Of a stretch of 64,000 bases of DNA, positions 1-64,000 are shown one piece after another. The notes under the pieces are model-generated. The model saw nothing but the letters and a program-made list of their open reading frames with translations. It was not told where the DNA came from and did no database searches. The stretch is taken from assembly GCF_019218295.1 (NCBI RefSeq), contig NZ_JAHUZF010000003.1:448833-512832 (forward strand), read 5' to 3'. A program made the translations under genes and the position numbers. Source of the stretch: Maritimibacter sp. DP1N21-5. GTDB lineage: Bacteria; Pseudomonadota; Alphaproteobacteria; Rhodobacterales; Rhodobacteraceae. Positions within the stretch are counted from its first letter, which is position 1. Every line of letters begins with the position of its first letter.

Positions 1-810
1 GTATCGGATGCCGACGCCAAGATGATCCAGTCCTGCGTGATCTACCGGGACGACCAGATCATCGCGCTGAACAAGCCACCGGGCCTGCCGACACAGGGCG
101 GCACCGGGGTCACGCGGCATGTGGACGGGCTGGTCGAGGCGCTGACCTTCGGGTTCGACGAAAAACCGCGTCTCGTGCATCGGCTCGACAAGGACACCTC
201 GGGGGTCCTCCTGCTCGCGCGGACCCGTCTTGTGGCGAAGGCCCTGACCGATGCCTTCCGCGCGCGGGAATCGCGCAAGATCTACTGGGCGGTTGTCGCC
301 GGCGTGCCGAGCCCGAAGAAGGGCACCGTGAAATGGGGGCTGGTGAAAGCCCCGGGCGGCGGTCACGGCGAAGGCGAGAAGATGCTCTGCGTTCACCCGG
401 CGGAAGTCGCCAAGGTCGACGGCGCGAAACGGGCGGAAACGGATTACGCCGTGATCGAGAACCTCGCGCAGCGGGCGGCCTGGGTCGGACTGGTGCCGGT
501 CACCGGGCGCACCCATCAGCTGCGCGCGCATATGGCCGAGCTTGGCCATCCCATCGTGGGCGACGGGAAATATGGTGGCTCGTCTCAGGAGAACCTCGGC
601 GACGGTTGGGGCGCCATGCTGGGCGGTGAGATCAGCCGCAAGCTGCACCTTCACGCGCGCTCGATCGAAATCGACCACCCGGTGACGAAGAAGCGTCTGC
701 GGATCGAGGCGGACCTGCCCGAGCATATGGCGAAGACCTGGGAGCAGTTGGGCTTCGACCTGCGGGGCGCGCCGGAGGATCCTTTCGAGGACGAAGAATG
801 GGCCCCCTGA
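1..810 (+). CDS. RluA-family 23S rRNA pseudouridine synthase, 5' end outside window
   Basis: Converts specific uridines in rRNA (RluC/RluD-type enzymes act on 23S rRNA) to pseudouridine. The catalytic motif HRLDKDTSG with its aspartate is clear, followed by the RluA-typical TGRTHQLRAHM segment. The first ATG is at 22, but the frame stays open to base 1 and encodes residues (VSDADAK) before it; family members usually carry an N-terminal S4 RNA-binding domain, which is absent here. I infer that the gene starts left of the window. It overlaps the next gene by 13 bp, so the two are probably cotranscribed. Exact target uridine cannot be assigned. Confidence 0.9.
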   Translation, partial: VSDADAKMIQSCVIYRDDQIIALNKPPGLPTQGGTGVTRHVDGLVEALTFGFDEKPRLVHRLDKDTSGVLLLARTRLVAKALTDAFRARESRKIYWAVVAGVPSPKKGTVKWGLVKAPGGGHGEGEKMLCVHPAEVAKVDGAKRAETDYAVIENLAQRAAWVGLVPVTGRTHQLRAHMAELGHPIVGDGKYGGSSQENLGDGWGAMLGGEISRKLHLHARSIEIDHPVTKKRLRIEADLPEHMAKTWEQLGFDLRGAPEDPFEDEEWAP

Positions 811-1472
811 GGCTGGTGCTCTTCGACGTCGACGGCACGCTGATCGACAGCCAATACGCGATCGTCGCGGCGATGGAGATTGCCGCTGGTGTAGCGGGAT
901 TACCGGTGCCCTCACGAGAGGCCACGCTTTCGGTTGTCGGGCTGTCGCTGCCAGAGGCTGTCGCGCTTCTCTATCCCGCCGAGCACGCTGATGCGCAGGC
1001 GCGGATGGTAGCGGCCTATCGGCAGGCCTATATGCAATCACGCGCCGACGATGGCGCGCCGCCTCTCTTCGAAGGTGCGCGCGCCGCGATGGAGGAGCTC
1101 GCCGCGCGCGACGAGGTCTTTCTGGGCACGGCCACGGGCATGTCGCGGCGTGGAATGACCCGCATCGTCGAGGCCTACGGGCTTCACAAGCTCTTCGCGA
1201 CCACGCAGACGGCAGACGATCACCCGTCCAAACCGCACCCGGCCATGGTCCTTGCCGCGCTGCGCGACACCGGGGTTGCGCCCGGCGATGCGGTCTTTGT
1301 GGGCGACACGGCCTATGACATCGAGGCCGGTCGTGCCGCCGGGGTCTTTACCATTGGGGTCACATGGGGATACCACGCCGCCGACAGGTTGCGGGCAGCC
1401 GGGGCGGATGCGGTGATCGGGCAATTCGCCGAGCTGATCCCGACGATCGACAGACGATGGAGTGCGGCATGA
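798..1472 (+). CDS. HAD-superfamily hydrolase, phosphoglycolate phosphatase-like
   Basis: 224-residue haloacid dehalogenase-type phosphatase. Motif I FDVDGTLID gives the nucleophile Asp10 and Asp12; a helical cap follows; motif III lysine is in HPSKPHP and motif IV is VGDTAYDIEAGRAAG. This layout fits the Gph/PGP-like subgroup, small cytosolic phosphatases; substrate unknown from sequence. It overlaps the upstream pseudouridine synthase by 13 bp and ends in an ATGA overlap with the ATP12 gene, so it is the middle gene of a three-gene unit. Confidence 0.88.
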   Translation: MGPLRLVLFDVDGTLIDSQYAIVAAMEIAAGVAGLPVPSREATLSVVGLSLPEAVALLYPAEHADAQARMVAAYRQAYMQSRADDGAPPLFEGARAAMEELAARDEVFLGTATGMSRRGMTRIVEAYGLHKLFATTQTADDHPSKPHPAMVLAALRDTGVAPGDAVFVGDTAYDIEAGRAAGVFTIGVTWGYHAADRLRAAGADAVIGQFAELIPTIDRRWSAA

Positions 1473-2182
1473 GCGAATGGGCCCCGAAACGGTTCTGGAA
1501 AGAGACGAAGGCAGGCGCGGTCGAGGGCGGCTTCACCGTGTTTCTCGACGCGCGGACGGTGCGCACACCCGCCAAGGCCGCGCTGACCGTGCCCACGCTG
1601 GCGCTGGCCGAGGCGCTGGCGGCGGAATGGGACGCACAGGCCGAGCGGATCGACCCGAGGACGATGCCGATGACCCGGACCGCCAATTCCGCCATCGACA
1701 AGGTGGTGCCGCAACACGCCGAGGTGGCCGAGATGCTTGCCGCCTATGGCGACAGCGACCTGACCTGCTACCGCGCCGATGCGCCCGACGAACTGGTGGC
1801 GCGACAGGCCGCTGGTTGGGACCCGTTGCTCGACTGGGCGGCCGAGACCTTTGGCGCGCGTCTGGCGCCCCGGACCGGGATCGTGCATGTGGCGCAGGAA
1901 GACGCCGCGCTCGAACGGCTAGCGGCCGAAGTCCACGCGCTCGACCAGTTCCGTCTCGCGGCCTTCCACGACCTCGTCGCACTGTCCGGATCGCTCGTCA
2001 TTGCTCTCGCCGTCACCCGGGGCCGGCTGATGCCGGAAGAGGCCTGGCGCTTGTCCCGGATCGACGAAGATTTCCAGATCGAGCAATGGGGCGAAGACGA
2101 AGAAGCTGCCGAACAGGCAGCGATCAAAAGACAGGCATTCCACGATGCGGCGCTGTTTTTTCGACTGATCGATCAAAATTGA
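1469..2182 (+). CDS. ATP12 family F1-ATPase assembly chaperone
   Basis: 237-residue ATP12-type protein. In mitochondria ATP12 binds the F1 alpha subunit before hexamer assembly; alphaproteobacterial homologues are common and are assumed to do likewise. Family segments visible: WAPKRFWKE and VFLDARTVRTPAK near the N terminus, RTANSAIDKV in the middle, and a C-terminal acidic region DEDFQIEQWGEDEEA. An in-frame ATG lies 105 bp upstream, but the start at 1469 forms an ATGA overlap with the HAD gene stop and gives the family's usual N terminus. Confidence 0.9.
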   Translation: MSEWAPKRFWKETKAGAVEGGFTVFLDARTVRTPAKAALTVPTLALAEALAAEWDAQAERIDPRTMPMTRTANSAIDKVVPQHAEVAEMLAAYGDSDLTCYRADAPDELVARQAAGWDPLLDWAAETFGARLAPRTGIVHVAQEDAALERLAAEVHALDQFRLAAFHDLVALSGSLVIALAVTRGRLMPEEAWRLSRIDEDFQIEQWGEDEEAAEQAAIKRQAFHDAALFFRLIDQN

Positions 2183-2387
2183 ACACGCGTTCCTGACGGA
2201 ATATCCAAACTTGACGGGGCGTTAGCCGGTTCCGCCGCGCTATGCGGGCAAGGGGCGGGTTGACCTGACCCGGAATATTTGCCCAAATCCTTGGCACGTA
2301 GGGAGAAACTCCCTTCCAAGTATCGCCAGGGGCGATCAGCCCCCTAAAAAAAGCCCACCAAGGGCATCCATCAGGAAGAGGTTAATA

Positions 2388-3404
2388 ATGAAGAAATCCG
2401 TATTTCTCGGCGCAATGACCGTCGCTGGCCTGGTCGCCGGCGTGGCGGGGGCCGCGACTCTGGATGACGTGAAAGCGCGTGGTGCCCTCAAGTGCGGCAC
2501 CAACTCGGGTCTGACCGGCTTTGCGGCACCGGATGCGAATGGCCGTTGGGAAGGCTTCGACGTGGCCGTGTGCCGCGCTGTCGCCGCCGCCACCCTCGGT
2601 GACCCGGAAGCCGTCGAATTCGTGCCGACGACCCCCAAGACCCGCTTCACCGCGCTCGCTTCGGGCGAAGTGGACATCCTCGTGCGCAACACCACCTGGA
2701 CCCTGTCGCGCGACGTCGACCTGAAGTTCACCTTCACCGGCGTCAACTACTACGATGGCCAAGGCTTCATCGTGCCGAAGGCGCTGGGCGTGTCTTCGGC
2801 CAAGGAACTCGACGGCGCGACCGTTTGCATCCAGACCGGCACCACGACCGAGCTCAACCTCGCGGATTTTTTCCGCACCAACAACATCAGCTATGAGCCG
2901 GTGCCGATCGAAACCAACGCCGAAGCCCAGCAGCAATACCTCGCCGGGGCTTGCGACACCTACACCACGGACGCCTCGGGCCTTGCCGCCACGCGCGCCT
3001 CGTTCGAGACCCCCGGCGATCACGTGATCCTGCCGGAAATCATCTCGAAAGAGCCGCTCGGACCGCTTGTTCGTCATGGCGACGACGACTGGGCCGATAT
3101 CGTGAAATGGACCTTCTTCGCGCTCGTCGCGGCGGAAGAATACGGCATCACCTCGACCAATGTCGAAGAGCTGGCCAAGGGCACCGACAACCCGGAAATC
3201 AACCGGATCCTCGGCACCGAAGGCAACATGGGCGAAATGCTCGGCCTCGACGCCGACTTCGGCATGAAGGCCATCATGGCTGTCGGCAACTACGGCGAGA
3301 TTTTCGAGGCCAACATCGGCGAGTCGACCCCGATCGGCCTGTCGCGCGGTCTGAACGCGCAGTGGAAAGACGGCGGCCTGCAATACGCACCGCCGTTCCG
3401 CTAA
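2388..3404 (+). CDS. bztA: general L-amino-acid ABC transporter, periplasmic binding protein
   Basis: 338-residue solute-binding protein of the AapJ/BztA family (SBP family 3), which captures glutamate, glutamine, aspartate and other L-amino acids in the periplasm. The signal peptide is MKKSVFLGAMTVAGLVAGVAGA with cleavage predicted before ATLDD. Typical family segments include GALKCGTNSGLTGFA and the C-terminal GLSRGLNAQWKDGGLQYAPPFR end. Preceded by a 205-bp intergenic region that must hold the operon promoter; followed by a strong hairpin and then the two permease genes and the ATPase. Name could equally be aapJ; bzt is used in Rhodobacter. Confidence 0.95.
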   Translation: MKKSVFLGAMTVAGLVAGVAGAATLDDVKARGALKCGTNSGLTGFAAPDANGRWEGFDVAVCRAVAAATLGDPEAVEFVPTTPKTRFTALASGEVDILVRNTTWTLSRDVDLKFTFTGVNYYDGQGFIVPKALGVSSAKELDGATVCIQTGTTTELNLADFFRTNNISYEPVPIETNAEAQQQYLAGACDTYTTDASGLAATRASFETPGDHVILPEIISKEPLGPLVRHGDDDWADIVKWTFFALVAAEEYGITSTNVEELAKGTDNPEINRILGTEGNMGEMLGLDADFGMKAIMAVGNYGEIFEANIGESTPIGLSRGLNAQWKDGGLQYAPPFR

Positions 3405-3413
3405 GGAACACCA

Positions 3414-3441
3414 GAGGGGCGCGGGGCAACTCGCGCCCCTC
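3414..3441 (+). terminator. intercistronic hairpin after bztA
   Basis: Perfect 10-bp inverted repeat, GAGGGGCGCG at 3414-3423 and CGCGCCCCTC at 3432-3441, with an 8-base loop, 9 bp after the bztA stop. There is only a weak T tract. In binding-protein-dependent transporters such a structure typically stabilises the binding-protein mRNA or partly terminates transcription, giving more binding protein than permease; that role is inferred. Confidence 0.7.
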
Positions 3442-3528
3442 TCGCTTTCACGCGACCAATAACCCGGGCCCGGGCGACGTGGGATCAACCCGCGCGAAAG
3501 AGGGCCGGGGCGCAACGGGGACCAACAC

Positions 3529-4833
3529 ATGACCACAGCGACGGACCCGCAAGGGAGCAAGTTCCGTTTCTCGATGCTGCTGTATGACAGCCGTTATCGC
3601 TCCGCGACGATCCAGATCATCGCGCTCATCCTTTTTCTGATCCTGATCGGCTGGCTGGTGTCGAACACGCTGTCGAATCTCGCGTCGCTCGGGAAATCGG
3701 TGGGCTTCGATTTTCTCGGCCTTCCGGCGGGCTATGACATCAACCAGCGCCTGATCGACTACACCTCGCGCGATCCGCATCTGCGCGCGGCTTTCGTCGG
3801 GCTTCTGAACACGCTGCTTGTGGCCTTCATGGGCTGCGTTACGGCGACCGTGGTCGGGATCATCGTGGGCGTGCTCCGTCTGTCCAACAACTGGCTCATC
3901 GGCCGGATCATGACGGTCTATGTCGAGCTTTTCCGCAACGTGCCGGTGCTGCTCTGGATCGTCTTCACCATGGCGGTGCTGATCGAAACGCTGCCGGCGC
4001 CGTCGGCCTTCCGGGGGGACGAGCCACAGGCGAGCATGTTCCTCAACGACAGCGTGGCGCTGACCAACCGGGGCTTCTATGTGCCAGAGCCGCTCTTCGG
4101 CCATACCGACGAAGAGGGCAATCCCGTCGGCTGGCGGCAGGGGATCGGCGATGTCCATCTGTTCGGAGACAGCGCGGTCGCCTTCGACGTGAGCCTCGAC
4201 CTGATTGCCATCGTCGCCATTCTGGTCGCGGGGATCCTGATTTCGAGGCTTATCGGTCAACGCGCGGACCGGGTGCAGGCCGCGACAGGTGTGCGGCCCA
4301 AGACATGGTATTGGCGGGTCGGCGTGATCGTCTTGCCCACGGCCATCGTGCTGTGGCTTCTGGGGTTCTGGCTGTCGTCGCCTGAACTGCGCGGGTTCAA
4401 CTTCGATGGCGGCACCTACATGCGCAACTCGCTCATCGCGCTCTGGCTTGCCCTGTCGCTCTATACCGCGGCCTTCATCGCCGAGATCGTGCGCGGCGGT
4501 ATCCTCGCCATTTCCAAGGGCCAGACCGAGGCCGCGGCGGCGCTGGGCATGCGTCCGCGCCGGATCATGTCGCTCGTCGTCCTGCCGCAGGCACTTCGGG
4601 TCATCATCCCGCCGCTCATCTCGCAATATCTCAACCTGACCAAGAACTCGTCCCTCGCCATCGCGGTGGGCTACATGGACCTGACCGGCACGCTGATGGG
4701 GATCACCCTCAACCAGACCGGACGCGAGCTCGAGGCCGTGCTCATGACCATGCTCATTTATCTCGGCATATCGCTGGCCATTTCGGCGGTGATGAACGCC
4801 TACAACAATGCCGTGAAACTGAAGGAGCGCTGA
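3529..4833 (+). CDS. bztB: amino-acid ABC transporter permease BztB/AapQ
   Basis: 434-residue inner-membrane permease. First membrane segment at about residues 27-50 (IIALILFLILIGWLVSNTL), followed by several more, with a long insertion after the second/third segment that is characteristic of the AapQ/BztB subfamily. The cytoplasmic EAA loop for contact with the ATPase reads EAAAALGMRPRRIMSLVVLPQALR. Pairs with BztC in the translocation pore. Separated from bztC by one base between stop and start. Confidence 0.95.
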   Translation: MTTATDPQGSKFRFSMLLYDSRYRSATIQIIALILFLILIGWLVSNTLSNLASLGKSVGFDFLGLPAGYDINQRLIDYTSRDPHLRAAFVGLLNTLLVAFMGCVTATVVGIIVGVLRLSNNWLIGRIMTVYVELFRNVPVLLWIVFTMAVLIETLPAPSAFRGDEPQASMFLNDSVALTNRGFYVPEPLFGHTDEEGNPVGWRQGIGDVHLFGDSAVAFDVSLDLIAIVAILVAGILISRLIGQRADRVQAATGVRPKTWYWRVGVIVLPTAIVLWLLGFWLSSPELRGFNFDGGTYMRNSLIALWLALSLYTAAFIAEIVRGGILAISKGQTEAAAALGMRPRRIMSLVVLPQALRVIIPPLISQYLNLTKNSSLAIAVGYMDLTGTLMGITLNQTGRELEAVLMTMLIYLGISLAISAVMNAYNNAVKLKER

Positions 4834-4834
4834 G

Positions 4835-6133
4835 ATGTCCGACTATTCCTTTGTTCGCACGGACATGCTCCCCGAGAAGGAGCCGCCGGTCACCTCGGTC
4901 GGAGTTATTGGCTGGATGCGGCAGAACCTGTTTTCGGGCTGGTTCAATTCGATCGTCACCGTCGCGCTTCTGGTGCTCGTGGTCTGGGTCATGGTCAACC
5001 TCCTGTCCTGGGTCCTCACACCCACCTGGAACGCGCAATCCCTGTCGGAGTGTCGCGAGATCATTGCGGCCCTCGCCAAGGAACATGGCGCCTGTTGGGG
5101 CGTGATCCGGGAACGCTGGATTCAGCTTCTGTTCGGGTTCTACCCAAGCGAGCTTTACTGGCGCCCCATCCTGACGCTGCTGCTGCTGTTCGTGGCGATG
5201 GCACCGATCCTGTTTTCGGGCGGCGTGCCGCGCCAGCTTCTCTACGTCTCGGCGGCTTTCCCCTTCCTCGCACCCTGGCTCATGTGGGGGGGAACCTTCT
5301 GGCTTCCGCTCATGGTCGCGGGCGGGCTGCTGATCGGCTATCTTGCCTTCCGGTTCCTGTCGCCCGTGATCGGGTCTCTGGGCGGGACCCTCGCGGCGAT
5401 CCTTCTGCCGATCCTTTGGTGGCTCTTTGCCGTCGGGCCGGTGGCGGAGGCGCTGCATTCCATCCTTCCCATCGGCATTCAGGGTGTCGAAAGCCGCCTC
5501 TTCGGGGGCTTCATGCTTTCGGTCTGGATCGGGGTCGTGGCCATCGGGATTTCGCTGCCGCTTGGCATCGTCCTCGCCCTTGGCCGTCAATCCGACCTGA
5601 TGATCGTGAAATACCTGTCCGTGGGGTTCATCGAGTTCATCCGGGGTGTGCCGCTGATCACGCTTCTTTTCGTGGCCTCGACACTTCTCAACATCTTCAT
5701 GCCGCCGGGGACGAACTTCGACATCATCCTGCGCGTCATGATCATGGCGACGCTGTTTGCCTCGGCCTATATGGCCGAGGTGATCCGGGGCGGGCTCGCC
5801 GCACTTCCGCGTGGCCAGTACGAGGCGGCCGATGCGCTCGGTCTCGATTACTGGAGGGCGCAGCGGCTCATCATCATGCCGCAGGCGCTCAAGATCTCGA
5901 TCCCCGGCATCGTGTCGACCTTCATTGGTCTCTTCAAGGACACGACGCTCGTCTCGATCATCGGGCTGCTCGATCCGCTCGGGCTGTCCACCTCGATCCG
6001 GGCCGACGCCAACTGGAACGGGATCGTCTGGGAGCTCTACGGCTTCATCGCGATCCTCTTCTTCCTCTCCTGTTTCTCCATGTCCCGTTACTCGATGTAT
6101 CTGGAGCGCAAGCTGCGCACCGATAACAGCTAA
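4835..6133 (+). CDS. bztC: amino-acid ABC transporter permease BztC/AapM
   Basis: 432-residue second permease subunit. Hydrophobic segments run across most of the protein; the conserved EAA loop is EAADALGLDYWRAQRLIIMPQALK near residue 330-350. Start ATG at 4835 directly follows the bztB stop and is preceded by an AGGAG at 4823-4827 inside bztB. Long antisense open frames exist here (for example up to 471 codons) but are GC-rich shadows. Works with BztB, BztA and BztD as one importer. Confidence 0.95.
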   Translation: MSDYSFVRTDMLPEKEPPVTSVGVIGWMRQNLFSGWFNSIVTVALLVLVVWVMVNLLSWVLTPTWNAQSLSECREIIAALAKEHGACWGVIRERWIQLLFGFYPSELYWRPILTLLLLFVAMAPILFSGGVPRQLLYVSAAFPFLAPWLMWGGTFWLPLMVAGGLLIGYLAFRFLSPVIGSLGGTLAAILLPILWWLFAVGPVAEALHSILPIGIQGVESRLFGGFMLSVWIGVVAIGISLPLGIVLALGRQSDLMIVKYLSVGFIEFIRGVPLITLLFVASTLLNIFMPPGTNFDIILRVMIMATLFASAYMAEVIRGGLAALPRGQYEAADALGLDYWRAQRLIIMPQALKISIPGIVSTFIGLFKDTTLVSIIGLLDPLGLSTSIRADANWNGIVWELYGFIAILFFLSCFSMSRYSMYLERKLRTDNS

Positions 6134-6144
6134 GGAGCTTTTCC

Positions 6145-6936
6145 ATGTCTCAGATAGACCTCGAAACAACCGTCGATCCCTCGGGCATGCAAATCTCCGA
6201 TGAGGTGGCCATCCAGATTTCCGACATGAACAAGTGGTATGGCACCTTCCACGTGCTGCGCGACATCGACCTGACCGTCTATCGGGGCGAACGCATCGTG
6301 ATCTGCGGGCCGTCCGGGTCGGGGAAATCGACGCTCATCCGCTGCATTAACCGGCTCGAGGAACATCAGGCCGGGCAGATCATCGTGGACGGGATCGAAC
6401 TGACCTCGGACCTCAAGAACATCGACAAGGTGCGCTCCGAGGTCGGGATGGTGTTCCAGCACTTCAACCTCTTCCCGCATCTGACCATTCTCGAGAACTG
6501 CACGCTCGCGCCGATCTGGGTCCGAAAGGTTCCCAAGAAAGAGGCCGACGAACGGGCGATGCATTTCCTCTCGAAGGTCAAGATCCCGGATCAGGCGCAC
6601 AAGTATCCTGGGCAGCTCTCGGGCGGTCAACAGCAGCGCGTGGCCATCGCCCGGTCGCTCTGCATGATGCCGCGGATCATGCTCTTCGACGAGCCGACCT
6701 CGGCGCTCGATCCCGAGATGATCAAGGAGGTGCTCGACACCATGATCGAGCTCGCCGAAGAGGGCATGACGATGATCTGCGTGACCCACGAGATGGGCTT
6801 TGCCCAGGCGGTGGCGAACCGCGTGATCTTCATGGCGGATGGTCAGATCGTGGAACAGAACGAGCCGCGAGAGTTCTTCAACAATCCGAAGTCGGAACGC
6901 ACGAAACAGTTCTTGTCCCAGATCATCGGGCACTAG
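6145..6936 (+). CDS. bztD: amino-acid ABC transporter ATP-binding protein BztD/AapP
   Basis: 263-residue cytoplasmic ATPase. Walker A GPSGSGKST, Q-loop in VFQHFNLFPHLT, ABC signature LSGGQQQR, Walker B MLFDEPTSALDPE and switch histidine in VTHEMG are all intact. Closest to GlnQ/AapP-type ATPases of polar amino-acid importers. Preceded by AAGGAG. It is the last gene of the operon and converges on the SixA-like gene with only 24 bp between. Confidence 0.96.
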   Translation: MSQIDLETTVDPSGMQISDEVAIQISDMNKWYGTFHVLRDIDLTVYRGERIVICGPSGSGKSTLIRCINRLEEHQAGQIIVDGIELTSDLKNIDKVRSEVGMVFQHFNLFPHLTILENCTLAPIWVRKVPKKEADERAMHFLSKVKIPDQAHKYPGQLSGGQQQRVAIARSLCMMPRIMLFDEPTSALDPEMIKEVLDTMIELAEEGMTMICVTHEMGFAQAVANRVIFMADGQIVEQNEPREFFNNPKSERTKQFLSQIIGH

Positions 6937-6960
6937 GGCCCGGAGGGACCAGGCGAAGCG

Positions 6961-7539
6961 TCAGACCGAGACGGGCGTGTCGGTCTCGGCGCCGGAGGCG
7001 GTGAGGGCAGCTTCGGTCGCCGCTTTCGCCTCTTCCTCGATCAGGTGGCGCGGCACCTCGAAGGCGGCAAGGGTGCCGCTCCGCCAGCCGATCGCGTCCC
7101 AGCTGTCGGCGTCGAAGTCGATCACGGCGGTCGCACCGGTGGGATAGCGGTCATAAAGGCTGTCGAGCCGCGGCGTTTCGAGGATCGAGCGCGCGAAGAA
7201 AGAGATACCCGGATTATGCGCGATCAGCATGACCACCTGTCCCGTCGCTCCCTTCAGGATCGACAGCATGGTGTCGGGTTCGGACAGGTAGAGCGCCGGG
7301 GAATGATCGGCCTTCACGTTGAACCCGGCTTCGCGCTTCACGATCTCCCAGGTCTCGCGCGTGCGTTCGGCCGCCGAGACGAGTGCTTGATCCGGGCGCA
7401 TCCCGGAGCCGGCAAGCCAGCGCCCCAGCGCCGCCGCCGAGGCCCGCCCGCGCCGATTGAGCGGACGCTCGCGGTCCGTGATCAAAGGGTCGTCCCAGGA
7501 GGATTTGGCATGGCGGGTCAGAATCAGGCGCAGGGTCAT
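6961..7539 (-). CDS. SixA-like histidine phosphatase
   Basis: 192-residue histidine phosphatase superfamily protein. The phosphate-accepting motif is TRHAKSSW (RHA in place of RHG, as in SixA), and a second active-site segment is LIAHNPGIS. SixA dephosphorylates the HPt domain of ArcB in E. coli; here the partner is unknown. The C terminus carries an alanine/glutamate-rich tail. Overlaps the upstream ferredoxin-like gene by 4 bp (ATGA), so translation is likely coupled. Confidence 0.85.
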   Translation of the reverse strand: MTLRLILTRHAKSSWDDPLITDRERPLNRRGRASAAALGRWLAGSGMRPDQALVSAAERTRETWEIVKREAGFNVKADHSPALYLSEPDTMLSILKGATGQVVMLIAHNPGISFFARSILETPRLDSLYDRYPTGATAVIDFDADSWDAIGWRSGTLAAFEVPRHLIEEEAKAATEAALTASGAETDTPVSV

Positions 7540-8153
7540 GCGGGATGGAACGCTCTCATATGGAAATGGGACTGGTCCGCCTTTCTACCGTAAGAGGTAC
7601 TGACGGGGCAAGCTCTGCGTGCCGCGCAACCCATGTTCAGGCAATCCGCACCATTTTCCGTGGAAAGCAATTCATGGCATGCATCGGTGTCATAGCTTGT
7701 CGCACTCAAGGCATTGACGGGACAGGCATTCAGGCAGGGTTGGTCTCCGCAGGATAGGCAGGGATTGGCCAGCTCCGGCAGAAGCGGCGCATGGTCGAGA
7801 AGGATCGCCCCCCGAAACGAAGTCCAGAGACCCTGACGCGGATGCACCAGCAGTCCGACCGGCGATTGCCAGACCTGCCCCGATCCGAGCGCCCAGCGGA
7901 TGAAGGGGGGATAAGGCGGCCCGTCCGAGGGAAAGACCGCGCTGCCCCCCCATTGCGTGGCAAGGGCGCCGATCACACGCTTGGACCAGCGGTCCATCGG
8001 GTCGGGAGCACGGTCGGCGGCCTCGGGGCTGTTCTGGAACGCCTCCCAGAAGCCGGGCTCGTGCGGGCCGAGCAGGGCGACGAACCGTTCCCCTTCGGGC
8101 GCGACGGCGAGGAGGTCGAGATAAACCGCCCGCGCCTCCGCCGCATGGTCCAT
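7536..8153 (-). CDS. 4Fe-4S ferredoxin-like protein
   Basis: 205-residue protein whose C-terminal half holds cysteine clusters CLSCGDQPCLNACP and CLNMGCAARRACPV, consistent with binding one or two iron-sulfur clusters; the spacing resembles the ferredoxin domain of QueG-like proteins but the catalytic domain of QueG is missing. A much longer open frame continues upstream, but it is a shadow of argB; the ATG at 8153 lies in a TGATG overlap with the argB stop. Likely cotranscribed with argB and the SixA-like gene. Redox partner unknown. Confidence 0.78.
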   Translation of the reverse strand: MDHAAEARAVYLDLLAVAPEGERFVALLGPHEPGFWEAFQNSPEAADRAPDPMDRWSKRVIGALATQWGGSAVFPSDGPPYPPFIRWALGSGQVWQSPVGLLVHPRQGLWTSFRGAILLDHAPLLPELANPCLSCGDQPCLNACPVNALSATSYDTDACHELLSTENGADCLNMGCAARRACPVSTSYGRKADQSHFHMRAFHPA

Positions 8154-9016
8154 CAGCCGAGCCGGATGATCGAACCGGGGCCTTGCTCGGTATAGAGCTC
8201 GAGCAGGGCCGCGTTCGGCACGCGCCCGTCGAGGATCACCACCGCGCGACAGCCGCCCTCCAGCGCCTTGAGCGCGGTTTCCGTCTTGGGGATCATGCCG
8301 CCGGCGATGGTGCCATCCGCGGTCCAGTCCTTGATCTGCGAGGAGGTCAGCTCGGTGACGAAATTCCCATCCGGCCCCTTCACGCCCTGCACGTCGGTCA
8401 TGAGCAGCAGCCGGTCGGCTTTCAGGGCCGCTGCAATCGCGCCTGCCGCCGTGTCGCCGTTGATGTTGTAGCTCTCGCCTTCGCGTCCCACGCCGATGGG
8501 GGCGATGACCGGGATCGTCTCGCTTTCGACGAGGCGCTTGAGCACGAAGGGATCGACTTCGACCGGGGTGCCGACGAACCCCAGTTTCGCGTCGGTCGGT
8601 TCGCAGACCATGAGGTTCGCGTCCTTGCCCGACAGGCCCACGGCGCGCCCGCCTTCCTGGTTGATCGCGGCCACGATGCGCGCGTTGACCGGGCCAGAGA
8701 GCACCATTTCCACAACTTCGACCGTGGCCGCATCGGTGACGCGCTTGCCGTTCACCCATTCGCTTTCGACGCCGAGTTTCTTCAGCATGTCGTTGATCAT
8801 CGGCCCGCCGCCGTGCACGACCACGGGGTTCACGCCGACCATGCGCATGAGCACGATGTCACGCGCGAAGCTCGCCATCGCCTCGTCGTCTCCCATGGCG
8901 TTGCCGCCGAATTTGACGACGACCGTCGCGCCCTTGTAGCGCTGGAGATAGGGCAGGGCTTCGTTGAGGGTGCGCGCGGTGGCGATCCAGTCGCGGTTCA
9001 TGCTGAGCTTTCTCAT
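8153..9016 (-). CDS. argB: acetylglutamate kinase
   Basis: 287-residue enzyme that phosphorylates N-acetyl-L-glutamate with ATP, second step of arginine synthesis. Glycine-rich nucleotide segments [10 protein letters not shown] and VVHGGGPMI, plus [15 protein letters not shown] and GDTAAGAIA substrate/nucleotide segments are all in place. ATG at 9016 is preceded by an AGGATCAG-like ribosome site; a second ATG at 9001 is the alternative start. Ends in a TGATG overlap with the ferredoxin-like gene. Confidence 0.96.
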
Positions 9017-9096
9017 GTGCTGATCCTGTTGACGGCTGCCAACTTGATACGCGGCAGGACCGGGCTCTTCAAGGCGGGGGCTGGCCGGGCGCGGGC

Positions 9097-9753
9097 CTAG
9101 TCCAGCGATGCGATGATCGCGCGCAGCGTTTCGATCCCGTCGCCCTTCTCGGAGGAGGTCAGGACGATCTCGGGGAAGGCCGCGGGATGTTTCGACAGTT
9201 TCTCGCGCACCTGGGCGAGGATATTGTCGCGCTCGACCGCCTTCACCTTGTCCGACTTGGTCATCACGACCTGAAAGGTGACGGCGGCCTTGTCGAGCAG
9301 CGTCATGATCTCCTCGTCCACGGTCTTGATGCCATGGCGGTGGTCGACGAGGACGAAGGCCCGGCGCAGGGTGGCGCGGCCCTGGAGGTAGGATTTGAGA
9401 AGGCGTTGCCATTTCTCGACGATGGCTACCGGCGCATTGGCATAGCCATAGCCGGGCAGGTCGACGAGGTAGGGCCCGCCGGTGGTCGTGAAGTAATTGA
9501 TCTCCTGCGTCCGTCCCGGCGTGTTCGAGGCCCGGGCGAGCCCCTTGCGGCCGGTAAGCGCGTTGATCAGCGTGGATTTCCCAACGTTCGACCGCCCCGC
9601 GAAACAGACCTCCAGCCGGTCATCGGGCGGCAGGCCATTCATGGCCACGACACCCTTCAGAAAGTCGGTCTGCGCCGCAAAGAGTTTGCGCCCCGCTTCG
9701 CGGGACGCATCATCCGGCTCTTCGGCCAGCGGAAAGGGCAGCGACGCCGTCAC
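9097..9753 (-). CDS. engB: ribosome biogenesis GTPase EngB (YihA/YsxC)
   Basis: 218-residue GTPase needed for large ribosomal subunit assembly. G1 [10 protein letters not shown]2 NTPGRTQ, G3 DLPGYGYA, G4 TKSDK and G5 TSSEKGDG are all visible. The start is GTG at 9753, chosen because it makes a GTGA overlap with the yidC stop and gives the normal length; the frame is open further upstream but only as a yidC shadow. Gene order yidC-engB-argB is usual in Rhodobacteraceae. Confidence 0.95.
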
Positions 9754-11600
9754 TTCTTTTCCGGCTCCGGCTTCTTCTTGAAGCTTGAAATGATGTTGCC
9801 GAAAATATCGGGCTTCGCGCCGTGGCTGCGCATGATCGTATATTGCTGAATGAAGGTCAGCGTGTTGTTGGTGATCCAGTAGAGCACGAGGCCGGAAGCG
9901 AAGCGTCCCAGCATGAACATGAAGACCCAGGGCATCCAGTTCATGATCATCGCCTGCGTGGCATCGGCCGGTGCCGGGTTCAGTTTCTGCTGGAGCCACA
10001 TCGAGATGCCCAGAAGGATCGGCAGGATCCCCAGCGAGAAGAAGTAGAACCAGCTGGTCGGATCGGGCGCCGCATTGGGGAGCAGGCCGAAGAGGTTCAG
10101 GATCGACGACGGATCGGGAGCGGAGAGGTCGCGGATCCAGCCGAGCCAGGGTTGGTGGCGCAGTTCGAGCGTGACGAAAACCACCTTGTAGAGCGAGAAC
10201 CAGATCGGGATCTGCAAGAGCACGGGCAAACAGCCGGAAGCCGGGTTCACCTTCTCCTTCTTGTAAAGCTCCATCATCTCCTGCTGGACCTTCATGCGGT
10301 CGTCGCCGGCTTTCTTGCGGATCTCCTCCATCTGCGGCTGCAGTTCCTTCATCTTCGCCATGGAGACATAGGACCGGTAGGCCAGCGGGAAGAGGATCGC
10401 CTTCATGATGAAGGTGAGCGCGATGATCGCCCAACCCATGTTGCCGATTAGGCCGTGGAGCCAATGGAGCACAGCGAAGATGGGCTTCGTGAGGAAGAAG
10501 AACATGCCCCAGTCGATCGAGTCGAGGAGCCGGTAGACGCCGCCCTCGTTCTGATAGTCGCGGATGACGTCCCATTCCTTGGCACCGGCGAAGAGCCGGG
10601 TGTCGATCGTGGCGGTCGCGCCGGCCGCCACGTCCATCACCGGCAGGCGCACGTCGGTCTGATAGATGTTGGCGCTGGGCAGGTACTTCACGACCGAGGT
10701 GAAGGTCTGGCCGTTTTCGGGAATGATCAGCGTTTCCCAGTAGTGATCGGTGAAGCCGACCCAGCCTTCGCCGTTGGCCTGCACCGTTTCGGCGGGCGCG
10801 CCCTCGCGGCCGTCCTGCTCGAATTCGCGCACGTCCTTGTAGTCGATCTCGGCCAGTTCGGCCTCGGTTTGACGGATGACGCCCTCGTGAAGGATGAAAA
10901 ACCCCTTGAGATCAGAGGGTTCGCCATGGCGCACGATCTGGCTGTAGGGGGCGAGACGGATCGCCGTCTCGGTTCCGTTCTCGACGGACTGGGCGACGGT
11001 GAACATGTAGTCCGCGTCGATCGAAATCGTGCGGCGGAAGGTCAGGCCACCGGGGCTTTGCCAGACGAGGGTGATCGGGGTCGTGGGGGTGAGCGTCTCG
11101 CCCTCTTCGAGGGTCCACTCAGTGTTGGCATTGGGCACTTCGGCGGCGTCGAGATCGCCGGCCGGCGCCCAGCCGTAAAGCGTGTAATAGGCTTCCGGTT
11201 CGCCCGCGGGCTTAAGGAGCGTCACCGTATCGCTGTCGGCGTCGAGCGAGACGTTGTAGTCGTTGAGGTGCAGATCGTCGATCCGGCCGCCAAGCAGCGC
11301 GACCGACCCCGACAGCTTGGGCGTGTCGATGGCGATGCGGGGGCTCGCGGCAAGGGCGGACTGGGTGTCCGCCGGCGTCGCGGCGGGGGCGGTGTCGCCG
11401 GGGGCGTCGGGCGTGCCCGTCGCGGCCGGGGGAACGGCGGCCGAGCCGTCTTCGTTCACGGCGCCGGGGGCCAGGGTTTCGGCAACCTCCTCGGGTTCCA
11501 CCGGGGCCGGGTCGGCTGGCGGGAACAGGACGAGCCACGCCGTGATGACGATGAAGCTCAGCACTGTCGCGATCAGGAGGTTCTTGTTCTGGCTGTCCAT
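9750..11600 (-). CDS. yidC: membrane protein insertase YidC
   Basis: 616-residue YidC. N-terminal membrane anchor at residues 5-25 (NKNLLIATVLSFIVITAWLVLF), an Ala/Pro/Thr-rich linker, the large periplasmic beta domain, then the conserved five-segment insertase core with WGMFFFLTKPIF, the cytoplasmic coiled hairpin (MKELQPQMEEIRKKAGDDR) and a basic C-terminal tail KKKPEPEKK. Inserts Sec-dependent and Sec-independent inner-membrane proteins. Cotranscribed with engB by overlap. Confidence 0.97.
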   Translation of the reverse strand: MDSQNKNLLIATVLSFIVITAWLVLFPPADPAPVEPEEVAETLAPGAVNEDGSAAVPPAATGTPDAPGDTAPAATPADTQSALAASPRIAIDTPKLSGSVALLGGRIDDLHLNDYNVSLDADSDTVTLLKPAGEPEAYYTLYGWAPAGDLDAAEVPNANTEWTLEEGETLTPTTPITLVWQSPGGLTFRRTISIDADYMFTVAQSVENGTETAIRLAPYSQIVRHGEPSDLKGFFILHEGVIRQTEAELAEIDYKDVREFEQDGREGAPAETVQANGEGWVGFTDHYWETLIIPENGQTFTSVVKYLPSANIYQTDVRLPVMDVAAGATATIDTRLFAGAKEWDVIRDYQNEGGVYRLLDSIDWGMFFFLTKPIFAVLHWLHGLIGNMGWAIIALTFIMKAILFPLAYRSYVSMAKMKELQPQMEEIRKKAGDDRMKVQQEMMELYKKEKVNPASGCLPVLLQIPIWFSLYKVVFVTLELRHQPWLGWIRDLSAPDPSSILNLFGLLPNAAPDPTSWFYFFSLGILPILLGISMWLQQKLNPAPADATQAMIMNWMPWVFMFMLGRFASGLVLYWITNNTLTFIQQYTIMRSHGAKPDIFGNIISSFKKKPEPEKK

Positions 11601-11755
11601 AGGGTCCCACCACGTCCTTTTTTGGGTCAGTGGCGTTCAACAGGCCACAAGGCCAAAGGTCAAGCAGATTCACCGGGCCGGCCGGCCCGCGCGCCTTGTT
11701 TCGCTTGGACGGCGGCGGGGCCGTGACCCGCCGTCAAACAGGCCGCGCGGGTCAA

Positions 11756-11787
11756 GACCGTGGTCAGCCAAGGGCTTGACCACGGTC
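11756..11787 (-). terminator. hairpin at the 3' end of the EAL gene
   Basis: Perfect 11-bp inverted repeat, GACCGTGGTCA at 11756-11766 and TGACCACGGTC at 11777-11787, with a 10-base loop. It overlaps the last codons and stop of the leftward EAL gene and could end its transcript before yidC. No T tract follows, so the terminator role is inferred. Confidence 0.55.
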
Positions 11788-13356
11788 GTCGGCACTGCGT
11801 CCGATCCGGGGCGGGCGAGGCACCTTTTCGTGATGTGCAGCGATCCAGTCGAGGGTGGCGGAGAAGGGCATCGGACGGGCAATTGAGTAGCCCTGAACAT
11901 GGTTGCATCCCAATTGAGCGAGCATCGCATGTTCGCCGTGGGTTTCGACGCCTTCGCCCAGACTGTCGAGACCGAGCCGTTCCGCCATGGTGAGGATCGC
12001 AGAGACCATGTTCTGCTGGTCGCGGTCGGTGTCGACATGGGAAATGAAGCTCCGGTCGATCTTGATCCGGGTCACATCGAACCGCCGGATGTTGGAGATC
12101 GAGGCGTGGCCGGTGCCGAAATCGTCAAGGTCGATGCCGCAACCCAGGCGTGACAGCGCCGCGATGTTGCGCGTGGTGGTGTCGTCCTCGGATTGCGCGA
12201 CGACGTTCTCGAGGATTTCGATGACCAGCCGTTCGGGTTTCAGGTCGAAACGGTCGAGTTCCCACCGGATCTTTTCGAACAGTCGGGGATTGCGCAACTC
12301 GTCCGCCGAGACGTTGACCGCGACATTCGGCACGATGAGCCCGCGCCGGTCCCATTCCTTGAGTGCCGTGAGCGACTGAAACAGCATTACCTCGCCCAGC
12401 CGTTCGAAGAGCCCCGCCGATGCGATGGCGGGGAGGAAGGCGGCGGGGGCGATCTGCCCCTTTTCCGGATGTTCCCAGCGCGCCAGCGCCTCGAGCCCCG
12501 AGAGCGCCCCGTCGTTCGTGGAAATCTGTGGCTGGAACCAGGGCACGATTTGACCAGTCTCGAGCGCCGCGACGACCTCGCGCGTCATGTTGTCGGGCAC
12601 CGAGACACGGGGCCGCATCCCGCGGGAGAAGGCGCGCACCGATCCCGGCCCTGCCTCCTGCGCCTCGGCGAGTGCGCTTTCGGCTGCGTCGAGACAGCTC
12701 TCGCCGGTCTGGTCGGGCAGCCGCGACGGCAGGGCAAAGCCGATGCAGGCCGACAGGAGCACGCGCGTGCCATCGAGCGAAATCGGCTGTTCCAGCCGGT
12801 CCTGCAGCCGGCCGGCAAGCTGGATCATGGCTTCGAGGTCGGTGCGCGGCGTCTTGGCCAGGGCGAGACCGAAACGCCCAGGAGCCAGGGCCGCGAGGAG
12901 GTCGCCCTCCCGCAGGGCAAAGGCGATACGGTCGGCGCAGGTCCGGAGCACAAGTTCAAGCCCCGCATCACCGAATTGCGACAGGATCGAAGGGACATTG
13001 TCGATGTCGACGACGAGGCAGACGGATGGGTCACCCCTGTCGTTTGCGCCTTCCGTCATGCCCCGTGACAGCCGGTCGACCAGATCGGATCGCCCTGGCA
13101 GCCCGGTGAGCGCGTCGCGACCGCCACCCTTTGACCAGGGCCATTCGAATGTCCCGGTGAGGGCCAGAAGCGTGGGCATGGTAACAGCGATCACGAAAAG
13201 GAACCCTTCGCCCCCGAACCAGAAGGCGCCGAGCATGATGGCGGGCAGGAAGGCGAGCATCTGCGGACCGAACGCCAGACGCCGCAGTTTCCGAAAGAAG
13301 TCTTCGCGGCGTCGTGCCGGGGAAATCGTCATGTGCGCACCGTCCGAGGTCGTCAA
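11764..13356 (-). CDS. membrane GGDEF/EAL protein, probable cyclic-di-GMP phosphodiesterase
   Basis: 530 residues. Two hydrophobic segments at about residues 30-68, a degenerate GGDEF domain (the signature position reads APGRF, so no cyclase activity is expected), then an EAL domain with its metal and catalytic residues present: EALARW, NVSADEL, EILENV, DLDDFGTG, KIDRSFI and EGVETHGEH. Family knowledge predicts hydrolysis of cyclic-di-GMP to pGpG. The start is the upstream ATG; an ATG at residue 9 is an alternative. Stands alone between ttcA and yidC. Confidence 0.88.
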   Translation of the reverse strand: MTTSDGAHMTISPARRREDFFRKLRRLAFGPQMLAFLPAIMLGAFWFGGEGFLFVIAVTMPTLLALTGTFEWPWSKGGGRDALTGLPGRSDLVDRLSRGMTEGANDRGDPSVCLVVDIDNVPSILSQFGDAGLELVLRTCADRIAFALREGDLLAALAPGRFGLALAKTPRTDLEAMIQLAGRLQDRLEQPISLDGTRVLLSACIGFALPSRLPDQTGESCLDAAESALAEAQEAGPGSVRAFSRGMRPRVSVPDNMTREVVAALETGQIVPWFQPQISTNDGALSGLEALARWEHPEKGQIAPAAFLPAIASAGLFERLGEVMLFQSLTALKEWDRRGLIVPNVAVNVSADELRNPRLFEKIRWELDRFDLKPERLVIEILENVVAQSEDDTTTRNIAALSRLGCGIDLDDFGTGHASISNIRRFDVTRIKIDRSFISHVDTDRDQQNMVSAILTMAERLGLDSLGEGVETHGEHAMLAQLGCNHVQGYSIARPMPFSATLDWIAAHHEKVPRPPRIGRSADDRGQALG

Positions 13357-13420
13357 GCTGAGGGAGCAGTCCCGAGTCGCGACGACCTTAGGGGTGTCGA
13401 GTCAATCGGCGGTTAACGCA

Positions 13421-14269
13421 CTAGGCCTGATCCGGGTCGTCCGGCTTGCCAAGGCTGAGACCGGCGAAATCCCAGAGCTTCGGGTCGAGCAGATGCGATG
13501 GCCGCGCGTTCATCAGCGCGCGGAACATAACCTGCCGGCGACCGGGAGAGTTCTTCTCCCAGCCATCGAGGATCTGTTTGACCTGCTGACGTTGCAGCCC
13601 GTCCTGCGAACCGCAGAGATCGCAGGGGATGATCGGGTAATTCATCGCCTTCGCGAACTTCTCGCAATCCTCTTCGGCCACATGGGCCAGGGGCCGATAG
13701 ACGAAGAGATCGCCCTCTTCGTTGACGAGTTTCGGCGGCATCGTGGCGAGCCGACCGCCGTGGAACAGGTTCATGAAGAACGTCTCGAGGATGTCATCAC
13801 GGTGATGGCCGAGCACCACGGCGGTGCAGCCTTCTTCCCGCGCGATGCGGTAGAGGTTGCCACGCCTGAGCCGCGAGCAGAGCGCGCAGAAGGTGCGGCC
13901 GGCGGGCACCTTGTCCATCACGATGGAGTAGGTGTCTTCGTATTCGATCCGGTGCGGCACGCCGCGTTCTTCAAGAAACGTCGGCAGCACGGTCGCGGGA
14001 AACCCCGGCTGGCCCTGATCGAGGTTGCAGGCGAGGATCTCGACGGGCAGGAGCCCGCGCCACTGAAGCTCGTAGAGGGCTGCGAGCAGAGTGTAGCTGT
14101 CCTTCCCCCCCGACAGGCACACCAGCCATTTCGCGCCGCGTTCGATCATGCCGTATTGTTCGACCGCCTCGCGGACGTTGCGCAGGATCCGCTTGCGCAG
14201 CTTCTTGAACTCGGTGGTCGAGGGCGCGCCGTGGAAGAGCGGATGGATATCGTCGTGATCGTCGAGCAT
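13421..14269 (-). CDS. ttcA: tRNA 2-thiocytidine(32) synthetase
   Basis: 282-residue ATP-dependent sulfurtransferase that makes 2-thiocytidine at position 32 of some tRNAs. PP-loop SGGKDS, the iron-sulfur cluster cysteine pair CALC, and a further CDLCGSQ pair are in the expected order; [17 protein letters not shown] is also family-typical. Full length. Separate from its neighbours by short gaps on both sides. Confidence 0.95.
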
Positions 14270-14319
14270 GGCCGCGAAATACGCCGCGAGGGGCCGCGTG
14301 GCAAGCGAGACTGCGCGCG

Positions 14320-14946
14320 TCAGGCGTCCATCAGCACGGTTTCGTCGAAGGCAAGTTCCGGGAAGACCGACAAGAGGGTGGCGTTGCCCGCACCGAGCCT
14401 TTCGCCAAGGCCGGGGGCATCCACCCAGGCGCCTTCGGCCAGAATGACCTGGGGTGCCTCGAAGCCCAGCACGACATAGATCACGGCGTCGCTGTTCAGC
14501 GCGTCGATTCCGGTGTCTCCCACGAGCCAGCCGACCGGCACCATAGGAGCAGTGGCGTCATCGGGATGCGTTGTGACGCGCAGGCGTGGTGCCACGACCA
14601 TCGGACGGGTCGGAACGCCGGGACCCAGGGCGCCGCGCTCCACGCGGACCGGACGCAAGGCAGGGGACAACTGGTCGCCCGCGACTTGCCGTTGACCGAC
14701 CCAGAGGACCGGCTGAAACCCGTTCTCCCGCGTCAGGACGAAATCGCCGGGTGTGAGATCCTCGACCGCACGGGGGCCTTCGACGGAGGTGATCCTGAGG
14801 CCGGGGGTAAGACCGGGAAAGCGCGTTCCGTCGGCCTCGCGTTCGAACTGCGCGGCCCGGTCGTCGGGCGCGCGGGTGGGGCCGGACGGCGCGATCGGTT
14901 CGAGACCTTCGGCGTCGCCGCGTGGCGTGGTGGTCATGTCGTTCAT
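14320..14946 (-). CDS. Hint-domain protein (Hint_2 type)
   Basis: 208 residues. The segment [38 protein letters not shown] matches the start of the Hint (hedgehog/intein) fold found in many Rhodobacteraceae extracellular or uncharacterised proteins, but the nucleophile position (Cys/Ser at the Hint N terminus) is not obvious, so self-splicing is not claimed. ATG at 14946 is preferred over an upstream TTG at 14985. Function unknown. Confidence 0.7.
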
Positions 14947-15093
14947 GTCGCTGCCCTGTTCCTTGGTGGGGCGGCTCTTGCGCAACGCCCGCAGTTTTGA
15001 TCGTCCTCTAGAACGGTCAGGCGCCCCTGTGCAAAAAATGGTGCGAGAAACACAGATTTGGAGTGACTGACGCCCGGTGGCCGGCCGTCACAT

Positions 15094-15930
15094 TCACGCT
15101 GCGTGAGCGGGAAGCGATCTTGCGGAGAGGATGTCGCGAATTGCCTCGACCATGTTCCGGCTCACGGGGAGGTTCTGCCCGTCGACCAGGGTGAGCCTCG
15201 GGTTGCCGGATTCGAAGCGAAGCGCGGCGAATTGATCCTTGGCGACCCAATGGGACCGGTGGATGCGCAGCCCAGTCTCGGGCGGCACGAGGTCCGCGGC
15301 CTCGGCCAGGGTCATGCGCAGAAGTTCTTCCCCATTGTCGGTGAGCACGCGCACATATTGGTTCTCGGCGGTCAGGCGCAGCACGCGGCCGCGGGTGTCG
15401 AAGCTGAGGTGCGGCTGCAAGCGGCAGTCTCCGACCGGGCGGAAATACCAGAGTTGTGCAGGGGTCACGTCGATGCCCGCCTTGGGCAGGGCCACGACCC
15501 AGAACAGGAGCAGGCCAACGATCACCGAGATCGCGGTGATCATCAGGACGGTCGCGAAGTGAAAGGCCATGGTCCAGGAATAAAGCGCGGCACCGTCGAG
15601 CAGCGCAAAGTTCGCGGCAACGAGGACCGACAGACCCAGATAGCTCGCGATCTGGACCCAGAGGATCGGCCAGCCGGCTGCGAAGGCCTTGCGAAAGAGC
15701 ATTGGAAGGACGGCATAGCTGAAGCCCAGAAAGAGGGTGATATGTCCAAAATTGACGGCCAGCCGAAGCCAGATGGGATGAGCTTCCAGTAGCCCGCCAG
15801 GAGTCGTGAAGGCGACGAAGGCGCCCGAAAACAGGGCGAATCCTATGCAGGGAAGCGACAGGATATAGCCGCGCAACAGGTCTTGCACGTCACGTCCCTT
15901 GGACCTGATCTGCCGTGTGCCTGCGATCAT
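15094..15930 (-). CDS. membrane-bound LytTR transcriptional regulator
   Basis: 278 residues: four predicted membrane segments in the first ~150 residues (for example YILSLPCIGFALFSGAFVAF and LMITAISVIVGLLLFWVVAL), then a LytTR DNA-binding domain of about 95 residues including VLRLTAENQYVRVLTDNGEELLRMTL and RIHRSHWVAKDQF. This 4TM-LytTR layout is common in Rhodobacteraceae; ligand and target are unknown. The ATG at 15930 is favoured; the frame is open for 38 more codons upstream. Confidence 0.82.
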   Translation of the reverse strand: MIAGTRQIRSKGRDVQDLLRGYILSLPCIGFALFSGAFVAFTTPGGLLEAHPIWLRLAVNFGHITLFLGFSYAVLPMLFRKAFAAGWPILWVQIASYLGLSVLVAANFALLDGAALYSWTMAFHFATVLMITAISVIVGLLLFWVVALPKAGIDVTPAQLWYFRPVGDCRLQPHLSFDTRGRVLRLTAENQYVRVLTDNGEELLRMTLAEAADLVPPETGLRIHRSHWVAKDQFAALRFESGNPRLTLVDGQNLPVSRNMVEAIRDILSARSLPAHAA

Positions 15931-16066
15931 GGATAAATCGTCGCGCCCCCTTGGCCGTCGTCTCGCGCCGTCCGTCGACCAGATTAAGGGGCGGTGTGGG
16001 CGGCTGTCCATGTGCAATGCGCAATAAAATTGCGTGGAGTGCACCTTCGTCGGGTCTGAGGAGCCG

Positions 16067-16909
16067 TCAGCCGGGATCAGATTGTTTTGTCTTCGCCAGA
16101 GGGGGGCGCGCCAGACGGCGGCCCGCGTCGAAAAACCGCCGGGCGATGGCTTCCGACTGAAGCGGTGTCCCGGCGGCGAGCCTTTGGCAGAAGGACCGCA
16201 TCCTGTCGTCGAAGAAGGTTTGTCTGGTCTCGTTCTGGCGCGGCGGCATCTGAACGGTCTCTGCGGTCGCCGGGGTGCCGAGCGCGGAGAGAAGTCGCGC
16301 GGCGCCTTCGGGGATCGTGATCTCGGACAGGTCGACGCGGTGGATGTGGACGCGGGGCATGTCGGCGGTCAGGAGCGCGTAATACTCGGCCCGTGCGAAA
16401 ACCTCGTGCACATACCAAAGTGCGTTGCCTGCGACCCCATGCTCGGCGAAGGGGGCGTTCCTGATGATGGTGTTGGGATAGCGGGGGTCGAGTGCGAAGA
16501 GCCAAGTGTAGCCGAAGTTCGCGAATTCGAAGCGGTTCACATAACTCCACTGGATCTTGAAGGCATCGCGCGTGAGGATGATCAAGTGAACATCGCCTGC
16601 CTCGGTCAGGGGGGCTATGTTCTCCACAAGCCCGGCCTTGAACAGGAAATGCGAAATCTCGGCGTAGCGGTCGGTGCCGGAGGCGAGGAGCCGGTCCCAT
16701 TTCTGCCGCCAGAAGGCCTGCACATGCGGGTGATTTCCGACCGAGTTGAAGAAGGTGAAATGGCTCGCGTCGGGCGTTTCGATCCCGAGCGAGGTGTAGC
16801 CCAGCCTTTCGTGATGCACCAATCCGGGCCAGTTGCGGCGCAGGAGCTCGGTCAGGAAGACGGTTCCGGAGCGACCTGTGGTCAGGGGAAAGACGAAGGT
16901 TCGGGGCAT
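16067..16909 (-). CDS. sulfotransferase-like protein
   Basis: 280 residues. The N terminus FVFPLTTGRSGTVFLTELL is a sulfotransferase-type P-loop that would hold the 5'-phosphate of PAPS, and LIILTRDAFKIQWSYVNRFEF matches the 3'-phosphate-binding region. Acceptor unknown. Lies 11 bp upstream of yidD on the same strand; there is no other sulfation gene nearby. Confidence 0.72.
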   Translation of the reverse strand: MPRTFVFPLTTGRSGTVFLTELLRRNWPGLVHHERLGYTSLGIETPDASHFTFFNSVGNHPHVQAFWRQKWDRLLASGTDRYAEISHFLFKAGLVENIAPLTEAGDVHLIILTRDAFKIQWSYVNRFEFANFGYTWLFALDPRYPNTIIRNAPFAEHGVAGNALWYVHEVFARAEYYALLTADMPRVHIHRVDLSEITIPEGAARLLSALGTPATAETVQMPPRQNETRQTFFDDRMRSFCQRLAAGTPLQSEAIARRFFDAGRRLARPPLAKTKQSDPG

Positions 16910-16920
16910 CGTGCCTCCGG

Positions 16921-17166
16921 TTACTGCTTTTTCCCCTGATTACCCGGCTCGGGCACCGGGTCAAAGCCGGAACTGCCCAGGGGGTGACAGCGCCCGATGC
17001 GGCGGGCCGCGAGCCAGGTGCCCTTGAACGCGCCGTGTTTCTCGAGCGCCTCGAGCGCATAAGCCGAACAGGTCGGCTGAAACCGGCAGCTGTGCCCGAC
17101 CCAAGGCGACAGGACGAGCCTGTAGGCGCGGACCGGCAGAGCAACGATATGGGCGAGCGGCGTCAT
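16921..17166 (-). CDS. yidD: membrane protein insertion efficiency factor YidD
   Basis: 81 residues with the family's conserved core [26 protein letters not shown], two key cysteines, and RIGRCHPL. YidD is a peripheral membrane protein aiding YidC-dependent insertion. The start at 17166 (MTPLAH) matches normal length; the frame extends upstream to 17283 but overlaps the opposite-strand gene. Found with rpmH, rnpA and yidC, as usual. Confidence 0.93.
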
Positions 17167-17265
17167 GGCATGGATATAGGGGGTCCGGGTCAGCCGGGCC
17201 AGTCCAAAGGCTTGACGGATTGTCGCGGCAGTCGCAGGCTGACCTTGGTCGACATGGAGCGCGCG

Positions 17266-17730
17266 ATGCTGACCCTGACCCATCTACTGCACCTGATCGT
17301 CGGGGTGACCTGGGCGGGTGGCAACCTGTTTTTCGCCCTTTGCCTCATGCCCGCGATGGCGCGCCGCCCTGCTGACGAAGCGCACGCGCTCTTCGAGGGG
17401 ATCGGGCGCGCTGCGGGGCTCGTGATGGGGGTTTCGGGCGCCTTGGTGCTGATCACCGGGCCGATCCGGGCGGTGGTCGGTGGTGGGATCGGGGCAGTTT
17501 CCGACGTGTTCACTCCCTATGGGCTGATGGTGCTCGCATCCTTCGTCATCGCGGTCGCCGTGGCGGGCATCGACGGGGCGAGCCGGGGCCGATTGCGCCG
17601 GGCGTTCGACAACCCGGCAACCTATCCGGCGGTCGCGGGCGCGGTGGCTAGACGCAACGCCTGGGTCACGAGTATCGGGATGCTCGCGGTCATCCTGATC
17701 ATGGGGGCGATGGGGCTCGGGCTTTACTAG
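17266..17730 (+). CDS. four-helix integral membrane protein
   Basis: 154 residues, about four membrane segments: residues 1-27 ([24 protein letters not shown]), 48-64, 78-98 and 130-150. The WAGG motif and layout resemble CopD/DUF2269-type small membrane proteins; no function is assigned. ATG at 17266 is preferred because GGAGC lies 6 bases before it; 17254 is an alternative. Placed on the opposite strand inside the rpmH-rnpA-yidD group and converging with rnpA. Confidence 0.7.
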
Positions 17731-17735
17731 CCGGG

Positions 17736-18152
17736 TCAGGACCCCGGTTTCGGATTGTGGACCCGGTCCATCGCGCGGTTCAGGTCGTCGAGCATGTCGG
17801 CATAGGGACGCGAGACCGTCGCATCGGGTCGTGCCACCAGCACGTAATCCCATCCGTCCCGTCCCTTGAGCGAAATCACCGCGCGGGCCAGTTCGCGCAT
17901 CCGGCGTTTGGCCCGGTTGCGCATCACGGCGTTGCCGGTCTTCTTCGAGGCGGTGAAGCCCACGCGCACAGTCGTTGTGCCGTCGCGCCGGTCGCGGCCC
18001 TGCAAGAGGAAGCTGTCGGTCCCGGCCTTTGCCGCGCGCGCGCAGGCGAGGAAATCGGCGCGTTTGCGCAGGACCTGCAAAGACGAAACCGCCGGAGGTT
18101 TTCCCGCAGGTTCGGCTGGCGAGCCGTTCGCGGGGTCCTCCGGCGGTGTCAA
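17736..18152 (-). CDS. rnpA: ribonuclease P protein component
   Basis: 138-residue protein subunit of RNase P, which trims tRNA 5' ends. The RNR motif region VGFTASKKTGNAVMRNRAKRRMRELAR is diagnostic. No ATG is available close to the domain; I choose TTG at 18152, which gives an N terminus beginning TPPED as in related Rhodobacteraceae proteins, and lies 26 bp after the rpmH stop. The open frame continues to 18437 but that part covers rpmH. Confidence 0.92.
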   Translation of the reverse strand: MTPPEDPANGSPAEPAGKPPAVSSLQVLRKRADFLACARAAKAGTDSFLLQGRDRRDGTTTVRVGFTASKKTGNAVMRNRAKRRMRELARAVISLKGRDGWDYVLVARPDATVSRPYADMLDDLNRAMDRVHNPKPGS

Positions 18153-18178
18153 ATCCGTCGACAAAAGTCGCAAAGCGC

Positions 18179-18313
18179 CTACGCGCTCAGTTCCTTCCGG
18201 CCACGCGCGCGACGCGCGTTGATGATCTTGCGGCCAGCTTTGGTCGCCATGCGCGCACGGAAGCCGTGGCGGCGCTTGCGAACCAGGTTCGAAGGTTGGT
18301 AGGTGCGTTTCAT
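18179..18313 (-). CDS. rpmH: 50S ribosomal protein L34
   Basis: 44-residue L34, read directly: starts [18 protein letters not shown] and ends GRKELSA, full length for the family. It is followed on the same strand by rnpA, the near-universal arrangement. The promoter must lie to the right, between 18314 and the rightward TVP38 gene. Confidence 0.97.
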
Positions 18314-18532
18314 CGCCCGTCTCCGTCCGTGTTTCAGTTCCGCCCGAGAGCGGGGTGGTTACAAACCCCATGATCCCACTGGAATCGGGGAAATCCGTTG
18401 AAGCCCGGTCTATAGGGTCGGTTTTGCGGCAAGTCAAACGTGCAGTTCACCTTTTCGCGGGAAATTGCGGAGGGTGGCTGGTCGGCGCCCCGGTGGATTG
18501 GCACAGTGGCGCAAATCTTCCAAGGAGAGACG

Positions 18533-19243
18533 ATGTCCGAGCGGTTGAAACGATCCTTGCCCCTTATCCTGATCGTCCTCGCGGCGGCGGTCGGCTTCGT
18601 CCTGCTGCGCGACCGGCTGACCTTCGAGGCGCTCGCCGAGAATCGCGAAGCGCTCATCGCCTATCGCGATGCCCACTATCTGCCGGCCGTTCTGGTCTTT
18701 GTCGCGACCTATACCGGGATCGTAGGCCTGTCGCTGCCCGGCGCGACCATTGCGACCTTGACGGGCGGGTTCCTGTTCGGGCTGTTTCCCGGCGTCGTCT
18801 ACAACGTGCTGGCGGCGAGCATGGGTGCGACGATCATCTTCAGCGCCGCCAAGGCGGGGGCGGGGGAACGGCTCGCCGCGCGGATGGACGTGGGGGCGGG
18901 GCGCATGGCGCGGCTCAAGCGCGGGCTCGACCGCAACCAGTGGTCGGTCCTCTTCCTCATGCGGCTCGCGCCTGTGGTGCCTTTCTTCGTGGCCAATGTG
19001 CTGCCGGCCTTCATGGGGGTGCCGTTGTGGCGGTTCGTCGTCACGACGGTGATCGGGATCATTCCGGGCGCTCTGGTCTATACATCGGTCGGCTCGGGAC
19101 TTGGCACCGTTTTCGAGACCGAGGGCACACCGGACCTGTCCGTCATCTTCGATCCCGCGATCCTCGGACCCATCGTGGGTCTTTGCGCTCTCGCTGCTTT
19201 GCCCATGCTGATCCGCGTCTTTCGAAAGGAGCCAGCGCTATGA
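18533..19243 (+). CDS. TVP38/TMEM64 (DedA-like) membrane protein
   Basis: 236 residues with an SNARE-associated/VTT domain: membrane segments at residues 8-24, 50-85 and near the C terminus, and the family loop LPGATIATLTGGFLFGLFPG, plus LMRLAPVVPFFVANVLPAF. AAGGAGAG ends 5 bases before the ATG. Coupled to the downstream flavin reductase by ATGA overlap, a common pairing. Exact role unknown; family members affect lipid scrambling or transport. Confidence 0.85.
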   Translation: MSERLKRSLPLILIVLAAAVGFVLLRDRLTFEALAENREALIAYRDAHYLPAVLVFVATYTGIVGLSLPGATIATLTGGFLFGLFPGVVYNVLAASMGATIIFSAAKAGAGERLAARMDVGAGRMARLKRGLDRNQWSVLFLMRLAPVVPFFVANVLPAFMGVPLWRFVVTTVIGIIPGALVYTSVGSGLGTVFETEGTPDLSVIFDPAILGPIVGLCALAALPMLIRVFRKEPAL

Positions 19244-20616
19244 GTGCGAGACCAACCATCAAGACGGACATCTGCGTGATCGGCGCCGGGTCTGGCGGCC
19301 TTTCGGTCGCGGCGGGTGCGGTGCAGATGGGGGCGAAGGTCGTTCTGATCGAAGCGGGCGACATGGGGGGCGATTGCCTCAACACCGGCTGCGTCCCGTC
19401 AAAGGCCCTGCTGCATGCCGCCGCGCGGGGCGACGACTGGGACAAGGCCCATGCACATGCAAAAGACGCCATCGCGACCATCGCGCCCCATGACAGCCAG
19501 GAACGGTTCGAGGGGCTCGGATGCCGGGTGATCCGCGCGCATGCACGCTTTACCGGGAAGCGCCGGGTCGAAGCCGGCGGCGAGATCATCGAGGCGCGCC
19601 GCTTCGTCATCGCGACCGGATCACGCCCCTTCGTGCCGGATGTGCCGGGCATCGACGAGGTGCCCTATCTGACCAACGATACGATCTTCGACCTCAAGGA
19701 ACGTCCGCGCCACCTTCTGATCATGGGGGGCGGACCCATCGGGATGGAGATGGCGCTCGCCCATCGCCGTCTCGGCTGCGAAGTGACGGTGATCGAGGCG
19801 GCCAAGCCGCTGGGCAAGGACGACCCGGAAGCGGCGGCGCTCGTCCTGTCCGAACTTGGCAAGGCCGGGATCGAGATCGTCGAGGGGGCCGAGGCGGTCA
19901 GGCTGCGCAAGCTGGACGAAGGGGTCGAGGTGGTCACCGCCTTCGGCCGGGTCTTCACCGGGTCGCATCTTCTTGTCGCCGTGGGCCGTAAGGCGACGGT
20001 CGAGGACCTTGGGCTCGAGGCGGCTGGCGTTGCCCATACCGCCAAAGGCGTGACGGTGGACGCGCGGTTGCGCACGACGAACCGAAGGATCTTTGCCGTG
20101 GGCGACGTGTCCGGCGGGATGCAGTTCACCCATGTCGCGGGCTATCAGGGCGGTGTCGTGATCCGCCCCACGGTGCTGCGCCTGCGGGCGAAGGTGCGGA
20201 CCGACCATATCCCTTGGGTCACCTATACCGACCCGGAGCTGGCGCAGGTGGGCCTGACCGAAGAAACCGCTCGCGCCACCTACGGGGGGCGGGTCACGGT
20301 GGTGCGGGCAGAGTTTGCAGGCAACGACCGTGCCATCGCGTCGGGCGACACGTGCGGGTTCCTCAAGGTGATGGTCGTGGCCGGCAAGCCGGTCGGTGCG
20401 ACACTCGTGGGGCGCGACGCTGGCGAGCTGATCGCGCCCTGGTCGCTGGCGATCGCGCGGGGGCTGAAGCTCTCGGCGATCTCGGGAATGGTGCTGCCCT
20501 ATCCGACGCGCTCCGAAATCCACAAGCGGGTCGCGGGGAACTATTTCTCGCCAAAGCTGTTTGAAAATGAAACAATTAAACGTGTGGTGAGGGTGCTGCA
20601 GCGCCTTGTGCCATAG
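19240..20616 (+). CDS. FAD-dependent pyridine nucleotide-disulfide oxidoreductase, mercuric-reductase-like
   Basis: 458 residues. FAD-binding GAGSGGLSVAAGA at residues 15-27, redox-active disulfide CLNTGC at about 46-51, NAD(P)-binding GGGPIGMEMA, second FAD segment FAVGDVS and a C-terminal dimerisation domain. The C terminus reads PYPTRSE instead of the His-x-Pro-Thr-x-x-Glu of lipoamide dehydrogenase, and there is no C-terminal Cys pair for mercury, so neither reaction can be assigned. Translation coupled to the TVP38 gene. Confidence 0.85.
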   Translation: MSARPTIKTDICVIGAGSGGLSVAAGAVQMGAKVVLIEAGDMGGDCLNTGCVPSKALLHAAARGDDWDKAHAHAKDAIATIAPHDSQERFEGLGCRVIRAHARFTGKRRVEAGGEIIEARRFVIATGSRPFVPDVPGIDEVPYLTNDTIFDLKERPRHLLIMGGGPIGMEMALAHRRLGCEVTVIEAAKPLGKDDPEAAALVLSELGKAGIEIVEGAEAVRLRKLDEGVEVVTAFGRVFTGSHLLVAVGRKATVEDLGLEAAGVAHTAKGVTVDARLRTTNRRIFAVGDVSGGMQFTHVAGYQGGVVIRPTVLRLRAKVRTDHIPWVTYTDPELAQVGLTEETARATYGGRVTVVRAEFAGNDRAIASGDTCGFLKVMVVAGKPVGATLVGRDAGELIAPWSLAIARGLKLSAISGMVLPYPTRSEIHKRVAGNYFSPKLFENETIKRVVRVLQRLVP

Positions 20617-20672
20617 GGTCGGGGTGCATAGGTCCGGCTCAAAAGCGTGCCAGTAGTAAAGCAGTTGACCCG

Positions 20673-22094
20673 ATGTTCCTGAACTCGCTGTCCGGCAGGT
20701 TCCTTATGCTGACCGCCGCATTCGTCATGCTGGCGGAAGTGTTGATCTTTGTCCCCTCGGTCGCGCGGTTTCGCGAGGATTACCTGCTCTCCCGGCTGGA
20801 ACGGGCGCAGATCGCCTCGCTCGTGCTCTTGGCCGACGACATGATCGATGCCGAGCTGGAACAAGAACTCCTGCTCAATGCGGAGGTCTTCAACGTCGTC
20901 CTGCGTCGGGACGAGGCGCGCGAATTGATGCTTTCCTCGCCCGTGCCTGGCCCGGTCGCGGCGAGCTATGACCTGCGCAATGCCGCGGGGGTAACGCTGA
21001 TGAAGGATGCGGTAATGCGGCTTTTGCATCCCGACAACGACGTGATCCGGGTGATCGGAAACCCGGTGCGCGAAGGCGGGCTGGTCATCGAGGTCACGAT
21101 GGAAAGCGCGCCGCTGCGCATGGCGATGCTCGATTATGGGCAGCGCATCCTTTGGCTGTCGGCCATCATTTCGGTCCTCACCGGGCTCCTGCTCTATCTG
21201 GCGGTGCAGGTGCTCATGGTGCGTCCGATCCGCAAGGTCGTGGACAATATGGCGGGCTATGCCCAAGCACCGGAGGATGCGCGCAAGATCATCGCGCCCG
21301 CCTCGGGGATCACCGAACTGCGCGAGGCCGAAGAGGCGCTGCACGATTTGCAGGAGCAACTGTCGCAGGCACTGAAGCAAAAGGAACGTCTGGCCGCGCT
21401 TGGCGGTGCCGTGGCGCGGATTTCGCACGACCTGCGCAACATCCTGACCACGGCGCAGCTCTTCGCGGACCGGGTCGAGATGAGCGAGGACCCCGGAGTG
21501 CAGCGTGCCGTGCCCAAGCTCATGGGGTCGATCAACCGGGCCGTGAACCTTTGCGAAAGCACCTTGGCCTTCGGGCGTGCCGAGGAACCCGCGCCCCGCC
21601 TCACGCGGGTGCCGCTGGCGGATGTGGTGGGCGACGTGGTGGACAGCGAACGGCTGGCCGCGGGCGAGCACGATATTTCCTATGGCGAGGACGTGCCGGC
21701 GGGCATGCTCGTGCGGGCCGACAGCGAACAGCTCTACCGGATCCTGCGCAACCTCGTGCGCAATGCGCGCCAGGCCATTCAGGCGACCGGCAAGCCCGGC
21801 GAAATCCTCGTCTCCGGCGTCGAGACGCATGAGGAGTGGACGATCCGCGTGACCGACACGGGCCCGGGCCTTCCGAAGCGCGCGCAGGACCTGTTGTTCC
21901 AGCCCTTCGCGGCCGGCGGTCGCAAGGGCGGCACGGGGCTTGGCCTTGCCATCGCGGCAGAACTGGTGCGCGGGCATGGCGGCCGTCTGGAACTCGAGCG
22001 CACCGGACCCGAAGGCACGGTCTTCGCGATCCACCTGCCGCGCGGGCTGGAGACCTTGACCGAGACCCTGCCGCAGGAAGAAGCGGCACAATAG
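20673..22094 (+). CDS. membrane sensor histidine kinase
   Basis: 473 residues. Membrane segments at about 8-30 and 160-182 enclose a periplasmic sensor region of ~130 residues; a HAMP-like linker and coiled coil follow. Phospho-acceptor box ARISHDLRNIL, N box LRNLVRNARQAIQ, G1 DTGPGLP and G2 GGTGLGLAI are intact. No response regulator gene is adjacent, so the partner is unknown. Last host protein gene before the tRNA. Confidence 0.9.
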   Translation: MFLNSLSGRFLMLTAAFVMLAEVLIFVPSVARFREDYLLSRLERAQIASLVLLADDMIDAELEQELLLNAEVFNVVLRRDEARELMLSSPVPGPVAASYDLRNAAGVTLMKDAVMRLLHPDNDVIRVIGNPVREGGLVIEVTMESAPLRMAMLDYGQRILWLSAIISVLTGLLLYLAVQVLMVRPIRKVVDNMAGYAQAPEDARKIIAPASGITELREAEEALHDLQEQLSQALKQKERLAALGGAVARISHDLRNILTTAQLFADRVEMSEDPGVQRAVPKLMGSINRAVNLCESTLAFGRAEEPAPRLTRVPLADVVGDVVDSERLAAGEHDISYGEDVPAGMLVRADSEQLYRILRNLVRNARQAIQATGKPGEILVSGVETHEEWTIRVTDTGPGLPKRAQDLLFQPFAAGGRKGGTGLGLAIAAELVRGHGGRLELERTGPEGTVFAIHLPRGLETLTETLPQEEAAQ

Positions 22095-22149
22095 TCGAAT
22101 TTCCCCCTTGCAACCCCGCGCCGGGACCGTTACATCGCCGCTACCCCGC

Positions 22150-22226
22150 GCGCTGGTAGCTCAGTTGGATAGAGTACTTGACTACGAATCAAGGGGTCGG
22201 GGGTTCGAATCCTCCCCAGCGCGCCA
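22150..22226 (+). tRNA. tRNA-Arg(ACG), integration target
   Basis: 77 nt folded by eye: acceptor GCGCTGG with CCAGCGC (22216-22222), discriminator G, encoded CCA at 22224-22226; D arm GCTC/GAGT; anticodon stem CTTGA/TCAAG around loop CTACGAA, anticodon ACG (arginine); T loop TTCGAAT. The 3' 17 bases are part of the att repeat, so integration restores an intact tRNA. Confidence 0.96.
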
Positions 22227-22229
22227 CTT
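22210..22229 (+). repeat. attL, left att core at tRNA-Arg 3' end
   Basis: 20 bases, centred on CTCCCCAGCGCGCCA, identical to 62220-62239 in the same orientation; flanking bases differ on both sides (A/G before, A/T after). It contains the 3' T-arm and acceptor strand plus CCA of tRNA-Arg, the classic crossover site for tyrosine-integrase elements. Confidence 0.88.
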
Positions 22230-22699
22230 ACTCCGCAAGCATATGAAATTGTTAGCCTAATTTGTCGATTTTGCACTTTGCGTGGAAACCTTTGCACTTT
22301 CACGTTCTGTTCTCGTTCTAATGTGGCGGTTATTGCGTGAAGGACGACGGAGTGAAGAGGCCGCCTGTTTCGGCCCTTAATTGCCATCCGAACCTCGCCC
22401 AAGGGTCGTCTTGACCCGGCCTTCATCGAAACATTCGAGGAGTGCGAGATCCATGACCGCAAGTGGCGCTTCGAACTCGCCACAATATTGGGTCGGATAG
22501 AAGCATTGGAGAATGACGCGGTCGTTCGCGGAGGAGAACTCCTAAAGCCAATCCACCTTTGGAGGAATGATTTAGACAGTTCTGAAAACGCGCGCGTCGG
22601 AGCTCGATAGAAACCTCTTAGCCACCAAGCAGGGATTCCAATTCATTCACCTCGACGACTAAGAACCGCTAAAAGAACATCCATAAAACAACTCACCAT
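22230..22699. other. 470-bp left-end stretch without a confident gene
   Basis: No ATG-, GTG- or TTG-started gene fits. A protein-like open frame on the + strand runs from 22356 to a stop at 22610 (reads about AFIETFEECEIHDRKWRFEL then ATILGRIEALEND) but has no plausible start and no ribosome site, so I treat it as a remnant of a gene cut by integration or deletion. The rest is AT-richer filler next to attL. Confidence 0.45.
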
Positions 22700-23557
22700 C
22701 TAGAGAGCAATAGGCTCCATGAAATGATCGGCACTATCCTTCGCGAACAAAATCAAAATTCTCGCAATAGCTTCTTCTGATTGCAGTGACTTGTGGCCAC
22801 GCGACTCCCTAATGCACCAAGCAGTCAACTGCAAGAAATCATGCCCTCGAGAAACCATCTGGTGTGGTTCTCCAGAGAGTTTCGCAATGCGGGAATCAAC
22901 TTCCTGCAAGAATGGCTCAATTTGAATTCCGCTATGGGATCTGGAAAGGCTTCGTTTAACCAGATCTTTGACGTGAAGAATTGGAATCCCATCAACAATT
23001 TCCAAGCACTTTCGGAAGTCTATCAGAGGAAAGTCAACCTGTCTCACGGCAAGTTCAAGCCTAAGGCAAAACAGCTGACGAAGGCAAAACTTCATAGCTT
23101 CAAAATACTCAGTCCACGATTCAATTCTCGCCCTTGCCGCATTGACGATGATATTCTCAACAAAGTTCGACGTCAGAAAAACAACCTCGGTATCCGAGTA
23201 TTTGGTCATAACGAGCCCGTTTCTTTGGGGGAGGCTGGGCAACCACTGCTCAAAATCTCGGTCCACCAAAAAACGAACAACTGTATCCTCGGGTAGGTTG
23301 AGCTCGCTTGCAAGGGCTATGACCCTCTGCCGGTTCCCGGATGTAAGGCTATGCTTTTCGAGAATAGTCATGTCGACTTCAATATCGTCAATCGAATAAC
23401 AAGGACGGAAAGATCCAACATCAGATCGAAATATTGAGTCGAATATTTCCTTATCGTAGCCTCCTTCCAGGTATACGTCATCCAAGTCCGGTTCGAGGTC
23501 ATACCTTACTTGGAGTTCAGATATTCTTCTTTTCGGAATCTTCGGCGCGACTGCCAT
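22700..23557 (-). CDS. DUF4435/TOPRIM-like protein, candidate PARIS AriB
   Basis: 285 residues. Near the N terminus VYLEGGYDKEIF places Glu31 and Asp35 as in the TOPRIM VEG-x-x-D motif; LVDRDF (Asp99, Asp101) and YSDTEVVFL (Asp122, Glu124) match the second half of a TOPRIM fold and the look of DUF4435 proteins. In PARIS systems a DUF4435 TOPRIM nuclease (AriB) is held by an ABC-type ATPase (AriA) and released when a phage anti-restriction protein is sensed, then cleaves host tRNA. Start ATG at 23557, 5 bases after the ATPase stop; an in-frame ATG at 23599 would overlap the ATPase. Codon use is AT-richer than the phage. The family call is by motif only. Confidence 0.62.
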   Translation of the reverse strand: MAVAPKIPKRRISELQVRYDLEPDLDDVYLEGGYDKEIFDSIFRSDVGSFRPCYSIDDIEVDMTILEKHSLTSGNRQRVIALASELNLPEDTVVRFLVDRDFEQWLPSLPQRNGLVMTKYSDTEVVFLTSNFVENIIVNAARARIESWTEYFEAMKFCLRQLFCLRLELAVRQVDFPLIDFRKCLEIVDGIPILHVKDLVKRSLSRSHSGIQIEPFLQEVDSRIAKLSGEPHQMVSRGHDFLQLTAWCIRESRGHKSLQSEEAIARILILFAKDSADHFMEPIAL

Positions 23558-23561
23558 GAAA

Positions 23562-24959
23562 TCAGCCAATCTCGACAACGGAATCGCGGTGCTGTGCAAT
23601 TAGCTCAAGTGAGTGTGAGGCAAAGATAAACTGCGTCTCCGTTCCTTGTGTCACCTGATTGAGAGACTTCAATAGCTGCCTCTGCCACTTAATATTCAAG
23701 GATATCTCCGGTTCGTCGACGATAAATACACTCGGCTGATCTTGTGCGGTCAAAGCGTAGCAAAACATCAGTAATAGCTGCTGTTCCCCTGAGGATAGTT
23801 GAGAAGCTTCGAGATCCTCGCCTGCATTGCTCACTATCATGAACCCCTTAGACATCGAGAAGGTGAGAGTTTTCCGAGTGAGAAAGGTATTGATCTGACG
23901 AATAAACTCATCCAACTTTTTATAAATGGGAGCTATAGCCTCGAGCCTGCTCAATACCGACCTAACATATGGATCGATTAGCTTTGCAGATATAGCTCTG
24001 CCTTGCTCCGGTCCAGATGTCAGTGCATTTCGAAACCGGTCAACGTCAATCGCTCCAGTAATTTCGTAGCGGGAGTAAGAAGTGCTGTCTTTAGCTATGG
24101 TGTCCAGCTTGTCTACTATTTCGCTAATGCTGGAAGACTGCAGCGGCGTATCCTCATTATTGTAATCAGTTGCCAACTGACCCAAGATTTGCTCGTACAC
24201 CGAGTGCACGTTCATAGAGCCTTGCGTTGCACTTCTTAGGGCTCGCTGTTGGACCCAACGTGAGGCTTTCAAAAGCGCCTGCTTGAGTGCAATTTGTCGA
24301 GACCTTTTAACGAGGTCCCCAACACGTCGACCGCGATTTTCATGAAATATTTCACGCAGTTCCAACTCTTCGGTCGGATCTGAAACGGCATCACTGTCAA
24401 GTCTTCGCTCTGCACTAACCAAGAAAATCGTAGGGGAGCATTCCGATAGAGCTCTCAGATACTGTTGCTCCCCCCGTCTTACTCCATCGTCTGGCGCCTT
24501 ACTTCGTTTCAGCCGTATTTCGCGCGCGATACTGGCGGATATTTCATTTTCGTTCAAAAGTTGATCTAATACAATATCGCTTATATCTGAATCGGCGAAA
24601 TAATCAGGTTGCCTGTAGCCCTTCCGATACTTCCATTCAGCATGCAACCGCGCCCCCTCGTATATTGAAAAAATTAACAACGGGGATTCTGCGTCGTCCT
24701 CTCTTTCAGCCTTCAAAGTGTAACCATTTTTCAATCTGACCGAAAGCGATAGGAAGGGTGTGCCGTAGATAGCAGTCCTATGGCCGCGATCTCCAGCACT
24801 TGACAATAAATGGAAGACGAGGGTAAGAAGGGTGCTTTTACCTACACCATTGTCACCATATAAAATTGAGGGATTCTTCAGCGTTCCACCTTCTGGCACC
24901 TCGTAGTCGAAGTGCCCAAAGAGCTTCTCAACTTTTATCGATTCAATTGTCCCAGTCTG
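23562..24959 (-). CDS. ABC-type (AAA15/OLD-like) ATPase, candidate PARIS AriA
   Basis: 465 residues. Walker A GDNGVGKST at 36-44, ABC signature LSSGEQQ at 388-394, Walker B SVFIVDEPEISL with the catalytic Glu416, and switch His449 in FASHS. The middle ~300 residues are an insertion with no recognisable nuclease motif, so the ATPase probably acts as a sensor for the adjacent TOPRIM-like protein rather than as an OLD nuclease itself. ATG at 24959 has GAGG 6 bases upstream; an ATG at 24992 is the alternative. Forms a two-gene leftward unit with the DUF4435-like gene. Other possible relatives: retron-linked or Gabija-type ATPases. Confidence 0.68.
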   Translation of the reverse strand, partial: QTGTIESIKVEKLFGHFDYEVPEGGTLKNPSILYGDNGVGKSTLLTLVFHLLSSAGDRGHRTAIYGTPFLSLSVRLKNGYTLKAEREDDAESPLLIFSIYEGARLHAEWKYRKGYRQPDYFADSDISDIVLDQLLNENEISASIAREIRLKRSKAPDDGVRRGEQQYLRALSECSPTIFLVSAERRLDSDAVSDPTEELELREIFHENRGRRVGDLVKRSRQIALKQALLKASRWVQQRALRSATQGSMNVHSVYEQILGQLATDYNNEDTPLQSSSISEIVDKLDTIAKDSTSYSRYEITGAIDVDRFRNALTSGPEQGRAISAKLIDPYVRSVLSRLEAIAPIYKKLDEFIRQINTFLTRKTLTFSMSKGFMIVSNAGEDLEASQLSSGEQQLLLMFCYALTAQDQPSVFIVDEPEISLNIKWQRQLLKSLNQVTQGTETQFIFASHSLELIAQHRDSVVEIG

Positions 24960-25276
24960 CATATCGGCCTCGAGAACGCGCACTGTTTGCATTGGTCACA
25001 AAGAGTTGCTCGTGGTCAATGCTCTTATGCGAGATCGCAGTTTCAATTAGCTGGTGACTGCTGCCCTTCGAAACTTGCACAGTGAATGTCCGCTCTCCGC
25101 CCTTCTCGTCCGGTGCAGCTTCTGGCCCTTAGCAAACCTTCCGTGCAGTCCGCGGCAATGGCTGCAGCGTGAACGGCAGCTGGCTTCATGCTGTAGCATT
25201 CCTTCCGACGCGTTTGTTCTTGTCCCGACTCGATTTTGGGTCGCCAGTAGATTGGTCAGCGGTAGGAAAACGAACC
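24960..25276. promoter_or_regulatory. divergent intergenic region between ATPase and recombinase genes
   Basis: 317 bp with no supportable gene; should contain the promoters of the leftward ATPase/TOPRIM unit and the rightward recombinase. Open frames here on both strands lack ribosome sites and resemble no protein I know. No clear promoter consensus was found. Confidence 0.4.
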
Positions 25277-26257
25277 ATGTCTGATCGTGCCCATGTGGTC
25301 CTTGAAAGGGATCAAATTTTCGCAAGCGTTTTTAGCGTCGACGGAATGCAACGTGAGCGGTTGATCTTGGAGTATGCAAAGCGCTCAGAAGCTGCATTCG
25401 CTCCAGATACACGCAAGAATTACGTAAACATTATCAGAGGCTTTAAGCGCTGGTGCGCTGAGAATGGATATTCCAGTGACCCTCCGATTCCACCGCTCGT
25501 CCTCGCTTCCTACGTCGACGCAATGGGCGGGAGAATCAGAGCGTCAACGATTGAGACGCGACTTTGGGCCATAAATGAAATGCACCGAGCTCAGTTCCTG
25601 AGCCCTCCATCTCACCATCGATTGGTTGAGTTGGCTATGATGGGCGTTAAGCGGAGGTATGGCGCCGGTAGCAGACAAGTTCCGGCATTGGGCAAGGTGG
25701 ATGTCTTACGCGCCATTTCGTCACTTGGCACGTCCCGCATAGAAGTTCGTGACAAAGCACTACTTTGGATGGCAACCGACACCTGGTGTCGTGCGTCTGA
25801 ACTGGCCAACTTTCGAGTGCGAGATCTGCTGAGACAAGATGATGGGAGCAGCCTTTTGTACATCGCGCGCTCTAAGACAGATCAGTTCGGGGAAGGCGCC
25901 TACGCATTCTTATCTGAGAAGGGAACGCTGGCAGTTCTTGAGTGGATCGAATTGGCTGGACTGCGCACGGATGATCCGATCGTGACGAAGTCGCAAAAGA
26001 ACGGTCAAAAGCGGCCTCTCGACGGCGCGACCATTTCGAGGATTTTCAAGCGATGTACTGGTCGGACTGACGTTTCGGCACACAGCACGCGCGTTGGAGG
26101 CGTTCAAGATGCACTGCGCTTGGGATGCGACATGTCATCTATCATGGTTGCGGGGCGCTGGAATTCTCCAGAAATGCCTGCGCGATACGGCCGGCGCCTT
26201 CTGGCCAGTCAATCGGCTGCGGCTAAGGTTTCAGCGGCATTCGCCGATTTCGAATGA
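25277..26257 (+). CDS. lone tyrosine recombinase
   Basis: 326 residues. An N-terminal SAM-like DNA-binding part (residues ~25-120, AFAPDTRKNYVNIIRGFKRW) precedes the catalytic domain with Arg in WCRASELANF, HSTRVG (His-x-x-Arg), Trp in GRWNS and the nucleophile Tyr in MPARYGRR. It is XerC/D- or transposon-like and unlike the two prophage integrases of this window. The start at 25277 gives a normal length. Its 3' end overlaps the opposing XRE gene by 49 bp. Possibly the recombinase that moved the left cargo segment. Confidence 0.82.
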   Translation: MSDRAHVVLERDQIFASVFSVDGMQRERLILEYAKRSEAAFAPDTRKNYVNIIRGFKRWCAENGYSSDPPIPPLVLASYVDAMGGRIRASTIETRLWAINEMHRAQFLSPPSHHRLVELAMMGVKRRYGAGSRQVPALGKVDVLRAISSLGTSRIEVRDKALLWMATDTWCRASELANFRVRDLLRQDDGSSLLYIARSKTDQFGEGAYAFLSEKGTLAVLEWIELAGLRTDDPIVTKSQKNGQKRPLDGATISRIFKRCTGRTDVSAHSTRVGGVQDALRLGCDMSSIMVAGRWNSPEMPARYGRRLLASQSAAAKVSAAFADFE

Positions 26258-26520
26258 TCCCGGCTTTCGCTGGACTGGCCGTTGCCTGCTTCATCAGACT
26301 TCGAGCTTGGATCCGGAAAGAAGTCTGCGACAGATAGATTGAGCGCATTCGCGATCATCCAAATCCTTGACCCAGATACTCGGTTTGTGGCCGTTTCATA
26401 CTTTTGGAGTTGCTGGAACTTGACGCCAATTCGCTGAGCGAGTTCGTGCTGTGTCATTCCGACGCCTTGCCGGGCAGCTCGAATTGTCTTGCCAATGTGA
26501 ACATCTACAGGGTGATTCAT
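26209..26520 (-). CDS. XRE-family transcriptional regulator
   Basis: 103 residues with an HTH_3 domain: IGKTIRAARQGVGMTQHELAQRIGVKFQQLQKYETATNRVSGSRIWMIANALNL, then an acidic Ser-rich tail. The form QKYETATNR is typical of alphaproteobacterial XRE proteins that often regulate nearby mobile genes. ATG at 26520 used; 26529 is possible. Converges on and overlaps the recombinase gene by 49 bp. Confidence 0.83.
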   Translation of the reverse strand: MNHPVDVHIGKTIRAARQGVGMTQHELAQRIGVKFQQLQKYETATNRVSGSRIWMIANALNLSVADFFPDPSSKSDEAGNGQSSESRDHSKSANAAETLAAAD

Positions 26521-26661
26521 GACGAACATTATTCACTTAATGGTTGTTTTGTAAACTGCTCGAAGTCAGCTTACATCGCTCCCCAGTCATTCGGGCAAGA
26601 CGCGTCGAAGGACGGTTGTCCGCCCATATTCACCCCTGCGTCGGAGCTTCCGGGAATGGCC

Positions 26662-27723
26662 TCAACGCCTTCTCATGTCGGCCGAGCGCTCGACGACATT
26701 CCCCATCACCGCCCGTTTCCGGTTCGCCGCGATGGTGTAGTGCTCAATCTCTTTCAAGGACTCATGGCCTGTCCAAGCGCCGATCTGGATGGTGCTCGCG
26801 CCGGCGTCGGCGAGGGCGACAGCTCGGGCTTTTCGCAGGCCGTGGGCGCTCTTCCCGGTGATCTCGGACGCCACCGCCGCCTCCCGGATCATCGTCCCCA
26901 GGGCCTTGTCTGATCGCGTGCGTCCGCGCTCTGTGGCGAGGAAGGTCATATGCGCGCCCGAGGTGGCAGCGAGGGCTGCGTGCAACTGCTCGCGATCGGT
27001 GTGCATGCGGGTGGTCGCGTAGTCGGGAAGGATGCAGGTCCAGGGCACATAGGCAATGCCGCCGGTCTTGTTCTGACGGAATGACAGCACGCCCTCTCGA
27101 TCGACCATGCCTGGGCCGAGGCGCACGCCATCGCCGATCCGGCATCCCGTCCAGTAGAGCAGCTCGAAGGCGGTGCGCTTGGACGTGCCGATCTTCCAGC
27201 GCTCGCGATAGGCGTCGATCTCGTCCAGCGTCCAGGGCTCGTGGCCGTCCGACCTCGCCCGGGCCGGCGCGGTCACGTCGCGGCTCGGATCGTCAGCGCG
27301 AAGCCCGGCATCCATCGCCCAGCTGCAGAGCCAGCGCCACGCTTTGAGCCGATCCTGGGGAGAGGTGGCCTCGGTCACGTTGGCGCGGATATGCGGCTCG
27401 CGGATCGCGCGAAAGGCCGCGGTGCCCACGGTGTTCTGCAGCTCGACCATGTGCCGGGTCATCGTCGCGCGGTAGACCTTAGAGAGTCCCGCGAAGCGTT
27501 CCGACCGCATGGCCGCGTCGATCGTGCCGGTGAGCGATCCGGGATCCGCGCGGCGGTCGCGCACGCCCGTCGTGCGCTTGGCCTCGGCGTAGGCTGCGAG
27601 GAACTCGGCACTGTCGTGCGGCTCGTCCGGCATCGGGATGAGCTTGTGCCCCTTGCGCCGGAAATACCAATAGGTCCGGTCGCTGCCCTTGGGCGTGACG
27701 GGCACGAGATAGCGCAGGGTCAC
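26662..27723 (-). CDS. int: prophage integrase (tyrosine recombinase)
   Basis: 353 residues. Catalytic residues seen: Arg in GCRIGDGVRLG, Lys region RQNKTGGIAYVP, His-x-x-Arg in AHGLRKARA, His in GHESLKEIEHY and nucleophile Tyr in EHYT. Closely related in layout to the integrase at 62447-63505. Start is GTG at 27723, chosen for the GTGA overlap with the small gene upstream; an ATG at 27759 would overlap that gene more. Last gene of the long leftward operon and pointing toward attL. Confidence 0.92.
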   Translation of the reverse strand: MTLRYLVPVTPKGSDRTYWYFRRKGHKLIPMPDEPHDSAEFLAAYAEAKRTTGVRDRRADPGSLTGTIDAAMRSERFAGLSKVYRATMTRHMVELQNTVGTAAFRAIREPHIRANVTEATSPQDRLKAWRWLCSWAMDAGLRADDPSRDVTAPARARSDGHEPWTLDEIDAYRERWKIGTSKRTAFELLYWTGCRIGDGVRLGPGMVDREGVLSFRQNKTGGIAYVPWTCILPDYATTRMHTDREQLHAALAATSGAHMTFLATERGRTRSDKALGTMIREAAVASEITGKSAHGLRKARAVALADAGASTIQIGAWTGHESLKEIEHYTIAANRKRAVMGNVVERSADMRRR

Positions 27724-27932
27724 CCTCGGCCCCCCTGAACCGCGAACAGGCGATCGCATGCCTCATCCTCTCTTTGGGTCGCGGTAGAGGGTAGGGCGGT
27801 TTCCGGCGCCGGGGCAAGGATTCTGACCGATCCATCCGGGCGCACCTCGAGCCCGCCAACCTCGTAGCCCATGCCCACCCACGCCTTCATGGCGCGGCGG
27901 ATGGCAGCTTCGGAGGGGCGGGCTGCGGCCAT
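27720..27932 (-). CDS. small conserved phage protein
   Basis: 70 residues. The core AAIRRAMKAWVGMGYEVGGLEVRPDGSVRIL (helix followed by a beta-hairpin ending in DGSVRI) recurs in alphaproteobacterial prophages next to integrases. Function unknown; an excisionase-like or recombination-directionality role would fit the position but there is no motif to prove it. Coupled to int by GTGA overlap. Confidence 0.68.
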   Translation of the reverse strand: MAAARPSEAAIRRAMKAWVGMGYEVGGLEVRPDGSVRILAPAPETALPSTATQREDEACDRLFAVQGGRG

Positions 27933-27934
27933 GG

Positions 27935-28012
27935 TCAGGCACTCAGGTCCATGTCATCGAGCGCTTCCTCGATGGCGATCTGAATAGTGGCAACGATCAC
28001 CGGGTCATGCAT
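27935..28012 (-). CDS. 25-residue leftward mini-ORF
   Basis: Reads MHDPVIVATIQIAIEEALDD then MDLSA. It overlaps the end of the upstream zinc-finger gene by 8 bp and stops 2 bp before the next gene, so it fits the tight operon spacing exactly. Amphipathic helical; function unknown. May be a real small gene or only a translational bridge. Confidence 0.45.
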   Translation of the reverse strand: MHDPVIVATIQIAIEEALDDMDLSA

Positions 28013-28229
28013 TCGACACCCTCCGTTCCCAGTCGGGCCAGTAAATCCGCCGCGCCTCTTCGACCGTGCGGCGCACGATCTCGGCATCAGTGAGGGGCAG
28101 GAAGTCCACGCCTTTGCAGACGTTGCAGGGCACTGGCTCGCGGATCGCCGGGCGGGTGTCCTGCACCTCGCGCCGCAGCTCGCAGGCCGGGCAGGGGTCG
28201 TGGTTTCCGTGAAGCGAGTTGTCGGTCAT
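28005..28229 (-). CDS. small zinc-ribbon-like phage protein
   Basis: 74 residues with two cysteine pairs, CPAC near residue 12 and CNVC near residue 38, suggesting one zinc site, followed by a helical C terminus (TDAEIVRRTVEEARRIYW). The start at 28229 lies in an ATGA overlap with the upstream gene. Unknown role in the early leftward operon. Confidence 0.66.
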   Translation of the reverse strand: MTDNSLHGNHDPCPACELRREVQDTRPAIREPVPCNVCKGVDFLPLTDAEIVRRTVEEARRIYWPDWERRVSNA

Positions 28230-28522
28230 TGCACTTCCATGTTCACGTCCGGGAAGCAATCGCCCTTGAGCGCCCAGCCAAAGCGCCCATAGGCAAATGT
28301 CAGGAAGTCCTTCGTCGCTTCGCAATGAAGGTAGTTCGCGGGACCGGTGTCGAAGTCGTCGAACGACAAGGGGAGGAAATGCTCCTCCCGATCAGTGGCG
28401 ACAATCGCGTGGAGGGTGAAGGTCTTGGCGTTCTCGAACACCTGGTCATAGGTGCTGAATAACTCGCCAGCCGTAGCCGGCGCGGCGACGCATGCGAGCA
28501 TAAGCGGCAAGGTGAACTTCAT
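28226..28522 (-). CDS. small secreted protein
   Basis: 98 residues with a typical signal peptide (MKFTLPLMLACVAAPATAG, cleavage after ATAG). The mature part is ~79 residues with two cysteines that could pair. An exported protein inside an early phage operon is unusual and suggests superinfection or envelope modification; this is inference. Coupled at both ends by ATGA overlaps. Confidence 0.68.
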   Translation of the reverse strand: MKFTLPLMLACVAAPATAGELFSTYDQVFENAKTFTLHAIVATDREEHFLPLSFDDFDTGPANYLHCEATKDFLTFAYGRFGWALKGDCFPDVNMEVQ

Positions 28523-28872
28523 TCCGGGTCCTCCGTGGAGATGGTCTCTTCGGCGAGCGTCTTGGCGATCGCGCCGATGACGCTGGCGGGTTGGTCGGTG
28601 CCCATCACGGGCACGCGGGAGAGGCTGCGGCCGATCTCGGCCGGGGTGGCGCCGTGCTGCAGGAGGAGGCTGATCAGGACGCAGCCGTCCGAGATCTCGT
28701 GCTGCAGCTGGGAGCCCACGCGCTGGCCGTCGGAATAGAACACCTCGGCCAGTTGGCCGGTCTCAGGGTCGTAGCCGAGGGTCAGGCTGAAGAACTGGCT
28801 GCCGTTGCCGGTCGACCATTCGACGTCGCGCGTCACGGCGGGGCGGCGGGGGGCGATGCGGGTTCGGGTCAT
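28519..28872 (-). CDS. TSCPD-domain-like protein
   Basis: 117 residues. Residues ~45-95 (YSDGQRVGSQLQHEISDGCV then LISLLLQHGATPAEIGRSLS) resemble the TSCPD domain found at the C terminus of adenosylcobalamin-dependent ribonucleotide reductases and as stand-alone proteins in alphaproteobacterial phages. No catalytic site of its own. Might bind DNA or a nucleotide enzyme; unproven. Confidence 0.62.
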   Translation of the reverse strand: MTRTRIAPRRPAVTRDVEWSTGNGSQFFSLTLGYDPETGQLAEVFYSDGQRVGSQLQHEISDGCVLISLLLQHGATPAEIGRSLSRVPVMGTDQPASVIGAIAKTLAEETISTEDPE

Positions 28873-29102
28873 GTGCGGCGGTCCTCGATGCGGGGGGTCG
28901 TGTCGAGGCGCATGTCGCGCGTGATCAGGACACGGTAGCCGCCACGTCCGCCCTCGCCGCGCAAGACCTTGGTCTGGGTAATGGTCGGATGATCGCGGTT
29001 TAGGCCGAGACCCGAGAGCGCCTCGCTGATGAGACGGTCGCGCAGCTCGTCCTCGGTGACGGCGATCTGCAAGGTGATGGTGCTGATGTCGAGCAGGGTC
29101 AT
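28869..29102 (-). CDS. hypothetical phage protein
   Basis: 77 residues (starts MTLLDISTITLQIAVTEDEL, ends TPRIEDRRT), alpha/beta, no recognised domain. Starts in an ATGA overlap with the gene at 29099 and ends in one with the TSCPD-like gene. Only supported by operon spacing and codon use. Confidence 0.58.
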   Translation of the reverse strand: MTLLDISTITLQIAVTEDELRDRLISEALSGLGLNRDHPTITQTKVLRGEGGRGGYRVLITRDMRLDTTPRIEDRRT

Positions 29103-29494
29103 CCCTCTCTCCTTTCCAGCCGCTCGATCGCGTCGGCGTAGCGGCTCAGTTGGTTGGCGAAGGCGTGGAGCGCCTCCGGGGTCATGTCGGGGCGGCTCGT
29201 CAGGTGCCAGCGGAGGGTGGCGAGCGTCTCGGCCGGGCCGAGGGCTGCCAGTGAGTTCTGGGCGAGATGCACGAGCGTGTTTTCGTGCCTACGGCGGCGG
29301 GGGTCGTGGGTGGTGGCCCCGGGAATTGGGGCTGGGGGTGACGCCGCCGCAGGCGTCCGGGCGGTGGGGTGTCCGCGCCGGAATAGGAAGAAAAGGCCCC
29401 GGCGCAGAGCAGAAGGCGCCGGGGCAGTCGCGGCCCCGTCACGCGCGGCAGTTGGCGCGGAGGAGCCGACAGGGAACTGGTGTTCGTCACGCAT
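29099..29494 (-). CDS. hypothetical phage protein
   Basis: 131 residues. The N-terminal half is low-complexity (Ala, Pro, Arg); the C-terminal 55 residues are helical (LATLRWHLTSRPDMTPEALHAFANQLSRYADAIERLERR). The ATG at 29494 is preferred; upstream codons to 29617 look noncoding. Followed upstream (29495-29764) by ~270 bp without a gene, so a promoter for the int-side genes may lie there. Confidence 0.5.
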   Translation of the reverse strand: MRDEHQFPVGSSAPTAARDGAATAPAPSALRRGLFFLFRRGHPTARTPAAASPPAPIPGATTHDPRRRRHENTLVHLAQNSLAALGPAETLATLRWHLTSRPDMTPEALHAFANQLSRYADAIERLERREG

Positions 29495-29764
29495 GATAGA
29501 CGCCCCGTGGTAAGGTGTCATTGTGAAGCGAAACAATTGTCGTGGAGGGCGTGGCCAGGACTTGCCGAAAGTGATCCCTGACTGAAGCCGGATTTCTCCG
29601 GCGAGGGGCCTCGGCATGCGACGACTTCGAGCAAGAGGGCATCAAGCCCTTGGTCGCCGCATGGGTCTTCCTAGCCACGCAAGAACTAGTGCTAAGGGAT
29701 GAACGAGATGGTTCATAGAGGGGAAATCGCCCTATGGTGGAAACCCTTACCATCATGCCACCTC

Positions 29765-30580
29765 TTAGGCCGTCTGCTTCAGATGCGGATGCAGGCGCGC
29801 GTTGATTTCGCGAGTGATTATGAACTGGGGGCCGTTGCCGGTGGTGGCCTGCTCGATGCGGGCATCGGCGAGCATCATGGATAGGTCGATGTCGTCGAAG
29901 ATGTCGAAGAGACGGGAGGGCTCAGCCAGAAGCTCGGGCTTCGTGCGGATCGCGTTTGCGATGCCGTTTATGACGGCGCCATTGATCATGCCGACGTTGC
30001 CCTCGCCCGTGTCCACGATGCATTGGAGCACGGTAGTCAAGAGCGCGTCGCCATGGGCCGCGCGGGCGCGGCGCAGGACGCCGATGGAACGGGTTTCACC
30101 CCGGTTGGTGATGTCCTTGGAGCGGGTGATCGTCACGCCGGCCGCGTCGAGCATCGCCTTCATCGCTGCGGCTTCCAGGTCGCCGGCGGCGAGCTCGGCA
30201 AACCAGATGTCGACCGGGGAGACCGGCGTCACGTTGCCGTTGATCGCTGCAAAGGCCCCGGCGGCTTCCCGGGCTGTGCAGTCCAGGATGTAGGCCGGGA
30301 CCTGGCTGATCCCAATCGACAGCGCGGCGGTTGTGCGGTGCTGGCCGTCGACGATGTCGTAGCCCTTTGGCGCGCGCACGACGATGACCGGCAGGAACTT
30401 GGCCCAGTTGAAGTTGCGCGCGATCGTGCGGATCACCTTGGCGGATTTCGCGTTGATCGACCGCTGATAGGCGTCGTCGATCCGAAGTTCTGCGATGGGC
30501 AGCACCGCTGGCTCACCGGGGCTGCCCGCGATCGAGGGATTGTCGAAGTCGAAGGGAATGGGGGTGATCGGGCGGGTCAT
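29765..30580 (-). CDS. ParB-like nuclease-fold protein (short)
   Basis: 271 residues. ParB/sulfiredoxin fold: LPIAELRIDDAYQRSI then YDIVDGQHRTTAAL, where GQHRT corresponds to the ParB box II region (GERR-like). Lacks the HTH and C-terminal dimer domains of true ParB. Coupled by ATGA overlap to a second, longer ParB-like protein. Such proteins in phages are often DNA-binding or CTPase-type regulators; role unknown. Confidence 0.72.
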   Translation of the reverse strand: MTRPITPIPFDFDNPSIAGSPGEPAVLPIAELRIDDAYQRSINAKSAKVIRTIARNFNWAKFLPVIVVRAPKGYDIVDGQHRTTAALSIGISQVPAYILDCTAREAAGAFAAINGNVTPVSPVDIWFAELAAGDLEAAAMKAMLDAAGVTITRSKDITNRGETRSIGVLRRARAAHGDALLTTVLQCIVDTGEGNVGMINGAVINGIANAIRTKPELLAEPSRLFDIFDDIDLSMMLADARIEQATTGNGPQFIITREINARLHPHLKQTA

Positions 30581-32415
30581 TCCGCTGCCTCCGCGACACG
30601 GGTTTCCACGATCCCCAGCTCGTCGCGCATTTCGGCGGGGATCCAGCGGTCGAGGCGGGCGCCCTGTTCGCGCGAGATGCCCCATGCCTCGCGCAGGTCG
30701 AGGTTGGTGAAGAGTCGGCCGAGTTCGTTCGCTTTGACCGACTTCTTCATGACCGCGAACTTCGCGAGCATCTCCTCGTCCGCGTCGTGCAGGAGATCTT
30801 GCATGATGGCGTCGAGGGCTGCGGTGGGCAGGCGCTTGAAGAAGGCCTCGGTCGGGTGCCAGATCGCGCGCACGTCGACGCCGGTCTCGGCGTTGATCAC
30901 CTTGGCGAGTTCGCTGGTCGACCCATCGAGCAGCCGGGCGAGCGCCTGCGTCAGCACCTCGTTCGTGTGCTTCATGCCCTTGGCGCGGAAGGCTGCGAAG
31001 CCCTCGGCCGTGATCTTGGCGTTGTGGTCGTTCGGCGCGTCGAGGCGGTGCCCCGGCTCCATCCCGTCGGTCATGTCGGGGAGGTTTCGGACGTGGCTTG
31101 GGGTCAGGCTGAAGATCCGTTCCCATCCGGTTGCGATCGACAGCTGGTAGGCGAGCATCTGGCGGGCCAGTTCGGGCTTCGAGAGAAGCGCCATCTGCCG
31201 GGCCCGCGTCGCGATCGCGTGCATGTCCGAGCGCACGGCCTGCGAGGGCTCCGGGCTTTCGGGTTTGGGGGCGGGGGCCTCAGCGGCATCGTCGCTGTCC
31301 TGGTCGTCGTCCTGGGCGGTTGCGCCGGGCGGCAGGAGCGCGCTGGACCGGCGCAGCGTGCCCTCATGATCGACCCAGAGCAGGATGCCGCAGGCGGTGA
31401 CCTGTTCGTTGGTATAGGTGCCACGGGCCCGGGTTTCGAGTTCGTCGAGGCGGGCCCGGTCTTCCATGCTGCGCTGGTAGAGCGGGGTCTCCAGCAGGCG
31501 CTCGAACTCGGCCTCGTCGGCCTCGGGCAGGTCGACGGGTTCCGGCTCGACCTCTTCCAGCCCTTTGAGCCGGGGGTCGTTGAAGGGGTAGTGTTCCGGG
31601 TTGGTCCAGACGAAGGACCAGCCCTCGGCCTCGGCGTCGCGCTTGGCTTCCTTGAGGCAGCGGTCGAAGAGGCTGTTCAGGAGCGTCTCGTCGGGGAACC
31701 ACGTGTCCTCGGAGAAGAGGTCGCGCTCGATGTGGCCACCCTCGGCCTCGTATCGGTCGGCGCCGACGAAGACGGCGCGTCGGTCGGTGCCCCTGATCTC
31801 GCCGCCGTGCAGTTCGTGCTTCACGCGATGGGCGGGCCAGTCGTTGCGGCGGGCGGCCTCCATCACCTCGACGGCGCGGTCGGGCGTGGGGGCGGTGGTG
31901 AGCGCTGCAGCCACGTCGAGGGTGATGTCGCGGGCGGCGAGCGCGTCGATCACCGGGTCGGGCAGATCGGCGAGCTTCAGGCGCTGGCGCACCCGTTTCT
32001 CGGTCACGCCAAAGGCGCGGGCGATGGTCGCGGGGTCGGCGTAGCCGTCGCGTGCCATGGTGCCATAGGCGCGGATTTCCTCGGCCGGGGTCAGGTCGGT
32101 CTGGGTCTGGGCAGCAATGCCCCAGGCGCGGGCTGTCGCCCAATCCTCAGTGACGTTGACCGGGATCGCGTCAATGAGGTCGGTGCGCTCTGGGAAATCC
32201 TTGGCGATCCGCTGCAACGCGAGCAGGCGGTAGCCCCCGGCGACGATGCCGATCTCGCCCGTCTCGGTGTCAATGTGCCCGGCGAGCGGGTTGATCAGCC
32301 CGACCGAGAGGATCGAGCGCATCTTGGCCTCGACCTCGGCCGGGTCATGGGACTGCCGTGGGTTGAGGGTGTGAACGAAGAGATGGGACAGCGGGGCGTT
32401 GTGAAGGTTCGTCAT
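30577..32415 (-). CDS. ParB/RepB/Spo0J-like partition protein
   Basis: 612 residues. N-terminal ParB-like domain (NPRQSHDPAEVEAKMRSILSVGLINPLAGH and GIVAGGYRLLAL in place of the usual GERR), then an HTH region (PATIARAFGVTEKRVRQRLKLADLPDPVIDAL) and a long acidic C-terminal part. The layout matches the large ParB proteins of plasmids and phages. There is no ParA gene nearby, so ordinary segregation is doubtful. Part of the leftward early operon. Confidence 0.82.
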   Translation of the reverse strand: MTNLHNAPLSHLFVHTLNPRQSHDPAEVEAKMRSILSVGLINPLAGHIDTETGEIGIVAGGYRLLALQRIAKDFPERTDLIDAIPVNVTEDWATARAWGIAAQTQTDLTPAEEIRAYGTMARDGYADPATIARAFGVTEKRVRQRLKLADLPDPVIDALAARDITLDVAAALTTAPTPDRAVEVMEAARRNDWPAHRVKHELHGGEIRGTDRRAVFVGADRYEAEGGHIERDLFSEDTWFPDETLLNSLFDRCLKEAKRDAEAEGWSFVWTNPEHYPFNDPRLKGLEEVEPEPVDLPEADEAEFERLLETPLYQRSMEDRARLDELETRARGTYTNEQVTACGILLWVDHEGTLRRSSALLPPGATAQDDDQDSDDAAEAPAPKPESPEPSQAVRSDMHAIATRARQMALLSKPELARQMLAYQLSIATGWERIFSLTPSHVRNLPDMTDGMEPGHRLDAPNDHNAKITAEGFAAFRAKGMKHTNEVLTQALARLLDGSTSELAKVINAETGVDVRAIWHPTEAFFKRLPTAALDAIMQDLLHDADEEMLAKFAVMKKSVKANELGRLFTNLDLREAWGISREQGARLDRWIPAEMRDELGIVETRVAEAAE

Positions 32416-32427
32416 GCGGAGCCTCGG

Positions 32428-32673
32428 TCAGTTGATCTGCTGGGCATCGATCATGCCCCAATGGGTTTCGATGGAGGCCTTCATGCTCACGGCGAGCCGA
32501 TCCACGAAGGCGAGCGCCTCGCTCACGTCATGGCCGGACGCGTGGTGGACGTAGGCGATGCAGTTCCAGAGCGCGTCGGCCGATGCGAGGATCGCGGGCT
32601 CCAGCGGCTGGCCGGCCAGAAGGTCGTGGATCGCCTCGGACAGCTTGTGGCGGGTTTCCTCGTCGGTGCTCAT
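32428..32673 (-). CDS. hypothetical phage protein
   Basis: 81 residues, all-helical (EETRHKLSEAIHDLLAGQPLEPAILASADALW), no domain recognised. Start at 32673 lies in an ATGA overlap with the upstream gene. Confidence 0.6.
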   Translation of the reverse strand: MSTDEETRHKLSEAIHDLLAGQPLEPAILASADALWNCIAYVHHASGHDVSEALAFVDRLAVSMKASIETHWGMIDAQQIN

Positions 32674-33035
32674 GCGGCTCTCCCGTTGAGCTGGTCGAGG
32701 ATGTCCTGCGCCGCCGCGCGCCATGAGGCGGAGGTCGAGAGGCGCAGGATGGTGTGGGCGGCCTCGCGCTGACCTTGATCAGTTTCGACGGCGCGGAGCG
32801 TCGCCTCGGCGATCTGGAGCGTTGCGGCGCGCAGCCAAGCGGCGACGGCCTCGGAGACCGATGCGCCGGATCCGACGATGTCGTGCAGCTCGATGCGGAC
32901 CTCGTCTCCGAGGGCGAAGACGCCGCCGGTCTCGATTGCCTCCGTGGTGATCAGGTCCACGGCATCGGCTTCGGTGCCGCCGCACATGACCATGGCGAGC
33001 TGTTGCGGGAAGTTCCTGGCGCGCGGGGGGATCAT
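32670..33035 (-). CDS. hypothetical phage protein
   Basis: 121 residues, helical, no known domain; starts MIPPRARNFPQQLAMVMC. Coupled to both neighbours by ATGA overlaps. Open frame continues upstream to 33296 but would swallow the next gene. Confidence 0.6.
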   Translation of the reverse strand: MIPPRARNFPQQLAMVMCGGTEADAVDLITTEAIETGGVFALGDEVRIELHDIVGSGASVSEAVAAWLRAATLQIAEATLRAVETDQGQREAAHTILRLSTSASWRAAAQDILDQLNGRAA

Positions 33036-33238
33036 GCGCGGCCTCCCTCGATCACGGCGACGGCCGTCGGCGCCTTGCGGGGAAAAGGGATGACGTTCTC
33101 GGCCGGGTGCGAGCGGACGACGCGGAGCGCGAGGTCGCGCGTCGTGCCGGGCCATGTGCCCAGCGGCGAAGTGACGATCATCCGCGCGACGTCGACCTGG
33201 TCGCGGAAGCGGGGGTGATCGGTGGGGTGGTGCGGCAT
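33032..33238 (-). CDS. hypothetical phage protein, first gene of the leftward operon
   Basis: 68 residues. Start at 33238 (MPHHPTD) is set by a perfect GGAGG ribosome site about 5 bases upstream; the in-frame ATG at 33250 lies on that site and is rejected. No domain recognised. As first gene after the operator pair at 33269-33320 it marks the start of the repressor-controlled leftward transcript. Confidence 0.68.
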   Translation of the reverse strand: MPHHPTDHPRFRDQVDVARMIVTSPLGTWPGTTRDLALRVVRSHPAENVIPFPRKAPTAVAVIEGGRA

Positions 33239-33268
33239 GGGAACCTCCATCGGGGTGATGGGAGTTAT

Positions 33269-33320
33269 GTTTGCTATGAGAAAACATCTGCGTCAATGGG
33301 TTTGTTTTCTTATAGAAAAC
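33269..33320. promoter_or_regulatory. left operator pair for the prophage repressor
   Basis: Two 17-bp sites: GTTTGCTATGAGAAAAC at 33269-33285 and GTTTTCTTATAGAAAAC at 33304-33320, start to start 35 bp. The second is nearly palindromic (GTTTTC, five central bases, GAAAAC) and almost identical to the site at 34482-34498 next to the repressor. They lie just upstream of the leftward operon, in the position of lambda OL. Confidence 0.78.
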
Positions 33321-33331
33321 ATTCCGGAGAG

Positions 33332-33349
33332 GGTATGGTTTTCCATACC
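33332..33349. repeat. perfect inverted repeat between left operators and lipoprotein gene
   Basis: GGTATGG TTTT CCATACC, a 7-bp perfect palindrome with a TTTT centre. Its inner GGTTTTCC partly echoes the operator half-sites. Could be an operator of another regulator or a short hairpin in the leader of the lipoprotein gene. Confidence 0.5.
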
Positions 33350-33427
33350 TAAGTGATCCTTTGTTTCCGCTTGAATGCTAACGCGATCAAGGGAAGTCTG
33401 AACGCCTTTGAAACGAAGGGGACAGTA

Positions 33428-33772
33428 ATGAAAACTAAGTCTACTCTGAGTGTGATGGCACTCTTGCTCGCTGCGGCGTGCGCAAAGCAGCCCGACCAAA
33501 TTGCGGCTATCGATATCGGTCCTAATGCGTACCGGGGCTTCAGTTGCTCACAGTTGGCCCAGGCGGACGCCAAGTACGACATCGCGCTGGAAAATCTATC
33601 TGCTCAACAGCGAGATGCAGCGACTGGTGATGCTTTCGCAGTCTTCCTGCTGGGCCTTCCTCTGGCAAGCATGTCTGGGCAAGACCGTGAGACGCAGATT
33701 GCCGCGACAAAAGGGCACATCCAGGCGATCAAGCTTGAGCAGGCGCGTAAGGGGTGTCGTGTGGCCAGCTAA
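33428..33772 (+). CDS. small lipoprotein, candidate lysogenic-conversion gene
   Basis: 114 residues. Signal sequence ends in LLLAAACAK, so lipidation at Cys18 is likely; the mature protein (YRGFSCSQLAQ, a helical repeat-like middle, KGHIQAIKLEQARKGC) belongs to a type of small lipoproteins seen in proteobacterial chromosomes and phages. It sits inside the immunity region, transcribed opposite to the repressor, with its 3' end only 3 bp from the repressor stop. Such placement often means expression in the lysogen. Confidence 0.72.
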   Translation: MKTKSTLSVMALLLAAACAKQPDQIAAIDIGPNAYRGFSCSQLAQADAKYDIALENLSAQQRDAATGDAFAVFLLGLPLASMSGQDRETQIAATKGHIQAIKLEQARKGCRVAS

Positions 33773-33775
33773 GGC

Positions 33776-34453
33776 TTATTCGTGAATGATCACGACGTCT
33801 TGGCGAGCAATGTGGCGGCGCAACGGCGCTGCCCATTGCAGCTTCACCCCATATTCTGGCGGTTGAAGGTTGTTGGCGCTGAAGAGATCAAACGCCCCTT
33901 CATCCCGACCAAATCTCAATAGCTTTACCAATGCTCTTCCGTCTTCCGTCTCGCAGATCGAAACGCGATTGACGGCGTTCTCGTCAATTCCGACGAAGTT
34001 TCGTGTGAAGAACAGGATATCACCTGGCATGATGATCGGGGACATGCTGTCTCCCTCGACCTCAACCGCGACTACCTCTCGCGACGGAAGATCTTCTGGG
34101 CATGCAACGCGGAATAAGCCCTCACCTTGGGGGAAGGCATCAACGAGTTCCACTCGGGATCCCGCGCCAACGCGTCCCGCGACGGGCACAGTCCTGGATG
34201 TTTCGTAGAGGGCCGAGATGTCGACCTCTAATGCATCAGCCGCTCTTTCCAGAAGGGATAGAGAGGGAGCTTTCTGGCCAGAGATGATTAGGCTCATGTG
34301 ACCGCGCGAGACGCCGACAGCTTCCGCGAGTCGCGTCTGCGTCATGCCTTTTTTTCGCAGTATCCTGCCAATTTGAAGCCGCCTGTCTGTCATTCGGAAG
34401 AGTTGGTTCGGCGGTGGCGCTAAAGCGATAGGCGTCGTGAAAACATTTTCCAT
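33776..34453 (-). CDS. CI-like repressor, XRE HTH plus S24 autocleavage domain
   Basis: 225 residues. N-terminal HTH (TQTRLAEAVGVSRGHMSLIIS, residues ~38-58); linker with the Ala-Gly cleavage site VPVAGRVGAG; LexA-type S24 domain with nucleophile Ser in VEGDSMSPIIMPGDI and the paired Lys in ALVKLL. This predicts RecA-stimulated self-cleavage and hence induction after DNA damage. Its own start codon lies inside an operator half-site (34445-34461), so it is probably autoregulated. Divergent from the cro-like gene at 34507. Confidence 0.9.
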   Translation of the reverse strand: MENVFTTPIALAPPPNQLFRMTDRRLQIGRILRKKGMTQTRLAEAVGVSRGHMSLIISGQKAPSLSLLERAADALEVDISALYETSRTVPVAGRVGAGSRVELVDAFPQGEGLFRVACPEDLPSREVVAVEVEGDSMSPIIMPGDILFFTRNFVGIDENAVNRVSICETEDGRALVKLLRFGRDEGAFDLFSANNLQPPEYGVKLQWAAPLRRHIARQDVVIIHE

Positions 34454-34498
34454 TAGAAAACAAAACGACTTGACGGCAATAGTTTTCCTATAGAAAAC
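34445..34498. promoter_or_regulatory. right operator pair of the genetic switch
   Basis: Two 17-bp sites: ATTTTCCATTAGAAAAC at 34445-34461, covering the repressor start codon, and GTTTTCCTATAGAAAAC at 34482-34498, just before the cro-like gene; start to start 37 bp, about the same as the left pair. A possible -35 TTGACG (34470-34475) for the cro-side promoter lies between them; the second operator covers its -10 region. Confidence 0.8.
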
Positions 34499-34506
34499 AT
34501 TTTGCC

Positions 34507-34698
34507 ATGCTGACCGAGTTCTTCAAGCGATCTGGTATGACCCGAACTGCTATGGCGGAGGCGCTCGGTATCGGCCGCGCATATCTGTCTCTTCTGGAAA
34601 ACGGCAGGAAGCGTCCTAGCCTCGAACTCGCGTTCGCCATTGAACGGGCAACAAATGGAGAGGTTCCTGCGTCCTCTTGGATAGAGGACGCCGCCTGA
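34507..34698 (+). CDS. Cro-like XRE regulator
   Basis: 63 residues, almost only an HTH_3 domain: FFKRSGMTRTAMAEALGIGRAYLSLLENGRKRPSLELAFAIERAT. Divergent from the CI-like repressor with 53 bp containing both operators between the two genes. Size, place and orientation fit Cro. Converges on the WYL/TerB gene 14 bp downstream. Confidence 0.85.
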   Translation: MLTEFFKRSGMTRTAMAEALGIGRAYLSLLENGRKRPSLELAFAIERATNGEVPASSWIEDAA

Positions 34699-34712
34699 TG
34701 CTCTCGTGTCTG

Positions 34713-35573
34713 TCAGTCCAGCCATCCGAAGCCGTGTGCACGAGTTCCGGCACTGCAGAGCTCTTCCACCAGCGCGGCCTCAATATCGTCGATCTGCCCG
34801 TCTGCCTTGACGCTCTGCCTCAAAGCGTTGGCGAGACGGCCCAGTCGGATCGGTTCCCAGTTTGCCAGCGTCGCAAGGCTCCTATCTACGTCTTCCCGCG
34901 TTGGACGAATGCGGCGGATTGTTCGTTCGAGTTTCGCGAACATGGCAGCTTCAAGGTCGCCGTGCAGACTCCCGTTGTCACGCATCACACAGGCTTCATC
35001 TTCTGCATATCGGAGGATTCGGTCGATCTCACCCTCGTGGAGAATATCATCAGACCGCGCTGCTGCGATCAGGATGTCCAGCGCCGGCGTCAGGTCTCGC
35101 CTCAAGACGGTGTAAGGAGAGATGCTCGGGGCCGCCGGGACCGCCGACTTTCTTGTGGCCGCGATGTCCGAGTATGGCTTAGTCGTTATCTGGAAGTCCG
35201 TGTCCTCAAGAATGTCTGCGAACCAAGAGGTCGCGTCCTCAATCTCTCCGTCCTGATCAATGAGACAGATCACGCGGTCCGTTCTAAAGCTGCGCATGGC
35301 CTTCCGCTCGTGACAGTAAGCCCGCAGGATGTGGTTTCCGTCATATTCTTCGATTGTTCGCATGGTGACGTGCCGTCGTGTCACCTGACCTTTGGAATCG
35401 CGATACTCGATCATCCAGTAGTAGGGTTCGAGCGAGAGGATCTTCCGCTCCGGCCCCTGAGGTGGTTCGGGATCGTCATCGGGGGCCAGAAGGACGCCGC
35501 GCAGCGTAATTTGAGGCGACGGGTCTTCAAGGCGCGGCGTACGCTCGAACAGCGTCCTGAATGTGCTGAACAT
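34713..35573 (-). CDS. WYL-like and TerB-like domain protein
   Basis: 286 residues. Residues ~45-110 (PYYWMIEYRDSKGQVTRRHVTM then ILRAYCHERKAMRSFRTDRV) look like a WYL-type ligand-sensing domain; the C-terminal ~110 residues (AARSDDILHEGEIDRILRYAEDEA... DVDRSLATLANW... LRQSVKADGQIDDIEAALVEEL) resemble a duplicated TerB helical domain with DG-x-x-D/E metal-type motifs. No HTH is seen. The ATG at 35573 follows a likely divergent promoter region; function unknown, perhaps stress sensing in the lysogen. Confidence 0.68.
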   Translation of the reverse strand: MFSTFRTLFERTPRLEDPSPQITLRGVLLAPDDDPEPPQGPERKILSLEPYYWMIEYRDSKGQVTRRHVTMRTIEEYDGNHILRAYCHERKAMRSFRTDRVICLIDQDGEIEDATSWFADILEDTDFQITTKPYSDIAATRKSAVPAAPSISPYTVLRRDLTPALDILIAAARSDDILHEGEIDRILRYAEDEACVMRDNGSLHGDLEAAMFAKLERTIRRIRPTREDVDRSLATLANWEPIRLGRLANALRQSVKADGQIDDIEAALVEELCSAGTRAHGFGWLD

Positions 35574-35798
35574 AGAAATCCTCTTTGGTCCATTGGTTCG
35601 CGCCTTGACCGTAGAGGGTGCAGGCCGGGTTTGTCGATCCGGCCTGCAGCTCTCTTTTCGGGGGTGACGGCATGATCCCGTTACGGTCATTCCCATGGTT
35701 GATCGCCCCTGTGACGGACCGGTTCTGCTCGCGTGCTCCTTTCTCACCCTCACAGGCTGGCATGGCGCATCGCCATGGCCAAGGAATCGAGGTTTCCG
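35574..35798. promoter_or_regulatory. divergent promoter region before the rightward replication operon
   Basis: 225 bp with no supported gene between the leftward WYL/TerB gene and the rightward operon; should hold both promoters. No clear operator copy of the GTTTTC/GAAAAC type was found here. Confidence 0.4.
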
Positions 35799-36230
35799 AT
35801 GTCGGTTGACCCCCGCGCGATCGTGCGCCTGCAGATGTCTGCGCTGATCGAGAAGCTCGGCGGTTTCGATGCGGCCTGCGCCGTGCTCGAGGCGCGCTGG
35901 GGGCACTCGGTCAGCAAGGGGACGCTGTCCAAGAAGAAGGCGGGTGATCTCGATTACACGGTGTCGGATCTGATCGCGCTCCAGTCCGCGGCGGGCGAGT
36001 TCCCGGTGACCGAGTTCCTGATCCGGGACATGCGCGCCCAGGGCGGGGTCGCGAAATCCGAAGACCTGCTCGCGCTCTCCGGCGTGATCTCCAAAGAGAC
36101 GGGCGAGGCCATCGCGGCGGTGCTGGGGCTGCTCGGCGCAGAGACGTCCGACGGGCGCGCGGCGACGATCAAAGAGATCGACGAGGCGATCAGCGCGATG
36201 ACGCGGATCCGCAGGGCCTTGGAGGGGTGA
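35799..36230 (+). CDS. hypothetical phage regulator-like protein
   Basis: 143 residues, helical. The segment AIVRLQMSALIEKLGGFDAA and the following SKGTLSKKKAGDLDYTVSDLIALQSAAGE look like a DNA-binding fold with a KGTLSKK recognition-type turn, as in CII-like early regulators; no firm family. ATG at 35799 has GAGG 7 bases upstream; 35775 is an alternative. First gene of the rightward operon. Confidence 0.6.
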   Translation: MSVDPRAIVRLQMSALIEKLGGFDAACAVLEARWGHSVSKGTLSKKKAGDLDYTVSDLIALQSAAGEFPVTEFLIRDMRAQGGVAKSEDLLALSGVISKETGEAIAAVLGLLGAETSDGRAATIKEIDEAISAMTRIRRALEG

Positions 36231-36294
36231 GCGTGGACGGTTGCACCCTCATCGAGATGTTCCGTTCGTGCGGCCGCACGGGCGGGGCGAGCAC

Positions 36295-36330
36295 CGGGCG
36301 ACGGACGGGCTCCTCCCTATCCGTCGCCCG
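36295..36330 (+). terminator. hairpin between first and second genes of the rightward operon
   Basis: 11-bp perfect inverted repeat: CGGGCGACGGA (36295-36305) and TCCGTCGCCCG (36320-36330), 14-base loop, followed after 8 bases by TTTT. Could be an early terminator that needs antitermination, or an attenuator. The surrounding 133 bp also contain a possible 48-codon GTG-started frame (36234-36380) that I do not call. Confidence 0.6.
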
Positions 36331-36363
36331 GCGCGATGTTTTCCCAGTTCGAAGAGGTGCCCC

Positions 36364-37083
36364 ATGGCCGATGCCCTGACCGCAGAAGAGCGATACGCGA
36401 TCGAGAGTTACGACGGGCCGGTCGAGTGCGTCCCGGTGGGCGTGCGTGGTGAAGACGACCGGATTACCTGGGATAAGGACAAGAACCGGCTGGTCTATGT
36501 CGATCCGGCCATCGCCCGGCGTCGCGTCCAGGCGAGCACGCAGCACTTGGGGCGCGAGACCCACGTGCCCGAACACATCCGTATTCGGCGCGCGAAGGTG
36601 TCGCATCTGGTGCGAAAGGGCCTGACCGCGCAGGAGATCGTCGACGAGCTGGGCGAGGGCGTGACCCTCAACATGGTGTATCGCGACGTGGCCCAGCTCA
36701 ACCTCTCGATCAGCCGGAAGCTGTCGTCGTTCCATTTCCAGCCCGATCCCAAGGTCGCCGTGCGGCGCGATCGGGTGCGTGCGCTCTGTGACGGGGTCCG
36801 GACGGTTCCCGAGATGGCCAAGGCGCTCGGCCTGTCGCGGCGCATCGTGCACAACGACCTCAAAGCGCTCGGTCTCACGGCGCCGCATGGCGAGCCGGGG
36901 CGCAGGACGGGCACATCGCCGCGGATCCTCGCCCGGCGGGTCGAGGTCGCCAAACTGGCGGCCCAGGGTCTGACCGCGAAGGAGATCGCCGGGCGGCTCG
37001 GCGTGTCGGAGGCGACGGTGTTCAAGGATGCGTCCCTGACCTGTGTGTCGTTCCGGGCGCCTGCGGGGGCTGCCGATGGCTGA
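36364..37083 (+). CDS. protein with two helix-turn-helix regions
   Basis: 239 residues. Three similar helical repeats of HTH look: AKVSHLVRKGLTAQEIVDELGEGVTLNMVYRDV, RVRALCDGVRTVPEMAKALGLSRRIVHNDLKAL and VEVAKLAAQGLTAKEIAGRLGVSEATVFKD. Probably DNA-binding, perhaps a phage regulator or origin-binding protein. Ends in an 8-bp overlap with the methyltransferase gene. Confidence 0.68.
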   Translation: MADALTAEERYAIESYDGPVECVPVGVRGEDDRITWDKDKNRLVYVDPAIARRRVQASTQHLGRETHVPEHIRIRRAKVSHLVRKGLTAQEIVDELGEGVTLNMVYRDVAQLNLSISRKLSSFHFQPDPKVAVRRDRVRALCDGVRTVPEMAKALGLSRRIVHNDLKALGLTAPHGEPGRRTGTSPRILARRVEVAKLAAQGLTAKEIAGRLGVSEATVFKDASLTCVSFRAPAGAADG

Positions 37084-37831
37084 CGTTCGGCTCTCTCCCG
37101 GTCCCGTCGCTTCGGCGGCCGCGTCGAGCGGGTTTCGCGCGTCGCGGGCCGAGCCTGTCGACAGTCTCGACGATTTCCCGACGCAGCCCTATGCGCTGCG
37201 CGCGCTTCTGGATCGTATTCAGGCGATGGGGCAGGACCTGCGCCGCGCATCGGCCTGGGAGCCCTGTGCCAATCGCGGCCACCTTGTGCGGGTGCTCTGC
37301 GAGCGGTTCGGGGCGGTTCTCGCCTCGGACATCGCGGATTATGGCGCCGGGTTCGTCCAGCGCAACTTCCTCTCAGGCCGGGTGCAGGAAGGATCGGTCG
37401 ACTGGATCATCACGAACCCGCCCTTCAACGTCTGCGAGTCCGTCATCGCCCGTGCGCTCGATGTCGCGCATGTCGGCGTCGCCATGTTCCTGCGGACGAA
37501 CGTGCTGGCCGGGGAAGAGCGGTATCGCTCGATCTTCGACCGCCGGCCGCCCTCGATGGTGCTCCAGTTCGCAGAGCGGATCCCGATCCACCGCGGCGTT
37601 CTGCGCGATCCGCGCGAACCCTACCTGAACCCGCGCACGGGCAGCTATGCGACGCCCACGACGCAGGCGGACTATCTCTGGCTCGTCTGGCTCAAGGCGC
37701 GGCGCGCCTCGGTGCCCGAGCTGCACTGGGTGGCGCCGGGGGCAAAGGCACTGATCCGGCCCGGCGACTATCCGGACGATCCGTGCGGCGTGGCGCATAT
37801 CGAACGCAGGGAGGTGCTGATCGATGGCTGA
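37076..37831 (+). CDS. phage DNA methyltransferase (NPPF class)
   Basis: 251 residues. SAM-binding motif I appears as WEPCANRGHLVRVL, an acidic motif II in SDIADYGAGF, and the catalytic motif IV as TNPPFNVC, typical of N6-adenine methyltransferases. No restriction enzyme is adjacent, so it is a solitary methylase that could protect phage DNA or regulate. Overlaps its neighbours at both ends by 8 bp. Confidence 0.85.
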   Translation: MADVRLSPGPVASAAASSGFRASRAEPVDSLDDFPTQPYALRALLDRIQAMGQDLRRASAWEPCANRGHLVRVLCERFGAVLASDIADYGAGFVQRNFLSGRVQEGSVDWIITNPPFNVCESVIARALDVAHVGVAMFLRTNVLAGEERYRSIFDRRPPSMVLQFAERIPIHRGVLRDPREPYLNPRTGSYATPTTQADYLWLVWLKARRASVPELHWVAPGAKALIRPGDYPDDPCGVAHIERREVLIDG

Positions 37832-38225
37832 CGATGGCCAAAACCGGACAGGTGGCATGGTGACAGCGGCCGACGTGGTCGCGGTGGTGGCGCGGCGGCA
37901 CGGGCTTTCGCCAGCCGCGATCCTCGGACCCAACCGGTGTCGTCCGCTCGTCCTGGCGCGGCAGGAGGCGATGTATCTCCTGCGGCACGTGCTGGACTGG
38001 TCCTATCCGAGGGTCGGCCGGTTCGTGCGGCGGGATCATACCTCGGTGATGCACGGTGTGCGCGAGGTCGAGCGGCGCATGTATGCCTCGGGCGACTACT
38101 GCGCCGAGATCAGCGAGCTCTTCGACGGGTTCGAGGCCTCGAGGCTCCTCAGGTTCTCGCGCGGCCCGATGGTGGCCGGGGTCTTCCGCAGCGTCCGCGC
38201 CGGGACGGGGCCAGAGCCACCTTAA
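37824..38225 (+). CDS. DnaA domain-IV-like DNA-binding protein
   Basis: 133 residues. Residues ~14-90 match the C-terminal DnaA-box-binding domain: VVARRHGLSPAAILGPNRCR, ARQEAMYLLRHVL, SYPRVGRFVRRDHTSVMHGV, the last being the DnaA signature loop. AAA+ and oligomerisation domains are absent. It could bind DnaA boxes in the host origin or in the phage genome. Sits directly upstream of the replication gene with the internal origin. Confidence 0.82.
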   Translation: MADDGQNRTGGMVTAADVVAVVARRHGLSPAAILGPNRCRPLVLARQEAMYLLRHVLDWSYPRVGRFVRRDHTSVMHGVREVERRMYASGDYCAEISELFDGFEASRLLRFSRGPMVAGVFRSVRAGTGPEPP

Positions 38226-38348
38226 GGTCCCCCTGACTGTCGGGGAAAGGCAGCGACAAGCCGTGAGTGTCTGGGGATGGTTTGACCCCTAACCACGGAG
38301 GCGAGAAGGCCGGGTTCGACCTTGCCCGGTGGCCTCGTCAACCAAACG

Positions 38349-38371
38349 CCCGCGCGGGGATGCCGCGCGGG
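38349..38371 (+). terminator. hairpin before the replication gene
   Basis: CCCGCGCGG (38349-38357) and CCGCGCGGG (38363-38371), 9-bp perfect stem, 5-base loop. It lies in the 193-bp gap between the DnaA-like gene and the O-like gene; no T tract. Terminator or transcript-processing hairpin. Confidence 0.55.
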
Positions 38372-38418
38372 ACTGAGCAGGATTTGCGCCCGGAGAGGCG
38401 CGTGAGACGGGACAGAGG

Positions 38419-39117
38419 ATGGGACAGGCATTGCCGCAAGACGACATGACCGCGCCCGAGGGGCTGCGTCTGATCGACGCTGCGGAATGGGACCGGGCGC
38501 GCTGGGTCTGGCTCGAGAGCGTCCGTCGCGACGCCTCGATCAACGCGACCGCGCGGCTGGTCGCGCATGTCCTCGCGCTCGACTTCGCGAACTACAACAC
38601 GCTCCAGTGCGACCCCTCGAACGGCGATCTCGCGGACATCCTCGGCGTGTCGGAGGACACCGTGCGCCGCGCGATCGCTGATCTTCGCGACGCTCACTGG
38701 ATCGCCCGGGTCCGGGGCAACGGCCGGCGCAACAAGTCGAACTACGGGTTCCTGACCTCGGCGAAAGTGGTGACCCTAAAGGGTGGCAAATTTGCCGGAA
38801 AAAGGGGTGCAGATACGCCACCCTTTAAGGGGTCCGAAAGGGTGGCAAATTTGCGGGAAAAGGGTAGCAAATTTGCCGGGGCCTATAATAAGGCTAAACC
38901 ATATAAAAACCATAAGGGCGCGACGGGTGTCGAAACACCCGCTCCGAAGCGTTCTGAAAACCCAGCTGTCATCGCCGATGCCGAACGTGCCGTGCGGACC
39001 TTCCGTGAGGGTCGCCGGGATGCGCTCGACGATCTTCAGGGCTGGGTCAGATCGCACATCCTCGCGGCCGGTCTCCTGACCGACGGCGAGCTTCACGACA
39101 TCGGTTGGACAGGCTGA
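38419..39117 (+). CDS. lambda-O-like replication initiator with internal origin
   Basis: 232 residues. The N-terminal ~100 residues form a winged helix (ARLVAHVLALDFANYN, GDLADILGVSEDTVRRAIADLRDAHWIARVRGN), as in phage replication initiators. The middle (codons ~120-165) is low-complexity and coincides with iterons and an AT-rich stretch; the C-terminal ~60 residues form a separate helical domain, a likely contact for a helicase loader. This modular plan (DNA-binding domain, origin, protein-contact domain) is the plan of lambda O, although sequence similarity to O was not established. ATG at 38419 used; 38446 possible. Confidence 0.75.
   Translation: MGQALPQDDMTAPEGLRLIDAAEWDRARWVWLESVRRDASINATARLVAHVLALDFANYNTLQCDPSNGDLADILGVSEDTVRRAIADLRDAHWIARVRGNGRRNKSNYGFLTSAKVVTLKGGKFAGKRGADTPPFKGSERVANLREKGSKFAGAYNKAKPYKNHKGATGVETPAPKRSENPAVIADAERAVRTFREGRRDALDDLQGWVRSHILAAGLLTDGELHDIGWTG
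38773..38916. repeat. iterons and AT-rich stretch: candidate phage replication origin
   Basis: Three direct iterons, GGGTGGCAAATTTGCCGG (38781-38798), GGGTGGCAAATTTGCGGG (38840-38857) and GGGTAGCAAATTTGCCGG (38862-38879), each with palindromic core GCAAATTTGC; a partial inverted copy GCCACCC at 38817-38823; then 36 AT-rich bases (38881-38916, CCTATAATAAGG and ATATAAAAACCATAA). Iterons 1 and 3 are read in one frame and 2 in another, so they are conserved as DNA, not as protein. Confidence 0.78.
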
Positions 39118-39132
39118 GAAAGGGGACTGACG

Positions 39133-39762
39133 ATGACGCAGGTGCAGACCACGACCGACGGTGACAACGCGGCGATCTCGGGGCGCGAGCGGGTCAGGCG
39201 CTGCCTGATCGAGCCCTTGGAGCGCGATGGGATGGTCCGGGACCCGAGAGGCACGGCCAAGGCCCATGGCGAGTTCCTGACCAAGCTGCAGGACCGCCTC
39301 GGCTACATGTCCGAGGACTCGCTCGAACGGCTGCGGCAGGTGGCGATCATGATGGCGGGCGGCAAGGCCAAGAACGTCTGGCCCGGCTGGGTCACGCTGC
39401 GCAACTTCGCCTATCGCTTCCAGTCCCCGCCCGATCCGGCGAACCCGATCTTCCAGACGTGGCTGCACTCGGTCGAGGGTCCGGCGCTCCGGTCTCAGGG
39501 TCTGCACGTCGCGGCCTATCGGTTCCTCGTCAAGCACCCGCGCCCGCTCTTCCCGACCGACATGCGCGAGATCGCGGCGGCGGCCGAGGATGATGCCCGG
39601 CGTCAGGCCCGCGCCAACGAGGCGATGGCGCGCGGCGATATCTTGCCCAGCGAGCGCGCTTGGCTCACCGACCACCTCGCTCTCACACGTCACGTCGACG
39701 AGCTGATCGACGCGGGGATTGCGCATCGGGCGGGCAGCGCGACCGGCGGAGAAGCGGCATGA
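39133..39762 (+). CDS. phage protein after the replication initiator
   Basis: 209 residues, helical, with segments such as LEQ-like YMSEDSLERLRQVAIMMAGGKAKNVWPGWVTLRNFAY. In lambda this slot holds P, the helicase loader; the function here is unknown and the comparison is positional only. ATGA overlap with the next gene. Confidence 0.6.
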   Translation: MTQVQTTTDGDNAAISGRERVRRCLIEPLERDGMVRDPRGTAKAHGEFLTKLQDRLGYMSEDSLERLRQVAIMMAGGKAKNVWPGWVTLRNFAYRFQSPPDPANPIFQTWLHSVEGPALRSQGLHVAAYRFLVKHPRPLFPTDMREIAAAAEDDARRQARANEAMARGDILPSERAWLTDHLALTRHVDELIDAGIAHRAGSATGGEAA

Positions 39763-40451
39763 TGCTGGCGCCGAAAGACACCGCCCAGCTGGCGACCGTG
39801 CTGCCTCGCCCGCGTCCCGGCGTCCGGGTCGAGGCTGGCATCTGGCCGCTTGTGCAATGGGCGTTCCAGCGCGAGTGCGCGCGGCTGGAGTTCGATGAGA
39901 TCGACCGGATCACGGGCGCTCGGCCCGGCTTCGGCACCGAGTTCGTCATGATCGAGCGGGCCCGGCTCGGCTGCAAGGTCGACGGTGGCGGGCGTTCGGA
40001 GCCGCACCCGGACGCCGATGTGGTTGCCGCTGCCGTAGCCGCGCTGCCCGTGGTCCATGGCGGGCGCTCGATGGCCGTGCACATCGCCGAGGCGGCGCGG
40101 GCCGGCATGATGCCGGACGCCATGGTGGGTGCAGTGCCGAGGGCATGGCCGGCCGGTAAGCGGGACCATGGGCCCGGTCGTCCATCGAAAGTGGCGGATG
40201 CGGCAGACCTCGGCTCCCTTGGCTGGCCTCATCAGCGCCGTGTCAATCGGCGTGGCGTCAGGGTGGTTGAGCCGGTCCAGTTCTGCCCTGTGGTGTGGTC
40301 GCCTACGTCGTCACAGATCGGCGCCGCGAGGCGTGGATACCTCGCCTTCTGGGGTGCACTGGCCGAGGTGCGAGACAACCTGCGAATCGGGCGCGGCCTC
40401 TCGTGCTTCGACGTGACGCTCGCCATGCCACCCAAGATGCCTTGGAAATAA
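39759..40451 (+). CDS. hypothetical phage protein, possible late regulator
   Basis: 230 residues. The N-terminal part (GIWPLVQWAFQRECARLEFDEI) and C-terminal end (YLAFWGALAEVRDNLRIGRGL then a MPPKMPWK tail) recur in phage proteins placed between replication and packaging genes. The slot is that of lambda Q, so a late-gene regulator is possible; no diagnostic motif. Confidence 0.55.
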   Translation: MMLAPKDTAQLATVLPRPRPGVRVEAGIWPLVQWAFQRECARLEFDEIDRITGARPGFGTEFVMIERARLGCKVDGGGRSEPHPDADVVAAAVAALPVVHGGRSMAVHIAEAARAGMMPDAMVGAVPRAWPAGKRDHGPGRPSKVADAADLGSLGWPHQRRVNRRGVRVVEPVQFCPVVWSPTSSQIGAARRGYLAFWGALAEVRDNLRIGRGLSCFDVTLAMPPKMPWK

Positions 40452-40468
40452 GGCGTTCTGTGCGGGTG

Positions 40469-40496
40469 TTGACAGCCGAACTCGGAAATGTATTGA
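40469..40496 (+). promoter_or_regulatory. candidate late promoter
   Basis: TTGACA at 40469-40474, 16-base spacer, TATTGA at 40491-40496, in the 117-bp gap before the HNH gene. A good -35 and a partial -10. If real it would drive HNH, terminase and the head genes. Confidence 0.45.
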
Positions 40497-40568
40497 CTGT
40501 GTGCCAGAGAACACCTGTGCGACCGGAGCGGATCACCCGCCCCGGTCGTTCTCGTTTCAGGGACATCG

Positions 40569-40922
40569 ATGGGACGACTGACCGCTCCGCCCTCACGGGT
40601 GGCAAAGCTGGGCACGCGCATCGCCGTGGACCACGGCGCATCGCGGGATGCCGTGCGCCGGAAGGTGACGCCGTGGCGTGCTTGGTACTCGACGCCGCGC
40701 TGGTTCCGCCTGCGGCAGGCGGTCTTCGTCCGGGATGGTGGCGTCTGCCAGAAGACCGGCGTGCTGCTCGTTGGTGGCAAGAACGCACCGGACAGCCCGG
40801 TCGTCGACCACATCGTTCCGCATCGCGGAGACCCTGACCTGTTCTGGAACATCGACAACCTGCAGCTCGTGTCCAAGGCGTGGCACGACAGCGAGAAGCA
40901 AAGTCAGGAGCGCGGCGGCTGA
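40569..40922 (+). CDS. HNH endonuclease
   Basis: 117 residues. HNH motif: VVDHIVPHRGDPDLFW, then NIDNLQLVSKAWHDSEK, with the metal and catalytic His. Two-residue Cys (VCQK) only, so the usual zinc-holding CxxC pairs are absent. In HK97-like phages an HNH protein next to terminase boosts cos cleavage; position here is identical, suggesting a cos-type packaging phage. Confidence 0.9.
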   Translation: MGRLTAPPSRVAKLGTRIAVDHGASRDAVRRKVTPWRAWYSTPRWFRLRQAVFVRDGGVCQKTGVLLVGGKNAPDSPVVDHIVPHRGDPDLFWNIDNLQLVSKAWHDSEKQSQERGG

Positions 40923-40996
40923 CAGAGGGGGGGCGGGTAGAACCCCATGACCCCTCCAGCCCCTAGCCCGCGCCCCACCCATTCGGAGGTTTAATT

Positions 40997-41518
40997 TTGG
41001 CTGACCTGGAATATTCGGGCGGGGAGGTCCTCGTCGATCTCTTCGGGAACCCGGTTTTCCGGGTCCTCGGCACGCGCGGTCGGCCGCCCTTCGAGCGGAC
41101 GGACGAAAACGCGAGGAAAGTCAGTATGTTGCTGGCGATGGGTTGGAGCAACGAGCGGATTGCAGGGGTGATCCGGGATCCGCGTACCGGGAAGTCGATC
41201 TCTGTGCCGACGCTGAAGCGGTATTTTAGACCCGAGCTTCAGGTGCGGCTCGTCGCGCGCGACATGCTGATGGCGCGGCAGCTCGAGGTCGCCTTCGCGA
41301 AGGCGGAGGAAGGCAACGTCGGCGCGATGAAGCACTTCCTCCAGCTGGTCGAGAAAAACGACCTAATGCTGGCGGCAAAACGCATGGCCGACGATCTGCC
41401 GGACGAGGACGATAAGCCGGCGGCGGTGGGCAAGAAGGAAGCGGCGCGTCGGGCGGCGCTCGATGCGGTATCCGATGAGGATGACCACCTTCTGACGCCG
41501 GGCAAATGGGCGAACTGA
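40997..41518 (+). CDS. terminase small subunit
   Basis: 173 residues. N-terminal HTH-like region (VSMLLAMGWSNERIAGVIRDP) for recognising phage DNA, a helical middle, and an acidic tail. The start is TTG at 40997: GGAGGT at 40985-40990 is correctly spaced and no ATG is available. Overlaps the large terminase gene by 13 bp. The 74-bp gap before it (40923-40996) is a likely place for cos. Confidence 0.75.
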   Translation: MADLEYSGGEVLVDLFGNPVFRVLGTRGRPPFERTDENARKVSMLLAMGWSNERIAGVIRDPRTGKSISVPTLKRYFRPELQVRLVARDMLMARQLEVAFAKAEEGNVGAMKHFLQLVEKNDLMLAAKRMADDLPDEDDKPAAVGKKEAARRAALDAVSDEDDHLLTPGKWAN

Positions 41519-43227
41519 TCCGGTCGGCCGCCTGGGACACGGCGCTTCCCGACTGGGAGGACCGGCTTGTCCAGGGACTGTCCCTGATCCCGCCGCTGCC
41601 GCTCTTCGAGCAGGTCGCGGACAAGGCGGTGGCCGTGTTCAAGCGGCTCCGGATCCCGGACATGATCGGGAAGCCGACCTTCGGCGCCACCGCCGAGGAT
41701 TGGGTCTTCGACTTCGTCCGGGTCGTGTTCGGGTCCTACGATCCGGACACCAAGAAGCGGATGATCCGGGAGTTCTTCCTGCTCATCCCGAAGAAGAACA
41801 CGAAGACGACGATCGCGGCGGGCATCATGGTGACGGCCGCGATCCTGAACGAAAGACCTGAGGCGGAGCTGCTCTTCGTTGCGCCGACGCAGGAGGTTGC
41901 GAAAACCGCGTTCAGCCAGGCGAAGGGCATGATCAAGGCCGATGCCCGCCTCGATGCTGATCTCGGCGAGGGGGGCATTTTCAAGATCCGCGACCACAAG
42001 CGGACCATCGAGCATCTCGTCACGGGGGCGGAACTAAAGATCGTCTCGGCCGACACCGATGTGGTGACGGGCACAAAGGCGACATACGTCCTCGTCGACG
42101 AGACCCACGTCCTGGGTGCAAAGCCAAAGGCGCCGGACATCTTCACCGAGCTGCGCGGCGGTCTCGCTTCGCGACCAGACGGGTTCTTCCTGCAGATCAC
42201 GACGCAGTCGAAGGAAGAGCCGCGCGGACAGTGGAAGGCAGAGCTCGCGACGGCGCGACAGGTGCGGGACGGCACGCTGAAGCTTCCGATGCTCGCGGTG
42301 CTCTACGAGCTGCCGGAGAAGATGGCGAAGGCCGAAGCGTGGCGGGACGAAAAGACCTGGGGCATGGTCAATCCAAACCTCGAGCGGTCGGTGTCGATCG
42401 AGTTCCTGCAGGACGAATGGCGCAAGGCACAGGGCAGGGGAAAAGAGGCCGAGGCGCTCTTCGCGTCGCAGCATCTGAACGTCGAGATCGGTCTCGGGCT
42501 GCACTCGGAGCGCTGGGTCGGGGCGGATTATTGGCAGAAGCTGGTCGATCCGGGACTGGCGGACCTCTACGCGCTGATGGAGCGATCCGAGGTCGTGGTG
42601 GTCGGCGGGGACATGGGCGGCGCGGATGACCTCTCCGCGCTCGCCTTCCTCGGCCGGGAAAAGAAGACCCGCCGGCTGCTCCATTGGGGGCGCGCCTGGG
42701 TGTCGCCGGACGCTCTGACGCGGCGCAAGGAGATCGCGCCGATCCTCGAGGAGTTCGAGGCAGACGGTGACCTGGTCATCGAGCCGGACAGCGAGGAGCA
42801 CGCGCGCCAGATGGCCGAGCTCGTCACGATCCCGCGCGACGCCGCGCTCTATCCGGAGGCGGGCTTCGTGGGCCTCGATCCGCACGGGGTCGCGGCGCTG
42901 CTCGATGAGCTCGAGGCCGCGGGGTTCTCGCCCGAGGCGTTCTATGGCGTCGGCCAAGGATACAAGCTGAACGGCGCCATCAAGGGGCTCGAGCGTCGCT
43001 TCCTCGACGGCCGGTTCCGGCACGGCGGACAGGGCATCATGCGCTGGTCGATCGGGAACGCGAAGGCCGAGACCCGGGGCAACAACACGATCATCAACAA
43101 GGCCCGCGCCGGCGCCTGCAAGATCGACCCGCTGATCGCGCTCTTCAACGCCGCGATCCTCATGGACCTGAACCCGGTTGCGGCCGGGGGCGGCATCAAC
43201 AGTTACTTCGAAGCGCTGGGGGCGTAA
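41506..43227 (+). CDS. terminase large subunit
   Basis: 573 residues: packaging ATPase plus nuclease. ATPase: LLIPKKNTKTTIAAG as Walker A-like P-loop, YVLVDETHVLG as Walker B with Glu. Nuclease: VVGGDMGGADDLSALAFL near residue 365 (RNase-H-like first Asp) and further acidic residues in GLDPHG. Powers DNA entry into the capsid and cuts concatemers. Confidence 0.94.
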   Translation: MGELIRSAAWDTALPDWEDRLVQGLSLIPPLPLFEQVADKAVAVFKRLRIPDMIGKPTFGATAEDWVFDFVRVVFGSYDPDTKKRMIREFFLLIPKKNTKTTIAAGIMVTAAILNERPEAELLFVAPTQEVAKTAFSQAKGMIKADARLDADLGEGGIFKIRDHKRTIEHLVTGAELKIVSADTDVVTGTKATYVLVDETHVLGAKPKAPDIFTELRGGLASRPDGFFLQITTQSKEEPRGQWKAELATARQVRDGTLKLPMLAVLYELPEKMAKAEAWRDEKTWGMVNPNLERSVSIEFLQDEWRKAQGRGKEAEALFASQHLNVEIGLGLHSERWVGADYWQKLVDPGLADLYALMERSEVVVVGGDMGGADDLSALAFLGREKKTRRLLHWGRAWVSPDALTRRKEIAPILEEFEADGDLVIEPDSEEHARQMAELVTIPRDAALYPEAGFVGLDPHGVAALLDELEAAGFSPEAFYGVGQGYKLNGAIKGLERRFLDGRFRHGGQGIMRWSIGNAKAETRGNNTIINKARAGACKIDPLIALFNAAILMDLNPVAAGGGINSYFEALGA

Positions 43228-43230
43228 CCT

Positions 43231-44457
43231 TTGGGCATCTGGACACGCATCAAGTCGGCCCTTCAGCCGCGTGTTGAACTGTCGCTGACCGACCCTACCG
43301 GATGGCGTGTTGCCAGCGGGTCGTCGGCCGGAACACCGATCACGGAGAGCTCGGCGATGGCGCTGGCCACGGTCTGGGCCTGCACGAACCTGATCGCAGG
43401 CACGCTTGCGTCACTGCCAGTCGAGATCACGCGCAAGGGTGCGGACGGCCGCCGCGAGGTCCTGGGTGACCACCCATTGTCTCGCGTCTTGCGGGAAGCG
43501 CCGAACGCAGATCAGACCGCGCTCGAGTTCATCGAACATCAGGCCCTTGCCATCGAGCTCTGGGGCAATGGCTTTGCGCGCAAGATCATGGGCGCGACCG
43601 ACAGGGTGATCGGGCTGGAGCCGCTGCACCCGGGGAAGGTGCAGGTCTATCGGGCGTCGGACGGTGCTCTCGGATATCGCTGGACCGATGACCGCGGGAA
43701 GCAACACCAGGCGGGAGAACGCGAGATCGTCCACCTGCGGGGGTTCGGGGGGCATCCTCTTGGCGGGCTGTCGACGCTCGCCTTCGCGCGCAATTCGTTC
43801 GGGCTCGCGCGCCAGATCGACCGCTCGGCGGCGGCGATGTTCGAGAACGGGATGCAGCCGTCCGGGGCGCTCACATTCAAGGAGTTCCTGACGGCCGAGC
43901 AACGCCAGATCGCGGAGACGAGGCTGGTGGAGCGGCACCTCGGTGCGCGCAACGCCGGGCGGCCGATGATCCTCGAGGGCGGGGTGAGCTGGGAGCCGAT
44001 GATGATCAATCCCGAGGATGCGCAGATGCTCGAAGCGCGTCGCTTCTCGGTCGAGGAGATCTGCAGGTTCTTCCAGGTGCCGCCGCATATGGTCGGCCAC
44101 ACGGACAAGGCGACGAGCTGGGGGTCAGGGCTCGAACAGCAGATGCTGGGCTTCCTGACCTTCACGCTCCGGGTTCGGATCAAGCGGATCGAGACGGGTC
44201 TCGAGCGACAGCTCCTGACCCCGGCGGACCGGGCGCGCGGGATCGGGATCAAGTTCAACGTCGAGGGGCTGTTGCGGTCCGACAGCGAGGCGCGGTCGGA
44301 GTTCTACGAGCGCGCGCTGCGCAATGGCTGGATGACGATCAACGAGGTCCGGGCGCTGGAAGGGCTCGAGCCGGTCACAGGCGGCGAGGTGCCGCGCATG
44401 CAGATGCAGAACGTTCCGATCACCGATACGGGCAAGGAGGCAGGGAATGGCCAGTGA
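43231..44457 (+). CDS. phage portal protein, HK97 family
   Basis: 408 residues. Family segments ATVWACTNLIAGTLASLPVEI near the N terminus, PLHPGKVQVYR, ALTFKEFLTAEQ and FQVPPHMVGHTDKATSWGSGLEQQ are diagnostic for HK97-type portals. TTG start at 43231, 3 bases after the terminase stop; no nearby ATG. Forms the 12-mer DNA gate. Confidence 0.95.
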   Translation: MGIWTRIKSALQPRVELSLTDPTGWRVASGSSAGTPITESSAMALATVWACTNLIAGTLASLPVEITRKGADGRREVLGDHPLSRVLREAPNADQTALEFIEHQALAIELWGNGFARKIMGATDRVIGLEPLHPGKVQVYRASDGALGYRWTDDRGKQHQAGEREIVHLRGFGGHPLGGLSTLAFARNSFGLARQIDRSAAAMFENGMQPSGALTFKEFLTAEQRQIAETRLVERHLGARNAGRPMILEGGVSWEPMMINPEDAQMLEARRFSVEEICRFFQVPPHMVGHTDKATSWGSGLEQQMLGFLTFTLRVRIKRIETGLERQLLTPADRARGIGIKFNVEGLLRSDSEARSEFYERALRNGWMTINEVRALEGLEPVTGGEVPRMQMQNVPITDTGKEAGNGQ

Positions 44458-45127
44458 ACAGAAATCCGCGCCGATCATGGAGATCAAGGCGCTCGACGAC
44501 GAAACCGGCGTGATCGAGGGCTATGCCTCGACCTTTGGTGGGGAACCCGACGCCTATGGCGACGTGATTGCCCCCGGTGCCTATGCCGACAGCCTGGACA
44601 AGCACCGGGCCAAGGGCACCATGCCGAAGCTCTTCTGGCAGCACGACAGTCACGAGCCCATTGGGCGCTGGACCGAGATGCGCGAAGACGACCACGGGCT
44701 CCTCGTGAAAGGAAAGCTCAACCTCGCCGTCCGGCGCGGGGCCGAGGCACTCGCGCTGCTCAAGGATGGCGACATCGACGGGCTGTCGATCGGCTACCGG
44801 ATCAAGGAATACTCGGTCGACACCGAGACCAGTGTCTGGACGCTCGAGAAGCTCGACCTGATCGAGGTGTCGGTCGTGTCGACACCCGCGAACGAGAACG
44901 CGACCATCGCCAGCGTGAAAGCGGCGAAGGCGGTTCACGAACTCACCGTAATGCTCAAGGCCGGGGACCGGCTGACAGAGCGGCAATTCGAGACCTGGCT
45001 CAAGGGATTGGGCTTTTCGAATGCGCAGGCGGAGCGTGCCGCGCGCCTCCACCTGAAAGGGCAAGGGGATCTTGCCGATGACGCGGACGATGCACTCGCG
45101 CGTTTCGCGGCGGTGCTCATGGGCTGA
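44447..45127 (+). CDS. HK97-family prohead protease
   Basis: 226 residues. Start of the protease domain IKALDDETGVIEGYASTFGG, catalytic His in FWQHDSHEPIGR, and catalytic Ser in GLSIGYRI. Matures the capsid by removing the N-terminal scaffold of the capsid protein. The last ~60 residues are a variable helical tail. Overlaps the portal gene by 11 bp. Confidence 0.94.
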   Translation: MASEQKSAPIMEIKALDDETGVIEGYASTFGGEPDAYGDVIAPGAYADSLDKHRAKGTMPKLFWQHDSHEPIGRWTEMREDDHGLLVKGKLNLAVRRGAEALALLKDGDIDGLSIGYRIKEYSVDTETSVWTLEKLDLIEVSVVSTPANENATIASVKAAKAVHELTVMLKAGDRLTERQFETWLKGLGFSNAQAERAARLHLKGQGDLADDADDALARFAAVLMG

Positions 45128-45162
45128 GGCCCGACCTAACCACATCATCACAGGAGATTCCG

Positions 45163-46347
45163 ATGTCGGATCCGAAACTGACGCCCGAGCAGCTCGCGGC
45201 GGACCTGAAGAAGGCGCAGGATGATATCCGCGCCAAAGCTGACGAGGCGCTTGGCCGCGCCGAGAAGGGCGAGAAACTGACCGAAGGCCTGAAGGAGCAG
45301 ATCGACGAGGCGCTTCTCAAGATGGGCGAGCTTACCGAGCAGGTCGCTGTGCTTGAACAGAAAGGCGTGCGTGATCCCGGCCAAGGCGCATCGCGGTCGC
45401 TCGGCCAGATGTTCGTGGACGACGAAGGCGTGAAGTCCTTCCTCGACGGGCGTCCGACCAAAGGCAAGGCTGACATGATGGTCAAGGCGACGATCACGTC
45501 GCTCACCACCGACGCCGCGGGCTCGGCCGGTGACGCCATTGCGCCGGCGCGCCTGCCCGGTGTGCAGATGATGCCAAACCGTCGCATGACGATCCGCGAT
45601 CTGCTCATGTCCGGTCGCACCGAGTCGAACGTGGTGCAGTATGTGCAGGAAACCGGGTTCACCAACTCGGCCGCGCCGGTGGCCGAGGGCGCAAAGCGGG
45701 CCGAGTCCGACGTCAAGCTCGAACTCGTGAATGGGAACGTGGCCACGATCGGTCACTACATGAAGGCCTCGCGTGAAGTCCTGAACGACGCGCCGATGCT
45801 CGCCTCGATGATCGACGGTCGCCTGCGCTACGGTGTCGACTTCAAGGAAGAGGTTCAGCTCCTGTCTGGTGACGGCACTGGTCAGAACCTGTCCGGTCTC
45901 GTGACCGAGGCGACGGCGTATTCCGTGCCTGGATCGCTGACTGCAGAGAACCTCGTCGACACGCTGCGGTTCGCCGCTCTGCAGGTGTATCTCGCTGAGT
46001 TCCCCTCGTCCGCGTTCGTCTTGAACCCGATCGACTGGGCCTTCATCGAGACCCTCAAGGACGACATCGGGAACTACATCATCGGCGACCCCCAGAGTGG
46101 CGCGACGCCGACCCTGTGGCGTCTGCCCGTGGTGCAAACGCCCGCGATGACGGTCGACAAGTTCCTGACCGGGGCCTTCGACAGCCAGGCGCAGGTGTTC
46201 GACCGCGAGCAGACCCGCGTCGAAGTGGGTTACGAGAACGACGACTTCACCAAGGGACTGGTCACGATCCTCGCGGACGAACGGCTGGCCCTGGCGGTCT
46301 ACAGGCCCGAGGCCTTCGTCTACGGCGATCTCGGCCGCATCGCCTAA
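45163..46347 (+). CDS. phage major capsid protein, HK97 family
   Basis: 394 residues. N-terminal ~100 residues form a charged coiled coil (scaffold/delta domain), likely removed by the protease; then the HK97 fold with EGAKRAESDVKLELV, FVLNPIDWAFIETLKD and a C-terminal VGYENDDFTKGLVTILADERLALAVYRPEAF. GGAG 9 bases upstream of the ATG. Followed by a strong terminator, as expected for the most expressed head gene. Confidence 0.96.
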   Translation: MSDPKLTPEQLAADLKKAQDDIRAKADEALGRAEKGEKLTEGLKEQIDEALLKMGELTEQVAVLEQKGVRDPGQGASRSLGQMFVDDEGVKSFLDGRPTKGKADMMVKATITSLTTDAAGSAGDAIAPARLPGVQMMPNRRMTIRDLLMSGRTESNVVQYVQETGFTNSAAPVAEGAKRAESDVKLELVNGNVATIGHYMKASREVLNDAPMLASMIDGRLRYGVDFKEEVQLLSGDGTGQNLSGLVTEATAYSVPGSLTAENLVDTLRFAALQVYLAEFPSSAFVLNPIDWAFIETLKDDIGNYIIGDPQSGATPTLWRLPVVQTPAMTVDKFLTGAFDSQAQVFDREQTRVEVGYENDDFTKGLVTILADERLALAVYRPEAFVYGDLGRIA

Positions 46348-46364
46348 GAGCGTCGGTTGATCGA

Positions 46365-46387
46365 GGGGGCGGGAGACCGCCCCCTTT
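46365..46387 (+). terminator. terminator after the capsid gene
   Basis: GGGGGCGG (46365-46372), loop GAGA, CCGCCCCC (46377-46384), followed by TTT: 8-bp GC stem, intrinsic type. Probably partial, since connector and tail genes follow on the same strand. Confidence 0.75.
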
Positions 46388-46418
46388 CCTGAACCGATGA
46401 CATCGAACGGAGGGTTCC

Positions 46419-46682
46419 ATGGCGAAGCAGACTTATGACGTGAAGCGTCCGCACCAGGGTGATCGCTGGTACGCCGTAGGCGAAAAGCGCGTCGCGCAGC
46501 CGGGCGAGGTCGATCACCTCGTCGCACGCGGCGTTCTCGTGCTGCATGGCGAAGACGAAGCGCCCGCAAAACCGAAGGCGGCACCCAAGCCCAAGAACAA
46601 GGCCGTCGTCGCCGAGAAGAACAAGTCCGAGGCGGACCTCCCCGACGATGAGGGTGCGGCCGACGAGGGTGACGCCGAATGA
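46419..46682 (+). CDS. small head-associated protein
   Basis: 87 residues. N-terminal ~45 residues folded (WYAVGEKRVAQPGEVDHLVARGVL), C-terminal half Ala/Lys/Pro then acidic (low complexity). GGAGGG precedes the ATG. Common between capsid and connector genes; function unknown. ATGA overlap with the connector gene. Confidence 0.7.
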   Translation: MAKQTYDVKRPHQGDRWYAVGEKRVAQPGEVDHLVARGVLVLHGEDEAPAKPKAAPKPKNKAVVAEKNKSEADLPDDEGAADEGDAE

Positions 46683-47257
46683 ACCTGAGCCTCGTCGCTC
46701 CTGCAGCTGGCGAGCTGATCTCGGTCGAGGACATGAAGACCCATCTGCGTGTCCTCGAGGAACACGAGGACGAATTGATCGAGGGTTACGTGCGGGCGGC
46801 TGTCGGTCATCTCGACGGGCCGAACGGCTATCTCGGGCGGTGCCTTCTGAACGCTGAGTGGCGGCTCTCGGTCGCGGCGTGGTCCGGGCGTGTCGCTCTG
46901 CCGCTGGTCGACGTGTCCGAGGTGGCGGTCGGTTATGTGGACACCGAGGGCGAGGCGCAGACCGTCGATCCGGTCTACTACGATCTGGTCGATGACAGTG
47001 GCAGGGTCTGGGTGCAGTTCCGATCTGCCTTCGCCTATCCGTCGCTGGATGCGGATCTGCCGCGTCCGGTGTCCGTAACCTTCACCGCGGGGTTTGGCGA
47101 TACCGCCGAGGATGTCCCAATGCCGATCGTGCAATCGGCGCGTCTCCTGGCGGCGCATTTCTACCAGAACCGGGAGGCGGTGGCCGGTGGCGCGATGGCG
47201 GCCATTCCGCTTGGCGTGCAGACCATGTGCGCGCCCTTCCGGCGCAACTTCGTCTGA
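46679..47257 (+). CDS. head-tail connector, gp6-like
   Basis: 192 residues. Contains EDMKTHLRVLEEHEDELIEGYVRAAVGHLDG, the hallmark of gp6/GTA-type adaptor proteins that sit below the portal, and QSARLLAAHFYQNREAV near the C terminus. TGATG overlap with the head-closure gene. Confidence 0.9.
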   Translation: MNLSLVAPAAGELISVEDMKTHLRVLEEHEDELIEGYVRAAVGHLDGPNGYLGRCLLNAEWRLSVAAWSGRVALPLVDVSEVAVGYVDTEGEAQTVDPVYYDLVDDSGRVWVQFRSAFAYPSLDADLPRPVSVTFTAGFGDTAEDVPMPIVQSARLLAAHFYQNREAVAGGAMAAIPLGVQTMCAPFRRNFV

Positions 47258-47646
47258 TGGGCGTCGGGATCGGAAACCTGGACCGCCGTGTGGCGGTCTA
47301 CCGCTACAGCGCGGCTGGCGGTGCCGGGCTCGTCGCGGAAACCCGCAACGCGCTCAACGAGGCGATCCAGCCGGAACCGGCTGCTGCGGTCCCGACCGCC
47401 GCCCCCTTCGTCGAGGCCTGGGCGGCGCGGGAGGACATGTCGGACAAGGAGCGCCTGGCGGACGGTGTCCAGCTCGCCGGGTTGCAGACGCGATGGCTGG
47501 TCGCCTCGACGCCGAAGACGCGGACGATCGCGGCCAATGACGTGATGGTGGCGGACGGCGCCACCTGGAACATCACCGGCGTGAAGGAAAGCCTGCGCGG
47601 CGGCCGTCATCGCCTGCTCGAGATCACGACGGTGGAGATGGTCTGA
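47257..47646 (+). CDS. head closure (head-tail joining) protein
   Basis: 129 residues, beta-rich: NLDRRVAVYRYSAA start and GATWNITGVKESLRGGRHRLLEITTVEMV end are typical of the SPP1 gp16/HK97 head-closure family. The start ATG overlaps the previous stop by one base. Confidence 0.88.
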   Translation: MGVGIGNLDRRVAVYRYSAAGGAGLVAETRNALNEAIQPEPAAAVPTAAPFVEAWAAREDMSDKERLADGVQLAGLQTRWLVASTPKTRTIAANDVMVADGATWNITGVKESLRGGRHRLLEITTVEMV

Positions 47647-48119
47647 TGGAGTTCGACCTCAAGTTCGAAGGCGGGCGCGAGCTCGAGAAGATGCTCATGG
47701 ACCTGCCGCACACCGTCGCGCGATCTTCGGCACGCCGGGTCCTGCGCAAGGCGCTCGAGCCTGTGAAGGCGCAGGCCGAAGCGAACGCCGCCGACGATCC
47801 GGCGACGGCCGCGCATGACCTTCATCGGTCCATCGGGATCACATCGCGGTCGAACACACGAGGCGGAAAACGCGATGCCGGGAACGAGGTGTCGATGCAT
47901 GTCGGCGTGCTCACTTCGATCCACCAGGATCGCAAGCCGGAACGGAAGCCCTACGCGGCCGCGATGGTGAACGAGTTCGGCAGCCACAAGATGCCGGCGC
48001 ATCCCTTCATGCGGCCGGCCTGGGACGCGAAGAAGCGCGAAGTCTGGGACATCATGGTCGAAGAAATGCGCCGGGATGTCATGCGGGCCGTGCGCCGTTT
48101 CATGGCGCGTGGCCGATGA
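47646..48119 (+). CDS. HK97 gp10-family protein
   Basis: 157 residues. EFDLKFEGGRELEKMLMDLP at the N terminus and HKMPAHPFMRPAWDAKK near the C terminus are diagnostic for the HK97 gp10 neck/tail completion family. ATGA overlap with the next gene. Confidence 0.92.
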   Translation: MEFDLKFEGGRELEKMLMDLPHTVARSSARRVLRKALEPVKAQAEANAADDPATAAHDLHRSIGITSRSNTRGGKRDAGNEVSMHVGVLTSIHQDRKPERKPYAAAMVNEFGSHKMPAHPFMRPAWDAKKREVWDIMVEEMRRDVMRAVRRFMARGR

Positions 48120-48520
48120 AGGCGGCGCTGACCTCTCTCCTGCTCGCGGATCCGGACCTCGAGGCGCTGGTCGGGACGCGGGTCCACTGGCTGACGCTTC
48201 CGCCGGGTGAGGCAGGCGCGCCCTACCTCATCCTGCAGGAGATCAGCGAGGTGGAGCCGATGCACCTCGAGGGGCCCACGGGCCTTCGGTTCGCGCGGCT
48301 TCAGACGGATGCCTGGGGTGAACGGCTCGCGGACGCAGTGGCGGTCGCGGATGCAATCGAGGACCTGCTCAATGGATATGCCGCGGTGTCCGGCGGCATC
48401 CGGTTCGAGCGGATCACCAAAGAGATGCGGCGGGACATAGGTCCCGTCGATGCCGACGGCACGAGGATCCTGTCCCGCGTGTCGATGGATTTCGAAGTCG
48501 TCTGGAGCAAGGAGACCTGA
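48116..48520 (+). CDS. tail terminator, DUF3168 family
   Basis: 134 residues. LLADPDLEALVGTRVHWLTLPPGEAGAPYLILQEIS is the typical DUF3168 beginning; ends with SMDFEVVW. Caps the tail tube and joins it to the head. Confidence 0.9.
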   Translation: MKAALTSLLLADPDLEALVGTRVHWLTLPPGEAGAPYLILQEISEVEPMHLEGPTGLRFARLQTDAWGERLADAVAVADAIEDLLNGYAAVSGGIRFERITKEMRRDIGPVDADGTRILSRVSMDFEVVWSKET

Positions 48521-48521
48521 C

Positions 48522-48953
48522 ATGGCAGACGCGAAAACGGGTTATGGAACCACCTTCAAGCGTTCCGATACCGGCCTGTCCGGTGGTGTGATGACGGCGA
48601 TCGCCAAGGTGCGCAGCCTGACCCCCGCCAAACTGTCCCGGGGCACGAAGGATGTGACGCATCTGGAAAGCCCGGGCGGATACCGCGAGTTCATCACGGA
48701 CCTGCGTGATGGCGGCGAGTTCTCGGTCGAGCTCTACCTCGGTGCGACCGATGCCGCCTATGACGAGCTGCTCGTCGATTTCGCGGATGACGATCCGGGC
48801 TACTACGAGATGGAGATGAGCAACGGCGCCGTCTGGGGCTACGCCGCGTTCATCACGAACCTCGAGCCTCCGACCATCAACGTCGACGGCGAACTCATCG
48901 TCTCGGCCACCTTCAAGGTCACCGGCCAGCCCAGCTGGACGGCGGGCACCTGA
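48522..48953 (+). CDS. major tail tube protein
   Basis: 143 residues, beta-rich, starting ADAKTGYGTTFKRSDTG and ending TATFKVTGQPSW-like (SATFKVTGQPSWTAG). Matches the short tail-tube proteins of siphophages and gene transfer agents. Codon 1 follows the tail terminator stop by one base. Confidence 0.85.
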   Translation: MADAKTGYGTTFKRSDTGLSGGVMTAIAKVRSLTPAKLSRGTKDVTHLESPGGYREFITDLRDGGEFSVELYLGATDAAYDELLVDFADDDPGYYEMEMSNGAVWGYAAFITNLEPPTINVDGELIVSATFKVTGQPSWTAGT

Positions 48954-48976
48954 GTTCACGGAAAGAGGAGATCTGC

Positions 48977-49339
48977 ATGGGCAAGGGAATGGACCCGCGT
49001 TCGCGCAAGACGTTCGAAGCCGACGGCAAGACCTGGACGCTTCAGTTCACCACCAATGCCCTCGTGGAGCTCGAGGAGGCCGTCGGAAAGAAGATCGACG
49101 CCTTCCTCGAAGCCGAGAGCCATTCGCTCAAGGATCTGCGGACCATGTTCTGGGCGGGGCTCATCGAGCACCACCCGGAGGTCACCCAGAAGCAGGCCGG
49201 TGACATCATCGATGCCGCCGGCGGGCTCGAGGCGATCATGGGCATCATCAACGGGGCGATGACCGCTTCCCTGCCAGAGGCCGATGCCGAGGACGGGTCC
49301 AAGGGCGGTGCCGTGGGAAACGGAAAAGCGGCGGCCTGA
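48977..49339 (+). CDS. tail assembly chaperone, short (G-like) form
   Basis: 120 residues. RSRKTFEADGKTWTLQFTTN and ALVELEEAVGKKIDAFLE resemble GTA/phage tail chaperones. Six codons before its stop lies the slippery heptamer GGGAAAC; a -1 shift there would join it to the next frame as a 226-residue protein, like lambda G-GT. AAGAGGAGA precedes the ATG. Confidence 0.85.
   Translation: MGKGMDPRSRKTFEADGKTWTLQFTTNALVELEEAVGKKIDAFLEAESHSLKDLRTMFWAGLIEHHPEVTQKQAGDIIDAAGGLEAIMGIINGAMTASLPEADAEDGSKGGAVGNGKAAA
49315..49321 (+). promoter_or_regulatory. programmed -1 frameshift site
   Basis: G GGA AAC in the zero frame (GTG GGA AAC GGA AAA GCG GCG GCC TGA), a classic X-XXY-YYZ heptamer. After slipping, translation continues CGG AAA AGC GGC GGC CTG AAC TGG into the downstream tail gene without a stop. 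Lambda uses GGGAAAG at the same place. Confidence 0.82.
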
Positions 49340-49656
49340 ACTGGGCCGCCTTGTGGCAGGACTGGACCGGGGCCGGGTTTCCTCCCGGCCAGTTCTGGCA
49401 CATCACGCTGCGCGAATACCGCGTGATCATGCAGGGGGCGTCGGCGCGGTTCGATAGGGAACGTGCCCTCGTCCAGTACCAGGCGTGGTTGTCAGGCCAG
49501 CTGACCGCCATCGCCACGCATTCGCCGGGATCCTACCCGGCACCCGAGAAGATCATCGACACCGGGAACGGCCGCCGCGCGGCGCAATCCGATGACGAGA
49601 TCGAGCGCATGATCCGTTTCATGCACACCAGCACAACCGGAGAGATCATCCAATGA
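49321..49656 (+). CDS. tail assembly chaperone, T-like extension reached by frameshift
   Basis: 111 residues when read from the slip site; the C-terminal part (WQDWTGAGFPPGQFWHITLREYRVIMQGAS) resembles phage tail-chaperone extensions. A TTG at 49351 could start it alone but has no ribosome site, so frameshift expression is more likely. It ends in an ATGA overlap with the tape measure gene. Confidence 0.8.
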   Translation, partial: RKSGGLNWAALWQDWTGAGFPPGQFWHITLREYRVIMQGASARFDRERALVQYQAWLSGQLTAIATHSPGSYPAPEKIIDTGNGRRAAQSDDEIERMIRFMHTSTTGEIIQ

Positions 49657-52600
49657 AGGCGCTTGTCGGCATGCTGCGCGCTGTCCTGTCGCTTGAGACA
49701 GGGGCGTTCGAGAAAGGGGCGGACGCCGCGGCCAAGCGGACAGCCATGCTCCAGCGCAGCATGACCGGCTTCGGGAAGTCGATGCGCAATGTCGGGGCCG
49801 GGCTGACGGCCGCGATCACGGCGCCGCTGGCCGGGGTCACGCATGCCGCGACGAAGGCAGCGGATGCGATGATCGACCTCGACAACCAGGCACGGATTGC
49901 CGGCGTCGGGATGCAGGAGTTCAAGGTCCTCGCGCTATCGGCCTCCGTCATGGGCATCGAGCAGGAGAAGCTCGCCGACATCCTGAAGGATGTGAACGAC
50001 AAGGTCGGCGACTTCCTGCAGACCGGCGCCGGTCCGATGGCAGATTTCTTCGAGAACATCGCACCGAAGGTCGGGGTCACGGCAGACCAGTTCCGGTCAC
50101 TGAACTCGGCCGATGCGCTGCAACTCTATATCTCGAGCCTCGAAAAAGCCGGTGTCAGCCAGCAGGAGATGACCTTCTACATGGAGGCCCTCGCGTCCGA
50201 TGCGACGGCCCTCATCCCTGTCTTCCGCGATGGCGGTTTTGCCATCGACGAGATGACCAGAGCCGCCTCTGCGATGGGGCTCGCCCTGGATGAGGATGTC
50301 GTCGCGGCGGCCCGACTGTCGCGACAGGAGCTCCAGATCGTCGGCGAGATCCTGAGGACGAAGCTGCAGGCGAGCCTCGTTGGACTCATGCCCGTGTTCA
50401 CCCAGTTCGCCGAAGCGCTGGTGCCTGCCTTCACCTGGCTCACCGACAAGGTGAAGGACCTGTCCCAGTGGTTCCAGGACCTGTCGCCACGGGGGCAGAA
50501 GCTCGTCGCGATGAGCACAGCGCTGGCCGCCGCGCTCGGACCGCTGGTGGCCGGGATCGGGCTGACTGTCATGGCGCTCGCTCCCCTGGCTGGTCTCCTG
50601 CTCGCGGTCCTGTCTCCCATGGGACTGCTCGTTGCGGGTGCGGCGGTAGCCGGGATCGCGATCGCGCTGAACTGGGACCGCATCCGGGAGGCGACCGCGC
50701 GGCTTTTTGCGGCCTTCAGCGAGACCTTTCCGGCCGCCGCGCAGTATGTGCGCGATCTTGTCATGAACGTCGAGCAGGCTTTCGCGGGGATCCAACTGGC
50801 GATCACGAACGGGATCACAGCGGTGAAGGCGGCGTTCGATGGGGACTGGGGCACGGCGATCACAGCGGCCAAGACGGCAATCGAAGGCCTCGCATCGTTT
50901 GTATTGAACATGAACCCGCTAAAGCCTCTCGTCGACAAGATCGCCTCATCCGCTGTGGAAATGGCAATGGAAGGTCGACGCGCTGCAACAGACTTCACGA
51001 AGGAAATAATCGCGGGGCTGCTGCCGGTCGTTCAAGATTCTGTGGCTGTCATCTCGGACCTCGGGGCAGAACTAGCTGCCGAAATAGCGTCGTTCGGTCA
51101 GGACCTCTGGAATGCCGCCGTAGACGTCGGCACCAACATCGTGGAGGGCATCAGAACCGGGATCGCGAATATTCGTGAGAAACTTCGTATTGACGTGTCC
51201 GAGCTTGCCGACCTCATGCCGAAGTGGATTCGAGACAAGCTGCAAATCAGGTCCCCATCAAAGGTCACCACCGTTATTGGTGGTCAGGTCGTCGAAGGCC
51301 TCGTGTCGGGTCTCGAAGGGGGTCAGGGTTCCGTCCGTCGCGCCATCGAAGGCATGTTGACCGGGGTCGAGGACACGGCCGATCAGGCTCAGGTCCTCGA
51401 GGACAAGCTCCGTGACGCGGCGCGCGCTGGCGCCGACCTGGGCACGACCGGTGCTGCCGGTGCGCGCGAAATGACCGCGGAGCTGTCCGACGCCGCCCGT
51501 GCGGCGCAGACCTATATGGACGGGCTTCGGTCGAGCACGCGCAGCATCGGGACCTCGTTCCTGCAGGATGCGGTGTCGAACCCCGGCTCGATGTTCCAGA
51601 ACCTCTGGAGCAACATCAAGTCGACGGCAGGGGAGGCCCTTTCGGGCGCGATCTTCAACCCGGCCGGCTTCGGCGCTGGCTTCGCGACGGCGGCGCAGTC
51701 GGTGTCTTCCGGGCTGGCCGGGCTCGCCTCGGGTGGCGGGATCGCGGCGCTCGGCACGGCGCTGTCGGGGGCCATGCCCTTCATCGGTGCGGGGATCGCG
51801 GCGTTCAACCTGATCAAGAACTTCTCGAAGACCGAGCAGATCGGGACGGGGCTCAAGATCGGGATCGGTGGCGGTCAGGTCCAGGGCTCGTCCTACGATC
51901 GTTACAAGCGCACGACCTTCTGGGGCCTGTTCAAGCGCGAGTATGATCAGGACAAGTCGTTTTCCTCGTCGATGCGGAACATGCTGCAGGGTCAGGTCAA
52001 CGCCGTTCGCAAGACCATCGTCGGTGTCTACGAAACCCTCGGGGTGACCGTGCCCAACTCACTGATGAACCGGGTGCGGATCCAGATCACGAAGATCAAG
52101 ACCGAGGGGCTCAGCAAGGAAGAGGTCTCCTCGGCCGTCCAGAAGATCTTCGACCGTTACAGCGATGCGCTCAGCAAAGCCGTCGCCAAGATCACCACGG
52201 CAGCCGCGCAGGCCCTGTCGGGCGTCCAGATCATCCTCGAGCCGCTCGGCATGGCGTTCGACCTGTTCGGCGGCGTCGCGGGCAAGGCCGGCAAGATCGA
52301 CCTGAGGCGCTTTGCCTCGGCCGCCCAGTCGCTTACTACGCTCGCCGGCGGTGTCGATGCGCTCGCCACGAAGACCGGCGCGTTCTTCGAGTGGTTCTTC
52401 ACTGACGAAGAGAAGCTCGATTATATGCGGTCGCGGATTTCCGAGACGTTCGGCAAGCTCGGGCTCGCGATCCCGGAGACCGACACCGCGTTCAAGGACC
52501 TGGTCCTCAGTCAGAACCTGATGACCTCGTCGGGGCGGAAGGCCTACGCGGCGCTCATCGAGATCGCGCCGGTCTTCGACCAGGTGACCGATGCGACGGA

Positions 52601-52847
52601 CGCCATGCGGGCGTCGGCGCTGTCGATGCGGGCGGCCTATGGCCTCGACGAGGGGCGGTTCGCCACCAGCTGGCAGGCAAAGCTCGCCCACGAGATGCAG
52701 AACGCCGGGCGGTTCACGGCTGACACGCTGGGCGCGCAGAACGCCGAACTGGCCCGCCAGACCGAGATCCTGCTCAGCGTCGAGAAGCTGCTCCTGCGGT
52801 CGACCCGCAGTGCCGAGGACGCCCTTTCCATGTCGCAATATAGCTGA
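49653..52847 (+). CDS. tail tape measure protein
   Basis: 1064 residues. N-terminal helical region (MLRAVLSLETGAFEKGADAA), two long hydrophobic stretches around residues 290-335 (LVAMSTALAAALGPLVAGIG and following), and ASGGGIAALGTAL-like segments later. Sets tail length; at about 1.5 angstrom per residue in a helix this gives a tail near 160 nm, an estimate. A slight change to AT-richer codons is seen around 50.9-51.3 kb, perhaps a recombination patch. Confidence 0.93.
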   Translation: MKALVGMLRAVLSLETGAFEKGADAAAKRTAMLQRSMTGFGKSMRNVGAGLTAAITAPLAGVTHAATKAADAMIDLDNQARIAGVGMQEFKVLALSASVMGIEQEKLADILKDVNDKVGDFLQTGAGPMADFFENIAPKVGVTADQFRSLNSADALQLYISSLEKAGVSQQEMTFYMEALASDATALIPVFRDGGFAIDEMTRAASAMGLALDEDVVAAARLSRQELQIVGEILRTKLQASLVGLMPVFTQFAEALVPAFTWLTDKVKDLSQWFQDLSPRGQKLVAMSTALAAALGPLVAGIGLTVMALAPLAGLLLAVLSPMGLLVAGAAVAGIAIALNWDRIREATARLFAAFSETFPAAAQYVRDLVMNVEQAFAGIQLAITNGITAVKAAFDGDWGTAITAAKTAIEGLASFVLNMNPLKPLVDKIASSAVEMAMEGRRAATDFTKEIIAGLLPVVQDSVAVISDLGAELAAEIASFGQDLWNAAVDVGTNIVEGIRTGIANIREKLRIDVSELADLMPKWIRDKLQIRSPSKVTTVIGGQVVEGLVSGLEGGQGSVRRAIEGMLTGVEDTADQAQVLEDKLRDAARAGADLGTTGAAGAREMTAELSDAARAAQTYMDGLRSSTRSIGTSFLQDAVSNPGSMFQNLWSNIKSTAGEALSGAIFNPAGFGAGFATAAQSVSSGLAGLASGGGIAALGTALSGAMPFIGAGIAAFNLIKNFSKTEQIGTGLKIGIGGGQVQGSSYDRYKRTTFWGLFKREYDQDKSFSSSMRNMLQGQVNAVRKTIVGVYETLGVTVPNSLMNRVRIQITKIKTEGLSKEEVSSAVQKIFDRYSDALSKAVAKITTAAAQALSGVQIILEPLGMAFDLFGGVAGKAGKIDLRRFASAAQSLTTLAGGVDALATKTGAFFEWFFTDEEKLDYMRSRISETFGKLGLAIPETDTAFKDLVLSQNLMTSSGRKAYAALIEIAPVFDQVTDATDAMRASALSMRAAYGLDEGRFATSWQAKLAHEMQNAGRFTADTLGAQNAELARQTEILLSVEKLLLRSTRSAEDALSMSQYS

Positions 52848-52855
52848 GGTAGACG

Positions 52856-53743
52856 ATGTACGTCGGCAAGCCCATCGCCCTCTCACTGGTTTCGGTCAGC
52901 GAGGCCGAGGATGATGCTCCCCTTTTCAATCCGGCGACGACCTATGCGCTCGGCGACTTCGTGATCGATGCGGGCGTCGTCTATGTGTCCAGCATCGACG
53001 GAAACCTCGGGTTTCAGCCCTCGGAAGAGGTGCAGGAGCTCGAGGGCGCACGGTGGATCACCGTGGGTGCCACGAACATCCGTCGGTTCCTCGATGGCAT
53101 CCGGTCGTCGCGCACGACGGGGGATACGCCGCTCGTGCTCGAGGTGGAAGCCGTGGATGGTTTCAACTCGATCGGGCTTCTGGGTCTCGAGGCGACCAGG
53201 ACAACAGTCGAAGTCATTTCAGGAAGTACCGTTCTCGAAACCCGGGAAGTCTTGGCTGGGCCCGTTCCGGTCGACAACTACTGGGACCTGCGAAACACGG
53301 TGTTCAATCCAATTCTGCGCCGAAAGGTGCTCCAAGGCATGGCAGGGTTCGCCGGCGCGCGGATACGGGTCACGCTCGAGGGCCCGGCGCCGGCGCTCGG
53401 GCTTCTCCTCGCCTGCCGTGCGGTCAAGTTCGGCGACACGCTGTTCGCGCCGACAACGCGGATCCGAAGGAAGACCTTCGCGACCTATTCTACCAGCTTC
53501 GGGATCACCAAGGCCACGCGTCGGCCTACGGCCCATGACACCACCTATACCGTGCGCTGCGCACAGGCCGGGTTCCATGGAATCGACCTGATCATGGATG
53601 AGATCGATGGGCTCGAGGTGCTGACCTGGGCGACCGAAAACAGGCCTGAGCTCATCAACTACGGTTATCTCAGTCTGGACGAAATGCCGGTCGAGATTCC
53701 CAAAGACTACGTCTTTCAAGCCGTCAACGCAGGAGTGATCTGA
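52856..53743 (+). CDS. tail tip/baseplate protein, unrecognised
   Basis: 295 residues, beta-rich; starts MYVGKPIALSLVSVSEAEDD. Residues ~20-60 (NPATTYALGDFVIDAGVVYVSSID) look like a small carbohydrate-binding-type module found in phage tails. Place after the tape measure suggests a distal tail or adsorption part. One-base overlap with the next gene. Confidence 0.7.
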   Translation: MYVGKPIALSLVSVSEAEDDAPLFNPATTYALGDFVIDAGVVYVSSIDGNLGFQPSEEVQELEGARWITVGATNIRRFLDGIRSSRTTGDTPLVLEVEAVDGFNSIGLLGLEATRTTVEVISGSTVLETREVLAGPVPVDNYWDLRNTVFNPILRRKVLQGMAGFAGARIRVTLEGPAPALGLLLACRAVKFGDTLFAPTTRIRRKTFATYSTSFGITKATRRPTAHDTTYTVRCAQAGFHGIDLIMDEIDGLEVLTWATENRPELINYGYLSLDEMPVEIPKDYVFQAVNAGVI

Positions 53744-54459
53744 TGCCCTATAGCGCTCTCGAGCCCTATGACACCGAGAACCTACCGGATCCGGAGTCCC
53801 CGGCGACCTACCATGAGAACTTCGATGCTCTCGTGACCTGGATCGTTTCCGAACTGGTGCCCAAGTCGAACCTGAATTTCGACTGGCTCGCAGGTGCTAT
53901 TGGCGGTGATACGGAGACCATTCTCGACGCGCTGGGTACCTTTGCGATCATGCCCATCGGAATGCCGTTCCCCGTCTGGGATCACCTGACCGGAGCGGTT
54001 GTTCCGAGCAACGCGGGCACTCAGAAGTTCATCAAGCTGACGGCGGGTCTGACGGGTGCCGGGCAGTTTAACGAGGGCCTTCTGGCCAGCGAGAGCGTTA
54101 CCGGGTCCGCGCCCTTGGTCGTTGCGACCGCGCAGATCGTCGGAGGTCCGATGACCGGGCAGACCGTGAGCCTGATCAACACCGAGGGCCGCTACATCAT
54201 CGCGGGCACCACATCCGGTGTCGTGCGCATGGATCAGATGCAGCAGATCACCGGGACACTGCCGGATAACGCGTGGGGCGGGATTTCGGGAGCAAGTGGC
54301 GCTTTCTCGCGGGTCGCTGGATCTAACAGCCGGGGCGCGACAGGCTCTGGCGGAGACAACAACCTTTCCTTCAATAGCGCCAACTCCCCGAACGCGAGAA
54401 CCGGAACCGATACCCACGGCAAGGATATATCAGCGACTTTCTACATGAGGGTCATCTGA
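53743..54459 (+). CDS. tail fibre/collar-like protein
   Basis: 238 residues. FAIMPIGMPFPVWDHLTG and INTEGRYIIAGT resemble phage tail-collar proteins; the C terminus is Gly/Ser/Asn-rich (GSNSRGATGSGGDNNLSFNS) and ends with TFYMRVI. Predicted host-binding tail part. One-base overlaps both sides. Confidence 0.72.
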   Translation: MPYSALEPYDTENLPDPESPATYHENFDALVTWIVSELVPKSNLNFDWLAGAIGGDTETILDALGTFAIMPIGMPFPVWDHLTGAVVPSNAGTQKFIKLTAGLTGAGQFNEGLLASESVTGSAPLVVATAQIVGGPMTGQTVSLINTEGRYIIAGTTSGVVRMDQMQQITGTLPDNAWGGISGASGAFSRVAGSNSRGATGSGGDNNLSFNSANSPNARTGTDTHGKDISATFYMRVI

Positions 54460-55388
54460 TGCCCTACGCTATTTCCGGCAAGGTTAGCACCTATGAAATC
54501 GCGGGCGGGATCACCATTTCGGACGCTCAGTATGCGGCTGCGCTCGCTGGCATGACCAACGCTGCGGACCCGAAGCAGGTCTCCGTTTCCGGGGGGGTCA
54601 TGTCTCTGATCACGCCATCGCTGCCCATCACGTCCAGTCTCACAATGCAAGCAGCGACGACGTTGCCGAACATCACCGGAGGGTCCAGACCGCCCGTAAA
54701 CACCGGGCTGGCGCGTCATCCTGACGGCGGCTGGATTGTGGGCGATGATGGTAGGGTGCAGGGTGGAACTACCTTTGATGCGGGCTTGGTCCACTACAAC
54801 GATGGCTATGTGCAGCAAAGTCGGACGAGGCTCGCAACGCTGGGCGTGGGGGACAACAAGTTTTCCGTGCAGGGCGTCGCGGTTCACGGTGGCTCAGTTT
54901 ATGCCGTCGCCAAGGACACGGACGGCACCGGCACTGTCATCATCGAGGTTGAGCTGTCCGACTGGTCCCTAGTGCGGCAGATCGACGTGCCCGACGACAC
55001 CAATGGCCTCGCCGTTGACTACGACCGGGGGCAATTTCTGACGTTGGATGATGCGGGCGTTCTAAAACGTCGCCCGCTGTCGGATGGAGCGCTGACATAC
55101 CAATACCCCGCCCTCGGCGTGGGGTCTCCCGATATGCTGCACTACCTCGGCGGCGGCAAGATACTGATCACCTACGGCCCGAACGGAACTTCCGGCCTTG
55201 CGCTCGTTGCGGACATTTCCACGGGATCGATCGTCCGCGAGCGCCTGCTTACCATGTCGGGGGCCGACGCCATTGAGGGTGCGGCGGTTCACAACGGCAC
55301 ACTCTACCTGAACAACGACGCGAACTTTCACTACGGCAACCCGGAGCTGAACCGGTTGCTCGAATACGACGTGTCCGGGCTTCTCTGA
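54459..55388 (+). CDS. tail-associated beta-propeller-like protein
   Basis: 309 residues. First ~60 residues resemble tail fibre N termini; the rest shows repeated four-strand motifs (GVAVHGGSVYAVAKDTDG, GLAVDYDRGQFLTLDD, MLHYLGGGKILITYGPNG, GAAVHNGTLYLNND), i.e. a propeller like SMP-30/gluconolactonase folds. A receptor-binding or glycan-binding role is inferred from place and fold. Confidence 0.68.
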   Translation: MPYAISGKVSTYEIAGGITISDAQYAAALAGMTNAADPKQVSVSGGVMSLITPSLPITSSLTMQAATTLPNITGGSRPPVNTGLARHPDGGWIVGDDGRVQGGTTFDAGLVHYNDGYVQQSRTRLATLGVGDNKFSVQGVAVHGGSVYAVAKDTDGTGTVIIEVELSDWSLVRQIDVPDDTNGLAVDYDRGQFLTLDDAGVLKRRPLSDGALTYQYPALGVGSPDMLHYLGGGKILITYGPNGTSGLALVADISTGSIVRERLLTMSGADAIEGAAVHNGTLYLNNDANFHYGNPELNRLLEYDVSGLL

Positions 55389-55397
55389 CACCGCGAC

Positions 55398-55445
55398 ATG
55401 ACCACCTCCGAACTCTCGGAATACGCGGCGCTTATCGCGCCGTAG
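55398..55445 (+). CDS. 15-codon mini-ORF, possible remnant
   Basis: ATG at 55398 encodes MTTSELSEYAALIAP and stops at 55445, in the 126-bp gap between tail and lysis genes. No good ribosome site. The helical sequence looks like the start of a longer protein, so this may be the remains of a gene. Confidence 0.3.
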   Translation: MTTSELSEYAALIAP

Positions 55446-55514
55446 ACCCCGAACACCATCGTTTCCCGCATCATCCGGGCGCCCGTCGCGCACCGGTACC
55501 AGAGGAGAATTGCA

Positions 55515-56156
55515 ATGCGCCCGATCACCGAGATCATCGTTCACTGCACGGCCACGCGCGCCGACTGGTGGGCATCGAAACCGACCAGCGCGAAGGTGGC
55601 CGAGATACGGCGCTGGCACGTCCAAGATCGCGGATGGCGCGACATCGGCTATCACTACCTGATCGACCGGGACGGGACCGTGGCGACCGGCAGGCCGCTC
55701 GCGCAGGTTGGTGCGCACACGCAAGGGCACAACACCGGCACCATCGGCATCAGCCTGTTCGGCGGGCATGGTTCGAGCGAGAACGACGCCTTCGAGGAAC
55801 ATTTCACGCCGGAGCAGGACGCTGCGCTGCGCAAGCTGATCGCGGGGCTGAAGTCCGAGTTCGGCATCACGAAAGTGTCCGGGCACAACCAGTATGCCGC
55901 GAAGGCCTGCCCGGGCTTCAACGTCCCGCGCTGGCTGGAACGCAAGACGGCGGCCCGTTCGACCGTGGCGCAGTCCAAGACCGTGCAGGCCGGCGCCGCC
56001 GGGCTTCTCGCGACCGTGACCACGGGGGCGACCGCCCTCGGCTCGCTCGACCGCACAGCCCAGATCATCGTTGCGACTGCCGTGGTGATCGCCGGGGCGG
56101 CGTTCCTGTGGGTCATCCGCGACCGCGTGAAGAAGTGGGCGGCCGGGGTAAAGTGA
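55515..56156 (+). CDS. N-acetylmuramoyl-L-alanine amidase (endolysin) with C-terminal membrane segment
   Basis: 213 residues. Amidase_2/T7-lysozyme-type domain: zinc ligand His in IIVHCTAT, GYHYLIDRDG, VGAHTQGHNTGTIGISLFGG, and the His/Cys pair in GHNQYAAKACPG. Residues ~160-200 are hydrophobic (TAQIIVATAVVIAGAAFLWVI), an added membrane anchor. Cuts the peptide from glycan during lysis. AGGAGA precedes the ATG. Confidence 0.92.
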   Translation: MRPITEIIVHCTATRADWWASKPTSAKVAEIRRWHVQDRGWRDIGYHYLIDRDGTVATGRPLAQVGAHTQGHNTGTIGISLFGGHGSSENDAFEEHFTPEQDAALRKLIAGLKSEFGITKVSGHNQYAAKACPGFNVPRWLERKTAARSTVAQSKTVQAGAAGLLATVTTGATALGSLDRTAQIIVATAVVIAGAAFLWVIRDRVKKWAAGVK

Positions 56157-56452
56157 GCCGCCTGACCTTTATCCTCGCCGCCCTCGGGCTGGCGCTCGCG
56201 GCGGCGGCCGGCGGGACCTGGTGGATCCTGTCGCTGCGGCAGGACGTGGCCGATCTCACGCGCGAGCGTGACGCCGCCCTGCGCACGATCGAGGCCCACG
56301 AAGAAGCCGCACGGGTCCTCGATGCGCATATCCAGTTCCAGACCGCCGAGCGGCAGCGGTGGGAGCAGATCGCCAAAGACCTCGACAACATGGAGGGAGC
56401 CGATGCGCCGCTTTCTGACTATGGCCGCGCTGTTCTTGACCGCGTGCGGTGA
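56153..56452 (+). CDS. Rz-like inner-membrane spanin
   Basis: 99 residues. Start GTG at 56153 in a GTGA overlap with the amidase. One N-terminal membrane segment (LTFILAALGLALAAAAGGTWWIL), then a long charged coiled coil (DVADLTRERDAALRTIEAHEEAARVLDAHIQ). This is the shape of Rz i-spanins; its 3' end hosts the Rz1-like gene in another frame. Confidence 0.8.
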   Translation: MSRLTFILAALGLALAAAAGGTWWILSLRQDVADLTRERDAALRTIEAHEEAARVLDAHIQFQTAERQRWEQIAKDLDNMEGADAPLSDYGRAVLDRVR

Positions 56453-56627
56453 GCAGATCCCGGTCGCCCAGCCCATCCCGGCCGAGCTCCTGCGCCCCGA
56501 GATCGTCACCTGCCCGCCAGGTGACACGGTTCGCGCTCTCGGCACCTGCGCGATCGCGCTGCGCCGCGGGCTCGACACCGCCAACGACAAACTGACCAGC
56601 ATCGCGGAGATCCTAAAGAATGATTGA
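56403..56627 (+). CDS. Rz1-like outer-membrane spanin lipoprotein
   Basis: 74 residues. Signal with lipobox LFLTACG, so lipidation at Cys15; mature part is Pro-rich at first (QIPVAQPIPAELLRPE). The first 50 bp overlap Rz in the +1 frame, the typical overlapped spanin architecture. Works with Rz to fuse inner and outer membranes at lysis. Confidence 0.8.
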   Translation: MRRFLTMAALFLTACGEQIPVAQPIPAELLRPEIVTCPPGDTVRALGTCAIALRRGLDTANDKLTSIAEILKND

Positions 56628-56931
56628 TAAAATGCCGCAGGTCCTCGCCGACCTGCCGGATCACGTGAAGGCGCTGATCGTCTCCGGTGCCGCAGGGGCC
56701 TTCGTGCGGGCGATCTATGCACCTGAGCATCATTGGCGACGCCGGGTGATCGAGGGCATCGCAGGCGGCGCGAGCGCCGTCTTCCTGGGCGGTGTCGTTG
56801 GCCATGTCATCGCGGCCGCGACGGGCGCCGGGGTGTCTTCCTACCTCGCGGCCGGCTTCGTCATGGGGGAGGGCGGGCTCGCGGCCATCCGGGCGTTTCG
56901 CCAGCACATCCTGAAGGAGAAGGCGAAATGA
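56620..56931 (+). CDS. holin-like membrane protein
   Basis: 103 residues. Three hydrophobic stretches at about 18-33, 44-66 and 70-88 (VIEGIAGGASAVFLGGVVGH, AGVSSYLAAGFVMGEGG), basic C terminus RQHILKEKAK. Fits phage holins of the LydA/P2 Y-like type. Overlaps Rz1 by 8 bp and the next gene by 4 bp. Confidence 0.78.
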   Translation: MIDKMPQVLADLPDHVKALIVSGAAGAFVRAIYAPEHHWRRRVIEGIAGGASAVFLGGVVGHVIAAATGAGVSSYLAAGFVMGEGGLAAIRAFRQHILKEKAK

Positions 56932-57197
56932 CCTTGCTCGATCTCTGGAACCATGTCTCGTCGCTGGTGGCGGTCCTCGCGTGCTGGTGGCTGTCCCATC
57001 AATACGCGCGAGCTGTCCCGCCCGGACGGGTCCTCGCGGGGTTCCTCGCCTTGCTCGGCATGTCGATCCTCCTGACCATGGTGCAGAGGGTCAACGGCGT
57101 TGGGTTCGAGGGGCTGGCCGCGTTCAGCAAGTCCTGCCTCGCCGGGATCCTTATCGCGATCGCGTGGCGGAACTATCGGATCGGGCGAGACAGGTGA
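56928..57197 (+). CDS. second lysis-cassette membrane protein
   Basis: 89 residues, two to three membrane segments (SLVAVLACWWLSHQYARA, VLAGFLALLGMSILLTMV, SCLAGILIAIAWRNY) and a basic tail. Possibly an antiholin or second holin. ATGA overlap with the holin-like gene. Confidence 0.68.
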   Translation: MTLLDLWNHVSSLVAVLACWWLSHQYARAVPPGRVLAGFLALLGMSILLTMVQRVNGVGFEGLAAFSKSCLAGILIAIAWRNYRIGRDR

Positions 57198-57209
57198 GGC
57201 GTCCGTCGG

Positions 57210-57410
57210 TCAGTGAGCGTATGCTACTACGGACAGGACTGACTGATGCTGCGGATCCGTGAATGTCCCGTCCATGTTGAGCTTCACCGGATCACCGTTC
57301 CCGAGCACGTAGCGGGTCGCCTCTCCATCTGATTGCTTGATGACGGTCACAGGTCCATCGAAGTCGGAGATGCACTCCAGGATCTGCACGTTGGTCCAGT
57401 CTTCGATCAT
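57210..57410 (-). CDS. small acidic hypothetical protein
   Basis: 66 residues (starts MIEDWTNVQILECISDFDGP), beta-rich with VTVIKQSDGEATRYVLGNGD. A strong GGGAGG lies 5-6 bases before the ATG. It points back toward the lysis cassette, on the opposite strand. Perhaps a moron expressed in the lysogen; function unknown. Confidence 0.65.
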   Translation of the reverse strand: MIEDWTNVQILECISDFDGPVTVIKQSDGEATRYVLGNGDPVKLNMDGTFTDPQHQSVLSVVAYAH

Positions 57411-57827
57411 GAGAACCTCCCTTGGTCGATCATCGGCGGGGATGTCCGCCAGTTGTCTTCCTGTCTGTCGTCCACGACACGGGCAATAGGTCCCATATCG
57501 CCTCGGAGGACGTCAACCGGCTCCGGAGATGGTCGCGGCTGTGGGCCATTCTTGGCCGACTTCGGGGAATGTCGGTGGTAGGAGTATGCCGGAGCGTGCT
57601 AGAGGGTAGGTCCCATCGCGACTGGCCCTGCAAAGGCTCGGGATACCATGCGGCCCGGCGGTGGGGCTGACCGCTGACGTCGGCCTAGCAGTGTGCCTGC
57701 ACAGGGGCCGTGTCCAAAAAAAGCCATATTTGTTAACTGCTTAGATCATAACTGACTGAAAATTAAGCTTGTTTGTCACGGTGAGCTCTGGTCTAAAGAT
57801 GCGGCTCAGTGACGTGGGGTCAACGGG
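57411..57827. promoter_or_regulatory. 417-bp intergenic region with repeat A
   Basis: No supported gene. Holds repeat copy A at 57597-57669 and, at 57710-57790, an AT-rich stretch (CATATTTGTTAACTGCTTAG) that is the likely promoter zone for the HTH-like gene at 57828. Open frames here of 67-82 codons have no ribosome sites or protein-like composition. Confidence 0.5.
57597..57669 (+). repeat. dispersed repeat, copy A
   Basis: 73 bp, about 86 percent identical by eye to copy B (60861-60934): both start TGCTAGAGGG, share CTGCAAAGG and end in TGCGGCCCGGCGGTGGGGCTG-like sequence (C GGCGGTGGGGCTG). Shorter match at 58812-58834. Same orientation in all three. Confidence 0.75.
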
Positions 57828-58145
57828 ATGGACAAACTTCAATCAATCTACGAGCTGCGCAATCTCCTGCGGCAGGTCGAGCGCGAAGCTGGCCTGAGTA
57901 ATTTGGCTCGGGTCGAGCGCGATGTCCTTCTCGCGGCGCGCAGTCTCTGCCTCGCGAAAGAGAAGATCCTGGTGAAGGATTGCATTCAAAACCATCCCTT
58001 GCTGGAACGCGTGGCGCCGGAGGTTGTCCAGCAAGCGATCACGCGACTGTTCGGCCTCGGGCTTCTCGTGCCGGCGGACAAGGGCTACCCCGGTTCTTAC
58101 GTTGTTCAGTGGGAACTGGTGGAAAGTCTCCCGCGCTTAGGGTAA
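57828..58145 (+). CDS. small winged-helix-like protein
   Basis: 105 residues. Helical with a winged-helix look: RVERDVLLAARSLCLAKEKILVKDC then VVQQAITRLFGLGLLVPADKGYPGSYVVQW. Likely DNA-binding; no family assigned. It precedes the membrane protein by 28 bp and may be its regulator or partner. Confidence 0.62.
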   Translation: MDKLQSIYELRNLLRQVEREAGLSNLARVERDVLLAARSLCLAKEKILVKDCIQNHPLLERVAPEVVQQAITRLFGLGLLVPADKGYPGSYVVQWELVESLPRLG

Positions 58146-58173
58146 CAAGACCAAAATTTATTCGGTCCACCTA

Positions 58174-58773
58174 ATGCAATATTTCAGCGTCGCTCTCGTC
58201 GTGACCTTGGCCTATATCATCGCCCACGGGTTCACGGCCCTCCTGATAACGCCATTCCAGTCCCATTTCCTGCCGGACATCACGACATTCGCGAGCCTCG
58301 TCTACCTGCCACATGGGATCCGCGTGCTCGCGACCTGGCTCTTTCGGTGGAAGGCCGTTCCGGCGTTGTTCGTGGGTGCGCTGCTCTCGGAAGTGCTGTT
58401 CACGCCCGGCGCTGCTTCGGCGGTCCTGACGCCCGTCATGCTGAAGTCGCTCCTGGTGGGTGCAGCAAGCGCGTTCCTGGCATTCGAGGGTATGCGCCTG
58501 TTCGGATACCCGGCCTACGCCAGCTCAAGCCGCCAGATTCACTGGACGCATGTGCTCGTGGCGGGTGTGGTCTCGTCCCTGCTCAATTCAGCCGGGCAGT
58601 CGATCGTCTTCTCGACCGAGATCCTGACGAGCAAAGCGCTCGGTGTGTTCGCGATCTATGCGCTGGGGGACATTGTAGGACTGGTGGTCACGACACTCGC
58701 TCTCATGCTGGTCTTCCGCTGGGTTCGCCTGAGCAACGGCCGGTCGGTCGGAGGCTGGCACAGCCGGCGCTGA
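58174..58773 (+). CDS. integral membrane protein, MASE1-like layout
   Basis: 199 residues, five or six membrane segments: 2-22, 35-50, 60-80, 88-105, 122-142, 155-180. The loop YLPHGIRVLATWLFRWKAVPALFVGALL resembles the conserved part of MASE1-type sensor membranes, but no signalling domain is attached. Function unknown; cargo of the prophage right end. Confidence 0.6.
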   Translation: MQYFSVALVVTLAYIIAHGFTALLITPFQSHFLPDITTFASLVYLPHGIRVLATWLFRWKAVPALFVGALLSEVLFTPGAASAVLTPVMLKSLLVGAASAFLAFEGMRLFGYPAYASSSRQIHWTHVLVAGVVSSLLNSAGQSIVFSTEILTSKALGVFAIYALGDIVGLVVTTLALMLVFRWVRLSNGRSVGGWHSRR

Positions 58774-58811
58774 TGTTGATCGAGGGGTATGCTGGTCTCG
58801 GCCGGCTCCGG

Positions 58812-58834
58812 AAAGTCTCGGGATACCTTGCGGC
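58812..58834 (+). repeat. dispersed repeat, partial copy C
   Basis: 23 bp (AAAGTCTCGGGATACCTTGC and GGC), 21 of 23 matching copy A; lies 38 bp after the membrane-protein stop. The bases around it show only weak further similarity. Confidence 0.55.
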
Positions 58835-58918
58835 TGGAGGCAGGACCGGCTAGGTCCGTGACGTGTGGCGAAAGCTTTGTGCTTCCAACCGCTTAGAAAT
58901 CCCCGTCGTCTGCGAGAT

Positions 58919-59635
58919 CTAATCCAACTTCGCCGCATAGGCCCGCAAATCGATCATGGGCACGGTAGCGACCGTCTGTAGCCTCGACATCAGTTCCAAT
59001 AGAAACCGAGTGACGGGCTTCGTTCGTCTGTCAAACAAGTAGACGCCGGCTTCATTTGTCCAAAAGCTCCCCTCATCCGCAACGCAGCCAAGGTCAAGGC
59101 GTTCTTCTGCGGGTCCATTTTCGAGATGCCCCGTTAGGGTGTCGCCTAGGGCGGGACTCCATTTTGCGCCAAGGGTCAAAATGCCACCTATGATCGGTGT
59201 CAGGGCCTTTGCCTTCTTAGTGCCGTCGATAGTTGGGATCGGGAGCGAGGTTCGGTGCAATCCGCGGACAGAGGCGACCTTATCCTTGGCATACTCGAGG
59301 TTTTTCAGGTTCAGATCCTGCTTCGACTCGAACACTGCGTAGACGCTCTCAGCCGGCACAACATGCTTATCTTTGAACGTGAACAAGAGTGGCGTGTACT
59401 GACGGTCATGAATGACAACGTCTATTTGATCACTGAATGCGCCATTACTGTCGACCACAGTTGCTTTGATGGCGTGGTATCTGCGAGGTAGGTATTTGTT
59501 GAACAGATCAATCCAGATTCCTTCGGTAGCGTCTCCAAGGTCAGTAGGGTGACCGAGGGTTGCTCGCGCACGCTGAAGGTCGGAGCTTACTGAAACACTG
59601 AGCTCATCAAGGAGAGCGGGAAGAGACCAGTTCAT
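58919..59635 (-). CDS. DUF6602-like protein with nuclease-type motif
   Basis: 238 residues. SDQIDVVIHD (Asp72) and AVFESKQ (Glu103, Lys105) are spaced like a PD-(D/E)xK nuclease core; PAESVYAVFE is the family's conserved segment. DUF6602 proteins occur near predicted nucleotidyltransferases and restriction-like genes. ATG at 59635 forms an ATGA overlap with the nucleotidyltransferase stop, so the two are translationally coupled; an ATG 18 bases upstream is possible. I infer it is the effector of the pair; not proven. Confidence 0.66.
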   Translation of the reverse strand: MNWSLPALLDELSVSVSSDLQRARATLGHPTDLGDATEGIWIDLFNKYLPRRYHAIKATVVDSNGAFSDQIDVVIHDRQYTPLLFTFKDKHVVPAESVYAVFESKQDLNLKNLEYAKDKVASVRGLHRTSLPIPTIDGTKKAKALTPIIGGILTLGAKWSPALGDTLTGHLENGPAEERLDLGCVADEGSFWTNEAGVYLFDRRTKPVTRFLLELMSRLQTVATVPMIDLRAYAAKLD

Positions 59636-60390
59636 ACTACGATTTGGTTCCAATTGGTGGCTCGCCGTGCAACGGATGCGGCAGAGGCGACTGCTCGTTT
59701 CTCCTCCAAGGTAAGTTCTTCCGAGATTACATTGTTTGTGTTGGCGGGATCGATGAAAGTAGCCGTTTCGATGTGGTCACGGATATAGGCAAGTGTTGCC
59801 AAGAAATTTTCAGAAAGGTGCCCGACTTTGCGACCTCGGCAGGCTTCGATCGTTGCGAGTTCTAGGTAGAACGAAGGAAACTTAAGCCCTTTTTGATTTC
59901 GCCAAGCCTTCACGAGCATTATTTCTTCGGCGCGACCCGAATTGCGAACTGCGTTTATGTGGCTGACTACATTCGTTTGCATCCATGTCTGTGCCTTTCG
60001 GCGGTATAGACTGTGGAATTGGCCGCTGGGCGCTTGCCGACGGGCAGGCACAACGTCGACCTCGTAGGGTCCCACTTTGATCCCAATTGATACGTTTTGA
60101 GGTCGCGGATTAAAGCCTTCGTTCCGCAGTCGATGGAAAAGTGAACTATAGATCTGCGAGAGACTTTCGGAGACACTGCTCGAAAGAGATGCAAAAATGT
60201 CGATGTCAGTGCCTCCATGGATGGCGGTCCCTTTCGCGAATGAGCCACTTGGCTCCATGCTGACTAGGGACCCGCCTGCCCATCGAAGCAGCGCTGGCGC
60301 CAATACTTCCTGGACTCCTCGAGCTGGTGAATTGGGCCCTGTGTCCACGCGAATTCTATTAAGGATTTGGCGCAGATAAATGTCAGACAC
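59632..60390 (-). CDS. CD-NTase-like nucleotidyltransferase
   Basis: 252 residues. Catalytic motif SGSFAKGTAIHGGTDIDIF (GS and Asp-x-Asp), third Asp in YEVDVVPA, OAS/SMODS-type helical segment IMLVKAWRNQKGLKFPSFYLEL, and a C-terminal DPANTNNVISEELT segment seen in cGAS/DncV-like and related enzymes. CBASS enzymes of this type make cyclic oligonucleotides on infection. Start GTG at 60390 is preferred: GGGAG lies 7 bases upstream, while the ATG at 60456 sits deep inside the thermonuclease frame. Confidence 0.76.
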   Translation of the reverse strand: MSDIYLRQILNRIRVDTGPNSPARGVQEVLAPALLRWAGGSLVSMEPSGSFAKGTAIHGGTDIDIFASLSSSVSESLSQIYSSLFHRLRNEGFNPRPQNVSIGIKVGPYEVDVVPARRQAPSGQFHSLYRRKAQTWMQTNVVSHINAVRNSGRAEEIMLVKAWRNQKGLKFPSFYLELATIEACRGRKVGHLSENFLATLAYIRDHIETATFIDPANTNNVISEELTLEEKRAVASAASVARRATNWNQIVV

Positions 60391-60812
60391 CCTCGTGCTC
60401 CCAATTGATAAGTTCCATGCTTCAAGATGTCCTTTAGCCAAGCGTGCGTTCCGCACCAGTCGTAACGCTGATCCGGGAGCCAGACGACCGTCAAACCTTC
60501 GTCGATGAGAACTTGGCCTGCCGTACGCCCGTCAGCCAAGCGGAGTTTGACGAGAGGTCGGCCAGAATCGTCGCGCACGCCGCTGTCTTCAATCGCCACG
60601 ACATTCAGGAGAAGCTCCGAGAGTCGGGCCGCCGACCTTACACCAAAGTCGTGCTCAGCAGGGCACTTGTCGCGAGGAGACAGTTCTGGCGTGTCCACAC
60701 TGGAAACGTAAGGAGCGCCGTCGCCCAGAAGGCGGAGCAGCTGGCCGTCGCAGCGAACTGTGTCGCCATCGTAGACGAAGAGACTGGCGCAGGTGATTAG
60801 CAGGTCTTGCAG
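60264..60812 (-). CDS. thermonuclease (SNase-like) homologue with extended or rebuilt 3' end
   Basis: 182 residues. Staphylococcal-nuclease-type active site: VYDGDTVRCDGQLLRLLGDG and SVDTPEL (Asp, Thr, Glu), then RSAARLSELL and GRPLVKLRLADG, LIDEGLTVVW and YDWC. No ATG/GTG/TTG fits; CTG at 60812 has AGGAG 6 bases upstream and starts the domain exactly. After YDWCGTHAWLKDILK the frame runs on 55-60 codons over the start of the nucleotidyltransferase gene (127-bp overlap), which looks like a lost stop: the original gene end was probably replaced when the NTase/DUF6602 cassette arrived. Confidence 0.7.
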   Translation of the reverse strand: MQDLLITCASLFVYDGDTVRCDGQLLRLLGDGAPYVSSVDTPELSPRDKCPAEHDFGVRSAARLSELLLNVVAIEDSGVRDDSGRPLVKLRLADGRTAGQVLIDEGLTVVWLPDQRYDWCGTHAWLKDILKHGTYQLGARGCLTFICAKSLIEFAWTQGPIHQLEESRKYWRQRCFDGQAGP

Positions 60813-61118
60813 GGGTGTCTCCTAAATGATGGTCGAGGGTAGCGCAGAAAGGTTAATAGGTGCTAGAGGGGAGGTCCTATCGCGGATGGCTCTGCAAAGG
60901 ATCCGGGATACCGTGCGGCCCGGCGGTGGGGCTGGGCCCAGACGAGGCCGTGCAGACGTGAAAGTTCGCGCCATGTCTTCCGAGAAATTCATTTCGAACA
61001 AAATCAACGTATTGGGCCAGAACTCCCGCGTTCGGGTCTCGAAATCCGATCTGGGCTGTTGCAATCTCCCTCGACATGAATCATTTAGGTAGCAATACGG
61101 CTCGCCCCTCTGTTGCTG
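60813..61118. promoter_or_regulatory. 306-bp region between thermonuclease and Abi genes, with repeat B
   Basis: Divergent intergenic region. Contains the AGGAG of the thermonuclease (60819-60823), repeat copy B at 60861-60934, and ~180 bp with no supported gene before the Abi start. Small open frames on both strands overlap each other and are rejected. Confidence 0.45.
60861..60934 (+). repeat. dispersed repeat, copy B
   Basis: 74 bp, imperfect direct repeat of 57597-57669; one extra C relative to copy A. Lies 49 bp upstream of the thermonuclease start. Confidence 0.75.
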
Positions 61119-62096
61119 ATGCACAAGGGTGAGCCTTTTTTGTATTCGAAACCATATTTGACGGTGGAACAGCAGATCGAGCTACTTCGATCTCGTGGCA
61201 TGGCCATCCAAGATCACGCCAAAGCGTCCGAGTATCTTCAGCGGATAGGGTATTACCGGCTAAGCGCCTACTGGCATCCAATGTGGAAAAGGGACCCCGA
61301 CACGGGTCGGACCATTGACGAGTTCGTCCAAGGGACAACTTTCAAAGAGGCTACGGACCTATACGCTTTCGACGGCCGGCTGCGCCTGTTGATGCTCGAC
61401 GCACTTGAGCGGATTGAAGTCTCGCTTCGGACGGAAGTGGCATTGTGCCTTGGCGCGAAAGATCCTTACGCCCATCGAAGTCTGAGTAACTTCGGCCGTG
61501 ATTTCGCTAGGGCACGCTATCGAGGCGGGGCCACCAAGCATCGGGAATGGCTCAACAGACTGGATGACCGCGCCGCGAGTTCGAAAGATCGTTTTGCGGA
61601 GCACTTTCGGACGAAGTATCCAAGCGAGAACATGCCGATCTGGATTGCCGTCGAGCTACTGGATTTTGGGCCGTTGTCTCATCTGATCAGCGGCATGAGC
61701 AACAAGGATCTCGCTGCGGTCGGGCGCAGCTACGGCGGCCTGAAGCCGGACCAGGTGAAATCCTGGACCCGCGCACTCGCCTTCACGCGAAATGTATGTG
61801 CGCATCATTCCCGCCTCTGGAATAAGCCGCTAGTCAACCAGCCTAGCCTTGCAGGGAACAATATCCCAGGCGATCTGAAGCACATACAGGACCGAGCTGA
61901 CGCAGGAACGCGCCTTTACTCCATCGCGGCCGTAGCGCGCACGATGCTTCGATCGGCTAATCCAAGAACGAAGTGGGGTGAGCGTTTCGTCTCGCACATT
62001 CAGACCTTCCCGGATAGCCCGCGGCTGAGCATCGGGTCAGCAGGTTTTCCGGAAAACTGGATGAAAGAACCTTTATGGGCTTCACGAGACAGCTGA
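61119..62096 (+). CDS. Abi-family (AbiD/AbiF) abortive infection protein
   Basis: 325 residues. Abi_2 family features: YLTVEQQIELLRSRGM and YLQRIGYYRLSAYW at the N terminus, LRLLMLDALERIEVSLRTEVA, and the HEPN RNase-type motif RNVCAHHSRLWN (Arg-x4-His) near residue 225. AbiD/F-type proteins stop phage growth; HEPN members cut RNA. TTG at 61113 is an alternative start; no strong ribosome site. Last gene before the right att site. Confidence 0.85.
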   Translation: MHKGEPFLYSKPYLTVEQQIELLRSRGMAIQDHAKASEYLQRIGYYRLSAYWHPMWKRDPDTGRTIDEFVQGTTFKEATDLYAFDGRLRLLMLDALERIEVSLRTEVALCLGAKDPYAHRSLSNFGRDFARARYRGGATKHREWLNRLDDRAASSKDRFAEHFRTKYPSENMPIWIAVELLDFGPLSHLISGMSNKDLAAVGRSYGGLKPDQVKSWTRALAFTRNVCAHHSRLWNKPLVNQPSLAGNNIPGDLKHIQDRADAGTRLYSIAAVARTMLRSANPRTKWGERFVSHIQTFPDSPRLSIGSAGFPENWMKEPLWASRDS

Positions 62097-62219
62097 CTGT
62101 CAAGCTGGTGTCGGGGGCAGAAACTACTTTGCACTTCGCATAGTAACCTATTGACGCATATAGGGGGGAGACTTTACGCCCACGCGGTGTTTCCCCTGCA
62201 ATATCAACGCCCGGCCTTG

Positions 62220-62239
62220 TCCTCCCCAGCGCGCCACTT
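62220..62239 (+). repeat. att core, right end of the prophage and left end of the next element
   Basis: Exact 20-bp copy of 22210-22229, containing the 3' 17 bases of tRNA-Arg; the rest of the tRNA is absent. Marks attR of the 40-kb prophage and, in the tandem reading, the attL of the second element. Confidence 0.88.
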
Positions 62240-62280
62240 TCCTCAAGATTTTCAATTGAATCAAAGGCTTGAGCCATTGA

Positions 62281-62309
62281 TTGTCTAAGCGTTGGACAGT
62301 CTTAGACAA
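62281..62309. repeat. inverted repeat between att and second integrase
   Basis: TTGTCTAAG (62281-62289) and CTTAGACAA (62301-62309), perfect 9-bp arms around an 11-base centre. Lies 42 bp from the att core; may be integrase/excisionase arm sites or an operator. Confidence 0.6.
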
Positions 62310-62391
62310 TTTGGTTGGGGCGGTCTTTTTCGACATCCGCTGAAACTCCTCTAATACGGCCCAAAAATTTGCTTTGTAGTGGCGCAAAAGC

Positions 62392-62422
62392 AACGGCCCC
62401 ACGTCGCAGACGCAGGGCCGTT
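62392..62422 (-). terminator. terminator of the second integrase gene
   Basis: Stem AACGGCCC (62392-62399) with GGGCCGTT (62415-62422); read leftward it is followed by GCTTTTG. It lies 24 bp beyond the integrase stop at 62447, fitting an intrinsic terminator. Confidence 0.65.
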
Positions 62423-62446
62423 CATCGTTAAGAAGTCCATGCCGGC

Positions 62447-63505
62447 TCAATAGAATTGGCCGGTCTCCAGGACCGACGGGGTCGGGATCCGCTTTTGGTC
62501 CGCTTCGCGCGTATAGCGCTCGACCTCCTTGAGGCTCTCATGACCGCTCCAAGCGGCGATCTGATGGGTGGTCGCTCCTCGTTCGGCGTGAAGGATCATG
62601 CGCAATTTCCTAAGCCCGTGCGCCGTGCGCCCATCCGGCAGGCCCGCCGCTTTGGCCGCCTCCGAGAACCAGGCAGTCGCTGCTTTTGCGGAGCGTTGCT
62701 TGCCAGCCTCCGTCTCAAGGAACGTCGCGCCGCGCTGGTTGAACGATGTAAGTGACCGCTTCAGCTCCTCGAGATCACTTCGGACCGCGAAATCAGGCAC
62801 CTTCCGGTTGAAAGGCACGTGAACCACGCCCCCGGTCTTTTGCTGCTCGAAGCGGAACCAGCCGTCGTGCGTCAGGTTCCGGTCCCCAAGCGCGATGGCG
62901 TCGGAGATTCGGCATCCGAACCAGAAACAGAGTTCGAAGGCGAGCAGCTGCTTGGTTCCGTGCGGCCAGTGGGCGCGGAACATCGCGATGTCCTCGAAAG
63001 ACCATGGTATATGGCCCCGTGTTTGCGGCGTCGGTCTCCGTTTGACGCTGCCCACCGGGTTTCGACTGATGATCTTCCTGTCTAATGCGAAGCTGCAAAG
63101 GGGGCTCCAAGTCTTGCGCCGTTCGTTCGCGGGGTTGGTCGGCAACCGATCCATGTCGGCGATGATATGGTCGTCGCGAACGTTGTTCATCAGGACGCGC
63201 GCGACCGCACCTTTGTTTTGACGTAAGAGGCGGGAGATGTCGCCCCGGCGCACATCCTGATAGGTCTTGGAGAGGCCAGCGAACAAGGCTGACGTCAGAT
63301 AGCGCTTCGCAACGTCTCCCACGGAATTCGGCTGCACGACGTTTTCCGGTGGCTGGGCTTTGAGGCCATACTTGGCGTCAAAGTAAGCGTCCATGAAGTC
63401 AGGATGATCTTCGGGAAGGTGCGCGGGAAGCCGCGTATTCGATGCGCGGTGGTAGACGTAATTGACGTCGTTCACAGTATAGCGTTTTAGGCCCGGCAGC
63501 TTCAC
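62447..63505 (-). CDS. int: integrase of a second tandem element
   Basis: 352 residues, same family as the integrase at 26662: Arg in GCRISDAIALGDR, Lys segment QQKTGGVVHVP, AHGLRKLRM, GHESLKEVERYT with nucleophile Tyr. Points toward the shared att site 200 bp away, the normal place for an integrase. ATGA overlap with the upstream excisionase-like gene. Belongs outside the 40-kb prophage because it lies beyond its right att. Confidence 0.92.
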   Translation of the reverse strand: MKLPGLKRYTVNDVNYVYHRASNTRLPAHLPEDHPDFMDAYFDAKYGLKAQPPENVVQPNSVGDVAKRYLTSALFAGLSKTYQDVRRGDISRLLRQNKGAVARVLMNNVRDDHIIADMDRLPTNPANERRKTWSPLCSFALDRKIISRNPVGSVKRRPTPQTRGHIPWSFEDIAMFRAHWPHGTKQLLAFELCFWFGCRISDAIALGDRNLTHDGWFRFEQQKTGGVVHVPFNRKVPDFAVRSDLEELKRSLTSFNQRGATFLETEAGKQRSAKAATAWFSEAAKAAGLPDGRTAHGLRKLRMILHAERGATTHQIAAWSGHESLKEVERYTREADQKRIPTPSVLETGQFY

Positions 63506-63741
63506 TCCGCTGCAACCCCGAACGCCAGATCCGCTTCGCTTGGCTTGTTGTATGGCTCTTGTCCTTTCTCAGGGAGGTCGTCGAACCAGGTGTCGAGAAC
63601 GCGGACGTCATAGAGGACGTTTCCTTCTGACACTTTGCTTGGCAGCTCGAGACTGCGAAACTTCGTCAGAGAAATGCCCAAGTAGTATGCGGCTGCTTGG
63701 GCCTGCATCGATCTTGGGACGAAGGTGTAGGTTCTCGACAT
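63502..63741 (-). CDS. excisionase-like helix-turn-helix protein
   Basis: 79 residues. AAAYYLGISLTKFRSLELPSKV and NVLYDVRVLDTWFDDLP resemble AlpA/Xis-type MerR-like small proteins (Y-L-G-x-S then a wing and Y-D-x-x-x-L-D-x-W). Coupled by 4 bp to the integrase gene. The start at 63741 is the ATG of MSRTYTF. Confidence 0.75.
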   Translation of the reverse strand: MSRTYTFVPRSMQAQAAAYYLGISLTKFRSLELPSKVSEGNVLYDVRVLDTWFDDLPEKGQEPYNKPSEADLAFGVAAE

Positions 63742-63810
63742 GGTTTCGCTGGTCTTGTTTAGGTTCGTCGGGGACGTAGGGAAAAAGCGTGGTGCGACCC
63801 AAACGACGAA

Positions 63811-63827
63811 CCGAGAAAAGTTCTCGG
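63811..63827. repeat. inverted repeat upstream of the excisionase-like gene
   Basis: CCGAGAA AAG TTCTCGG, perfect 7-bp arms. In the 165-bp gap upstream of the leftward xis/int genes, so a likely operator or promoter-proximal site. Confidence 0.5.
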
Positions 63828-63867
63828 CTTTCCGTAAGCTTTTGACATGGTGAGGAATTATCTCAGG

Positions 63868-63891
63868 TCCGGCGCGATATTCCGCGCCGGA
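63868..63891 (-). terminator. terminator of the gene at the right edge
   Basis: TCCGGCGCG (63868-63876) and CGCGCCGGA (63883-63891), 9-bp perfect stem with 6-base loop, 16 bp beyond the stop of the leftward gene that enters from the right edge. Confidence 0.65.
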
Positions 63892-63906
63892 TTGATCATC
63901 GTGGCG

Positions 63907-64000
63907 TCAGACCGCCATCAGATCCATGAGCCGGGCCGCATACCACCGTAGTGCGGTGTCGACCTCGCTAACTCGGAGGCTCGGCGAGCCATCCATCGTG
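63907..64000 (-). CDS. 3' end of a leftward gene of the second element
   Basis: Open frame from the right edge ending at TGA 63907-63909; the last residues read SEVDTALRWYAARLMDLMAV. Too short to identify. A terminator-like hairpin follows it, supporting a real gene that continues beyond the window. Confidence 0.6.
   Translation of the reverse strand, partial: TMDGSPSLRVSEVDTALRWYAARLMDLMAV

Follow-up and report, generated by a model that had tools for sequence, protein, structure and literature searches.

NucC is an effector of both CBASS and type III CRISPR systems according to passages in three reviews (PMC10419184, PMC9704534, PMC10952713), two of which name cAAA as the signal to which it responds (PMC10419184, PMC9704534). 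The passage that classifies it places NucC under type III CBASS and type III CRISPR, in connection with 'several subtypes' of CBASS (PMC10952713). Type I CBASS is outlined in a passage of one review as a cyclase with one effector and no accessory gene (PMC10419184). The systems of E. coli MS115-1 (CdnC, HORMA, TRIP13, NucC) and P. aeruginosa ATCC 27853 (CdnD, HORMA, NucC), with components as given in PDB titles, are the closest known relatives of the module described here, which lies in the genome of Maritimibacter sp. DP1N21-5 within a stretch of 64,000 nucleotides (the window, meaning the whole stretch analysed). The effector NucC is common to all three systems, the window protein being 49-51% identical to the other two, and their cyclases are alike in fold and in cAAA-type residues. 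In contrast to the E. coli and P. aeruginosa systems, neither HORMA nor TRIP13 was recognised in the window module, whose cyclase lacks some 65 residues by comparison and stands apart from CdnC in a tree.

Two other kinds of NucC system were compared. The type III CRISPR-linked NucCs of Vibrio metoecus and Serratia belong to the same nuclease family and are described, in the passages concerned, as activated by cA3; they differ in that their signal comes from Cas10, whereas the window module has a CD-NTase. A type II-like CBASS of Rhodococcus (L117) shares the NucC effector (DUF6602) but differs in carrying, beside a nucleotidyltransferase, ThiF and Mov34/MPN genes, which we take to be Cap2/Cap3-like, and its cyclase is distant, on a long branch in the tree. 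Both gene families of the window module had already been modelled in PADLOC by 2023, and its two proteins gave near full-length matches to PDLC00803 (a Cyclase model of 253 positions, 3.8e-86) and PDLC00745 (NucC, 2e-94) with no essential difference, a model match being no functional test of the pair. The module is thus made of known parts on a known principle, that of a NucC CBASS, and we put the probability that its short CdnC-like CD-NTase and NucC work together as a minimal, type I-like CBASS at about 0.88.

The nuclease and its partner cyclase

Both overlapping minus-strand genes of the original prediction were present, sharing four bases (Table 1). The junction between cyclase and NucC reads GTAGTATGAAC, with the TGA stop of the cyclase inside the ATGA, an overlap through which the two genes may be translationally coupled. 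The open frame of the cyclase extends back to 60456; the family alignment begins at the GTG at 60390, which is the likely start because relatives begin at the same position.

Table 1. Coordinates of the module and of the surrounding element in the window
Feature	Positions	Strand	Details
Short CD-NTase (CBASS cyclase)	59632..60390	-	252 aa, GTG start; SGS 48-50, D62/D64/D112, lid T139 and H144
NucC endonuclease (Pfam DUF6602)	58919..59635	-	238 aa, ATG start; D72/E103/K105 active site; R52/Y80/T224 at cAAA-pocket positions
4-nt ATGA overlap, cyclase stop / NucC start	59632..59635	-	Read from the sequence; overlapping frames common among relatives
GGGAG, candidate ribosome-binding site of the operon	60398..60402	-	7 nt before GTG start; proposed from the sequence
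Prophage structural and lysis genes	41506..56156	+	PHROGs matches: terminase, portal, protease, capsid, neck, tape measure, amidase
20-nt repeat, likely left attachment site	22210..22229	+	At 3' end of tRNA-Arg (22150-22226)
Second exact copy of 20-nt repeat, likely right attachment site	62220..62239	+	Repeat match

The downstream protein matched Pfam DUF6602 (1.8e-28), and DUF6602 was not known as an established CBASS effector to the original prediction, which envisaged a new effector type should the protein sense the cyclic nucleotide. This part of the prediction did not survive. Sequence and model comparisons make it near certain that the protein is NucC, an established CBASS effector: a second PADLOC NucC model matched as well (3.1e-53), and the best PDB sequences, clearly ahead, were solved NucCs, led by those of P. 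aeruginosa (6q1h, E 5.4e-74, residues 2-235 aligned) and E. coli (6p7o, 5.3e-70), with further matches to V. metoecus 6uxf and Serratia 7zgv. An AlphaFold model (alignment of 36 sequences, pLDDT 90.5) matched NucC solved with bound cAAA at a TM of 0.92, and ranks 1 to 14 were all NucC. A new effector type is ruled out by this identity, which settles what DUF6602 is in this setting.

R52, Y80 and T224 of the window NucC align with R53, Y81 and T226 of E. coli NucC, which we take, in role and numbering, to be its cAAA pocket. The predicted D...ExK nuclease core was confirmed, with D72, E103 and K105 aligned to the active site of solved NucCs and conserved among relatives; the corresponding Serratia site is the one at which the D83 and E114 mutants are reported, in the passage concerned, to be inactive (PMC13060164). 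Active-site and pocket residues were kept in 74 to 79 of 79 partner NucCs. Pocket positions deviate in four loci (L022, L046, L080, L086) and the catalytic Lys in another (L082), and four rows of the alignment have a gap at the T224 position.

The CD-NTase-like character predicted for the upstream protein also stood. Beside its PADLOC match, the protein fell below the curated cut-off of Pfam SMODS (21.8 of 26.5 bits) and, at 54.4 and 42.8 bits, below the 200 bits required by the CBASS cyclase models of NCBIfam, which are equivalog models for other cyclase groups. CdnC and CdnD headed the Foldseek list and CD-NTases the VIA list, and profile comparison gave CdnC and cAAA-making CdnD enzymes as the best solved relatives, consistent with a CdnC-like CD-NTase. 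The predicted GS, DxD and third-Asp set was found in full, and S48, G49, S50, D62, D64 and D112 were kept in all 82 short cyclases compared (the window, 80 further loci and the viral contig L095).

According to section 6 of a 2026 paper, cA3-making clade C/D cyclases carry a Ser or Thr before GS together with lid Thr and His, with Gln at the second lid position associated with cAAG (PMC13424991). S48, T139 and H144 of the window cyclase match the cAAA rule, and the alignment pairs them with lid residues in CdnC and BcCdnD; S48 and T139 were kept in 82 of 82 short cyclases and H144 in 81, the exception having Arg at the lid His position (L028). By these motif rules the product would be cAAA, the lid rule being transferred over a long distance since the window cyclase is 19-25% identical to solved CdnC/CdnD in structure alignments. 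The proposal draws on both proteins, because the residues of the cyclase and the signal to which NucC responds match.

Conservation of the pair and relations among NucC systems

The conservation expected of a two-gene unit was observed. A one-genome-per-species scan with the cyclase alignment gave 110 relatives, and in 77 of the best 80 of these the next frame downstream of the cyclase, on its own strand, was NucC, a fraction that measures NucC given a short cyclase because the loci were fetched by cyclase. The 77 paired loci fell into 14 named phyla (51 in Pseudomonadota, 12 in Bacillota, one unassigned), many of the 80 loci being metagenome bins in which phylum labels can be wrong. Searches further gave 1489 relatives of the cyclase (E <= 1e-5) and 3839 of NucC (E <= 1e-10), and the pair is not a chance find. 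The NucC frame opened before the cyclase stop in 65 of 78 pairs (the 77 and L095), and NucC frames appeared broken in two loci (L046 and L055). Pairwise distances of cyclase and NucC were correlated (r 0.81, n 79), as expected for co-inherited genes and in part a reflection of shared ancestry.

One of the three unpaired loci ended at a contig end (L094), and in the other two a SAVED-type nuclease effector stood beside the cyclase (L062 and L078). These SAVED-PD-D/ExK effectors replace NucC at L062:4461-6759 and L078:5992-8224, which by sequence points to effector swapping inside the short-cyclase family; L062 has an additional, separate CdnC-HORMA-TRIP13 set on the opposite strand. A Thioclava plasmid (L112) carries a short cyclase with no NucC in the 8.6-kb stretch examined, so that short cyclases do occur apart from NucC. 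Plasmids gave 25 cyclase matches, and two of the three regions inspected had NucC, the third being L112. Within the order, PDLC00803 matched 11 of 292 genomes, but passed 1e-80 in just two: the genome of the window and L003, whose strong short cyclase is also paired with NucC. A further locus (L008) has a 99-aa cyclase piece next to NucC.

When genomes were drawn from the NucC side, 9 of 398 matched. Three had an adjoining short cyclase (the window, L101, and, as two separate frames, L105), two had HORMA and TRIP13 (L102, L104), and in four (L106-L109, the last three being weak matches) neither arrangement was recognised in the short stretch examined. A tblastn search of NucC against 50,697 phage records gave no match and a single-protein scan of viral_contigs found no relative; profile scans of viral_contigs gave one short-cyclase/NucC contig (L095) and five other NucC contigs, one of which (L100) carries CdnC, HORMA and TRIP13. 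At L006:1339-3084 NucC lies directly behind a longer CD-NTase of about 336 aa; the short locus examined gave no match to HORMA or TRIP13 and is by sequence another accessory-free NucC arrangement.

In four plasmid records (L113-L116) NucC is accompanied by a CdnC-like cyclase, an AAA ATPase and a small protein. This is the layout of HORMA/TRIP13 operons, for which the identity of HORMA and TRIP13 was established by model in the viral contig L100 only. In a cyclase tree of 40 of the 82 short cyclases (seven named, the rest random from a list without L066, L072, L081 and L084), the short cyclases formed one group beside seven CdnC with a support of 94, not starred, in an unrooted quick tree with a long-branch warning. 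Of the 79 NucC rows, 45 entered a first NucC tree and 39 a second (four by name, the others by a random draw without L046, L051 and L055), plus 12 and 10 further rows, the second without long or near-identical rows. The seven HORMA/TRIP13-type NucCs did not form one clade: six lay among two-gene NucCs that were mostly alphaproteobacterial, L104 lay elsewhere, and starred branches required at least two changes of the HORMA/TRIP13 label. Forcing the seven together was rejected (lnL 119.9 lower, p-AU 9.5e-41), the group being defined by gene content, with the cyclases of L104 and L102 outside their loci, and having been chosen for testing after the first NucC tree. On these unrooted trees, which give no direction of exchange, two or more transfers of NucC from one CBASS type to another have apparently taken place, and the NucC tree suggests that CBASS effectors move between types as cassettes.

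We offer, as a tentative idea that we consider somewhat less probable than its opposite, that NucC chiefly resides, and probably arose, in its pairing with the short cyclase, which would sense phage directly and without accessory proteins; from this pair, spread over 14 named phyla, HORMA/TRIP13 operons would have acquired NucC at least twice. If this were true, a minimal immune module that has gone largely unnoticed would have given rise to the best-known NucC systems as late offshoots with added regulation. Cyclase/NucC systems are easily missed by name because the nuclease is labelled DUF6602 and the cyclase generically: in plasmid records L110 and L111 NucC is a 'DUF6602 domain-containing protein' and the cyclase a 'nucleotidyltransferase' or 'hypothetical protein', and among the HORMA/TRIP13-type plasmid records some name DUF6602 (L113-L115) and another NucC (L116). 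A literature search of titles, abstracts and passages found no description of the short-cyclase/NucC pair, which is not proof of its absence from print.

Accessory genes, proposed mechanism and alternatives

The predicted lack of Cap2 and Cap3 was borne out, and neither these nor HORMA or TRIP13 genes were recognised beside the window pair among open frames, Pfam and PADLOC matches. In gene content the pair agrees with type I CBASS, a cyclase with a single effector, and departs from type III, having no HORMA/TRIP13 genes with the cyclase; we predict from sequence a minimal, type I-like CBASS. Across 86 loci (L015-L100), checked with one reference each, the HORMA reference matched L062 and L100 only, and the TRIP13 reference matched L062, L099 and L100 strongly and L015, L047, L048 and L049 weakly (6e-8 to 9e-6). 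We also scanned 148 of 150 neighbouring frames (75 upstream and 75 downstream, chosen by a crude longest-frame rule, the two of L049 being copies of those of L048). No family matched more than four of the 148 among the best 25 of 135 PADLOC and the best 25 of 85 Pfam families, outside which a single accessory gene could be hidden. Families listed included restriction enzymes, integrases, resolvases and DRT genes, and the surroundings are therefore those of defence and mobile elements.

In the mechanism that we propose, infection by another phage would lead the cyclase to make 3'3'3'-cyclic tri-AMP (cAAA). By analogy with characterised NucCs, cAAA would bind NucC trimers and bring them into active hexamers, which would shred the cell DNA and so kill the cell before new phage is released. 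As no accessory gene is present, the cyclase itself would be the likely phage sensor; a passage on staphylococcal CdnE, which binds phage RNA, gives a precedent (PMC10686824). An accessory-free cyclase paired with NucC would be a convenient, simple system in which to study phage sensing by CBASS cyclases. The lysogen would be protected from rival phages, as the position of the module between the prophage genes and a likely attachment site suggests.

The same pair could instead be a NucC CBASS whose cyclase depends on an activator, of HORMA/TRIP13 type or another kind, with its gene at a distant place in the genome. The titles of 6u7b, 6p8v and 6p8u name HORMA partners in the structures of characterised CdnC and CdnD relatives, and the four plasmid records described above join a CdnC-like cyclase to a small protein, an AAA ATPase and NucC. 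However, a HORMA model had no match in the seven contigs of the window's own genome, while both control genomes known to have HORMA matched, and one HORMA reference matched none of the 77 short-cyclase/NucC loci over up to 6 kb per side. The sole TRIP13 match, a 669-aa open frame at 1.6e-8, came from a search that matches all 14 control genomes too, and we regard a distant accessory gene as unlikely.

We give the two remaining explanations very little credence. NucC is also a type III CRISPR effector responding to cA3, as passages in two papers state (PMC8682760, PMC9704534), and could be driven by such a complex while the adjoining cyclase has another role; but no Csm1-type Cas10 match was found in the window's own genome (the search being for the Csm1-type family), and the cyclase has intact catalytic residues, overlaps nucC and adjoins it in 77 of 80 loci. 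Alternatively, the nucleotidyltransferase could be an MNT-type antitoxin or a tRNA-modifying enzyme and the pair a toxin-antitoxin system, in keeping with a weak match to an archaeal CCA-transferase model (9.1e-7, far below its cut-off) and with CCA-adding enzymes appearing from Foldseek rank 32 (5e-9), where CdnE and CdnB entries score similarly. Against this, CdnC and CdnD stand at the top of that list, CD-NTases lead the VIA list, the partner is NucC and the lid residues of cAAA cyclases are conserved. The best 50 rows of the VIA list contain no CCA-adding enzyme, although one could stand lower down. A tRNA-type or MNT enzyme was judged unlikely from fold rank and lid residues.

Prophage setting and neighbouring genes

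Returning to the pair as a minimal CBASS, the module probably travels with a prophage, since it has prophage genes on one side and, on the other, a 20-nt repeat of the 3' end of a tRNA-Arg. The two copies of this repeat (Table 1) enclose the prophage, which has a repressor and integrases left of its structural genes, the cyclase/NucC module and an AbiD-like gene, and from sequence the module is likely part of an integrated element. The true borders of the element are uncertain because the right copy leaves out an integrase at 62447, the repeat has a third exact copy on another contig of the same genome (C6, 2102889-2102908), and the contig of the window ends where the window does. No tRNA was found in the 20 kb examined at the third copy, and no shared 13-mer that could serve as attachment site was found between the integrases at 26662 or 25169 and the right-hand side.

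Upstream of the module, a frame at 60264-60698 (-) with a weak Pfam SNase match (0.014, below cut-off) overlaps the cyclase gene start in another frame, and its 3' end may have been cut upon arrival of the module. A 41-nt direct repeat, 88% identical (57639-57679 and 60904-60944), encloses a MASE1-like gene, the NucC/cyclase pair and the SNase-like frame and could mark an insertion. An AbiD/Abi_2 abortive-infection protein at 61113-62096 (+) adjoins the CBASS pair (Pfam 9.8e-51, PADLOC AbiD 1.4e-63). Just inside the tRNA-Arg end of the element, in the region 22700-24992 (-), lies an AAA ATPase gene whose best PADLOC match was AriA (7.9e-26); an overlapping gene downstream of it matched no Pfam, PADLOC or NCBIfam model, and the two possibly form a second defence pair.
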